In this document: positions 1 to 38,979 of the stretch, piece by piece
Layout of the letters: every line of letters begins with the position of its first letter
Position numbering within the stretch: position 1 is the first letter of the stretch
Assembly (NCBI GenBank): GCA_022791775.1
Contig: JAAVZT010000003.1
Location: 1 to 38,979 of the forward strand
DNA length: 38,979 bases
From: Bacilli bacterium
GTDB lineage: Bacteria; Bacillota_I; Bacilli_A; RF39; UBA660
Direction: 5' to 3'
The notes under the pieces: model-generated
Database searches by the model: none
What the model was told of the DNA's origin: nothing
Seen by the model: only the letters and a program-made list of their open reading frames with translations
Made by a program: the position numbers and the translations under genes

Positions 1-2
1 AA

Positions 3-308
3 GGTCTTTGTGAAATTTTCCGCGTTTTTATGAGCGATTATGGATTTATAGAACGATTTAAAAAGGAAAAAGACTATCATTTTCGCTATGTAGGATATCC
101 TCATTCTAAAATCATGCAAAATCTCGATTTAAACTTAGAAGATTATTTAGAATTTTTGAAATCTTACTCCCCAAACAATCCTTACTTATTTCAAAATTAT
201 AAAATATATTATTTCGAAGTCAAAAAAAATTTCAAAATAAAATGTTCCTTCCATACCGTTTTATCAGGTAATAATTATGATGGTGTCATTGTGACAGAAA
301 AAAATTAA
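3..308 (+). CDS. M15 family D-Ala-D-Ala carboxypeptidase (VanY-like), C-terminal part only
   Basis: The frame is open to the left edge (GLCEIFRVF precedes the first in-frame ATG at 30), so this is the 3' end of a longer gene. The stretch YGFIERF...DYHFRYVG matches the C-terminal part of the M15B/VanY fold, where the His of the (W)HxRYVG motif is a zinc ligand. It is followed by the PHSKIMQ...LEDYLEFLK helix and a small C-terminal beta tail ending in SGNNYDGVIVT, typical of clostridial/bacilli members of the family. Such enzymes are extracytoplasmic and trim the terminal D-Ala from peptidoglycan stem peptides. The N-terminal signal/anchor and the other metal ligands lie outside the window. The identification rests on motif recognition. 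Confidence 0.75.
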   Translation, partial: GLCEIFRVFMSDYGFIERFKKEKDYHFRYVGYPHSKIMQNLDLNLEDYLEFLKSYSPNNPYLFQNYKIYYFEVKKNFKIKCSFHTVLSGNNYDGVIVTEKN

Positions 309-315
309 AAAAGCT

Positions 316-346
316 TGACGAATAGACCCTGGAAAATGATATGATA
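316..346 (+). promoter_or_regulatory. Candidate promoter for the DUF362 gene
   Basis: TTGACG at 316-321 and TATGAT at 341-346. The 19-nt spacer is longer than ideal. An AAAGG ribosome binding site follows at 356-360, ahead of the ATG at 368. Confidence 0.4.
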
Positions 347-367
347 TTAAAATGAAAGGAAAATAAA

Positions 368-1255
368 ATGGAAAAATCGAAAGTTTATTTTAGCAAAGAA
401 ATTAGTGAAGAAAGTTTAATCAAAATTTATGAAGCTTTAAACATCGAACTAAAAGGCAATGTAGCCATTAAAATATCAACAGGAGAACCAGGTGGACATA
501 ATTTTTTAAATCCTAAATTAATTCGTGGTTTAGTAGAAAAGTTAAAGGGAACCATTGTCGAATGTAATACTGCTTATAAAGGGAGAAGATTTGACACAGA
601 AAGTCATCAAAAAGCAATCGAAGAGCATGGTTTTTTAGAAATAGCGCCATGTGATATTATGGATCAGGATGGAGAAATAGAAATTCCAATTGAAGGTTCA
701 CTTCATTTAAAGGGGATTAATATTGTAGGTGATCATTTAAAAAACTATGATTCTATGTTAATGCTATCTCATTTTAAAGGTCATCCAATGGGTGGTTTCG
801 GTGGAGCTCTCAAAAATATGAGTATTGGAGTTTCTTCTCGTAACGGAAAAGCTTGGATTCACACAGCTGGCTTTACCAAAGATCCAAATGAGATGTGGGA
901 TCATGTAGAAGATCAAGATGGATTTTTAGAAAGTATGGCTGAAGCCTGCAAAGGTGTAATTGATTACCTAAAAAAAGAGAATATAGCCTATATTAATATT
1001 GCCAATAATTTATCCATTGATTGTGATTGTAGTAACCATCCAGCTGATCCAGAAATGAAAGATATTGGAATATTTGCAAGTCTAGATCCTGTAGCGTTAG
1101 ATCAATGCTGTTATGATGCAATTATGAATTCCCAAGATGAAAAAAAGACTTCTTTGATAAATAGAATGGAAGAAAAACATGGTATTCATACCGTTCATAC
1201 AGCTGAAAAATTAGGACTCGGAACGACTGAATATGAATTAATAGAACTTAATTAA
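368..1255 (+). CDS. DUF362 domain-containing protein lacking the ferredoxin insert
   Basis: This 295-residue soluble protein has DUF362 signatures: the GxxG...LNPKLIRGLVE region, a FKGHPMGGFGGALKNMSIG core, a CDCSNH cysteine pair, and the near-C-terminal DIGIFASLDPVALDQ motif. Longer family members usually carry a 4Fe-4S ferredoxin module after the SSRxGK segment. Here SSRNGKAWIHTAGF runs straight into the next helix with no CxxCxxC cluster, so it is a short form. DUF362 proteins have no firmly established reaction, and a redox or metal role is only inferred from the cysteines. The gene has its own promoter and a shared terminator, so it appears monocistronic. The family call is good; the function is unknown. 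Confidence 0.8.
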   Translation: MEKSKVYFSKEISEESLIKIYEALNIELKGNVAIKISTGEPGGHNFLNPKLIRGLVEKLKGTIVECNTAYKGRRFDTESHQKAIEEHGFLEIAPCDIMDQDGEIEIPIEGSLHLKGINIVGDHLKNYDSMLMLSHFKGHPMGGFGGALKNMSIGVSSRNGKAWIHTAGFTKDPNEMWDHVEDQDGFLESMAEACKGVIDYLKKENIAYINIANNLSIDCDCSNHPADPEMKDIGIFASLDPVALDQCCYDAIMNSQDEKKTSLINRMEEKHGIHTVHTAEKLGLGTTEYELIELN

Positions 1256-1280
1256 AAAAGTATCATAAAGATACTTTTTT
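1254..1280. terminator. Bidirectional terminator between convergent genes
   Basis: A perfect 11-bp stem, AAAAAAGTATC (1254-1264) and GATACTTTTTT (1270-1280), with loop ATAAA. The A/T flanks give a U-tract on either strand. The stop codons of both flanking genes (1253-1255 and 1279-1281) lie within its arms. Confidence 0.85.
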
Positions 1281-2046
1281 AATTTATTGATTTGTACTTT
1301 TCACGTTCTTCTTTTGTAAGACGTCTTACATATCCAGGAGGATCTAAGGAAATTTCTTCATCCCCAATTAATATTTCCTTTGTTTTTTCTTTGGCTTCTT
1401 CTTTTGTTTCTTGCCGAGTTCGTTCTCGCTCTCGTATTACCATTTCTTGAAGGAAAGAATGATTTTGATGAATATTTTCATAGCTTTTTTGATAGAAATC
1501 AGTTCGCTGTTGTTCTAAAGTAATATCCCATTCCACAGTATTACGAAGTTCGAGGGATATGATTCTTTCTTGTTCTTTTATTTTCTTTTTTTGCTCCGTT
1601 AATTCATTCTTTTTTTGCTTTCGTTCACTTTGGAATGAGGAAATCTTTTTACGACAATCCAATTGTTTCGCAGAGATACGTTCCATTTTGCTCCATGTTT
1701 TTTCTAAGTCATGTTGTATTTTTTCTTTTTTTTCAAGAGGAAGCTCAGGGTTATTTAAAAGTCTTTCTAAATGTTTTATTTGTCGTTCTAAAAAAATTTT
1801 TTTTATTTCGTAGCTACTTATTTTAAAATGAATTTTATAAATTTGATCTTTTAAAATTTGAATGATATCACATAATTTTTCTTTTTTTAATTGCAATTTT
1901 TCTAATTTTAATTTTTCAGTACAATATTTTTGATAACAATAGTTTCTCTTCCTTTGATTATCGAAAAGAAGCAGCTCTAATTCATTGGCAATTTTAACAT
2001 CATGATAAATCAAATTCCATAATTCCTCATCGGAAATTCGTATCAT
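1279..2046 (-). CDS. Coiled-coil protein of unknown function
   Basis: I do not recognise this 255-residue protein. Residues about 20-220 are almost entirely charged, Lys/Glu/Gln/Leu-rich helix (LEKLQLKKEKL, LEKKEKIQHDLEK, KKNELTEQKKKIKEQER), predicting a long coiled coil. No signal peptide or membrane segment is visible. The C-terminal end (SLDPPGYVRRLTKEEREKY) is different and might be a short docking segment. Start: a GTG at 2055 is in frame, but GAGGTG (2053-2058) overlaps that codon and sits 6 nt ahead of the ATG at 2046, so 2046 is preferred. It is transcribed divergently from rlmN and converges on the DUF362 gene. A structural or scaffold role is possible but not shown. Confidence 0.7.
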   Translation of the reverse strand: MIRISDEELWNLIYHDVKIANELELLLFDNQRKRNYCYQKYCTEKLKLEKLQLKKEKLCDIIQILKDQIYKIHFKISSYEIKKIFLERQIKHLERLLNNPELPLEKKEKIQHDLEKTWSKMERISAKQLDCRKKISSFQSERKQKKNELTEQKKKIKEQERIISLELRNTVEWDITLEQQRTDFYQKSYENIHQNHSFLQEMVIRERERTRQETKEEAKEKTKEILIGDEEISLDPPGYVRRLTKEEREKYKSIN

Positions 2047-2066
2047 TTTGTTCACCTCGTTTTCCT

Positions 2067-2075
2067 ATTATAACA
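2067..2075 (-). promoter_or_regulatory. Extended -10 promoter for the coiled-coil gene
   Basis: On the minus strand TGT-TATAAT reads from 2075 down to 2067, an extended -10 element. No good -35 is visible. It faces away from the rlmN promoter 30 bp away. Confidence 0.5.
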
Positions 2076-2106
2076 TCAAATATAAATATGCGGAATGAAT
2101 ATTTTT

Positions 2107-2115
2107 TGATATAAT
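2107..2115 (+). promoter_or_regulatory. Extended -10 promoter for the rlmN operon
   Basis: TGA-TATAAT at 2107-2115 with no clear -35. Transcription would start near 2122, only about 8 nt before the preferred rlmN ATG, implying a very short leader. Confidence 0.5.
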
Positions 2116-2129
2116 GAAAAGGGATGTTT

Positions 2130-3152
2130 ATGAAAAATATTTATAGTTATACCAAAGAAGATTTAGTGAGTTATTTTTTAAATCGAGAAGAAAAAAGTTT
2201 TAAAGCAACGCAAGTATTTGAATGGCTATATCAAAAACGCGAAAATAACGTGGAAAATTGGTCTAATATCAAAAAAGAAATTCAAGAACAGCTAAAAGAA
2301 GATTTTAGCTTTGTGATGCCCAAAATAGTCAAAAGAGAAAAAGAAAAACAAACAGAAAAGTATTTAATAGAACTAAATGATCAAGAACATATTGAAGCGG
2401 TTTTAATGCGTCAAGTGTATGGAAATTCAGTCTGCGTATCCAGTCAAGTCGGCTGTAATATGGGATGTGCGTTTTGTGAATCGGGTAGACTAAAAAAAAT
2501 TCGAAACTTAGAAACCTATGAAATGGTTTGTCAAATTCTATTAATTGAAAAAATCATTCAAGAACGAATTTCCAGTGTGGTTATTATGGGAATCGGAGAA
2601 CCACTAGATAATTATGAAAATGTTCTTCGCTTTATTAAAATAATCAATGATGCCAAAGGAATTGCAATTGGAGCAAGACATATTACTTTATCGACTTGTG
2701 GTTTAGTTCCCCAAATAAAAAGATTAATGGAAGAGCCATTTCAAATTAATTTAGCAATTAGTCTTCACGCTTCCAATCAAGACTTGCGCTCTAAATTAAT
2801 GGGTGTAAATAAAGTGTATAATTTAACCTTGTTAATGCAAACAATCGCAGAATATATCAAAAAAACCAATAGACGGGTTACAATAGAGTATGTTATGCTA
2901 AATAATGTAAATGATCGAATCGAAAATGCAATCGAATTAGCAAATTTATTAAAAGGATTAAATGTTTATGTAAATTTAATCCCATATAACGAGACAAATC
3001 ATTTAGAATTTAAAAAAAGTAGTAAAAATCAAATAATGAAGTTTTATGATACCTTAAAAAAGAATAAAATAAATGTAACGATTAGAAAAGAATTTGGAAG
3101 TAACATTTCGGCTGCCTGTGGGCAATTAAGAAGCAAAGAGGTGGAAAAATGA
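2130..3152 (+). CDS. rlmN: 23S rRNA (adenine2503-C2)/tRNA methyltransferase RlmN
   Basis: A cytosolic radical-SAM enzyme that methylates C2 of A2503 in 23S rRNA and A37 of some tRNAs. The length (340 residues) fits the family. The radical-SAM cluster CNMGCAFC (Cys109, Cys113, Cys116) binds the 4Fe-4S cluster. Cys102 in SVCVSSQVGC and Cys330 in SNISAACGQL match the two catalytic cysteines of the RlmN/Cfr mechanism. VVIMGIGEPLDNYENV is the conserved GEP SAM-binding segment. An upstream in-frame ATG at 2124 abuts the AAAAGGG ribosome binding site (2117-2123), so the ATG at 2130 is preferred. The gene overlaps stp by ATGA and heads the rlmN-stp-prkC-rsgA-rpe operon found in Bacillus. RlmN rather than Cfr is supported by context and length. 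Confidence 0.95.
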   Translation: MKNIYSYTKEDLVSYFLNREEKSFKATQVFEWLYQKRENNVENWSNIKKEIQEQLKEDFSFVMPKIVKREKEKQTEKYLIELNDQEHIEAVLMRQVYGNSVCVSSQVGCNMGCAFCESGRLKKIRNLETYEMVCQILLIEKIIQERISSVVIMGIGEPLDNYENVLRFIKIINDAKGIAIGARHITLSTCGLVPQIKRLMEEPFQINLAISLHASNQDLRSKLMGVNKVYNLTLLMQTIAEYIKKTNRRVTIEYVMLNNVNDRIENAIELANLLKGLNVYVNLIPYNETNHLEFKKSSKNQIMKFYDTLKKNKINVTIRKEFGSNISAACGQLRSKEVEK

Positions 3153-3895
3153 AATCATTTTATTTAACAGATGCAGGAAAAGTGAGAAGTCATAATGAAG
3201 ATAGTGTCACGATTTTAAAAAATGGAAATAATGAATATTTATTATTAGTTGCCGATGGAATGGGGGGACACCGTGCAGGAGAAGTTGCTTCAAGTATGGC
3301 AATTACGCATTTAGGGAAACGTTTTACCAGTATTAGCAGTATCGGTTCCAAATTAGATGCGGTAAATTGGCTTACAGATAATGTAAATGAAATAAATAAA
3401 AATATATTAGAATATGCTGAAGAAAATCCAGATTCAAAAGGCTTAGGTACCACATTAGTTTTAGCGTTATATACCAAAGATTTTTTGATTTTTGGAAACA
3501 TTGGAGATTCTTCTGGTTATGTCCTAAAAAACAAAAAATTACATAAAATAACAAAAGATCATACTTTAGTAAATCTATTAGTTCAAGCTGGAGATTTGAC
3601 AGAAGAAGAAGCCAAATATCATCCGAAAAAAAATGTTTTAATGAAAGCATTAGGAGCCAGTGAAAAAGTAGAATTAGATATTTTTGATGTGGAGACAGAT
3701 ATTGAAGGAATTTTACTATGTAGCGATGGGCTTACAAATATGTTGACCAATGAGCAAATTGAAAAAGTAATGGACGATTCTGAATTGGAAATGGAAGAAA
3801 AAATTATAAAATTAATTCGCAAAAGTAATGCCAGAGGAGGCACCGATAATATTTCGGTTGCGTACTTATTGGTAGAAAGTGGTGAACAATTATGA
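3149..3895 (+). CDS. stp: PP2C-family Ser/Thr protein phosphatase (Stp/PrpC)
   Basis: The 248-residue cytosolic phosphatase is the expected size for bacterial PrpC/Stp, which removes phosphate from substrates of the neighbouring PASTA kinase. PPM metal-binding motifs appear in order: RSHNEDS near residue 12, VADGMGGHRAGE near residue 36, GLGTTLV, GNIGDSS, LLCSDGLTNML and GGTDNISVAYL, placing the aspartates that hold two Mn/Mg ions. The flap segment between DHTLV and KNVLMKALG is present. The start overlaps the rlmN stop (ATGA) behind GAGGTGG at 3138-3144, and its own stop overlaps the prkC start, so the three genes are translationally coupled. This matches the classical prpC-prkC pairing. Confidence 0.95.
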   Translation: MKSFYLTDAGKVRSHNEDSVTILKNGNNEYLLLVADGMGGHRAGEVASSMAITHLGKRFTSISSIGSKLDAVNWLTDNVNEINKNILEYAEENPDSKGLGTTLVLALYTKDFLIFGNIGDSSGYVLKNKKLHKITKDHTLVNLLVQAGDLTEEEAKYHPKKNVLMKALGASEKVELDIFDVETDIEGILLCSDGLTNMLTNEQIEKVMDDSELEMEEKIIKLIRKSNARGGTDNISVAYLLVESGEQL

Positions 3896-5655
3896 TTATG
3901 AAGGGGCAGAAGATTAGTGATCGTTATCAAATTATCAAATCAATTGGGGAAGGTGGAATGGCCAATGTATATTTAGCCTATGACACCATATTAGATCGAA
4001 ATGTAGCAGTAAAAGTATTAAGAGGAGATTTAGCAACTGATGAAAAATTTGTGCGCCGCTTTCAAAGAGAAGCTTTATCTGCCAGTAGTTTAAGTCATCC
4101 AAACATTGTAGAAGTTTATGATGTTGGAGAAGATAATAATCAATATTATATTGTTATGGAATATATTGAAGGGAAACATTTAAAAGAACTATTAAAAAAG
4201 CGAAGTAAACTAACGATTCCCGAAGTAATTGACATTATGCTTCAAATTAGTGATGGATTAAGTGTCGCTCATGATTCTTATATTATTCATCGAGATATTA
4301 AACCCCAAAATATTATGATTCAAGAAAATGGTGTCATTAAAATAACAGACTTTGGAATCGCTATGGCCATGAATGCTACGCAACTTACTCAAACAAATTC
4401 GGTGATGGGAAGCGTTCATTATTTACCTCCAGAGCAAGCAAATGGAAAGGGCTCCACATTACAAAGTGATATTTATTCAATGGGAATTTTAATGTATGAA
4501 CTCTTAACGGGAAAATTGCCATATAAAGGAGATAATGCCGTAGAAATTGCCTTAAAACATTTAAAAGAAGCTTTACCAAGTATTAAGGAGGAATTGCCAG
4601 ATCTGCCTCAAAGTGTTGAAAATATAATTATTCGTTCCACTGCCAAAAATCCTAAAAATCGTTATGCCGATGCTAGAGAAATGCATGAAGATTTACTAAG
4701 TTGCTTAGATGAATCTAGAAAAAAAGAAGATAAAGTTAAATTAGAATATCCAGAAAATATAGATGAATCCAAAACACCGAAAAAAAGTACTTCCAAAAAG
4801 GAAGAAAAAAAAGAGAAAATCGGGAAAGAGGAAAAAGAGGGGGAAGAACCTATCGCAAAGCAAATAACAAAAAATGATTTAAAAAAGCAAAATAAAGTAT
4901 TAATCGTTTTAGCATCCATATTTACAGGCTTAGTTGTCATTGTAACATCTGTAGTGCTTTTAATACCTGCTATTACCAATCAAAAAGAAATTACCATTCC
5001 TGATATTGTTGGTTTAACAGAAGAAGAAGCTGTACAAAAATTGCAAAATGAAGGGTTCCAAGTCTCTGACGTAATAGAGACAGTTGCTTCAAGTGAAATT
5101 GCAGAAGGAAAAGTTGTGAAAACAAATCCTATTATTGGAAGCAAAAGAACCAAAGGTACAACTGTTACTCTGTATCTAAGCGAAGGAGATACCAAAATAG
5201 CTGTTGAAAATTATATTGGTCAAGATTATACTTATGTCCAGGGATTATTAGAAGGAAAACTAAAAGTATTAATTGAAACAAGAGATACTGATGATGAAAA
5301 TGCAGAGCAAAATAAAGTAATTGGACAATCGGTAGAAGCGGGAACCAAATTATCTTTAGGAGATCATATTACCCTATATATTCCAAATATTAATAAATAC
5401 CCTGATTTTACGGATGGAAGTTATACTGCTAATGATGTAAAGGATTATTTAAAAGATTATAATATTTCAGTCAATGTCGTGGAACAAGAAGATACTACTC
5501 ATACAAAAGGTATCGTAATTAAGCAATCTAGAAAAGCAGGCGATCCGATTGTGAAAGGAGCAAGTATCACTATTACTGTTGCCAAAGAACCAGAACAGGA
5601 TGCAACCGATCCTTCTGATACAGATACTCCTTGTACGACACCAGGATTGTGTTAA
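3892..5655 (+). CDS. prkC: PASTA-domain Ser/Thr protein kinase PrkC (StkP/PknB type)
   Basis: A 587-residue membrane kinase. Cytosolic kinase domain about 11-270: glycine loop GEGGMANVYLA, catalytic Lys41 in VAVKVL, FQREA helix-C Glu, HRDIKPQN with Asp135, DFG with Asp153. A Lys/Glu-rich juxtamembrane linker (about 280-330) leads to one membrane helix about 337-361. Three extracellular PASTA-like repeats follow; the first opens at ITIPDIVGLTEEEAVQKL. These bind muropeptides or lipid II in the family and couple wall status to phosphorylation. The tail is Asp/Thr/Pro-rich and ends CTTPGLC, an unusual Cys-containing tip. The start overlaps the stp stop and the stop overlaps rsgA by TAATG. SD GGTGA at 3881-3885. 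Confidence 0.95.
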   Translation: MIMKGQKISDRYQIIKSIGEGGMANVYLAYDTILDRNVAVKVLRGDLATDEKFVRRFQREALSASSLSHPNIVEVYDVGEDNNQYYIVMEYIEGKHLKELLKKRSKLTIPEVIDIMLQISDGLSVAHDSYIIHRDIKPQNIMIQENGVIKITDFGIAMAMNATQLTQTNSVMGSVHYLPPEQANGKGSTLQSDIYSMGILMYELLTGKLPYKGDNAVEIALKHLKEALPSIKEELPDLPQSVENIIIRSTAKNPKNRYADAREMHEDLLSCLDESRKKEDKVKLEYPENIDESKTPKKSTSKKEEKKEKIGKEEKEGEEPIAKQITKNDLKKQNKVLIVLASIFTGLVVIVTSVVLLIPAITNQKEITIPDIVGLTEEEAVQKLQNEGFQVSDVIETVASSEIAEGKVVKTNPIIGSKRTKGTTVTLYLSEGDTKIAVENYIGQDYTYVQGLLEGKLKVLIETRDTDDENAEQNKVIGQSVEAGTKLSLGDHITLYIPNINKYPDFTDGSYTANDVKDYLKDYNISVNVVEQEDTTHTKGIVIKQSRKAGDPIVKGASITITVAKEPEQDATDPSDTDTPCTTPGLC

Positions 5656-6491
5656 TGAAAACAGGAAGAATTATACGAATTATTAGTAATTTGTATACAG
5701 TTCAAATCGATGAAAAAATAATTGAGTGCCACGCACGTGGCAAGTTTCGTCGAGAAAAATGTATTCCCTGTGTAGGAGATTACTGCGAAGTAGACTTCGA
5801 GAATCAATATATAATGAAAATATTACCCCGAAAAAATCATTTAACTCGTCCAAGAATTGCCAATGTAGACATTGCTTTAATTGTCACTTCTTGGAAAGAA
5901 CCTCAATTTTCTTATTATTTACTTGATAAATTATTAACGCTGGTTATTCTAAATCATATTGAACCTGTCTTATGTTTTACAAAATTAGATTTGATGAAAA
6001 AAGAAGAAGAAAAAGAATGGAAAAAAATAAAAGAAGAATATGAAAAAATTGGCATTTCCATTTTTACAAATGAGGAAATATCAAGATTAAAAGAAAAATT
6101 AACTCAGAAAGTGGTTGTCGTTACGGGTCAAACTGGAGCAGGGAAAAGCACATTATTAAATCGTTTTGCACCGAATTTAAAATTAAAAACAAATCCTATT
6201 AGTAAAGCCTTAAATCGAGGAGTACATACGACTAGACATACGGAACTTTTTAAAATCGATTCTTGCTACATCGCCGATACTCCTGGTTTTTCTGCATTAG
6301 ATTTATCCGAATATCATCTAGCAGAAATCAAAAATAGCTTTTGGGAATTTGGTGATATTTCTTGCAAATATCGAGACTGTAATCACATAAAAGAAAATGA
6401 ATGTGGTGTAAAAGAAGCCGTTCAAACTGGCCAAATATCAACTCATCGTTATGAATCATATCGAGATTTAATAAAGGAAGTCGAAAAATGA
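5655..6491 (+). CDS. rsgA: Ribosome small-subunit-dependent GTPase RsgA (YloQ/CpgA)
   Basis: A 278-residue circularly permuted GTPase that checks 30S subunit maturation. Order of elements: N-terminal OB fold (about 1-65), G-domain with permuted motifs: CFTKLDLM (G4-like NKxD variant TKLD), then TGQTGAGKSTLLN (P-loop near 158-166), the switch segment around RGVHTTRH, and DTPGFS (G3). A C-terminal zinc site follows: CKYRDCNHIKENEC gives the Cys-x4-Cys-x-His-x5-Cys pattern. An in-frame ATG at 5631 lies inside the prkC tail; the ATG at 5655, overlapping the prkC TAA, gives the normal family N-terminus and is chosen. The position after prkC and before rpe is conserved in Bacillus. Confidence 0.93.
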   Translation: MKTGRIIRIISNLYTVQIDEKIIECHARGKFRREKCIPCVGDYCEVDFENQYIMKILPRKNHLTRPRIANVDIALIVTSWKEPQFSYYLLDKLLTLVILNHIEPVLCFTKLDLMKKEEEKEWKKIKEEYEKIGISIFTNEEISRLKEKLTQKVVVVTGQTGAGKSTLLNRFAPNLKLKTNPISKALNRGVHTTRHTELFKIDSCYIADTPGFSALDLSEYHLAEIKNSFWEFGDISCKYRDCNHIKENECGVKEAVQTGQISTHRYESYRDLIKEVEK

Positions 6492-7114
6492 AAATAGCTG
6501 TATCATATTTAAAGTCCAAATATTCTAAAGAAGAAACCATTGAAAGAATCAATCAAACATCTGCTGATTATCTTCATGTAGATTTAATGGATGGATCATT
6601 TGTAGAACAAAATAATTTAAATTGGAAAGAACTTACCAAATTATTAAAAAAAAGCCAAAAGCCACTTGATATTCATCTGATGACTAATGATTTAGATATT
6701 CAAATAATGGAAGCAATAAAACAAAAGCCAGAAATGATTACATTTCATCTAGAAGCTACAAAAGAAGTGTCAAAATGGATAAAAGTATTAAAAAAAGCGA
6801 AAATTAAAGTAGGAATTGCACTTAATCCTGATACACCAATTAATCTTGTAATTCCTTTTTTGAAAGAGGTAGATTTTATTTTGATCATGAGCGTTGTCCC
6901 TGGATTAGGTGGACAAGCCTTTCTAAAATCAATTCTTCCTAAATTAAAAGAGTTATCTTCTTACCGAAAAGAATATTCTTTTAAAATTAGTATAGATGGG
7001 GGGATTAACGAAGAAACCATTTTTAATGTAAAAGAAATGGTTGACATGATTGTCAGCGGATCCTATATCTGTCAAAATGAAAACTATGAAGAACAAATAA
7101 AAAAACTCCGATAA
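6488..7114 (+). CDS. rpe: Ribulose-phosphate 3-epimerase
   Basis: A 208-residue TIM barrel interconverting ribulose-5-phosphate and xylulose-5-phosphate in the pentose phosphate pathway. Seen: YLHVDLMDGSF (metal/catalytic Asp), LDIHLM (metal-binding His), MITFHLEA, IALNPDTP, a MSVVPGLGGQ loop, ISIDGGI (second catalytic Asp) and VSGSYI phosphate site. The usual MTVNPGFGGQ loop has Val for Asn and Leu for Phe here, and the protein is slightly shorter than the usual roughly 215-220 residues. It overlaps the rsgA stop by ATGA. In B. subtilis yloS (thiN) follows; here the operon ends directly at the rpmB terminator. Confidence 0.88.
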   Translation: MKIAVSYLKSKYSKEETIERINQTSADYLHVDLMDGSFVEQNNLNWKELTKLLKKSQKPLDIHLMTNDLDIQIMEAIKQKPEMITFHLEATKEVSKWIKVLKKAKIKVGIALNPDTPINLVIPFLKEVDFILIMSVVPGLGGQAFLKSILPKLKELSSYRKEYSFKISIDGGINEETIFNVKEMVDMIVSGSYICQNENYEEQIKKLR

Positions 7115-7123
7115 TGGAGTTTT
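7102..7123. terminator. Bidirectional terminator between rpe and rpmB
   Basis: Stem AAAACTCC (7102-7109) and GGAGTTTT (7116-7123). The rpe stop (7112-7114) is in the loop and the rpmB stop (7122-7124) is in the right arm. On the minus strand the stem is followed by a T-run. Confidence 0.75.
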
Positions 7124-7280
7124 AATTTGCCTTTTTAGCTTCTCTTGCACTAATAATCACTTTTTCACCACGGATTGTTTTCTTTTGCAAATTTGGTTTC
7201 TGACGACTTTTCGTTGCGTTTAGAGCTTTACTTCTTAAATTTACAGATAAAGGTTTTTTCGTTGATACGTTTTTAGCCAT
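7122..7280 (-). CDS. rpmB: 50S ribosomal protein bL28
   Basis: A 52-codon gene. The product starts MAKNVSTKKPLSVNLRSKAL, then NATKSRQKPNLQKKTIRG and EKVIISAREAKKAN. The core SKALNATKxRxKPNLQ and the C-terminal VxxSAREAK are bL28 signatures. It is shorter than typical (about 60 residues), lacking the zinc-type CxxC at the N-terminus. SD GGGAGGTG at 7287-7294 lies 6 nt before the ATG. Reversed placement after rpe is the conserved Bacillus arrangement. It is a large-subunit component near the E site. Confidence 0.93.
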   Translation of the reverse strand: MAKNVSTKKPLSVNLRSKALNATKSRQKPNLQKKTIRGEKVIISAREAKKAN

Positions 7281-7313
7281 AATATTCACCTCCCAGTTTG
7301 CTTCTCTTTAACG

Positions 7314-7342
7314 ATTTTACCATTGTTTAGAAGGCAAGTCAA
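7314..7342 (-). promoter_or_regulatory. Promoter for rpmB
   Basis: On the minus strand: -35 TTGACT (7342-7337), 17-nt spacer, -10 TAAAAT (7319-7314). The leader before the ATG at 7280 would be about 25 nt. Confidence 0.7.
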
Positions 7343-7473
7343 ACATAATTCATGTTTCTCTTAAAGTATAGAAAATGGAAGGAAAAAATAGAACAAATAA
7401 AAAAAGAAAAAAGGAAATAGAGAATTCATCTTGTATATGTTTAGTAGGGAGCCTTTTATTTGAAATATGTTAA

Positions 7474-7482
7474 TGATATAAT
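7474..7482 (+). promoter_or_regulatory. Extended -10 promoter for dnaE-polC
   Basis: TGA-TATAAT at 7474-7482; no strong -35. The ribosome binding sequence GGGGTGG at 7494-7500 lies close behind it. Confidence 0.55.
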
Positions 7483-7505
7483 GATATTAATGTGGGGTGG
7501 TAATG

Positions 7506-10418
7506 ATGTATGTACCTTTAAAAATAACAACAGACTATTCACTATTACAAAGTAGAATTAAAATGGAAGAATTAATCGTTTTTTTAAAAGAAAACAAATT
7601 TACTGCTGCCGCTATTGTCGATGAAAATTTATATGGTGCAATGGAATTTTATAACGAATGTCAAAAAAATAATATAAAACCAATCATAGGATTAGAATTA
7701 TTATGGGAAGACAAAGCATTTTATTGTTATGCGAAAAACTACCAAGGTTATCGAAATCTTTTGAAAATTCATACTAAAAAAGAAAAAAAAGAATTAAAAA
7801 TAGATGATTTATTAAAATACAAAACAGATATAAAAGTAATAGTACCCTATGAGTCCATAGATATCTTTCCAAAAATAAAGAATATTTTTGAAGAAACATA
7901 TCTTGGATATCAAACCTATTTTGAAAAAAACAATGCTCTAATCACAACTGAAAAAATAGTTTATGTTTGGAATACAAAAGCATTAAAAGAAGAAGAGTTA
8001 AATGATTTAGATTATTTAGAAATGATTTGGAAAGGTACAACTAAAGAAAATTATCAACCAAAAGATCATTCTAAAAATTATTTAACCCTTGAAGTGGAAG
8101 AAGAGGATGCAGAAGAAACAATAGCATTTATTCAAGATATTCAAATTGACATTCCAAAAACAAATCGCTATATTCCGCATTTTGATGCTAAAATTTCAAA
8201 CTCCTTTGAGTTTTTAGTAGCGCTATCCAAAAAAGGGTTAGAAAAAAGACAAAATCAAAATGTTACAATCGAATATAAAAAACGTTTAAAATACGAATTA
8301 GAAACCATTCAAAAAATGGGCTTTGTCGATTATTTTTTGATAGTTTATGATTATGTTCGCTATGCCAAAAAAAACAATATTTTAGTGGGGCCAGGAAGAG
8401 GAAGCGCAGCAGGTTCTTTAGTTAGTTATGCACTTGGTATTACCGATGTAGATCCACTTCGTTATCAATTATTATTTGAACGATTTTTAAATCCCGAACG
8501 AATCACGATGCCAGATATAGATATTGATTTTGAATATACTAAACGTGGAAAAGTAATTCAATATGTGAAAGAAAAATATGGTCGAGATGCAGTGGCAGGG
8601 ATTATGACATTTGGAACATTAGGAAGTAAACAAGTGTTACGAGATGTCGGAAAATGTTTGGAGTTAGATCCCAAGTTAATTGACCATTTTGTTTTAAAAA
8701 TAGATGCCAAAAAGACATTACGAGAGAATTTAGAAGATTCTCTTGTGAAAGAGCAAGTAAAAAAAAATAAAATCATTGAAAATTGGTATACAATCAGTAT
8801 GCATTTGGAAGGATTAAAAAGGCATATTTCCACTCATGCAGCTGGCGTAGTAATTTCTAGTGTTCCGTTAGATGAAGTCATTCCCATTTGTTATAATGCG
8901 GGAGAAATGTTAACGGGAGTGACCATGAACTACCTAGAAGAACTTGGATTATTAAAAATGGACTTTTTAGCTTTACGAAATTTAACGATTATCCAAAACA
9001 CATTAAATCTGATTGAGAAAAATACACAGATAAAAATAGATTTAAATAAAATAAATTTAAATGATAAAAAAGTTATAGAGCTTTTTTATCGAGCTGATAC
9101 GACAGGAATATTTCAATTTGAAAGTATTGGCATGACGCATTTTTTAAAAAAATTAAAGCCAACCCATTTTTTTGATTTAGTAGCTGCACTTGCTTTATTT
9201 CGACCAGGTCCCATGGAAAATATTGATTCCTTTATTAGAAGAAAAGAAGGAAAAGAAAAAATAGAATATTATCATCTAGATTTAGAAGATATTCTAAAAG
9301 AAACATATGGAATTATGGTATACCAAGAACAAATCATGCAAGTTTTATCCAAAATTGGTGGATTTTCTTTTGCAGAAAGTGACAATATAAGAAGAGCGAT
9401 GAGTAAGAAGAAAAAAGAAGTTATTTTAGCTTATCAAAATAAATTTATCAATGGCGCTATTTCAAACGGATACGATCAAAATTTAGCTCACAAAATATAT
9501 GAGTTGATATTAAAATTTGCCAATTATGGTTTTAATAAAGCTCATTCTGTATCTTATGCTCTAATTGGGTATCAAATGGCATATTTAAAAGTAAATTATC
9601 CAATTTATTATATTACGAATTTGTTAAATATGAGTATTGGTGCAACCGAAAAAACAAAAGAATATTTAATCCTAGCTAAAAAATATAATTATCAAATCCT
9701 TCATCCTGATATAAATCAAAGCTTAGCCGAGTACCGAATATTAGAAAATAAAATTATGTTACCATTTACTGCTATTAAAAATTTAGGAAGTGAATCTACA
9801 GAAGCTATTTTAAGAGAAAGAGAAAAAGGTCCGTTTTTAGATTTCTTTGATTTTGTAGCTAGAACTTATCAAAAAAGTGTAAATAAAAAAACAATTGAGT
9901 GTTTAATTGATGCCAAAGCTTTTTATCATATAGAGCCTTCCATAGCGACATTAAAAGAAAATATTGATTCCGCCATTAATTATGCTACACTAGTAAGTGA
10001 TTTAGATGAATCATTTATATTAAAACCAACTTTAAAGAAAGTAGAAGGGGAAACAAAGGATGATCGAATTCAAGAATTAGAATCATTCGGATTTTATATT
10101 AGCAATCATCCGTCTAGCCGTTATCAAGATAAATCCATAACCAAAATAGACGTAATCCAAAAAAGATTTGATCAATATGTTAAATGTGTAGTAGTGATTG
10201 AAAGCATTCGAAAAATAGAAACCAAGAAAAAAGAACCAATGGCTTTTGTGAGTGGAAGTGATGAAACTGGCATTTTTGATTTTGTAGTATTTCAAAATGT
10301 TTTTCCTGTATTAAATAAACTAAAAAGAAATGATTTAGTCCTAATAGAAGGAAAAGTAACCAAGCGTTTTGATAAATATCAAGTGAATGTGATCAATATG
10401 AAAGGAAGTATAACATGA
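7506..10418 (+). CDS. dnaE: DNA polymerase III alpha subunit DnaE, PHP metal site degenerate
   Basis: A 970-residue C-family replicative polymerase. Order: PHP-like domain (1-~200), palm/fingers with GPGRGSAAGS (~295), catalytic PDIDIDF (~337-342) and KMDFLALRNL carrying the third Asp (~483), LFRPGPM, YGIMVYQEQIM, FNKAHSVSYALIGYQ, then a helix-hairpin-helix region and a C-terminal OB fold ending VNVINMKGS. The PHP site is degraded: the usual HxH of LHVHSxYS reads LKITTDYS, and the TDH-like motif reads VDENLYG, so a metal-dependent PHP activity is unlikely. In-frame GTG at 7497 and ATG at 7503 lie in or against the ribosome binding site; the ATG at 7506 gives family-like MYVPLKI. Overlaps polC by ATGA. 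In Bacillus, DnaE extends the RNA primer before PolC takes over. Confidence 0.93.
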   Translation: MYVPLKITTDYSLLQSRIKMEELIVFLKENKFTAAAIVDENLYGAMEFYNECQKNNIKPIIGLELLWEDKAFYCYAKNYQGYRNLLKIHTKKEKKELKIDDLLKYKTDIKVIVPYESIDIFPKIKNIFEETYLGYQTYFEKNNALITTEKIVYVWNTKALKEEELNDLDYLEMIWKGTTKENYQPKDHSKNYLTLEVEEEDAEETIAFIQDIQIDIPKTNRYIPHFDAKISNSFEFLVALSKKGLEKRQNQNVTIEYKKRLKYELETIQKMGFVDYFLIVYDYVRYAKKNNILVGPGRGSAAGSLVSYALGITDVDPLRYQLLFERFLNPERITMPDIDIDFEYTKRGKVIQYVKEKYGRDAVAGIMTFGTLGSKQVLRDVGKCLELDPKLIDHFVLKIDAKKTLRENLEDSLVKEQVKKNKIIENWYTISMHLEGLKRHISTHAAGVVISSVPLDEVIPICYNAGEMLTGVTMNYLEELGLLKMDFLALRNLTIIQNTLNLIEKNTQIKIDLNKINLNDKKVIELFYRADTTGIFQFESIGMTHFLKKLKPTHFFDLVAALALFRPGPMENIDSFIRRKEGKEKIEYYHLDLEDILKETYGIMVYQEQIMQVLSKIGGFSFAESDNIRRAMSKKKKEVILAYQNKFINGAISNGYDQNLAHKIYELILKFANYGFNKAHSVSYALIGYQMAYLKVNYPIYYITNLLNMSIGATEKTKEYLILAKKYNYQILHPDINQSLAEYRILENKIMLPFTAIKNLGSESTEAILREREKGPFLDFFDFVARTYQKSVNKKTIECLIDAKAFYHIEPSIATLKENIDSAINYATLVSDLDESFILKPTLKKVEGETKDDRIQELESFGFYISNHPSSRYQDKSITKIDVIQKRFDQYVKCVVVIESIRKIETKKKEPMAFVSGSDETGIFDFVVFQNVFPVLNKLKRNDLVLIEGKVTKRFDKYQVNVINMKGSIT

Positions 10419-13400
10419 CCGAAGAAAGTAAATTTTTCCATACTATTGGATTTAGCAAAAATCCTCATGATTATAATATCAAAATCAAAAAAGTATTATT
10501 GATTCCAAGCATGGATATGATGGAAGTTCATTTAATCCTACCAAATCCACTACCGTATGATATTATGAAAGAATTACTTATGTGTGAAAATAAAGGAATT
10601 CAAGGAAAAAAATTTCGCCTTCGCTTTCAATATGAGGATATAGAGGAAGAAAGACTAAAAGAATACTTGGAACAAATGAAAAAAGAACTAATTGAGGAAA
10701 AACCATCTTTAATGGGAATGAAAGATACAGCCATTTTAATGGATGAAGATATTATCACCTTTGAAGTTACAAATAAAGTGGAAGAAATGGAAATCAAAAA
10801 AGAAGCAAAAAACATGAAAGAAAAATTGCTGTTATACGGCTTTGGGGAATATGAAATTGCAAGTTTTTTAAATAAAGAATTAAATGAAGAGGTCAAAAAA
10901 GCAATCGAAAATAGTAAAGTAAGCGAAGTTGCAAAAGAAGAAATAAAAATAAAAGAAGGAGAAACTATCATTGGTAAAAAAATTGAGGGTGAACCCAATA
11001 TTATTCATAATATAATGGGAGATATGAAAAATGTTGTGTTAGAAGTTTATGTCTTTGATAAAGAAGGTATGGAACGTGAAACAATTAACATTTTAACATT
11101 AAAGATTAGTGATCAAACAAACAGTATTTTAGCAAAAATATTTAAAAAGAAAAAAGAGGAATATAAAGCTGTTGATAAAGCGATAAAAATTGGAAAATGG
11201 TATCGAGTTCAAGGTAATGTAGAATATGATAATTTTGCCAAAGACTTTGTCTTAGCAATACGAAATATGGAGGAGATACCGAGTAAATCTGCCCAAATTA
11301 AAGATGAAGAAGAAGAAAAAAGAGTAGAATTACATGCTCATACTATGATGAGTGCGATGGATGGAGTAATAGAAGGAAAAGAATTAGTGAGTTATGCAAT
11401 TAAATTAGGTCATAAAGCTGTAGCTGTGACAGATCACAATTGCGTTCAATCTTTTCCAGAAATGTATCATGCAGTTCGAGATTATAACAAAGGAAAAGAA
11501 AAAGAAGACCATTTTAAAGTACTTTATGGGGCAGAGATGAACATCGTAAATGACGATGTGGATGTGATATTTAATTTAAAAGAATATAATTTCTTACAGG
11601 ATACTTATGTTGTATTCGATACCGAAACAACAGGTTTTTATGCTGGAGTAGATCAAATGATTGAAATCGGTGCCGTAAAAATACAAAATGGAGAAATCAT
11701 CGATCGCTTTGATGAACTAATTGATCCCCATCGTCCGATTCCTTCTAAAATTACAGAATTAACTTTTATTACAGATGAAATGGTAAAAGGAAAAGATGAT
11801 GAAGAAACGGTAACGAAACGATTTTTAGAATGGGTTTCCGATTTACCAATGGTAGCTCATAATGCCAAATTTGATATATCTTTCATGAAATCAGCTATGT
11901 CAAAATATCATTTAGGAGAATTTCAAAATACAGTAATAGATACCATGAGTTTAGCTAGAATTTTAAATCCAGATTGGGCCAATCATAAACTGCAAACACT
12001 AACAAGAAAATATAATATTGAATGGAACGAAGAGAAACACCATCGGGCAGATTATGATGCTGAAGGAACTGCTTTTGCATTTTATAAAATGAGTAAAGTA
12101 TTATCGGATCGAAACATTGAAACAACAACCAAATTATATGATTCAATTGATATTGAATCGCTCATTCGCTTTTCTTATCCTTTTCATGCAACTATTATTG
12201 CAAAGAATCGAGAAGGTTTAAAAAATCTATTTAAAATTATTTCCATTGCCAATACGAAATATTTATATAAAAATGAACAACCCAAAATCCCCCGTAAGGA
12301 AATTGTAAAATTACGAGAGGGTTTACTCATTGGAAGTGGGTGTGTAAATGGTGAAATTTTCGAAGCTGCGATGACCAAAGAGGATGAAGAGCTAGTAAAC
12401 ATGATGAATTTTTATGATTATATTGAAGTACAACCAATCAGTGCTTGTACGCAGTTAATTGGAGAAAATAGAACCTTTAAAACTGAGCAAGAACTACAAA
12501 AGAATATTGAAAAAATCATTCGAGTGGCAGCGTCTGCTGGAAAACCAGTATGTGCAACAAGTGATGCTCATCATCTAAGAAAAGACGATAAAATATATCG
12601 TGAAATTATAATTAATCAAAAGTTCAATGGACGCTTGCATCCTTTAAATCGAAAAGGAGTGCAGGTTCCTGATATGCATTTATTAACGACAAGAGAAATG
12701 CTAGATGCTTTTTCCTTCTTAAACGAAGAAGAGCGTCATAAGATTGTCGTTACCAATCCTTCGAATATTGCGGATATGGTAGAGGAAATTGAAGTAATTA
12801 TTGAAACAGGAGGAATTCCATTTGCACCTATTATTGAAAATTCTCAAATGATTGTAACTGATATGGTTTATGAAAAGGCCAAAGAGTGGTATGGAGATCC
12901 ACTTCCTTACCATATCGAAGAGAGAATTGCATTAGAATTATATGGTGCTTCCTTAATTGAAGCTGTAAAAAAGAATATAGGATCAGATGAAGCTAAGATA
13001 TATGCCCATTTGCATGATGTAATTCGAAAAGGTCCTGATAGTGTAGAAGAGGAAATTTATTTAAGTTTAAAGAATGAAAATAAGGAAACTACCGAAGAAG
13101 AATTAAAAAAAGAAGCAAAGAAAAAAATGACTGCTATTATAGGAGCAAATTTTGACGTAATTTATTTAATTTCTCAAAAACTAGTTAAACATTCGAATGA
13201 TGAAGGGTTCTTAGTAGGTAGTCGAGGCTCAGTAGGGTCATCTTTTGTAGCAAATTTGATGGGAATTACAGAAGTAAATTCCCTGGCGCCTCATTATCGT
13301 TGCCCGAAATGCAAACGAAGCGAATTTAATAATGAAGCAGGGGAACCATTAGGTAATGAATACAAATGTGGATATGATTTGCCAGATCGAAAATGTCCAA

Positions 13401-14926
13401 CTTGCAATATCAAAATGGTGAAAGAAGGACAAGATATTCCATTTCAAACTTTCCTTGGTTTTAATGCAGATAAAGTTCCCGATATTGATTTGAATTTTTC
13501 TGATTTAAATCAAGCATCTGCTCATGATTATACCAAAGTATTATTTGGAGTAGATAATGTATATCGTGCTGGAACAATTGGAACGGTTGCGGAAAAAACA
13601 GCTTATGGATATGTAAGAGGATATTGTGAAGATAAAAGTATTATTATGCGTAATGTTGAAATTGAGCGATTAGCGAAAGGATGTACGGGAGTAAAAAGAA
13701 CAACTGGTCAACATCCTGGAGGAATAGTCGTTATTCCTGGTTATATGGAAGTGTCTGATTTCACACCATTTCAATTTCCAGCGGAAGATCCAAATAGTCC
13801 ATGGCGAACCACTCATTTTGATTATCATGCCATCGATGAATGTGTTTTAAAACTAGATATTTTAGGTCATACCGACCCAACACAGCTTCGAATGATTCAG
13901 GACTTAACTGGCGAAGATGTTCGAAATGTGCCCTTAGATGATAAAGAAACCATGTCAATCTTTACAAGTACCAAAGCACTTGGTGTAACGTCAGAACAAA
14001 TCATGTGTGACACTGGAACACTAGGTGTTCCTGAGTTTGGTACTCCATTTACCATTCAATTAGTAAAAGACACCAAGCCCAAAACATTCGCCGAGTTAAT
14101 TAAAATTTCCGGCTTATCTCATGGTACTGATGTGTGGCTTGGTAATGCGCAAGAACTAATCCAAAAAGATATTGTGCCATTTGGAAAAGTAATTGGTTGT
14201 CGAGACGATATCATGGTAGAACTGATGTATGGTGGCTTAGAACCATTTAAAGCTTTTAAAATAATGGAATTTGTGCGAAAAGGAAAAGCCAGCAAAGATC
14301 CAGAAACATGGCAAGGATTTGTAGAAATTATGGAAAAGGCCAAAATTCCAGATTGGTTTATTAAATCTTGTTTTAAAATTAAATACATGTTTCCAAAAGC
14401 ACATGCCGCTGCTTATGTTATGAGTGCATTTCGAATTGCTTGGTTTAAAGTTCATAAACCGAATATCTATTATGCAACCTATTTTTCTACTCGTTTTGAA
14501 GACTTTGACTTAGAAGTAATGATGAAAGGATATGACGCAATCCGTGCTAAAATTCTAGAAATTCAAAGTAAAGGGTATGATGCAACCAATAAAGAACAAG
14601 CAGTCTTAGAAACATTAAAATTATCTTTAGAGGCAACAGCTAGAGGATTTCGTTTTGGAAAATTAGATATTAATAAAAGTGATTCAGTAAATTTTTTAAT
14701 TGATGAAGAAGATGATCATTTATTAATTCCACCATTTCGTACATTAGATGGTCTTGGAGATGCAGTTGCTAAAAAAATAATAGAAGAGCGCAATCAAAAA
14801 CCGTTTTATAGTGTTGAAGATTTTCAAATGCGTGGAAAAGTAAATGCTACTACAATCGAAAAACTTAGAAGTTTAGGGCTATTTGAAGGAATGCCAGAAA
14901 CAAGCCAATTAAGTTTTGGATTTTAA
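10415..14926 (+). CDS. polC: DNA polymerase III PolC, Gram-positive type with built-in 3'-5' exonuclease
   Basis: A 1503-residue main replicase of low-GC Gram-positives. N-terminal and OB domains (1-~300); PHP part with intact VELHAHTMMSAMDG (~306) and AVTDHN; an inserted DEDDh proofreading exonuclease (~400-570) opening at VVFDTETTG, with AHNAKFD and HRADYDAEGT; the PHP continues with ATSDAHHL; a zinc-binding module with CPKCKR...CGYD...CPTCN (~960-1005); catalytic PDIDLNFSD (~1025); TTGQHPGGIVV and VLKLDILGH; FPKAHAAAYV near the C-terminus. Length and domain order are canonical. It shares an ATGA junction with dnaE, so initiation and elongation polymerases come from one message. Confidence 0.97.
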   Translation: MTEESKFFHTIGFSKNPHDYNIKIKKVLLIPSMDMMEVHLILPNPLPYDIMKELLMCENKGIQGKKFRLRFQYEDIEEERLKEYLEQMKKELIEEKPSLMGMKDTAILMDEDIITFEVTNKVEEMEIKKEAKNMKEKLLLYGFGEYEIASFLNKELNEEVKKAIENSKVSEVAKEEIKIKEGETIIGKKIEGEPNIIHNIMGDMKNVVLEVYVFDKEGMERETINILTLKISDQTNSILAKIFKKKKEEYKAVDKAIKIGKWYRVQGNVEYDNFAKDFVLAIRNMEEIPSKSAQIKDEEEEKRVELHAHTMMSAMDGVIEGKELVSYAIKLGHKAVAVTDHNCVQSFPEMYHAVRDYNKGKEKEDHFKVLYGAEMNIVNDDVDVIFNLKEYNFLQDTYVVFDTETTGFYAGVDQMIEIGAVKIQNGEIIDRFDELIDPHRPIPSKITELTFITDEMVKGKDDEETVTKRFLEWVSDLPMVAHNAKFDISFMKSAMSKYHLGEFQNTVIDTMSLARILNPDWANHKLQTLTRKYNIEWNEEKHHRADYDAEGTAFAFYKMSKVLSDRNIETTTKLYDSIDIESLIRFSYPFHATIIAKNREGLKNLFKIISIANTKYLYKNEQPKIPRKEIVKLREGLLIGSGCVNGEIFEAAMTKEDEELVNMMNFYDYIEVQPISACTQLIGENRTFKTEQELQKNIEKIIRVAASAGKPVCATSDAHHLRKDDKIYREIIINQKFNGRLHPLNRKGVQVPDMHLLTTREMLDAFSFLNEEERHKIVVTNPSNIADMVEEIEVIIETGGIPFAPIIENSQMIVTDMVYEKAKEWYGDPLPYHIEERIALELYGASLIEAVKKNIGSDEAKIYAHLHDVIRKGPDSVEEEIYLSLKNENKETTEEELKKEAKKKMTAIIGANFDVIYLISQKLVKHSNDEGFLVGSRGSVGSSFVANLMGITEVNSLAPHYRCPKCKRSEFNNEAGEPLGNEYKCGYDLPDRKCPTCNIKMVKEGQDIPFQTFLGFNADKVPDIDLNFSDLNQASAHDYTKVLFGVDNVYRAGTIGTVAEKTAYGYVRGYCEDKSIIMRNVEIERLAKGCTGVKRTTGQHPGGIVVIPGYMEVSDFTPFQFPAEDPNSPWRTTHFDYHAIDECVLKLDILGHTDPTQLRMIQDLTGEDVRNVPLDDKETMSIFTSTKALGVTSEQIMCDTGTLGVPEFGTPFTIQLVKDTKPKTFAELIKISGLSHGTDVWLGNAQELIQKDIVPFGKVIGCRDDIMVELMYGGLEPFKAFKIMEFVRKGKASKDPETWQGFVEIMEKAKIPDWFIKSCFKIKYMFPKAHAAAYVMSAFRIAWFKVHKPNIYYATYFSTRFEDFDLEVMMKGYDAIRAKILEIQSKGYDATNKEQAVLETLKLSLEATARGFRFGKLDINKSDSVNFLIDEEDDHLLIPPFRTLDGLGDAVAKKIIEERNQKPFYSVEDFQMRGKVNATTIEKLRSLGLFEGMPETSQLSFGF

Positions 14927-14953
14927 AAAAAACCAAGTAATTTGGTTTTTTTT
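14925..14953. terminator. Bidirectional terminator between polC and the HD hydrolase gene
   Basis: A perfect 12-bp stem, eight A plus CCAA (14925-14936), loop GTAAT, TTGG plus eight T (14942-14953). It carries both genes' stop codons at its edges. Confidence 0.9.
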
Positions 14954-15620
14954 AGGCAATAATACGTTGCTTTTTTAAATTAATTTCTGGGCTCAAAATT
15001 CCTTCGTAGGTACTAACCAAAGTAAAAATATCATTTCTTAAAAGCCATAGTGCATGTTGTAAAGCTAAATTGTTTTTCACCTCATGAAAATGGCTAGCTT
15101 GTTGATATAAATTATCGTAATAAGTTTTGGTTTCTTTGGTATAATCTAACATTTTTTCCCGACTAAATGCATGGACCATAGTAGACAAATTATGGAAACG
15201 ATCACGTAATTTCACAAATGTGGCATCCATATCTTGACTTAAAACATGATAATACTGCTGTAGCGCTTCTTCTTTGGAAGCATATTGCATTTTAAATGTT
15301 TTCCAATTTAATAAATTGGCACTTTTTTTAATAGAAGGATTAACATCTAAATCATCTAAATCAGTATTACAATCTTCTGGAACATCGTGCAATAAACTAA
15401 CTGCAATTTGAATATCATTGTCAAATCCCATCATTATTCCATAAATGGCTACAAAAAGGGGGTGAATAATATAGGGATGACCATCTTTTCGAAATTGACC
15501 ATAATGCTTATCATAAGCATAAGATAAAGCCTTTAAAGAATTTTCATACTTCAGATCTTGACAATATTTTTTTAAATAAAATAACATTTCTTTTTCATTA
15601 TTCATATCTTTTAATTCCAT
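14952..15620 (-). CDS. HD-domain phosphohydrolase related to the RelA/SpoT hydrolase domain
   Basis: A 222-residue soluble protein. AYDKHYGQFRKDGHPYIIHP, VSLLHDVPEDC and FVKLRDRFHNLSTM correspond to the HD motif region of (p)ppGpp hydrolases (usual forms RKxGEPYIxHP, ALLHDxxED and KLADRLHN). No synthetase, TGS or ACT domain follows, so it is a stand-alone hydrolase-like protein (small alarmone hydrolase/Mesh1 type) or a relative acting on another nucleotide. The extra C-terminal helices (~150-222) are not family standard. A GAGG ribosome binding site precedes the ATG. It diverges from the LysR gene. The fold is well supported; the substrate is inferred. Confidence 0.75.
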   Translation of the reverse strand: MELKDMNNEKEMLFYLKKYCQDLKYENSLKALSYAYDKHYGQFRKDGHPYIIHPLFVAIYGIMMGFDNDIQIAVSLLHDVPEDCNTDLDDLDVNPSIKKSANLLNWKTFKMQYASKEEALQQYYHVLSQDMDATFVKLRDRFHNLSTMVHAFSREKMLDYTKETKTYYDNLYQQASHFHEVKNNLALQHALWLLRNDIFTLVSTYEGILSPEINLKKQRIIA

Positions 15621-15638
15621 ACAAACCTCACTTCATAT

Positions 15639-15668
15639 TTGACAATATAACATGTTCATATTTATAAT
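15639..15668 (+). promoter_or_regulatory. Promoter for the LysR-type gene
   Basis: TTGACA (15639-15644), 18-nt spacer, TATAAT (15663-15668). Confidence 0.7.
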
Positions 15669-15681
15669 AAAAATATATATA

Positions 15682-15700
15682 AGTTATAAAAAAAATAACT
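15682..15700. promoter_or_regulatory. Inverted repeat in the LysR leader, possible autoregulatory site
   Basis: AGTTAT (15682-15687) and ATAACT (15695-15700) separated by 7 nt, just downstream of the predicted start point and before the GGAGG ribosome binding site. A further GTTAT follows. LysR proteins commonly regulate their own divergent intergenic region, but the motif is short and AT-rich. Confidence 0.3.
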
Positions 15701-15711
15701 GGAGGTTATAA

Positions 15712-16644
15712 ATGAATTTGGATTTATGGAAAATATTTTATGAAGTAGCATGTACGAAAAATATATCAAAAACGAGTGAAAAATTACATATTTCTCAACC
15801 AGCCATTACAAAACATATACAGAATTTAGAAGAACATTTAAACTGTAAATTATTCATTCGCAGTCAAAAAGGGGTAATTTTAACGCAAGATGGAGAACTC
15901 ATATTTCAAGATATAAAAAAGGCATTAAATGCTTTTGAACTAGCAGAAAAAAAGATAACTGATGTAAACCATACCATGTTAGGAACCATTCGCTTAGGAA
16001 CGAGTACCACTCTTGCGAAAACCTATTTAATGCCCTATATTCGAGATTTTCATAAACAGTATCCAAAAATCATTTTTGAAATTAGCACAGATCCTACTAA
16101 TATATTAAAAGAAGAGTTAAAAAGGGGAAAACTTGATTTTATCGTCGCAAAGTTTCCAAAAAAAATAGTAGATGATTTTCAGTATACCAAAATTGGAAAC
16201 ATGCAAGATATCTTTATTGCAAGTAAAGATTATAAAGACCTTATAAAAAAAACTGTTACGATGGAAGAAATCAGCAAATATCCAATTTTATTACAAAAAC
16301 AACCTTCTAGTTCAAGAGATGCTATTGAAAGATTCTGTCAAGAACATAATTTTAAGTTAAATCGTGTAATGGAAGTAGCAAGCTCCAATTTATTAATTGA
16401 ATTTGCCAAAATAGGATACGGAATTGGAGTAGTTACAAAAGAATATGTTACAAAAAATTTGCAAAAAAAAGAATTGTTTGAATTAAAAGTGGTTCCCAAA
16501 ATGCCAAAACGGGATTTTGGTATTATTTCATTAAAAGAAAACTATTTATCCAAAGGGTGCCAAGATTTTCTTCACTTAATTTTAAAAAAAGATGAATCAT
16601 ATTTATCAGAGCAAAAAAATGATAAGATAAAAAATAAATTATGA
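15712..16644 (+). CDS. LysR-family transcriptional regulator
   Basis: 310 residues. The N-terminal winged helix-turn-helix (1-60) has the LysR signature: LWKIFYEVACTKNISKTSEKL, SQPAITKHIQNLEEHL, CKLFIRSQKGVILTQDG. A linker helix leads to the periplasmic-binding-protein-like effector domain (~90-295; LGTIRLGTSTTLAKTYLMPYI, GKLDFIVAKFP, GIGVVTKEYV). The Lys-rich tail is not part of the fold. It is divergent from the HD hydrolase gene, so that gene is the most obvious candidate target besides itself. The effector cannot be told from sequence. Confidence 0.93.
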   Translation: MNLDLWKIFYEVACTKNISKTSEKLHISQPAITKHIQNLEEHLNCKLFIRSQKGVILTQDGELIFQDIKKALNAFELAEKKITDVNHTMLGTIRLGTSTTLAKTYLMPYIRDFHKQYPKIIFEISTDPTNILKEELKRGKLDFIVAKFPKKIVDDFQYTKIGNMQDIFIASKDYKDLIKKTVTMEEISKYPILLQKQPSSSRDAIERFCQEHNFKLNRVMEVASSNLLIEFAKIGYGIGVVTKEYVTKNLQKKELFELKVVPKMPKRDFGIISLKENYLSKGCQDFLHLILKKDESYLSEQKNDKIKNKL

Positions 16645-16726
16645 TTGTTGCTCCACAAACAAAATTCTAAAAAAATATTAAAAATTGAGTAAATTATGAA
16701 AAAAATATCGTTTCTAAATTATGACG

Positions 16727-16735
16727 TGATATAAT
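16727..16735 (+). promoter_or_regulatory. Extended -10 promoter for polA-mutM
   Basis: TGA-TATAAT at 16727-16735. The in-frame ATG at 16734 overlaps this element, which rules it out as the start if the promoter is real. Confidence 0.55.
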
Positions 16736-16751
16736 GAAAACAGGTGATGTA

Positions 16752-19325
16752 ATGAAAAAGATAATTTTAGTAGATGGTAATAATTTACTTTTTCGTAGCT
16801 ATTATGCAACTGCTTATTCTGGTTCATTAATGAAAAACTCAAAAGGATTCCCAACCAACGCCCTTTATGGTTTTACAAACATGATTCAAAAAATAATCGC
16901 CGAAGAAAATCCAGAATATATGGCTGTTGCCTTTGACATTGGTAAAAACTTTCGAGCTGAAAAGTACGCATTTTACAAAGATGGCCGAAAAGAAACGCCA
17001 GAAGATTTAAAAAAGCAAATGCCATATGCTAGAAAGATTTTAAAAGGAATGGGAGTTCCTTATTTTGAATTAGCTCCCTATGAAGCTGATGATATTATTG
17101 GAACACTAGCTAAAATGGTGGAAGAAGATCCAGAATTTATTGGAACGATTGTATCAAGCGATCGAGATTTATTGCAACTAGTATCCAATCAGTTAGATAT
17201 GAAATTATTAAAACAAAAAGGGTTTATAAGATATAATCCCGAATCTTTCTATGAAGAATATCAAATTGAACCCATTAAAATTATTGATTTAAAAGCTTTA
17301 GCGGGTGATTCTTCTGACAATATACCAGGAGTAAAAGGAATCGGCGAAAAGACAGCTTTATCATTACTTCAAGAATATCAAACGCTAGAAGGAATATATG
17401 AAAATTTAGAATCGATTAAGGGCAAAAAAAAAGAGTTGTTAAAAGAAGATCAGCAAATGGCTTTTATTAGCAAAGAAATTGCGACAATATATCGTGATGT
17501 TCCGTTGATGGTTCAAGATTTGGAAGACATACGTTATCAAAAACAAGAGAGTGAAGAGCTAACTGATTTATTCAAAGAATTAGAATTTTATTCATTATTA
17601 AATAAATTTGAAATAAAAAAAGAAGAAATTAAAAACGATTTTAAAATCGTTAAAAATATCGAAGATTTAATGGTTTGTGATATCAATTCATTTTATATAG
17701 AATTAGATGGAACAAATTATCATATAGCTAATATAATTGGAATGGCAATTAGTAATATAAGTGGAACCTTTTATATCCCAAATTCTTTGATAAAAGAAGC
17801 AATTTACAAAATCCAAGATACTATATTATATACATTTGATTTTAAAAAAAATATTGTAGCTTTAAATCGCCTTGGTATAAATATAGAAAAAGTCCAAGAT
17901 GATATGATGATTTTAGCGTATTTATTAAATTATAATATCAAAGACGATGTGGCCTATCTAATGAGTCCAAAAGGATATCAAGTTGCTTTCTATGATACCT
18001 TAAAAAAAGACGATTGGTTGGAATCCAAAAGAGCTGCCGATATAAGTTTAAAAAGTAAATTTCTATTTGAAGAACGAGATAACTATATATTAGAGATCAA
18101 AAGAGAAATGATGTATGACTTATATCGAAATATAGAAATGCCACTTATTTCTGTTTTAGCAAATATGGAAATGGCAGGAATTAAAGTTGATAAATCCATT
18201 TTGGAAGAAATGAAACATGAAACAAAAGTAAAAGTAGAGTTACTAGAATGTGATATATTTAATTTAGCTGGAGAAACATTTAATATCTCTAGTCCAAAAC
18301 AATTAGGAGATATATTATTTGAAAAGTTAGGACTTCCTGGAGGAAAAAAGAATAAAACCGGCTATAAAACAGATGTTAAAATCTTACATAAATTATTAGG
18401 GGTTCATCCTATTATTGAGAAAATTTTAGAATATCGAAATTTAACCAAATTGATATCTACTTATTTAGAGGGGTTAGGGAATTATATTCACGACGATGGA
18501 AAAATTCATACTATTTACAAACAAAATTTAACTAGAACGGGAAGACTTTCTTCCGTTGAACCAAATCTTCAAAATATTCCAGTTCGAGATGAAGAAGGAC
18601 GAAAAATTCGAAAAGCATTTTTTCCAGAATTCGATGAGTTTCTTAGCGCTGATTATTCGCAAATTGAACTTCGAATATTAGCACATATATCTAATTCTAA
18701 TGAGTTAATTGAAGCCTTTATAAAAGATGATGATATTCATACAAAAGTAGCTTCTGATATCTATGACGTACCAATAAATGCGGTTAGTAAAAAAATGCGT
18801 TCCACTGCAAAAGCTGTCATTTTTGGAATTGTCTATGGAATTAGCGGGTTTGGTCTTGGTGAAAATTTAGAAATATCACGCGCTGAAGCCACTAATTTCA
18901 TCAATAAATACTATGAACTTTATCCTGGCGTAAAAAGATATATGGATGAAATTGTAAAAGAGGCCTATCAAGAAGGATCAGTACGTACTTTATTTAAACG
19001 AAAAAGAATCATAGATGAGTTAAATAACAGTAATTATATGATAAGACAATCTGGGGAAAGAATTGCTCTTAATACTCCAATTCAAGGAACTAGTGCTGAT
19101 ATCATAAAAAAAGCTATGGTAGAAATTGCTCAAAAATTGAAAGAAGAAAAAGTAGAATCTCGAATGTTATTACAGGTTCACGATGAATTGATATTTGATA
19201 TCAAAAAAGAAGAAAAAGAAAAAGTAACTCAAATTGTGACAGAAACAATGACCAAAACCATAGAATTAAAAGTACCATTAAAAGTAAGTGCAGATTTTGG
19301 AGCAAATTGGTACGAAACAAAATAA
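16752..19325 (+). CDS. polA: DNA polymerase I
   Basis: An 857-residue repair and Okazaki-maturation polymerase. The 5'-3' exonuclease domain (1-~290) shows ILVDGNNLLFRSYYA, YEADDIIGTLA, VSSDRDLLQL and LAGDSSDNIPGVKGIGEKTA. The central 3'-5' exonuclease fold (~300-460) has lost its carboxylates (the DxE position reads FYIELDGTNY), as in most Gram-positive PolA. Polymerase domain (~465-857): TRTGRLSSVEPNLQNIP, SADYSQIELRILAH (motif A), RSTAKAVIFGIVYG (O-helix), LLQVHDELIFD (motif C). The ATG at 16752 sits 5 nt after AGGTG and yields MKKIILVDGNN, as expected for the family. mutM follows 9 nt downstream. Confidence 0.97.
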   Translation: MKKIILVDGNNLLFRSYYATAYSGSLMKNSKGFPTNALYGFTNMIQKIIAEENPEYMAVAFDIGKNFRAEKYAFYKDGRKETPEDLKKQMPYARKILKGMGVPYFELAPYEADDIIGTLAKMVEEDPEFIGTIVSSDRDLLQLVSNQLDMKLLKQKGFIRYNPESFYEEYQIEPIKIIDLKALAGDSSDNIPGVKGIGEKTALSLLQEYQTLEGIYENLESIKGKKKELLKEDQQMAFISKEIATIYRDVPLMVQDLEDIRYQKQESEELTDLFKELEFYSLLNKFEIKKEEIKNDFKIVKNIEDLMVCDINSFYIELDGTNYHIANIIGMAISNISGTFYIPNSLIKEAIYKIQDTILYTFDFKKNIVALNRLGINIEKVQDDMMILAYLLNYNIKDDVAYLMSPKGYQVAFYDTLKKDDWLESKRAADISLKSKFLFEERDNYILEIKREMMYDLYRNIEMPLISVLANMEMAGIKVDKSILEEMKHETKVKVELLECDIFNLAGETFNISSPKQLGDILFEKLGLPGGKKNKTGYKTDVKILHKLLGVHPIIEKILEYRNLTKLISTYLEGLGNYIHDDGKIHTIYKQNLTRTGRLSSVEPNLQNIPVRDEEGRKIRKAFFPEFDEFLSADYSQIELRILAHISNSNELIEAFIKDDDIHTKVASDIYDVPINAVSKKMRSTAKAVIFGIVYGISGFGLGENLEISRAEATNFINKYYELYPGVKRYMDEIVKEAYQEGSVRTLFKRKRIIDELNNSNYMIRQSGERIALNTPIQGTSADIIKKAMVEIAQKLKEEKVESRMLLQVHDELIFDIKKEEKEKVTQIVTETMTKTIELKVPLKVSADFGANWYETK

Positions 19326-19334
19326 GGAGGAAGT

Positions 19335-20153
19335 ATGCCAGAAATAGCAGAAGTAGAAACCGTAAGAAAAACTCTGCAATCGCAAATAGTTGGAAAAAAA
19401 ATTCAAAAAGTAACGGTTTTATATGAACCAATTATCGAAGGAAATTCAAAAGAATTTTGTGAATTATTAGCGGGCGAAACTATTCAAGAAATGAAGCGAA
19501 TAGGAAAATGGCTGTTATTTGAATTAGATCATTATTTCTTATTAAGTCACTTAAGAATGGAAGGAAAATATTTTTTAAAATCAGCCGCAGATCCCATTTT
19601 AAAGCATGAACATATTATTTTTACTTTTCAAGATAAAAGTGACATTCGTTATCATGATACTAGAAAATTTGGTCGTATGATATTAACCGTAAAGGAAGAT
19701 TTGTATAAAATTAAGGCTATCCAAAAGCAGGGGGTTGAACCAAATCAAAAAGAATTCACGACAGAATATTTAAAAGCCAAAATAGCCAAGAAGAATTTAC
19801 CAATTAAAACTATTTTACTCGATCAAACCATTATAAGTGGCTTAGGAAATATCTATGCAAATGAAGTTCTTTTTGCTTCTAAAATCAATCCCTTTCGAAA
19901 AGGCAAAGAATTAAATGACAAAGATTATAAAAATATCATCGAATCTACCAATCAAATAATAACGAAAGCAATTCAAAAAGGTGGAACCACAATTAAAAGT
20001 TATACTTCAAGTCTAGGAGTAACAGGAAGATTTCAAAATGATTTAATGGTTCATAAAAGAGAAAAGGAACCTTGTAAAATATGTCAAACATTAATTAAAA
20101 ACGAAAAAATAGGGGGACGTAGTACTTATTACTGCCCCAATTGCCAAAAATAA
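19335..20153 (+). CDS. mutM: Formamidopyrimidine-DNA glycosylase Fpg/MutM
   Basis: A 272-residue base-excision enzyme removing 8-oxoguanine and formamidopyrimidines with AP-lyase activity. Pro2 and Glu3 of MPEIAEVETVRK are the catalytic nucleophile and acid (usually MPELPEVET; the IA variant is slightly unusual). YHDTRKFGRM, ILLDQTIISGLGNIYANEVLF (helix-two-turn-helix) and a C-terminal zinc finger CKICQ...YYCPNCQK complete the family plan. It follows polA with a strong AAGGAGG ribosome binding site, forming a repair operon also seen in other Bacilli. Confidence 0.96.
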   Translation: MPEIAEVETVRKTLQSQIVGKKIQKVTVLYEPIIEGNSKEFCELLAGETIQEMKRIGKWLLFELDHYFLLSHLRMEGKYFLKSAADPILKHEHIIFTFQDKSDIRYHDTRKFGRMILTVKEDLYKIKAIQKQGVEPNQKEFTTEYLKAKIAKKNLPIKTILLDQTIISGLGNIYANEVLFASKINPFRKGKELNDKDYKNIIESTNQIITKAIQKGGTTIKSYTSSLGVTGRFQNDLMVHKREKEPCKICQTLIKNEKIGGRSTYYCPNCQK

Positions 20154-20185
20154 AAGAACTTCTATACAACTTGAGAAGCTCTTTT
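20152..20185. terminator. Bidirectional terminator between mutM and the DnaQ-like exonuclease
   Basis: Arms AAAAGAACTTCT (20152-20163) and AGAAGCTCTTTT (20174-20185) with one A-C mismatch on the plus strand that becomes a G-U pair on the minus strand. T-runs on both sides. Both stop codons lie within the left arm. Confidence 0.75.
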
Positions 20186-20692
20186 TTTGCATTCTTGATA
20201 AATGTAATGAGTCGTTTTACAATCTTCTACACTTCGGTGAGAACCAAAGTCTAATTTAAAATAATTTTTAAGCGTTTCTAATTTATAATTATAAGCTTTC
20301 GGTATATAAATTCGTGCAAACTCGATAGTATCTAATGCTTGATTTTTTAGAATAGGAAGATTTGCTTTCTGTAAAGCGGCATTCATAAATCCAATATCAA
20401 ATGGAGCATTATGACAAATAAGGGGTAAATCTTCAATGAATGTTAAAAATTCTGGTAAGACGTCTTCAATTTTTTTCTCATGAGAGATCATTTCCGTTGT
20501 AATGCCTGTGATTTTGGTAATGATTTCCGGAATAGGAGTACCAGGATTAATTAACATATCAAATTCTTCTACAATTTCATTTTGAATAACTTTTAATGCT
20601 CCTATTTCGATAATGTGATCTACTTGATCATGTAACCCAGTAGTCTCCGTATCAAAAACAATATAACTATCTACAAATTTAAGTTGATTCAT
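20162..20692 (-). CDS. DnaQ-like DEDDh 3'-5' exonuclease (DNA Pol III epsilon family)
   Basis: A 176-residue single-domain exonuclease: Exo I YIVFDTETTGL (Asp/Glu), Exo II CHNAPFDIGF, Exo III HRSVEDC with the DEDDh-type His and final Asp. It resembles the exonuclease inserted in the PolC of this window, including INPGTPIP and KITGITTEMI, but is free-standing. It may proofread, or trim DNA or RNA; which one cannot be decided from sequence. It has a consensus promoter of its own. Confidence 0.9.
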   Translation of the reverse strand: MNQLKFVDSYIVFDTETTGLHDQVDHIIEIGALKVIQNEIVEEFDMLINPGTPIPEIITKITGITTEMISHEKKIEDVLPEFLTFIEDLPLICHNAPFDIGFMNAALQKANLPILKNQALDTIEFARIYIPKAYNYKLETLKNYFKLDFGSHRSVEDCKTTHYIYQECKKRASQVV

Positions 20693-20714
20693 AATTCACT
20701 TCTTTCTATTTAAT

Positions 20715-20743
20715 ATTATAGGAGAAACAATGAGATTTGTCAA
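20715..20743 (-). promoter_or_regulatory. Consensus promoter for the DnaQ-like gene
   Basis: On the minus strand TTGACA (20743-20738), exactly 17 nt, TATAAT (20720-20715). The -35 overlaps the tmcAL stop codon (20740-20742). Confidence 0.85.
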
Positions 20744-21846
20744 AGTTGAATGGGTTGATTTTTTCTTTCAAAATCATATGTATTACTGCCAGTAAAATAA
20801 TCGTACAAAAAAGAAGCACGCATTTCCATTTGATATTGAATAGAATTTACAATCGGATGGGTTTCAATTTGTAAATCATTTCTGATTTGTTTTAAATAAT
20901 ATTGTCCCTTTAGATCAAAACCTAAAATCCGTACATAACATAATGCTAAAGTACTGTTCTGTTCTTTCGTAAATCCAAGTAAGATATGATTACACATCCG
21001 TCGCAAACGATTATATGTGTATCGTTTGGTTTTGATAAGTTGCATAAACTGTTCAAAAGAACTAGCATTTAAAGCAAACTTTTGCAATCGTTTTTCAATA
21101 CCTTCATCAACAGTCAAAAACTGTTCTAATGAATTATCACTTATGATTCGATATTGTAAAGTCTTCCAAAATTTCTGTTGATCCAATTCGTTTAAATGAG
21201 AAAAAACTCCATCTGGAACATAATCTGCAATAGAAAGATTTTGTTGCCACTTCTTACGAATATTGGTTGCACTAATGATATTAGAACAAGAAGTTGTATC
21301 ATGATAAGAACTAGTTCGTTTTATTGTGTGAATTTGTATAGAAAGATTTTGCTTTAATATAGCTTTAGCATAAGAAAGTCCTAATAAATCATTAGGTTCT
21401 TGAATAGAGTATGTTAAAGCTTTGGCCATAGAAGTAGGATAGTTATACCCTTTCTTTAAGAATTCATTGACTTGAATATTATAATGTTCCTGTAACTGTT
21501 CTTTAGCTGCATGAATTATTTTGGTTACATGATTACACTCACTTCCAAACACCAAATCTGTAACATGAAAATGTGCTAAAATTTCGATTGCTTTTTCTGC
21601 AAAAACGTCTGCAGATTGTCCTCCAAATACCGCAGGCAATTCTAACACTAAATTCACTCCATAAGTTAAAGCAATTCTTGTTTTATCTTCTTTTGATAAG
21701 CACGAAATTTCTCCTCGTTCTAAAAAATAACCATTTAAAACTAATACAATTAGAGAATCGGGAAATAAAGCTTTAATTTGATTTAAATGATGCAAATGCC
21801 CATTATGAAATGGATTATATTCAGCAATAATTCCAACTACATGCAT
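20740..21846 (-). CDS. tmcAL: tRNA(Met) cytidine acetate ligase TmcAL (YlbM)
   Basis: A 368-residue cytosolic enzyme that acetylates the wobble C34 of elongator tRNA-Met using acetate and ATP. The N-terminal nucleotidyltransferase fold shows VGIIAEYNPFHNGHLHHL (HxGH ATP site), VLNGYFLERGEISCL, LVLELPAVFGGQSAD, LVFGSE and ISATNIRK. A helical RNA-binding C-terminus with YTYNRLRRMCNHILL follows. It sits divergently beside yceD-rpmF, as ylbM-ylbN-rpmF are neighbours in Bacillus. Confidence 0.93.
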   Translation of the reverse strand: MHVVGIIAEYNPFHNGHLHHLNQIKALFPDSLIVLVLNGYFLERGEISCLSKEDKTRIALTYGVNLVLELPAVFGGQSADVFAEKAIEILAHFHVTDLVFGSECNHVTKIIHAAKEQLQEHYNIQVNEFLKKGYNYPTSMAKALTYSIQEPNDLLGLSYAKAILKQNLSIQIHTIKRTSSYHDTTSCSNIISATNIRKKWQQNLSIADYVPDGVFSHLNELDQQKFWKTLQYRIISDNSLEQFLTVDEGIEKRLQKFALNASSFEQFMQLIKTKRYTYNRLRRMCNHILLGFTKEQNSTLALCYVRILGFDLKGQYYLKQIRNDLQIETHPIVNSIQYQMEMRASFLYDYFTGSNTYDFERKNQPIQL

Positions 21847-21867
21847 AAACTTCCTCTTTTCACATCC

Positions 21868-21897
21868 ATTTTAACATATCGTATAAAAGATTGGCAA
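21868..21897 (-). promoter_or_regulatory. Promoter for tmcAL
   Basis: On the minus strand TTGCCA (21897-21892), 18-nt spacer, TAAAAT (21873-21868) with an upstream TG. Confidence 0.6.
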
Positions 21898-21908
21898 AAA
21901 AGAGTTAA

Positions 21909-21937
21909 TTGCTTTAAAAAAAGAAATATATTATAAT
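21909..21937 (+). promoter_or_regulatory. Promoter for yceD-rpmF
   Basis: TTGCTT (21909-21914), 17-nt spacer, TATAAT (21932-21937). The leader is only about 9 nt before the GGTGA site and the ATG at 21953. Confidence 0.7.
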
Positions 21938-21952
21938 GAAAATGGTGATAAA

Positions 21953-22435
21953 ATGAATTTAATCGAACTATCTAAATTACCAATAAATGGCTTAGACTTA
22001 CCAAAAACACTTATCATTCCAAAAAATTATTATCAAAATACAGACATTTTGTCTTTCAAAAAAATAGAATTAGAAGGCAAGATATTTAGAAATAAAGAAC
22101 AAGATATTTGGTTAGTAGCAGAAGTAAAAGGAATCATGGTACTTCCTGATTCGAGAACTTTAATGCCAATTGATGTTTCATTTCAATTTCAAGTTCAAGA
22201 GAAAATAGATGAATCGAATGAAGAGATAAAGGAATATTATGAAAAAAATAAAAATACACTTGATATTATAGGGATTTTATGGGAAAATATTGTTCTAGAA
22301 GTTCCGATAAGCGTTACCAAAGGAAATTTATCCATGACGGAAGGTCAAGGCTGGGGACTCGTAGAAGAAAAAAATGAAATAATTGATCCAAGGTTAGCTC
22401 CCTTACGGCAGCTACTTGATAAAGAAAAGGAGTGA
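21953..22435 (+). CDS. yceD: YceD/DUF177 family protein
   Basis: 160 residues. The family pattern is present: an N-terminal beta region, DIWLVAEVKGIMVLPDSRTL (the place of the usual C-rich or LxCxRCL segment, here without cysteines), then IDPRLAPLRQLLDKEKE at the C-terminus, which matches the DPRL..L..LL end of DUF177. The family is almost always placed just before rpmF and has been linked to rRNA metabolism; its precise reaction is not known. The stop overlaps the rpmF ribosome binding site. Confidence 0.85.
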   Translation: MNLIELSKLPINGLDLPKTLIIPKNYYQNTDILSFKKIELEGKIFRNKEQDIWLVAEVKGIMVLPDSRTLMPIDVSFQFQVQEKIDESNEEIKEYYEKNKNTLDIIGILWENIVLEVPISVTKGNLSMTEGQGWGLVEEKNEIIDPRLAPLRQLLDKEKE

Positions 22436-22439
22436 AAAT

Positions 22440-22652
22440 ATGTTAAAGTTAGATCTTCAAACGTTTGCGGTTCCTTTTAGAAGAACAAGTAAAACAAAAA
22501 AAAGAATGCGTCGTACTCATTTAAAAAAAGAAGTAAGTGCTATGACAAAATGTTTGAAATGTGGAGCTAATTTAAAACCACATCGCGCTTGTACCGTTTG
22601 CGGAAACTATAAAGGCGAAGAAAAATTAAATATCAAAAAAGAAGAAGAATAA
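22440..22652 (+). CDS. rpmF: 50S ribosomal protein bL32 with an L27-like N-terminal leader
   Basis: The 70-residue product reads MLKLDLQTF, then AVPFRRTSKTKKRMRRTH (the normal bL32 N-terminus minus Met), then CLKCGANLKPHRACTVCG (four-Cys zinc site) and an acidic/Lys tail. The start is secure: AAGGAGTGA (22427-22435) is a near-perfect SD, 7 nt from the ATG at 22440, and the codon before VPFRR is GCG, so translation cannot start at the usual place. The extra nine residues resemble the leader of Firmicutes bL27 (MLKLNLQFF in Staphylococcus), which the Prp cysteine protease removes before an Ala. Cutting here at F|A would give mature AVPFRRTSK. The cleavage is inferred. An ATG at 22416 lies within yceD and is rejected. 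Confidence 0.95.
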   Translation: MLKLDLQTFAVPFRRTSKTKKRMRRTHLKKEVSAMTKCLKCGANLKPHRACTVCGNYKGEEKLNIKKEEE

Positions 22653-22678
22653 AATTGAGTATATCTCAGTTTTTTTTT
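22651..22678 (+). terminator. Terminator after rpmF
   Basis: AAAATTGAG (22651-22659), loop TATAT, CTCAGTTTT (22665-22673) with one G-U pair, then a T-run to 22678. Confidence 0.8.
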
Positions 22679-22698
22679 AGCAAAAAATCTATGTTTCT

Positions 22699-22707
22699 TG
22701 CTATAAT
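22699..22707 (+). promoter_or_regulatory. Extended -10 promoter for murD
   Basis: TGC-TATAAT at 22699-22707 without a clear -35; the ribosome binding site GAAGGGA at 22714-22720 follows. Confidence 0.5.
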
Positions 22708-22728
22708 GTAATAGAAGGGAAGATAAAT

Positions 22729-24036
22729 ATGTACCAAAACAAAAAAATATTAATTTTTGGAATTGCCAAAAGTGGATTTGCGTGTGCAAATCTATTAGCT
22801 GGGCAAAATCAAATTATTATAACAGATCAAAAAGAGCCATCTGAAACGCAAAAAAAAGCATTAGAAAAACAAAATATAAAAATTGAAATCACAGAAAATC
22901 CACTTTCTATTTTGGATGATACCTTTGATGTGGTCATTAAAAATCCAGGAATTATAATGAGTCATCCATTAATTCAAAAAGCAAAGGAATTAAATATTCC
23001 GATCGTAAATGAAATGGAAGTCGCCTTTCACTATCTACCAAATCAAGTAAAAATCATAGGTGTAACAGGATCAAACGGAAAAACAACTACCACAACCCTC
23101 ATCTATGAAATGCTAAAGAAGGAAAATTTACCAGTGCATTTAGGAGGAAATATTGGCTTTCCCTTATCGGGATTAATTCCAAATATTCAAAGTGGTGACA
23201 TTTTATTATTAGAAATATCAGATCATCAATTATTAAATATGTTTGATTTTAAAACCAATATCAGTGTGTTAACCAATTTATGTCCTACTCATTTAGATTT
23301 TCATGGCTCATACGAAAACTATAAAAAAGTAAAACAAAAAATATTTGCGCATCATACTTTTAAAGATTTAGCAATTATAAATGCTTCCAATCAAGATTCG
23401 ATGGAAGAAACAAGCGAAATAGCTTCTCAAAAAGAATACTTTACGAAAAATAATGCATATATTAAAGATAATGCCATTTATCTTCAAAATGAAAAATATC
23501 TTGATTTAGTGGATATAAAACTAAAAGGGGAGCATAATTACGAAAATATTATGGCAGCATTACTAGTCGTAAAAGAATTTCAAATATCAAAAGAAAAGAT
23601 AAAAGAAGTGCTACAAAATTTCGGAGGAGTAGAACATCGATTAGAATATGTAAAAACAGAAAATCAAATTACCTATTATAATGATTCAAAATCTACAAAT
23701 CCAGTCTCAACTATTACAGCATTAAAAAGTTTTAAAAATCCGGTTCTATTAATATTAGGTGGGTTTGAACGCGGCCAAGACTTTTTTGATTTAAAAGATT
23801 ATATTAGTCATGTAAAACATATTTATGCAATTGGAGAATCGAGAAATCGTGTAGAAGAATTTGCTAAAGAAATGAATATACCATGTACAAAGACAGAATT
23901 TTTAAAAGATGCTATTACGAAAATAAAAGAAAATGCATGTCCAAATGACATAGTTTTACTATCCCCAGCTAGCGCTTCTTGGGATCAATATGATAAATTT
24001 GAAACGCGTGGAGATGAATTTAAAGAATTAATTTAA
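22729..24036 (+). CDS. murD: UDP-N-acetylmuramoyl-L-alanine--D-glutamate ligase MurD
   Basis: A 435-residue cytosolic Mur ligase adding D-Glu to UDP-MurNAc-L-Ala. N-terminal Rossmann-like UDP-binding domain (ILIFGIAKSGFACANLL; VVIKNPGI), central ATPase domain with P-loop VTGSNGKTTTTTL (~112), NIGFPL, LTNLCPTHLDFHG, LKGEHNYENIMAAL, and C-terminal domain with EHRLEYV, NDSKSTNP, LGGFERGQDF and LLSPASASWDQYDKFETRGDEF. The usual ExSSFQL segment reads EISDHQL here, a notable variant. It has its own promoter, away from the mra/dcw cluster where murD usually lies. Confidence 0.95.
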   Translation: MYQNKKILIFGIAKSGFACANLLAGQNQIIITDQKEPSETQKKALEKQNIKIEITENPLSILDDTFDVVIKNPGIIMSHPLIQKAKELNIPIVNEMEVAFHYLPNQVKIIGVTGSNGKTTTTTLIYEMLKKENLPVHLGGNIGFPLSGLIPNIQSGDILLLEISDHQLLNMFDFKTNISVLTNLCPTHLDFHGSYENYKKVKQKIFAHHTFKDLAIINASNQDSMEETSEIASQKEYFTKNNAYIKDNAIYLQNEKYLDLVDIKLKGEHNYENIMAALLVVKEFQISKEKIKEVLQNFGGVEHRLEYVKTENQITYYNDSKSTNPVSTITALKSFKNPVLLILGGFERGQDFFDLKDYISHVKHIYAIGESRNRVEEFAKEMNIPCTKTEFLKDAITKIKENACPNDIVLLSPASASWDQYDKFETRGDEFKELI

Positions 24037-24087
24037 ATTTGTCTTTTTTTGTTTCAGAAAATGAAATTTCATATTTGAAAAAAAAGG

Positions 24088-24116
24088 TTGTCAAATGAAA
24101 TAAAATATGATAGCAT
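24088..24116 (+). promoter_or_regulatory. Candidate promoter for the orphan membrane protein gene
   Basis: TTGTCA (24088-24093), 17-nt spacer, TAGCAT (24111-24116); the -10 is weak. A 12-bp palindrome ATGAAATTTCAT lies upstream at 24061-24072. Confidence 0.35.
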
Positions 24117-24135
24117 ACTCGACCGGTGAAGAAAA

Positions 24136-25623
24136 ATGTATCAAGAAAAAGAATTAGTATGTTTCGATGGACAATTGAGTTTAAATAAAAAATTAATAAA
24201 TCAGATCAAATTATCAGAAAGTAAATCTTCTCCATATCATAAAGAAGTAAGTATTACAGATGAATTTGGTCGAAAAATGAAAACCAGTAATTTATTCTTA
24301 AAAAAAGAACATGCACCAAAATTGGAAAATGGAACTTATTATAGTATGTCGGAAATTCAAAAAGTATTGCAAGAGACATTAGAGACAACGAATCCAAACC
24401 AAATCGTAATGTGTAAAAGAACCCAAAAGCAAATTGAAATAAATAAAGTACTAACTGAAATCATAAAAATGCTACAGGACACAAATAAGTTGAAATTAAT
24501 CCCTGATTATAAAGATAATGATTCTTTTTTAAAAGAGAAAGTTTGGTTAAAATTAAAAGAGATGCCTGATTTTAAAAGCCAAGGTTTGTTTCTTCTTAGA
24601 AAAAAAGCTGTCGTTCGAACAGGAGCATATATTCACGAAATGGAATTAAAAAAAGCTTTAGCAGATTATTTGCTCTTTTCAACTAGAGATATAGAAAAAG
24701 CGCTTCCTCCTAAAAAAGAAAGCATCACTCATAAAATAAAAAAAGTCTTAAAGCGAAAATGGAAACTATATCCGATCGCTCTAGCAGGAGCACTTATTGC
24801 TTCAATGGGATGTCAGGTTTCAAAACCAACAAAAAAATTTGAAGAGCAAATAAAAGAAACAAAATGCTTAGAATATAGTATTGATGTTTATCAAAAAGAG
24901 GTTCGGTTTGAAAATAAAAATGATATAGAGAAAAGAGTATTAGATCAAATTGAAATTGGGAATAAATTAATGGTAAATCAAGACTTATCATATTATGAAT
25001 CAAGTGATTATTTATATGGAGGGGCCAATAAGCAGGGAAAATTTGGCACCAAAGAAAGAGAAGTAAAGGAATATGAAGTGGACCAAATTTCAATTTTAAT
25101 CAATGGCAAGATTGTGAAAAAAGAAAGCCAACAGGGAATAAAACTGAGTAAATTGTTAACTGGATTAGAAGCGGAATTAAACACTCCTGGGGTAGACTGT
25201 ATGGTCCATTTATCTAATCCAGTTTCTGGATGGGTCAATATAAAGGATATATTGCAAAAAGAAGCACCACAAAAACAAGAGCAAAAAGAAGCCAAATACC
25301 AAATACAAGGTCAAACAACTGATTTTGATGGAAGTATTACACTGAATAATAATACGAATCCCATCACAATAAATGTTTTAGATGATCAAGGAAATTTACT
25401 GGAAAATAAAATACGTTTTGAAGAAAACAATTTAATTTATGAGGTAAATCATATTTCTGAAAAATTAGAACAACAAATTACATATATAGAACAGCAAGAG
25501 GGATGGAAATTAGAATGGAATAAAGAAAATATATCATCGAAGCGTGCTTCCTTAAATGCAGCTCTAGAGGCATTAAGCTTTTTAGCTATCAGAAAAAAAG
25601 TACGTAAAAAGAAGAGATTTTAA
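24136..25623 (+). CDS. Membrane-anchored protein of unknown function with a possible SH3-like external domain
   Basis: I do not recognise this 495-residue protein as a named family. Residues 1-~205 are a soluble, Lys/Glu-rich region (starting MYQEKELVCFDGQLSLN). A basic stretch KKVLKRKWK precedes one membrane helix, YPIALAGALIASMG (~212-225), with a Cys at 226 (MGCQVSKP) that resembles but does not match a lipobox. The part beyond it, presumably outside the cell by the positive-inside rule, includes IGNKLMVNQDLSYYES...ISILINGKIVKKES...SGWVNIKDIL, a spacing like bacterial SH3 domains. A second beta segment and a strongly basic C-terminal tail (RKKVRKKKRF) follow. SD GGTGA at 24125-24129. The topology is inferred. 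Confidence 0.7.
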   Translation: MYQEKELVCFDGQLSLNKKLINQIKLSESKSSPYHKEVSITDEFGRKMKTSNLFLKKEHAPKLENGTYYSMSEIQKVLQETLETTNPNQIVMCKRTQKQIEINKVLTEIIKMLQDTNKLKLIPDYKDNDSFLKEKVWLKLKEMPDFKSQGLFLLRKKAVVRTGAYIHEMELKKALADYLLFSTRDIEKALPPKKESITHKIKKVLKRKWKLYPIALAGALIASMGCQVSKPTKKFEEQIKETKCLEYSIDVYQKEVRFENKNDIEKRVLDQIEIGNKLMVNQDLSYYESSDYLYGGANKQGKFGTKEREVKEYEVDQISILINGKIVKKESQQGIKLSKLLTGLEAELNTPGVDCMVHLSNPVSGWVNIKDILQKEAPQKQEQKEAKYQIQGQTTDFDGSITLNNNTNPITINVLDDQGNLLENKIRFEENNLIYEVNHISEKLEQQITYIEQQEGWKLEWNKENISSKRASLNAALEALSFLAIRKKVRKKKRF

Positions 25624-25659
25624 AGGATCGAAAAATGATAACTTCTTTTCATCATCTCT

Positions 25660-25690
25660 AGTTCTATAACTAAAAAAAAGTCATAGAGTT
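25660..25690. repeat. Imperfect inverted repeat upstream of the GerMN gene
   Basis: AGTTCTATAACT (25660-25671), a seven-A loop, AGTCATAGAGTT (25679-25690), with one mismatch and two G-U pairs. There is no T-run after it on the plus strand, so it is not a good terminator for the gene before. It may be a regulatory hairpin just ahead of the ribosome binding site AGGTGG (25696-25701). Confidence 0.4.
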
Positions 25691-25704
25691 AATTAGGTGG
25701 TATC

Positions 25705-26649
25705 ATGCTAAAAAAAAGTGCTTTAAGAAGAATCACTGTAACCTCTGTGGCTCTTTTAATTTTTGGAATTATTTCAATTTTTCCGACAAAAATAGAAGAA
25801 ACTTTTACAACAGATGTAAAACCTAACACTCCCATTTATAAAGCTATATACTTATTAGATCAACAAGAATTTGTAGCTAGAACCAATGTTGTCTTGAAAA
25901 ATGAAGATAAACTGAATCAAGCTCGTGAAATGGTGGAAATGCTAACTATTAATGGGACAAAATCTCATTATTTACCAAATGGGTTTACGGGAGTTTTACC
26001 TAGTGGAACGAAATTAAATGACATTGCAATGCAAAATGGAATATTAAAATTGGATTTTGATGAAACTTTCCTAAAACTTCCAAAAGAAAGAGAAGAAGAT
26101 GCTATTGAAAGTTTAACTTTTTCATTAACCGAAATACCAGATATCAAAGGAATATTAATTTATATTAATGGGGATTTGTTAACAAAACTTCCTAAATCAA
26201 ATATTAAATTACCAACCACTCTCACAAGAGATTATGGAATTAACAAAGTATATGATTTAACAAAACTTCAAAATGCTGTAAAAACAACAACCTATTATGT
26301 CAGTAAATATAATGATCAAGTTTATTATGTCCCTGTAACTGAAATAACAAATAGTGATAAAAGCAAAGTAGAAGTAATTATCGAAAGATTAAAAAGTTCT
26401 GCTACACATCAAACCAATCTAATGAGCTACTTAAATGCCAATGCTCAATTATTAGATTATGAAATATTAGAAAATGATATTTCATTAAGTTTTAATCATT
26501 ATTTACTAGATGACTTTCAAAATAAGCAAATATTAGAAGAAGTGGAATATTCCATTGCGTTATCTATGCGCGATACGTTAGATGTTTCGAACACTTTTTT
26601 TAAGATAAATGGTGAAGCAATAGAAAGTAAAAATTTAAAAATAGAATAA
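25705..26649 (+). CDS. GerMN domain protein (GerM/LpqB-type), membrane-anchored
   Basis: 314 residues. N-terminal membrane helix (~9-27, VTSVALLIFGIISIF) acting as anchor or uncleaved signal; no lipobox Cys. Two tandem GerMN (sporulation/spore germination) domains: first ~43-170 (YLLDQQEFVARTNVVL, LNQAREMVEMLTI, FDETFLKLP, LTFSLTEIPDIKGI), second ~195-305 (YYVSKYNDQVYYVPVTEI, VEVIIERLKSS, LSFNHYLLDD, EEVEYSIALSMRDT). In Bacillus GerM takes part in sporulation and germination, but GerMN proteins also occur in non-sporulating lineages, and no other sporulation gene is certain in this window. The domain call is good; the role is unknown. Confidence 0.82.
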   Translation: MLKKSALRRITVTSVALLIFGIISIFPTKIEETFTTDVKPNTPIYKAIYLLDQQEFVARTNVVLKNEDKLNQAREMVEMLTINGTKSHYLPNGFTGVLPSGTKLNDIAMQNGILKLDFDETFLKLPKEREEDAIESLTFSLTEIPDIKGILIYINGDLLTKLPKSNIKLPTTLTRDYGINKVYDLTKLQNAVKTTTYYVSKYNDQVYYVPVTEITNSDKSKVEVIIERLKSSATHQTNLMSYLNANAQLLDYEILENDISLSFNHYLLDDFQNKQILEEVEYSIALSMRDTLDVSNTFFKINGEAIESKNLKIE

Positions 26650-26654
26650 AAGTA

Positions 26655-26683
26655 TTGAAAATTAGCCATTAATATATTATAAT
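26655..26683 (+). promoter_or_regulatory. Promoter for tRNA-Arg
   Basis: TTGAAA (26655-26660), 17-nt spacer, TATAAT (26678-26683). Transcription would begin near 26690. Confidence 0.75.
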
Positions 26684-26705
26684 CAGTACTGTTAATACTG
26701 ATTAT
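26679..26705. repeat. Perfect 10-bp inverted repeat between the tRNA promoter and the tRNA
   Basis: ATAATCAGTA (26679-26688) and TACTGATTAT (26696-26705), spaced by 7 nt. It overlaps the -10 and ends at the base before the tRNA. Because the predicted start point lies inside the loop, it works better as a DNA dyad than as an RNA hairpin from this promoter. Confidence 0.6.
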
Positions 26706-26782
26706 GTTCGCGTAGCTCAGTTGGATAGAGCAATCGCCTTCTAAGCGATCGGTCGAGAGTTCGAATCTCCCCGCGAACACCA
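26706..26782 (+). tRNA. tRNA-Arg, anticodon TCT
   Basis: A 77-nt cloverleaf with encoded CCA. Acceptor GTTCGCG pairs with CGCGAAC; D arm GCTC...GAGC; anticodon stem ATCGC/GCGAT with loop CTTCTAA (anticodon TCT, reading AGA/AGG, the common Arg codons in this AT-rich DNA); variable loop CGGTC; T arm GAGAG-TTCGAAT-CTCCC. The second T-stem pair is an A-C mismatch. The discriminator base is A. Confidence 0.97.
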
Positions 26783-26823
26783 TTATGATAGGAAACTCGT
26801 ACTTTTCGAGTAAGTAATAGATT

Positions 26824-26847
26824 ACTAACAGAAATGTTAGTTTTTTT
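26824..26847 (+). terminator. Terminator after tRNA-Arg
   Basis: ACTAACA (26824-26830), GAAA tetraloop, TGTTAGT (26835-26841), T-run to 26847. A smaller hairpin ACTCG/CGAGT (26795-26811) precedes it. Confidence 0.85.
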
Positions 26848-27335
26848 GTTATCTTAAAGAAAGAGATAGAAATAACTATTTATTATTTGATATGTATATC
26901 TATATACGAATAAATTAAAAAACGTTAAATGTAGCAGATTTTTTGATGTTGTGAACTACCAAGTCAAACGGAAAGAAATATTATTATTATAAATGTTAGT
27001 AATGTAAAATTACCTATAAAAAAATAGAATAACAATGGATGAATTCAAAAAACTATGAAAACAGGTAAAATAAAATTTACAAAAAATACTAAAATTAAGG
27101 ATTAATTGCATATGATACATAAACTTCTTGTCCAGCTTTTTTACAGAATTTATAATATTTTCATCTAATTAAAATTATTAAAAATTATTGTGAATGAATA
27201 GATTATATTAAAAAATATGATATAATAGCCATGCTTAAATTTATTAATATAAAAAATATATTTTAATTAATGGCTGGAAACTTTAAATAGAAAAATGCTC
27301 AATATGACGAAAGAATATTGACTTAGAGGAATAAT
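26848..27335. other. AT-rich non-coding segment
   Basis: No convincing reading frame on either strand. The only element I can support is an extended -10 box at 27218-27226, listed separately. I saw no copy of the tRNA 3' end that would mark an attachment site. It looks like decayed DNA. Confidence 0.5.
27218..27226 (+). promoter_or_regulatory. Extended -10 element ahead of the pseudogene
   Basis: TGA-TATAAT at 27218-27226, the same architecture as at rlmN, dnaE and polA. No -35 is visible. Confidence 0.4.
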
Positions 27336-27838
27336 ATGAAATTTTATGAAACAATAGATAGGTATATTGACAAAAATATAGATATATATGTTGATATGGA
27401 TGGTGTAATAGCAGAATTTGATATAGGTAATTTTGATTATGATACAATTGTAAAAACAATAAGATAGTAGAGGAAAAAATAAGATGGATAAAAAAATATA
27501 TGTCATGTTTTGATTTAAATGATGTATGAAGAAAAAAAGATAAGTGATGAATTTTATGAGCAAATATTATTAAAGTTATACAAGATCTTGTGAATATTAT
27601 ATAAATCAGATATATTAGAAGATAGAAAGAAAACAACAATTGAAAGAATTATTCATTTAAGAGAAGGATTTGAACATTTAATACCTTTAATAGAAGTAAA
27701 ATTCCAAAGGAAAATTTAGTTAAATTAGACACATCAAATATAGGAGAGATAGAAACTTCGATTTTTATAGCAGATAAATGATGGATGGTGTATATAATAA
27801 AATATTGTGTAAAAGAAAATACACTAAAAATATCTTGA
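27336..27838 (+). pseudogene. Broken gene, N-terminus like a HAD-type nucleotidase
   Basis: An AGAGGA ribosome binding site (27325-27330) and ATG at 27336 start a 43-codon frame. It contains IYVDMDGVIAEFD, the HAD nucleophile motif (DxD followed by G-V), and ends at TAG 27465. Protein-like sequence continues in shifted frames: NKIVEEKIRWIKKYMSCFD (27458-27529, shifted), ISDEFYEQILLKLYKIL (original frame, stop TGA 27591), DRKKTTIERIIHLREGFEHL (original frame), IPKENLVKLDTSNIGE (shifted again) and more up to TGA 27836. Several stops and at least two frameshifts, probably with an internal deletion, indicate a decayed gene. The HAD assignment covers only the first part; the later pieces may come from the same or another protein. 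Confidence 0.6.
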
Positions 27839-27929
27839 TATCTTTATATCAGTTAGTGATTATTACTGCCTATTAATGCTTTAGAAAAAGTTATTTATAC
27901 AGAAAATAAAAATATAAAGGAATGGTTTT

Positions 27930-28859
27930 ATGGTAAATTTAGAACATAAATTAACAGTAGATGATTTAATTGTAGAATATATGATATATAAAGTAAAAAA
28001 TGGATATGATCCTAAATTTTTAGCGAATGAGTTTATCCAATTTTTATTATTTTTTGAATCCAAAATACCAGTTCAAGATTCTTTATATGATAACAAAAAG
28101 TTATTTCAAAGATTCTTTAAAAGAAAATCAGAAGACGATTGGTCCACAATAAATTGGTTGACTGGAAAAAAAATAGAAAATCCGCACATGGATTTTATAG
28201 AACAAGACTCAAAAATTATGATTGCAGCCAATTATCAGTTAAGTGATTATGATAGAAGCATGCTCAATACTTATTTTATGAGCGAAAGAAAAGTGCAAGA
28301 AATTCGAAATCTGATCGAAGAATTTGTATCATGTCAGCCAAAAAGAAAAATAAAAGAATCAGAAGAAACAACCGAAAATGATATTATAGTTGGCAAAATT
28401 TTTTCTGCTAAAATCATATTTCAGATTTGGAACTCTTATATTAAGAATCAAATAAAGAATTATGAGTGGTCCAAACAGTGCATAGATATGAATAAATATT
28501 TATTTGATATGGATTTAGCGAAAATGATGGAAATGAAATCTATCAAAAAAGAAATAGTTGAACTTTATAATAGCTTTTCGAAAAAAGTTTCAATTCTTTA
28601 TCATCAAGATCAAAGTTTAAAAATTTCTTCTTATCGTAATCAATATTTAGCAAGAGCTAACTATGAACTATTAAGTCAAGGATATGAAAAATGGGTGAAT
28701 AATACCTTTGGACCTGACAAAAAAACGATTGATGAAGATTTAACTAAAATATTATCCTCCAAAAATAAAACAGATAAAACCTTGGAAAATAATATATCTG
28801 TGCGAAAGTTAATCAAAAATTTAGAACAAGAACCATCAGATAATAATAGAAAAAAATGA
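27930..28859 (+). CDS. Soluble protein of unknown function
   Basis: A 309-residue, highly charged, mostly helical protein with no signal peptide or membrane segment. It starts MVNLEHKLTVDDLIVEYMIY, then FIQFLLFFESKIPVQDSLYD, a Trp-rich stretch DDWSTINWLTG, NYQLSDYDRSMLNTYFM, WNSYIKNQIKNYEWSKQC, and a helix LARANYELLSQGYEKW; the C-terminus is low complexity. I have the impression that similar hypothetical proteins recur in uncultured gut Bacillota, but I know no function. AAAGGA at 27916-27921 precedes the ATG by 8 nt. It lies just after the decayed segment, so it may be a survivor of the same accessory block. Confidence 0.65.
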   Translation: MVNLEHKLTVDDLIVEYMIYKVKNGYDPKFLANEFIQFLLFFESKIPVQDSLYDNKKLFQRFFKRKSEDDWSTINWLTGKKIENPHMDFIEQDSKIMIAANYQLSDYDRSMLNTYFMSERKVQEIRNLIEEFVSCQPKRKIKESEETTENDIIVGKIFSAKIIFQIWNSYIKNQIKNYEWSKQCIDMNKYLFDMDLAKMMEMKSIKKEIVELYNSFSKKVSILYHQDQSLKISSYRNQYLARANYELLSQGYEKWVNNTFGPDKKTIDEDLTKILSSKNKTDKTLENNISVRKLIKNLEQEPSDNNRKK

Positions 28860-28906
28860 TTTTTTTGAACTAGCGAATGACTTAAAAATTAATTTTTTTT
28901 AAATTT

Positions 28907-28940
28907 GAAAAGAGTGTAATAAAAAATAGAAACTCTTTTC
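28907..28940 (+). terminator. Hairpin after the unknown protein gene
   Basis: GAAAAGAGT (28907-28915) and ACTCTTTTC (28932-28940), 9 bp with a 16-nt loop; weak T-run within the right arm. Confidence 0.5.
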
Positions 28941-28945
28941 GGATA

Positions 28946-28980
28946 AAAAAATCGGTTTTCTATAAATAAATCGATTTTTT
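28946..28980. terminator. Second hairpin with flanking A/T tracts
   Basis: AAAAAATCG (28946-28954) and CGATTTTTT (28972-28980), 9 bp, 17-nt loop. It could terminate in either direction and separates the accessory block from the polysaccharide cluster. Confidence 0.55.
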
Positions 28981-29079
28981 CTTTGCTTATTTATCATAAT
29001 TAGAAAATGTAATGAATAAAAAATAATTTAAATTAAAAAAGCATTGTAACGCATAATACGACATTTTTTTTGTTTTTTA

Positions 29080-29108
29080 TTGATTATAACGCCAAAAAGT
29101 TTTAGAAT
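29080..29108 (+). promoter_or_regulatory. Promoter of the polysaccharide cluster
   Basis: TTGATT (29080-29085), 17-nt spacer, TAGAAT (29103-29108). The leader holds a small CCAC-AAAA-GTGG hairpin (29119-29130), then AGGGGTGAT ahead of a TTG start at 29148. Confidence 0.6.
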
Positions 29109-29147
29109 AGGGTTGAAACCACAAAAGTGGGAGTAGGGGTGATCGAA

Positions 29148-29843
29148 TTGTTAACTGTTAAACGCCAAGAAATTAAATATCTTCTAAATACGATCGATTA
29201 CAAAAAAAAGAAAAACTATGTATCCAAAGTATTGTTAAACGATGTTCACAATAAAGATACTGGCTATATTGTTCGCTCTTTATATTTTGATACATTAGAA
29301 GATCGAGATTTTTTTGAAAAAGAGGCAGGAATCGAATTACGAAGAAAAATTAGATTGCGGGTTTATGATCCTAAAGCTGAATACGCCATGTTAGAAATGA
29401 AACAAAAAGAAGGAAACTATCAACTAAAACGCTCCTTAAAAGTTAGTAGAGACGATGCCAAAGAATTGTGTATGGGAAATTATACGAGTCTATTAAAATA
29501 TGATGATCCATTTGCCAAAGAAATGTATGGTTATATGATGATGTATACCTATAAACCAAAAGTAATCGTAGAGTATCAAAGAGATGCATATTATGCGAAA
29601 GAAAATAGCATTCGCATTACCTTTGATCATCATTTAGTTGCTACTGAAAGTTCCTATAATATTTTTGACGAACAACTGCAAATGAGCCCAATCATTGCTT
29701 CTGATATGGTTGTTTTAGAAGTTAAATATAATGGCTTTCTACTTAGTTATATTAAAGACTTAGTTTTAGATTCATCCTGCAAAAGTACATCAGTAAGCAA
29801 ATATTATATGTCAAGAAATATATCCCACAAAGTAATATTATAA
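29148..29843 (+). CDS. VTC domain protein (polyphosphate polymerase-like fold)
   Basis: 231 residues. The VTC/triphosphate-tunnel pattern is visible: KRQEIKYLL at the start, VRSLYFDTLEDRDFFEK, RRKIRLRVYD, YAMLEMKQKEG, LKRSLKVSR, KPKVIVEYQRDAYY, IRITFDHHL and VVLEVKYNGFLL. The alternating basic (RxKxRxR, KR) and acidic (ExK) strands are those lining the tunnel that binds polyphosphate or nucleotide in yeast Vtc4. In bacteria this domain commonly travels with DUF4956 and CotH proteins; its substrate there is not established. Start: a GTG at 29127 sits in a hairpin with no SD; TTG 29148 has AGGGGTGAT five nt upstream and is preferred. First gene of the cluster. Confidence 0.85.
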   Translation: MLTVKRQEIKYLLNTIDYKKKKNYVSKVLLNDVHNKDTGYIVRSLYFDTLEDRDFFEKEAGIELRRKIRLRVYDPKAEYAMLEMKQKEGNYQLKRSLKVSRDDAKELCMGNYTSLLKYDDPFAKEMYGYMMMYTYKPKVIVEYQRDAYYAKENSIRITFDHHLVATESSYNIFDEQLQMSPIIASDMVVLEVKYNGFLLSYIKDLVLDSSCKSTSVSKYYMSRNISHKVIL

Positions 29844-29861
29844 AGAAAGAGAGTTTTATGT

Positions 29862-30542
29862 ATGAAAGACAAATTAATTGATTTATTAGAGGTATCATCA
29901 AGCACCTTAACGCTTGAACAAATTACAATGCATTTATTTGTAGCAGTAATTTTAGGATTTGCTATATTTTTATCCTACTATATAACGCACGAGGGAACAA
30001 TCTATAGCAAAAAATTTAATGTTTCCTTGGTAATGCTAACTGTATTAACTACAATGGTAATGACCGTAATTGGAAATAACATTGCCCTTTCATTAGGTAT
30101 GGTCGGAGCCTTATCTATTGTACGTTTTAGAACGGCTATCAAAGACTCTAGAGATACAGCTTACATCTTTTGGACTATTATTGTAGGTATTTGCTGTGGA
30201 GTAGGAGATTATGTAGTTGCAAGTTTAGGGACAGTTACTGTATTTTTGATCATGATGATGTTAGGGAGAATCAAAAATGACAATCGTATTTTAGTAATTA
30301 TTAAAACAAGTTTAAGTAATGAACGAAAAGTAGAAGGAATTGTATTTGAGTACTTTATGAAAAAAGCAAATTTAAAAGTAAAAAATACCACTGACAAGTC
30401 TATCGAGTTTATTTATGAATTGCCAAAAAAATATTATACGCAATCGCTAGAAAAAGAAAAAAGTATTACAGAAGCGCTTTATGAATTAAAAAATGTTGAA
30501 TATGTCAACATCGTATCTCAAAATGATGAAATAAGTGGCTAA
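29862..30542 (+). CDS. DUF4956 integral membrane protein
   Basis: 226 residues. Four hydrophobic segments in the first ~145 residues (AVILGFAIFLSYYIT, VSLVMLTVLTTMVMTVIG, IFWTIIVGICCGVG, VTVFLIMMMLG) enclose the family core GNNIALSLGMVGALSIVRFRTAIKDSRDTAYIFW. A soluble ACT-like C-terminal part (~150-226) follows. DUF4956 proteins are usually next to a VTC gene, as here, and probably form a membrane partner or channel for it (inference). Weak ribosome binding site; 18 nt after the VTC gene. Confidence 0.88.
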   Translation: MKDKLIDLLEVSSSTLTLEQITMHLFVAVILGFAIFLSYYITHEGTIYSKKFNVSLVMLTVLTTMVMTVIGNNIALSLGMVGALSIVRFRTAIKDSRDTAYIFWTIIVGICCGVGDYVVASLGTVTVFLIMMMLGRIKNDNRILVIIKTSLSNERKVEGIVFEYFMKKANLKVKNTTDKSIEFIYELPKKYYTQSLEKEKSITEALYELKNVEYVNIVSQNDEISG

Positions 30543-30544
30543 TT

Positions 30545-32017
30545 ATGAAAAATAAAACTATAATTTTACTACTGAGCGTAGCTTTAATTATTTTTTCTTT
30601 TTTCATGAATGATTATCAGGAAAAAAATACGCATCATCGTTATCAAGAACATCTAGAAAAAGAAACTATGTATCCCAATTATAACTATCAAAGCATTAAT
30701 GCTAGCACTTATCAAACTAAAAATATTACTGAGCAAAATATCTCTTCTCATTTACCCATTTTATCTTTCGAAACGAAAGAAGCGATCCATGGTGCAAATG
30801 ATAAAGAAGATAATATTTATGTAAACGCCTCTTTAAAAGTGTATGATGAAGCAACTCAAAAAAATAGAATGACAACAGAAACCTATTCTACAGAAAGTCT
30901 CATTCGATATCGTGGAAATTCATCTCGTTTTTTTGAAAAAAAAGGCTTGCGAATCAAACTGACAGATGAAAAAGGAAAAGATAATGATTATCCTCTGTTA
31001 GGACTTTCAAAAGATCATGACTTTGTTCTGCATAATCCATACTTAGATAAAACATTATTACGAAATTATCTAGGATACAATCTAACTGGAGAGGTTATGG
31101 AATATTCTCCCAATGTTCGATTCTGTGAAGTGTTTATTAATCATGAATATCAAGGAGTATATTTACTAGTAGAGACTATTAAAGTATCTCAAAACAGAGT
31201 AAATATATCAGAATTAAATAAAAATGCAAAAGTAACAAGTTATATCTTAGAGATTAATCATCGATATAGCTATGAAGAAGATAATATTTATTTAAATAAT
31301 TTTACAAATTACACAAATCGAATGAAAACAAATTCTGCATATAAAATCAAATATCCAAGTGCAAAGAATTTAACTCAAGATATAAAACAATATATCGAAA
31401 AAGATGTAAATGAATTTGAACGGAAAATATACTCTTATGACTATGATAATGAAAAGAAAGGTTATTATAAAGATATAGATATTGATTCTTTTGTGAATTA
31501 TGTCGTAATGAATGAATTCTTTTTAAATTATGATGCGGGATTTAACTCAACATATCTTTATAAAGATAAAACAGGTAAATTTAAAATTGCGTTTTGGGAC
31601 ATGAATAATATTTTCAATAATTATTTTGCAGATGTTTTAGATGGTCAAGATTTTAATTTTCAAAATCGTCCTTGGTTTCAAATGTTATTAAAAGACGAAT
31701 ATTTTACAGAAAGAGTCATTAAAAGATACCGAGAGTTGCGTCAAACCATATTGAATGAAGAATATTTATATCATTATATTGACGATACGATTAATTATTT
31801 AGGAGAAGCGATTGAACGAAATTACATCCGCTGGGGAGACTCCTTTACAGATGAGAAAAATTTATACATCAATCCAGAACGAAATATTCATTCTTATAAA
31901 GAAGCAATAGATCAAATAAAAAATGTCATTCATGAAAGAGGGATTTGGTTAGATAAAAATATTGATTCTTTAAAGCAATTTAGTCATGAATCAAAAGTGA
32001 AAGAAATGAATCCTTAG
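30545..32017 (+). CDS. CotH-type atypical protein kinase, secreted or membrane-anchored
   Basis: 490 residues. N-terminal membrane anchor (~5-21, IILLLSVALIIFSFFM), then an external domain. CotH-kinase signatures: LIRYRGNSSRFFEKKGLRIKL, LLGLSKDHDFVLHNPYLDKTLLRNYLGY, FCEVFINHEYQGVYLLVETIK (ATP-site region), YVVMNEFFLNYDAGFNSTYLYK, and FKIAFWDMNNIFNN, the metal-binding WD...N region, where typical members read WDxDxxFGN. Spore-coat CotH of Bacillus phosphorylates coat proteins outside the cytoplasm; here the target may be a cluster protein or the glycan (inference). It starts 2 nt after the DUF4956 gene. Confidence 0.88.
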   Translation: MKNKTIILLLSVALIIFSFFMNDYQEKNTHHRYQEHLEKETMYPNYNYQSINASTYQTKNITEQNISSHLPILSFETKEAIHGANDKEDNIYVNASLKVYDEATQKNRMTTETYSTESLIRYRGNSSRFFEKKGLRIKLTDEKGKDNDYPLLGLSKDHDFVLHNPYLDKTLLRNYLGYNLTGEVMEYSPNVRFCEVFINHEYQGVYLLVETIKVSQNRVNISELNKNAKVTSYILEINHRYSYEEDNIYLNNFTNYTNRMKTNSAYKIKYPSAKNLTQDIKQYIEKDVNEFERKIYSYDYDNEKKGYYKDIDIDSFVNYVVMNEFFLNYDAGFNSTYLYKDKTGKFKIAFWDMNNIFNNYFADVLDGQDFNFQNRPWFQMLLKDEYFTERVIKRYRELRQTILNEEYLYHYIDDTINYLGEAIERNYIRWGDSFTDEKNLYINPERNIHSYKEAIDQIKNVIHERGIWLDKNIDSLKQFSHESKVKEMNP

Positions 32018-32031
32018 AAACGAGGTAATAC

Positions 32032-34161
32032 ATGAAAAAATTTATCATTTGTTTATTTGGAATCATAGGGTTCTATGTTTTATGGGACTTAGCTTATTAT
32101 CGTTGGGGATTTTATGTTCCAAATGATAAAGAAGTAGAAATAATCAGTTATACAAATTCTAAAGAGATGTTTATCAAAAATTCAAATGATTACCAAAAAA
32201 TAACGATAAAAGGTGTTAACATAGGGGGATCTATTCCCGGAAGTTATGTAACAGATTACGCAATTAGCTACCAAACATACTATAAATGGTTTGAACAAAT
32301 TGCAGAAATGGGAGCCAATACATTACGTTTAAATACTATATTTAATAATGACTTTTATAATGCTTTATACGACTACAATGAGCAACATGCGCAAAAATTA
32401 TATTTAATTCAAGGAATTAATTTAGAGTCATATAATTTAAATGCAACCTATGATGGCTACCATGCCAAATTTTATGGTGAATTAATTACACAAGCTGAAA
32501 ATGCTGTCGATGTAATACATGGTAGAAAAAAAATGTTATTAAACGATTTTGGAAAAGGTGTCTATAAAAAAGATGTTTCAAATTATGTGCTAGCTTTTAT
32601 CATTGGAAGTGAGTGGATAGATGATACTATCTTATATACCGATAAAAATAATCCAAATAAAAACCAATTTGATGGCAATTACTTAAAAACGACCGAAAAT
32701 GCAACTCCATTTGAAACTATGCTTACAAAAGTAATGGATCATTTGCTAACCTATGAAGCGCAGAAATATCGGATGCAACATAGTATTTCATTTATTAATA
32801 CACCAGAAACCGATCCCGTTGCTACGATTCCTAAAATTGTAATCGATAAAGAAAAGGACATAGAATATTTAGATCCACCAAATTTAAAATATTACTATCA
32901 CAAAATGGTAGAATTAGATTTAGAACATATAACTCCAAAAAAGGATTATAATGGCTTATTTGCCTCTTATAATGTATCTTCGTATTATCCGAATTATCTA
33001 AGTTACGAATTACATGAGTATAATGACACCTATCTAGCATACTTAGAAAAATTAACTGCTCATCATACTGTTCCTGTAATGATTACTGAATTTGCATATT
33101 CCACTTCTAGAGGTGTATCTTCTGTTGTAGAAGATAAATATGGAAACTTGGGTGGAATGACTGAAGAAGAACAAGGAAAGTCAATTGTTTCTGCTTATCA
33201 AACCATATTAAAATCAGGATGTATGGGGGGATTAATTGCAACCTGGCAAGATGAATGGGATAAACGTTCTTGGAATACTGTTGAAAAAGTAGATACGGTA
33301 AAAGGGATAAACTGGAGCGATACACAAACTGCAAATCAGGGACTTGGTATATTAACATTTGATCCAGGAAAAGAAAAATCAGTTTGTTATGTGGATGGAG
33401 AAACAGAAGAATGGTCAACTGAGGATCTCATTTTTGAAAATGAAGACGCTAAATTAAGCGTAAAACAAGACGAAAAATATCTTTATTTATATGTTAATAA
33501 AAAAAAGAAAACAGATACGCTCTATATTCCATTTGATATTACAAGCAAAAGTGGAACCGATAAATATGAATTAGCCAATCTTCAATTTGATCGAGATGTT
33601 GACTTTTTATTAGTTTTAAATGGACGAGAAGGCGAAATCTTGGTTCAAGAATATTATAACGTTTTAAAAGCGATAAACGGTTACGAAATTAGCAATCGTA
33701 ATTCTTATATAAATCCTCCAAAAAAAGATTCCCTACTATTTGAAGAAATCAAACTTTTGATTGAACCTTATGGTACTAATATTTTCAGTCATAATTATAA
33801 ACAAGCAGTGCTCCGAAATACAGGTAAATTAACTTATGGGAATGCCAATCCTTCTGCAAAAACATATCATTCTCAAGCAGATTTTTACGAAAAAGATAAT
33901 CAACTTGAAATTCGAATTCCTTGGCAAATATTGAATTTTTCAAATCCTTCTAATAATCAAATTCATGATGATTATTATGAAAATTTTGGAGTAGATAGTT
34001 ACGAGATTAAAGAAATATACCTGGGGGTAGCAAGTGGAAATAATCAAAAAATAAACCTTGCTCCTTATCGTTTAAAAGCATGGCATGAGCATGTAACTTA
34101 TCATGAACGATTAAAAAAATCATATGACATTATAAAAAATAGTTGGAGGGCGATTCCATGA
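32032..34161 (+). CDS. Membrane-anchored glycoside-hydrolase-like TIM barrel with a C-terminal beta domain
   Basis: 709 residues: N-terminal membrane helix (~3-20), catalytic-like barrel ~55-430, beta-rich C-terminal domain ~445-700 resembling a carbohydrate-binding or DOMON/CBM9-like sandwich. Barrel signs: ITIKGVNIGGSIPG, MGANTLRLNTI, LAFIIGSEWID (Glu194, acid/base position), VPVMITEFAYS (Glu353, nucleophile position) and GGLIATWQDEWDKRSW, the strand-end pattern of clan GH-A (GH2/GH5-like) enzymes. It may trim or remodel the cluster's polysaccharide outside the membrane. No family number can be given with confidence. SD GAGGTAA precedes the ATG; the next gene overlaps by ATGA. Confidence 0.7.
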   Translation: MKKFIICLFGIIGFYVLWDLAYYRWGFYVPNDKEVEIISYTNSKEMFIKNSNDYQKITIKGVNIGGSIPGSYVTDYAISYQTYYKWFEQIAEMGANTLRLNTIFNNDFYNALYDYNEQHAQKLYLIQGINLESYNLNATYDGYHAKFYGELITQAENAVDVIHGRKKMLLNDFGKGVYKKDVSNYVLAFIIGSEWIDDTILYTDKNNPNKNQFDGNYLKTTENATPFETMLTKVMDHLLTYEAQKYRMQHSISFINTPETDPVATIPKIVIDKEKDIEYLDPPNLKYYYHKMVELDLEHITPKKDYNGLFASYNVSSYYPNYLSYELHEYNDTYLAYLEKLTAHHTVPVMITEFAYSTSRGVSSVVEDKYGNLGGMTEEEQGKSIVSAYQTILKSGCMGGLIATWQDEWDKRSWNTVEKVDTVKGINWSDTQTANQGLGILTFDPGKEKSVCYVDGETEEWSTEDLIFENEDAKLSVKQDEKYLYLYVNKKKKTDTLYIPFDITSKSGTDKYELANLQFDRDVDFLLVLNGREGEILVQEYYNVLKAINGYEISNRNSYINPPKKDSLLFEEIKLLIEPYGTNIFSHNYKQAVLRNTGKLTYGNANPSAKTYHSQADFYEKDNQLEIRIPWQILNFSNPSNNQIHDDYYENFGVDSYEIKEIYLGVASGNNQKINLAPYRLKAWHEHVTYHERLKKSYDIIKNSWRAIP

Positions 34162-35228
34162 ATCGAATTGCAGAGAATATTTTATATTTATACTTGATTG
34201 TCTTCCTATCAGTATTAGGCTTTGACATCGCCTGCATTTTTGTTCGCAAATGGAATGAAAAGCATTTAGAAAATCTGAAAAATAATTTACTTCGCTTTTT
34301 GTCACAAAATAAAAAAAATATTCGCAGTTTAAAATTTCAAAAACAATTTATTAAAAAATTAAAAAAAATGAATTACTTTATTGCATTTACGAATATAGTA
34401 GAAAATATGGATAAACAAGAAAAAGAAGTTTTTTTAAGATCGTTAAAATATACTTTTTTAAAAATATTAAAACATTATCAAAATGAGGAATCCATTCGTC
34501 AAACATACTTTGTTCATTTTTTAGCGGAAAATTCATTTATTTATAAAGATAATAAAAATGCTTTGATCAATTATTTGATAAAATGTACAACAACTACCTC
34601 AATTTATTTAAGAGAAAATGCTCTACATGCTTTGTATCAATCTGGAAGAGTAGAGTATATAAAAGAAGCCTTCTCCAAAATGAATTATTTAAATATTGCT
34701 CATCACCATAAATTGCTTACGGATGGACTATTAAAATTTAAAGGAAATAGCAAAGAATTAGCAAATTGTTTGCTTCTTGAACTAAAAGATTATAATGAAA
34801 ATTATCAAATTGCTTGTATTAATTATTTCAGTTATAAAAAGATTGAATGTCAAGAAATCTTGTTCCAATATCTAACAAATAAAAAAGAAAAAAAAGAAGT
34901 TCGATTAGCATGCTTACGCTATTTTAAGAATATATATTATCAACCCGTTGAAAAAGTGTTATATGATTTCTTAGAGGATGAAAAACAGAATTGGGAATAT
35001 GCAGCGATTGCGGCAAGTACACTAAGTAATTATCAAAATAAAGAAACTGTGAAACGTTTAATTACTTCCTTAAAAAGTTATAATTGGTACGTTCGAAATA
35101 ATGCGGCTATGAGCATAACCAATGCCAATGATATTGAGATATTACAAACAATTTTACAAAAAATAGATGATCAATATGCTAAAGACGCCTTGTTATATCA
35201 AATGAGATTACAAAGAAAGTTGGGATAA
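34158..35228 (+). CDS. HEAT-like helical repeat protein with an N-terminal membrane anchor
   Basis: 356 residues. One membrane helix at ~5-26 (ILYLYLIVFLSVLGFDIACIF), then an all-helical body. The C-terminal half shows HEAT-like units: RLACLRYFKNIYYQPVEKVL, EYAAIAASTLSNYQNKETVK and WYVRNNAAMSITNANDIE, each with the A-xx-L and asparagine/aspartate turn pattern. Such repeats are protein-binding scaffolds and probably hold the neighbouring synthase or hydrolase at the membrane (inference). A TTG at 34143 lies in the ribosome binding site, so ATG 34158 with GGAGGG 7 nt upstream is chosen. One base separates its stop from the GT2 start. Confidence 0.75.
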   Translation: MNRIAENILYLYLIVFLSVLGFDIACIFVRKWNEKHLENLKNNLLRFLSQNKKNIRSLKFQKQFIKKLKKMNYFIAFTNIVENMDKQEKEVFLRSLKYTFLKILKHYQNEESIRQTYFVHFLAENSFIYKDNKNALINYLIKCTTTTSIYLRENALHALYQSGRVEYIKEAFSKMNYLNIAHHHKLLTDGLLKFKGNSKELANCLLLELKDYNENYQIACINYFSYKKIECQEILFQYLTNKKEKKEVRLACLRYFKNIYYQPVEKVLYDFLEDEKQNWEYAAIAASTLSNYQNKETVKRLITSLKSYNWYVRNNAAMSITNANDIEILQTILQKIDDQYAKDALLYQMRLQRKLG

Positions 35229-35229
35229 A

Positions 35230-36633
35230 ATGGCTTTAGAAATTACAAAACTTATTTTAAAATACGTGAGTTATTTTTTCATTGTATATATGTTATTTTA
35301 TTCTACCTTCTTGTTTTTTTCAGCTATAATGGGCTCCATCCGCTTATTTAAAAATCGTTATAAAGATATTATGCATAATAAAATCAAACATGATTACTAT
35401 GTTCCAGTATCCATATTAGTTCCAGCATATAATGAAGAAAAAGTAATCATTTCTAGTATTAAATCATTGCTATATTTAGACTATAAATTATATGAAATAA
35501 TTGTAATTAATGATGGAAGTAGTGATAGTACTTTAGAAAAAGTGATCAAAGAATTTAATTTAACCAAGATCGATAAACCCTATAAACGCCAAATTAAAAC
35601 CCAAAAAGTAAGAGGAATCTATGAAGGAACTTGCAAAAATGTAACCATTACGCTTATTGATAAAGAGAATGGGGGAAAATCGGACTCTCTAAATGCTGGA
35701 ATTAATCTTTCCCGTTATCCATATTTCCTAGCAATGGACGCTGATTCTATCCTTCAAAAAGATTCCTTAGAACAATTAGTTAGACCTATACTAGAAGAAG
35801 AAAATATCATTGCTTGTGGAGGTTTTATTCGTCTTAGTAATGCGGTAACAATTGAAAAAGGAGAAGTTACACATTATGCGTTACCCAAAAATGCATTAGT
35901 TTGTATGCAAGTAATTGAATACGATCGTTCCTTTTTGGCTTCGCGAATTTTATTAGATGAATATAATGGAAATTTAATTATTTCAGGTGCCTTTGGGCTG
36001 TTTCAAAAAGAAATAGTACTATCAATAGGTGGGTATGACAAAAATACAGTTGGAGAAGATTTTGAATTAGTTTCCAAATTACATGTTTTTTGTCAAAAAA
36101 ATGGCATAGATTATCGGATCCGTTATATTCCAGAAGCAATTTGTTGGACGCAAGCACCAAGTACTTTAAAGGATTTAATCAAGCAAAGAAAAAGATGGTA
36201 TACTGGTTTGGTTCAATGTATGTATAAATATAAAGAAATGTTCTTTAATTATCATTATGGTTTCTTAAGTTTCATTTCCTTTTTCTATTATTTATTTTTT
36301 GAATTATTAGCACCTTTTATTGAAATATTTGGTCTTATTTCAACCATTTTAGCCTTATACTTTGGCATTTTAAACGTCCCTTTTATGATATTGTTTTATC
36401 TTTTATATACGGCTTTTGGATGTATTATGTCTTTAACAACATTTTTTTCTCGAATTCATCTAGCAAATAATAAGTTGTCTTTTTGGGATATATGTAAAGC
36501 TGGGTTAGTTTGTTTATTTGAAATTGTGATTTTACGAACGATTTTAATGGTAGCACGACTTACAACCTTTTTTGGATATAAGAAAAAAAGAATGCGTTGG
36601 GATAAAATTAATCGAACGGAGTTGAACCTATGA
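35230..36633 (+). CDS. Processive family 2 glycosyltransferase (polysaccharide synthase)
   Basis: 467 residues, membrane bound. N-terminal membrane helix (~9-35), cytosolic GT-A domain ~55-290, then three or four membrane helices to ~450. Catalytic pattern of hyaluronan/PNAG/cellulose-type synthases: VSILVPAYNEEKVI, VINDGSSDSTL, GKSDSLNAGI, AMDADS (DxD near 170), SGAFGLFQ, VGEDFEL (GED base) and QRKRWYTG (QxxRW product channel). It would polymerise and extrude a beta-linked glycan from a UDP-sugar; the sugar cannot be read off. Similar to the YdaM/IcaA class. It overlaps the next gene by ATGA. Confidence 0.92.
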   Translation: MALEITKLILKYVSYFFIVYMLFYSTFLFFSAIMGSIRLFKNRYKDIMHNKIKHDYYVPVSILVPAYNEEKVIISSIKSLLYLDYKLYEIIVINDGSSDSTLEKVIKEFNLTKIDKPYKRQIKTQKVRGIYEGTCKNVTITLIDKENGGKSDSLNAGINLSRYPYFLAMDADSILQKDSLEQLVRPILEEENIIACGGFIRLSNAVTIEKGEVTHYALPKNALVCMQVIEYDRSFLASRILLDEYNGNLIISGAFGLFQKEIVLSIGGYDKNTVGEDFELVSKLHVFCQKNGIDYRIRYIPEAICWTQAPSTLKDLIKQRKRWYTGLVQCMYKYKEMFFNYHYGFLSFISFFYYLFFELLAPFIEIFGLISTILALYFGILNVPFMILFYLLYTAFGCIMSLTTFFSRIHLANNKLSFWDICKAGLVCLFEIVILRTILMVARLTTFFGYKKKRMRWDKINRTELNL

Positions 36634-37460
36634 AAAAACGAAATGCCGTTCTTTTTTGTATTTTACTATTTATACTAAGTGGACTTTTAGTAAAATTAAG
36701 TAAAAAAGAAAGAAATGAAACAGAAACAAAAGAAGAATATAATCGAATTTTATATTCTTGGAATATAAATGATATTGAAGAAGATGAAAATAGATTTCAA
36801 CAAATAATTAAAGAATATCAAATTAATAAAATTTACCAGGACTTTACCAGTGAATATTTAAATCAAAATGATGATACATTTATAAAAAAATTATCCGATC
36901 AGAATATAACAGTATATCATTTAGCTGGAGACCCATCTTGGGGACAAAAAGGCGGCTTTTATAAAATCGCTGAGGAAATAGACAAAGTTGTAAATTTTAA
37001 TCAAAATGTTACCAATCCTCTTAAAGGAATTGTTTTAGATATAGAACCATATGTAAGCGAGAAAAAAGAAGAGTTTCAAGAAAAAGATTTTGAAATTTAT
37101 GTTCGTGAAATAAAAAAAGCGTACCGTTACATTGCTAATAAAAATTTAGAACTTATTTTAGCTATTCCATATTGGTTCGATAAAATTAATCTAGAGCTTT
37201 TAGAAGAATTAATTCAAAATACAGATGGGATATCAGTTATGAATTACAATATCAATCGTACAAAAGAAAACATTGAAGTAGAGCTTAAATTAACACATAA
37301 ATACGAGAAAGAAATTGATACAATTTATGAGATCGCTTATCAAGAAGATGGATACTTTAAAGAAAAAGAAGAGATAAAGCAAGATTTTGTTCAAATTTTA
37401 AATAATGAACAGAAAAAACAAGTAAACATTGCCTATCATCATTATCGCAGTATGAAATAA
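36630..37460 (+). CDS. Membrane-anchored glycosidase-like (TIM-barrel) protein
   Basis: 276 residues with an N-terminal membrane helix (~6-23) and an external domain. Visible barrel strands: ILYSWNINDIE, VYHLAGDPSWGQ, LKGIVLDIEPYV (Asp137, Glu139), LELILAIPYWFDK, DGISVMNYNINR and IDTIYEIAYQ. The LDIEPY motif with an acidic pair at a strand end resembles the catalytic DxE of GH18-type barrels, but the full DxxDxDxE is absent, so a family assignment is not made. Last gene of the operon; it probably acts on the product of the GT2 just upstream. Confidence 0.65.
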   Translation: MKKRNAVLFCILLFILSGLLVKLSKKERNETETKEEYNRILYSWNINDIEEDENRFQQIIKEYQINKIYQDFTSEYLNQNDDTFIKKLSDQNITVYHLAGDPSWGQKGGFYKIAEEIDKVVNFNQNVTNPLKGIVLDIEPYVSEKKEEFQEKDFEIYVREIKKAYRYIANKNLELILAIPYWFDKINLELLEELIQNTDGISVMNYNINRTKENIEVELKLTHKYEKEIDTIYEIAYQEDGYFKEKEEIKQDFVQILNNEQKKQVNIAYHHYRSMK

Positions 37461-37466
37461 ACATAT

Positions 37467-37494
37467 TTGCTTTCCCAAAAATATTTAGTATACT
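37467..37494 (+). promoter_or_regulatory. Promoter for the GGDEF gene
   Basis: TTGCTT (37467-37472), 16-nt spacer, TATACT (37489-37494), then AAGGA (37501-37505) and ATG 37515. Confidence 0.6.
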
Positions 37495-37497
37495 AAA
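37484..37497. promoter_or_regulatory. Perfect 14-bp palindrome over the -10, possible operator
   Basis: TTTAGTATACTAAA is completely self-complementary and covers the TATACT -10 box, a position where a bound dimer would block transcription. Chance is possible in AT-rich DNA. Confidence 0.4.
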
Positions 37498-37514
37498 AAA
37501 AAGGAATGACAATC

Positions 37515-38979
37515 ATGAAAGAGAAAAAGAAAAAAAATAAAAAGCAACAGCTTACAATATTTATGATTGGAATGTTTATCTTCTTATGCTTTATCTTATC
37601 AATTCTTTACAGTTTGGGGATGAAACAATTAACTTATCATAACGTATATAAAAACATTTCTGAATTAAGTGAACAAACAGCAACTCAATTAAGCATGTCT
37701 ATAAAAAATCAAATGAAATTTTTAGATCTGATCGTCGACTTTATAAATGGAGGATATGCCAAAACAGAAGATGAAATATTTAAACGGTTTGAGCCAGACT
37801 TAACAAGTTACCATTTTACTAGATTGGTAATTTTGGATTCAAAAGGAAATGGAAAAACCAGTGATGGTTATACGGTGAAGAATTATCCAAATATAGAAGA
37901 ATTTTTTGCTCAAGAAACAACCTATTTGTCAGAAAATCGTCCAAGTACAGTTAGTGAAAATCAAGTAAATATTTATTCCAAAGTATTTGATTGGCACGGA
38001 GAAAAAAAAGTAATATTTGCAACCATTCATACAAATAATTATGAAGAAATTTTAGAAAGACGCTTATTTAATGGATTGGGTACGACATACTTAATTAATA
38101 ATCAAGGAGAAATATTAATTGGAGCTCAAGAAAAAAATTGGAATTCTAATTTTTATGAATATTTAAAAAATAATTATCAAGTAAAATCAAAAAAAGAGTT
38201 AGAAAAAATAACAAATATGTCAAATCAAATCTTAAACAATAAAGTTGGAACATTTTATATTTCGCTAAAAAATCAAGTTCATTTTATCCATTATGAAAAA
38301 TTAAATATTAATAATTGGTACGTTGTAACATTAGCACCTGGTAGTACGATTGCAAAAGAGCTATCTACTTTCTTAAGTATTTCTCTTGGCTTATGTTTTT
38401 TGCAATTAATTATATTATTTAGTATTTTTATTTATATCTATCTTGGAAAACAAAAGCAAAACAAACAATTATATGAAATGGCTTATTTAGATCCCATTAC
38501 CAATTTAGGAAATGAATATTTCTTCAAAGAACATAGTAAAGAATTTTTAAATCAATCTCCAAATCATCAATATATTATGATGATTGATATTAATAAATTT
38601 AAACATTTTAATAAGATTTATGAATATGAATTCTGTAACGAAATACTAAAATGTTTTGGTCAAAAACTAAAAAATACGCTACCTAAAAATAGTATCGTAA
38701 GTAGAGTATCTCGAGATGTTTTTCTAGCGTATTTTTCCTATACTGGAAAAATAGAACATTTAATGAAAACATTATTTGTTGCTTTAGAAGATCTAAAGGT
38801 ATATACCATTCATATTCATATTAATGTTGCAGCTGGAATATATAAAATTACGAAGAAAGATATTGATATGAACGATATATTAGATAAAGTAGACACAGCT
38901 CATGCGAAATCAAAAGGACCATATGATAGTAACTATTATATATTTGATGAAGAATTAGAAAATAAAATGCTTGAAGAAC
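37515..38979 (+). CDS. dCache-type sensor with degenerate GGDEF domain (3' end outside the window)
   Basis: 488 codons are present and open at the right edge. Basic N-terminus (KEKKKKNKK), membrane helix ~13-35, extracellular sensory domain ~37-280 with Cache-like LVILDSKGNGKTSDG, YSKVFDWHGEKKVIFATI and TTYLINNQGEIL, second membrane helix ~283-308, then GGDEF fold ~325-480 (LDPITNLGNEYFF, IMMIDINKFKHFN, INVAAGIYKI, DKVDTAHAKSKG). The active-site GGDEF is SRDVF (399-403), so diguanylate cyclase activity is very unlikely. The end, IFDEELENKMLEE, resembles the linker that often precedes an EAL domain, which may lie beyond the edge. With its own promoter after the GT2 operon it probably senses or relays a signal to it, like the degenerate GGDEF receptor YdaK of B. 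subtilis. Confidence 0.85.
   Translation, partial: MKEKKKKNKKQQLTIFMIGMFIFLCFILSILYSLGMKQLTYHNVYKNISELSEQTATQLSMSIKNQMKFLDLIVDFINGGYAKTEDEIFKRFEPDLTSYHFTRLVILDSKGNGKTSDGYTVKNYPNIEEFFAQETTYLSENRPSTVSENQVNIYSKVFDWHGEKKVIFATIHTNNYEEILERRLFNGLGTTYLINNQGEILIGAQEKNWNSNFYEYLKNNYQVKSKKELEKITNMSNQILNNKVGTFYISLKNQVHFIHYEKLNINNWYVVTLAPGSTIAKELSTFLSISLGLCFLQLIILFSIFIYIYLGKQKQNKQLYEMAYLDPITNLGNEYFFKEHSKEFLNQSPNHQYIMMIDINKFKHFNKIYEYEFCNEILKCFGQKLKNTLPKNSIVSRVSRDVFLAYFSYTGKIEHLMKTLFVALEDLKVYTIHIHINVAAGIYKITKKDIDMNDILDKVDTAHAKSKGPYDSNYYIFDEELENKMLEE

Follow-up and report, generated by a model that had tools for sequence, protein, structure and literature searches.

A candidate synthase-dependent exopolysaccharide operon with an attached phosphate module in a Bacilli genome of the RF39 lineage

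In this study, the window was a stretch of 38,979 nucleotides from a Bacilli bacterium (contig JAAVZT010000003.1), the host genome being 1.1 Mb in size and 91% complete. Eight genes, all on the plus strand, were found from position 29148. The first seven occupied 29148–37460 in the order VTC, DUF4956, CotH, clan GH-A barrel, HEAT, processive GT2, and GH18-like barrel (Table 1). Their successive distances were 18, 2, and 14 nt, a 4-nt overlap, 1 nt, and a 4-nt overlap; gene 8 followed gene 7 after 45 nt. The seven-gene cluster described in the initial annotation, with gaps of at most 19 nt, was present in full, with gaps of no more than 18 nt. The VTC gene started with TTG at 29148, preceded by GGGGTGAT. 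Promoter and terminator scans of the locus gave signals no higher than the shuffled expectation. A tRNA-Arg (TCT) gene at 26706–26782, 2.4 kb upstream of the cluster, is a possible integration site. Elsewhere in the window (7497–14926), the genes for the DnaE-type and PolC-type DNA polymerase III alpha subunits overlapped each other by 4 nt.

Table 1. Features of the locus, with positions in the window and the evidence for each assignment
Feature	Position	Strand	Evidence
VTC-type polyphosphate polymerase domain protein, soluble	29148..29843	+	Pfam PF09359 8e-40; Vtc4 profile match
DUF4956 membrane protein, MgtC-like	29862..30542	+	Pfam 3e-14; regular VTC partner
CotH kinase, secreted or membrane-tethered	30545..32017	+	Pfam 2e-62; invariant columns; alignment with CotH structure 5jd9
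709-aa membrane-anchored clan GH-A TIM barrel with C-terminal beta domains	32032..34161	+	AlphaFold2; fold match to GH157
HEAT-repeat protein, one N-terminal TM helix	34158..35228	+	Pfam HEAT_2 2e-10; GT2 neighbour
Processive GT2 polysaccharide synthase	35230..36633	+	Pfam 4e-25; NCBIfam PgaC 143 bits; PDB cellulose synthase chains
276-aa membrane-anchored GH18-fold barrel	36630..37460	+	Alignment invariants; AlphaFold2; fold match to Cwp19/GH18
Membrane sensor, 750 aa, first part	37506..38979	+	Degenerate GGDEF; EAL domain past window edge

The VTC protein matched Vtc4 structures in a profile search (4e-7). The basic residues aligned with K200, R264, R266, K281, K294, R361, and R373 of Vtc4, which we take to line the catalytic tunnel and presumably act as in Vtc4, were conserved. 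Ppk1 was looked for in the 1.1-Mb genome and was not found, so that VTC was the only candidate long-chain polyphosphate polymerase seen there in a search that covered Ppk1. A literature search on the biochemistry of bacterial VTC proteins gave nothing usable. The genome had one CotH copy. Besides its Pfam match, CotH kept the catalytic Lys, Glu, and Asp residues of the kinase: K132, E210, D330, and D352 were invariant and aligned with CotH structure 5jd9. DUF4956 was the most conserved protein of the set, and its streptococcal homologue has four TM helices and an ACT-like C-terminal domain (PMC12345266). Twenty further DUF4956 loci were sampled in the class (L139–L158), none with this GT2, and VTC adjoined DUF4956 in every one, in agreement with the initial description of DUF4956 as the usual membrane partner of VTC. 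In 12 of these 20 loci a Cthe_2159 (PF14262) carbohydrate-binding protein was encoded, directly after VTC-DUF4956 where checked, and one sampled DUF4956 locus encoded an LRR-LTD-CotH protein. On Pseudobutyrivibrio plasmid pNP95 (L162, NZ_CP043029.1, 4467–7606), CotH-VTC-DUF4956 lay inside a GT4/pyruvyltransferase polysaccharide cluster. Judging from these neighbourhoods, the phosphate module can move between loci and accompanies surface-polymer functions. With the VTC and CotH active sites conserved, the earlier idea that phosphate chemistry is involved appears reasonable; phosphate on the glycan itself stays a proposal.

The GT2 protein had intact D, DAD, GED, and QRKRW motifs, which bears out its assignment as a processive synthase, and it was matched to cellulose synthase chains in the PDB. 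The upstream protein, taken initially for a membrane HEAT protein, had both the HEAT_2 match and a single N-terminal TM helix. This helix was followed by basic residues, so that the HEAT repeats are predicted from the positive-inside rule to lie in the cytosol. The HEAT gene accompanied GT2 in 86 loci, essentially every GT2 locus retrieved, and was nearly always directly upstream. The pair was found in seven phyla, including Actinomycetota, Gemmatimonadota, Acidobacteriota, Aminicenantota, Bacteroidota, and Spirochaetota. Because of this near-constant adjacency across seven phyla, HEAT-GT2 looks like the synthase core. In Saccharicenans the next gene at the HEAT-GT2 locus encoded a YaiO/TPR outer-membrane barrel, as export in a diderm would predict. 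The GT2 alignment worked as a query for genome scanning; a single-protein scan with the HEAT protein gave no match.

The 709-aa and 276-aa proteins had no match in a Pfam family search, and profile searches of solved structures with the DUF4956, GH-A, and GH18-like families gave none or weak matches. The AlphaFold2 model of the 709-aa protein (pLDDT 90.6) showed a clan GH-A TIM barrel with C-terminal beta domains. It was closest to a GH157 beta-1,3-glucanase (VIA Z 24, rmsd 2.4, 312 residues, 15% identity), a match at the level of fold only. In the window copy, E194 and E353 occupied the acid/base and nucleophile positions. Among the cassette homologues, about a dozen carried substitutions at one or both of these residues, so the general role of the GH-A protein is probably not hydrolysis. 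Solo homologues of the 709-aa protein occurred in other Bacilli (L016–L022) with the rest of the cassette absent, and both Glu were kept in the six of six that were aligned. The 276-aa model (pLDDT 88.8) showed a GH18-type barrel with VIA Z of 17–19 to Cwp19 and GH18. D137-x-E139 and M204-x-Y206 stood at the GH18 positions on strands 4 and 6 of the TIM barrel, and both D-x-E and M-x-Y were invariant in 18 sequences. Four members of this family gave no match to the Pfam GH18 profile; the protein is therefore described as GH18-like in fold and is not classed as a GH18 member. Of the 37 complete loci described below, 15 carried its gene, either right before VTC or after GT2. The two anchored barrel enzymes of the initial annotation are thus both predicted to be membrane-anchored TIM barrels, but catalysis is probably not a family-wide property of the GH-A protein, and the notion of two active enzymes was dropped as its general role.

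The GT2 profile search gave 80 named loci, and genomes of relatives were added to the set. Co-occurrence in relatives, which had been proposed as the check on the cluster, was found: VTC-DUF4956-CotH-GH-A-HEAT-GT2 lay in identical order on a single strand in 37 loci, with a further six that were partial or cut by contig ends standing outside this count. The carriers were Bacilli, Erysipelotrichaceae, Clostridia, Paenibacillus, Bacillaceae, and Coriobacteriia. Median intergenic gaps across cassettes were −4 to 17 nt, and most gaps were under 40 nt. With 37 loci in the same order, the arrangement is far beyond chance. Pairwise gene-distance correlations were 0.50–0.87, all 15 above each of 999 permutations; these indicate joint inheritance rather than function, since shared ancestry alone also yields such correlations. 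In a quick tree, the cassette GT2s fell on one side of a single branch (support 82), and the GT2 of the window branched far from that of its family-mate G173. The complete unit, including the GH18-like gene, was also found on a 67-kb plasmid of Planococcus maritimus XJ11 (L161, NZ_CP059541.1, 4470–12824). The distant tree positions and the plasmid copy suggest that the cassette was transferred as a block. A synthase operon (GH-A, HEAT, and GT2) and a separate phosphate operon might adjoin by mere chance, given that HEAT-GT2 occurred without VTC in 43 loci and VTC-DUF4956 without this GT2 in the 20 sampled loci. The 37 conserved loci with their short gaps and correlated divergence, the single clade of GT2s, and the complete plasmid unit make this explanation extremely improbable.

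Departures from the standard arrangement were also seen. Three cassettes were interrupted: in one, three minus-strand ORFs broke up the GH-A ORF (L047, 3681–8857), in another CotH was in two pieces (L060, 5231–6731), and in the third a GGDEF gene lay between VTC and DUF4956 (L070, 2967–4361). At a further locus (L041, 11412–13280), a purple-acid-phosphatase-like protein was encoded 14 nt 3′ of GT2.

On the contig, gene 8 (L014, 11507–13756) encoded a membrane protein of 750 aa, in which a degenerate GGDEF motif (SRDVF) was followed by an EAL phosphodiesterase domain whose EAL, ExTES, DDFG, and QG motifs read intact. The initial label of degenerate GGDEF sensor was right about the GGDEF domain but described half of the protein. 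The host genome had two GGDEF proteins and one EAL protein, and no PilZ domain was found in the whole 1.1-Mb genome. The only other GGDEF protein (L160, 2268–4307; G000 C19) read DGNEF at its motif and had a large extracytoplasmic region; its activity, and with it c-di-GMP synthesis in the host, is uncertain. The density of GGDEF/EAL genes was about 7.7 per 100 kb near the clusters and about 1.1 far from them, an approximate sevenfold ratio, as near and far were defined slightly differently for genes and bases. EAL was encoded nearby in 10 of 43 cassette loci and in none of 43 other HEAT-GT2 loci. GGDEF (11 of 49 proteins) and EAL (8 of 49) were the commonest flanking Pfam domains, with cassettes flanked by c-di-GMP genes forming a minority. 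The HEAT gene of Bacillaceae HEAT-GT2 loci was directly preceded by a GGDEF/response-regulator gene. One Bacillaceae HEAT-GT2-GH locus (L084, 5423–17849) lay amid genes for CheW-RR, GGDEF-RR, a response regulator, and a hybrid kinase. A search for the c-di-GMP-I riboswitch gave no match and was uninformative, as the control sequences gave none either. Because EAL/GGDEF proteins recur beside the cluster, control by c-di-GMP through some receptor is likely. Control and export had been expected to differ from those of cellulose or PNAG systems; this agrees with the lack of a PilZ or BcsB-like subunit among what was found, but the EAL/GGDEF neighbours make c-di-GMP control likely here as well.

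Production and export of a surface sugar polymer is very probably the function of the cluster, as first proposed. The processive-GT2 motifs, the HEAT-GT2 core, the secreted barrels, the c-di-GMP genes at the edge, and the gene order kept across classes all agree with this. With moderate confidence, the locus can be identified as a synthase-dependent exopolysaccharide operon that is linked to c-di-GMP and carries an attached phosphate module. In its favour, deletion of the DUF4956 and CotH homologues beside Pel in S. intermedius changes Pel amount and aggregation (PMC12345266). Counted against it are the retention of Pel in VTC-less S. intermedius (PMC12345266), the host genome without PilZ and with DGNEF in its other GGDEF protein, and the fact that most cassettes have no flanking c-di-GMP genes. 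A 2-acetamido group normally takes part in GH18 chemistry. The polymer is probably based on N-acetylhexosamine, as weakly hinted by the predicted GH18-type fold and by a GT2 that is PgaC-like at a score under the cut-off. Active-site residues were intact in GT2, VTC, CotH, the GH18-like protein, and EAL. GT2 would polymerize a sugar, most likely an N-acetylhexosamine, out of a nucleotide sugar and thread the chain through the membrane. HEAT would be the subunit of this synthase that is anchored in the membrane and lies in the cytosol, taking the place of BcsB/PgaD-type partners. On the outer face, the GH-A barrel may hold or guide the chain, its catalysis being dispensable across the family, and the GH18-like protein may trim or release it. 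The adjacent EAL protein would tune c-di-GMP and so switch synthesis via a receptor. VTC would convert ATP to polyphosphate at the inner face, DUF4956 would serve its passage or gating, and the extracytoplasmic CotH kinase would phosphorylate some part of this machinery on the outer face.

What the phosphate module does can be read in more than one way. CotH family members are protein kinases, and the module may be purely regulatory within the exopolysaccharide operon: CotH would phosphorylate a secreted partner such as GH-A, polyphosphate would be internal or a signal, and the polymer would be phosphate-free. We regard this as possible but doubtful. ATP is normally unavailable extracellularly, and CotH always follows VTC-DUF4956 in the cassette, which suggests a supply role instead. 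VTC-DUF4956 is also found without any synthase, as a regulatory module would allow. Deletion of the DUF4956 or CotH homologue beside Pel in S. intermedius altered Pel amount and aggregation but did not abolish Pel, and the strain without the VTC homologue beside Pel retained aggregation and Pel production (PMC12345266). A bolder and rather unlikely proposal is that VTC-DUF4956 both makes polyphosphate, or some other phosphoryl donor, and exports it as fuel for CotH, by which the nascent exopolysaccharide or its outer-face carrier would be phosphorylated. The trio would then be a portable, c-di-GMP-linked extracellular module serving HEAT-GT2, Pel, and other synthases.

The first known context of CotH was the spore coat, and a GerMN-like gene was present at 25705–26649. 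CotH and its partners could thus phosphorylate spore- or envelope-coat proteins, with the GT decorating coat or wall glycans and no free polymer being made. This is very improbable, as the genome is only 1.1 Mb, a processive-type GT2 is present with c-di-GMP genes close by, and non-spore-forming groups carry the cassette (Coriobacteriia) or related trios (streptococci). A spore-coat role was set aside as unlikely from genome size and taxa.

If the exopolysaccharide reading is true, HEAT-GT2, present in several phyla, joins the short list of synthase-dependent exopolysaccharide synthases, a function is suggested for a locus linked to avian disease and on record since 2010, and the phosphate supply of extracellular kinases becomes testable. 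That locus is NELoc-2 of Clostridium perfringens (PMC2879425, Table 4), which encodes VTC (230–232 aa), a "222–226 aa" protein, CotH (497 aa), a 685-aa protein, HEAT (377 aa), and a GT2 (466 aa) labelled chitin synthase. Compared through the published table rather than by sequence, its families, order, and sizes are like those of the window, where all six families likewise follow this order on a single strand. NELoc-2 differs in having a duplicated VTC pair that flanks a resolvase and a sigma factor gene upstream, whereas the GH18-like and EAL genes of the window are not listed in its table.

Gram-positive Pel loci with cotH, PPP (VTC), DUF4956, and DUF4832 have also been reported (PMC7112168; for S. 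intermedius, PMC12345266), and bifidobacterial Pel loci carry a DGC/PDE gene (PMC7112168). As in the window, a phosphate trio lies beside a synthase-dependent exopolysaccharide locus, but the Pel synthase is pelDEADAFG instead of HEAT-GT2 and the accessory hydrolase differs. No pelDEADAFG-type domains were found among the cluster proteins scanned; the phosphate trio is the only shared part. The statement in PMC12345266 that the synteny of CotH, VTC, and DUF4956 is absent outside Pel loci is contradicted by the trio in the present loci, which corrects the published statement.

The PNAG synthases PgaC/IcaA and the cellulose synthase BcsA, which are linked to c-di-GMP in many species, share the processive GT2 and the QxxRW-type motif with the window. 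The locus did not classify as a PNAG (Pga/Ica) system, with the GT2 at 143 bits under the 422-bit cut-off of the PgaC_IcaA equivalog, nor as a cellulose (Bcs) system, with 49 bits under the 699-bit cut-off of CelA and no PilZ found in the genome. PgaB, PgaD, BcsB, and PilZ were looked for and not found, and HEAT is the partner in their place. No polysaccharide deacetylase (PgaB/IcaB) was encoded among the cluster proteins or common flanking families; three were present elsewhere in the genome. VTC shares the polymerase tunnel residues of Vtc4 in the yeast VTC complex, but it is short and soluble, without SPX or TM parts, and has DUF4956 as its membrane partner. No report of the product or mechanism of the locus, and no product measured in any organism, was found in the literature. 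The gene list itself is already known, from NELoc-2 in 2010 and, for CotH, VTC, and DUF4956, beside streptococcal Pel. The locus of the window is therefore rated as a variant of synthase-dependent exopolysaccharide systems.
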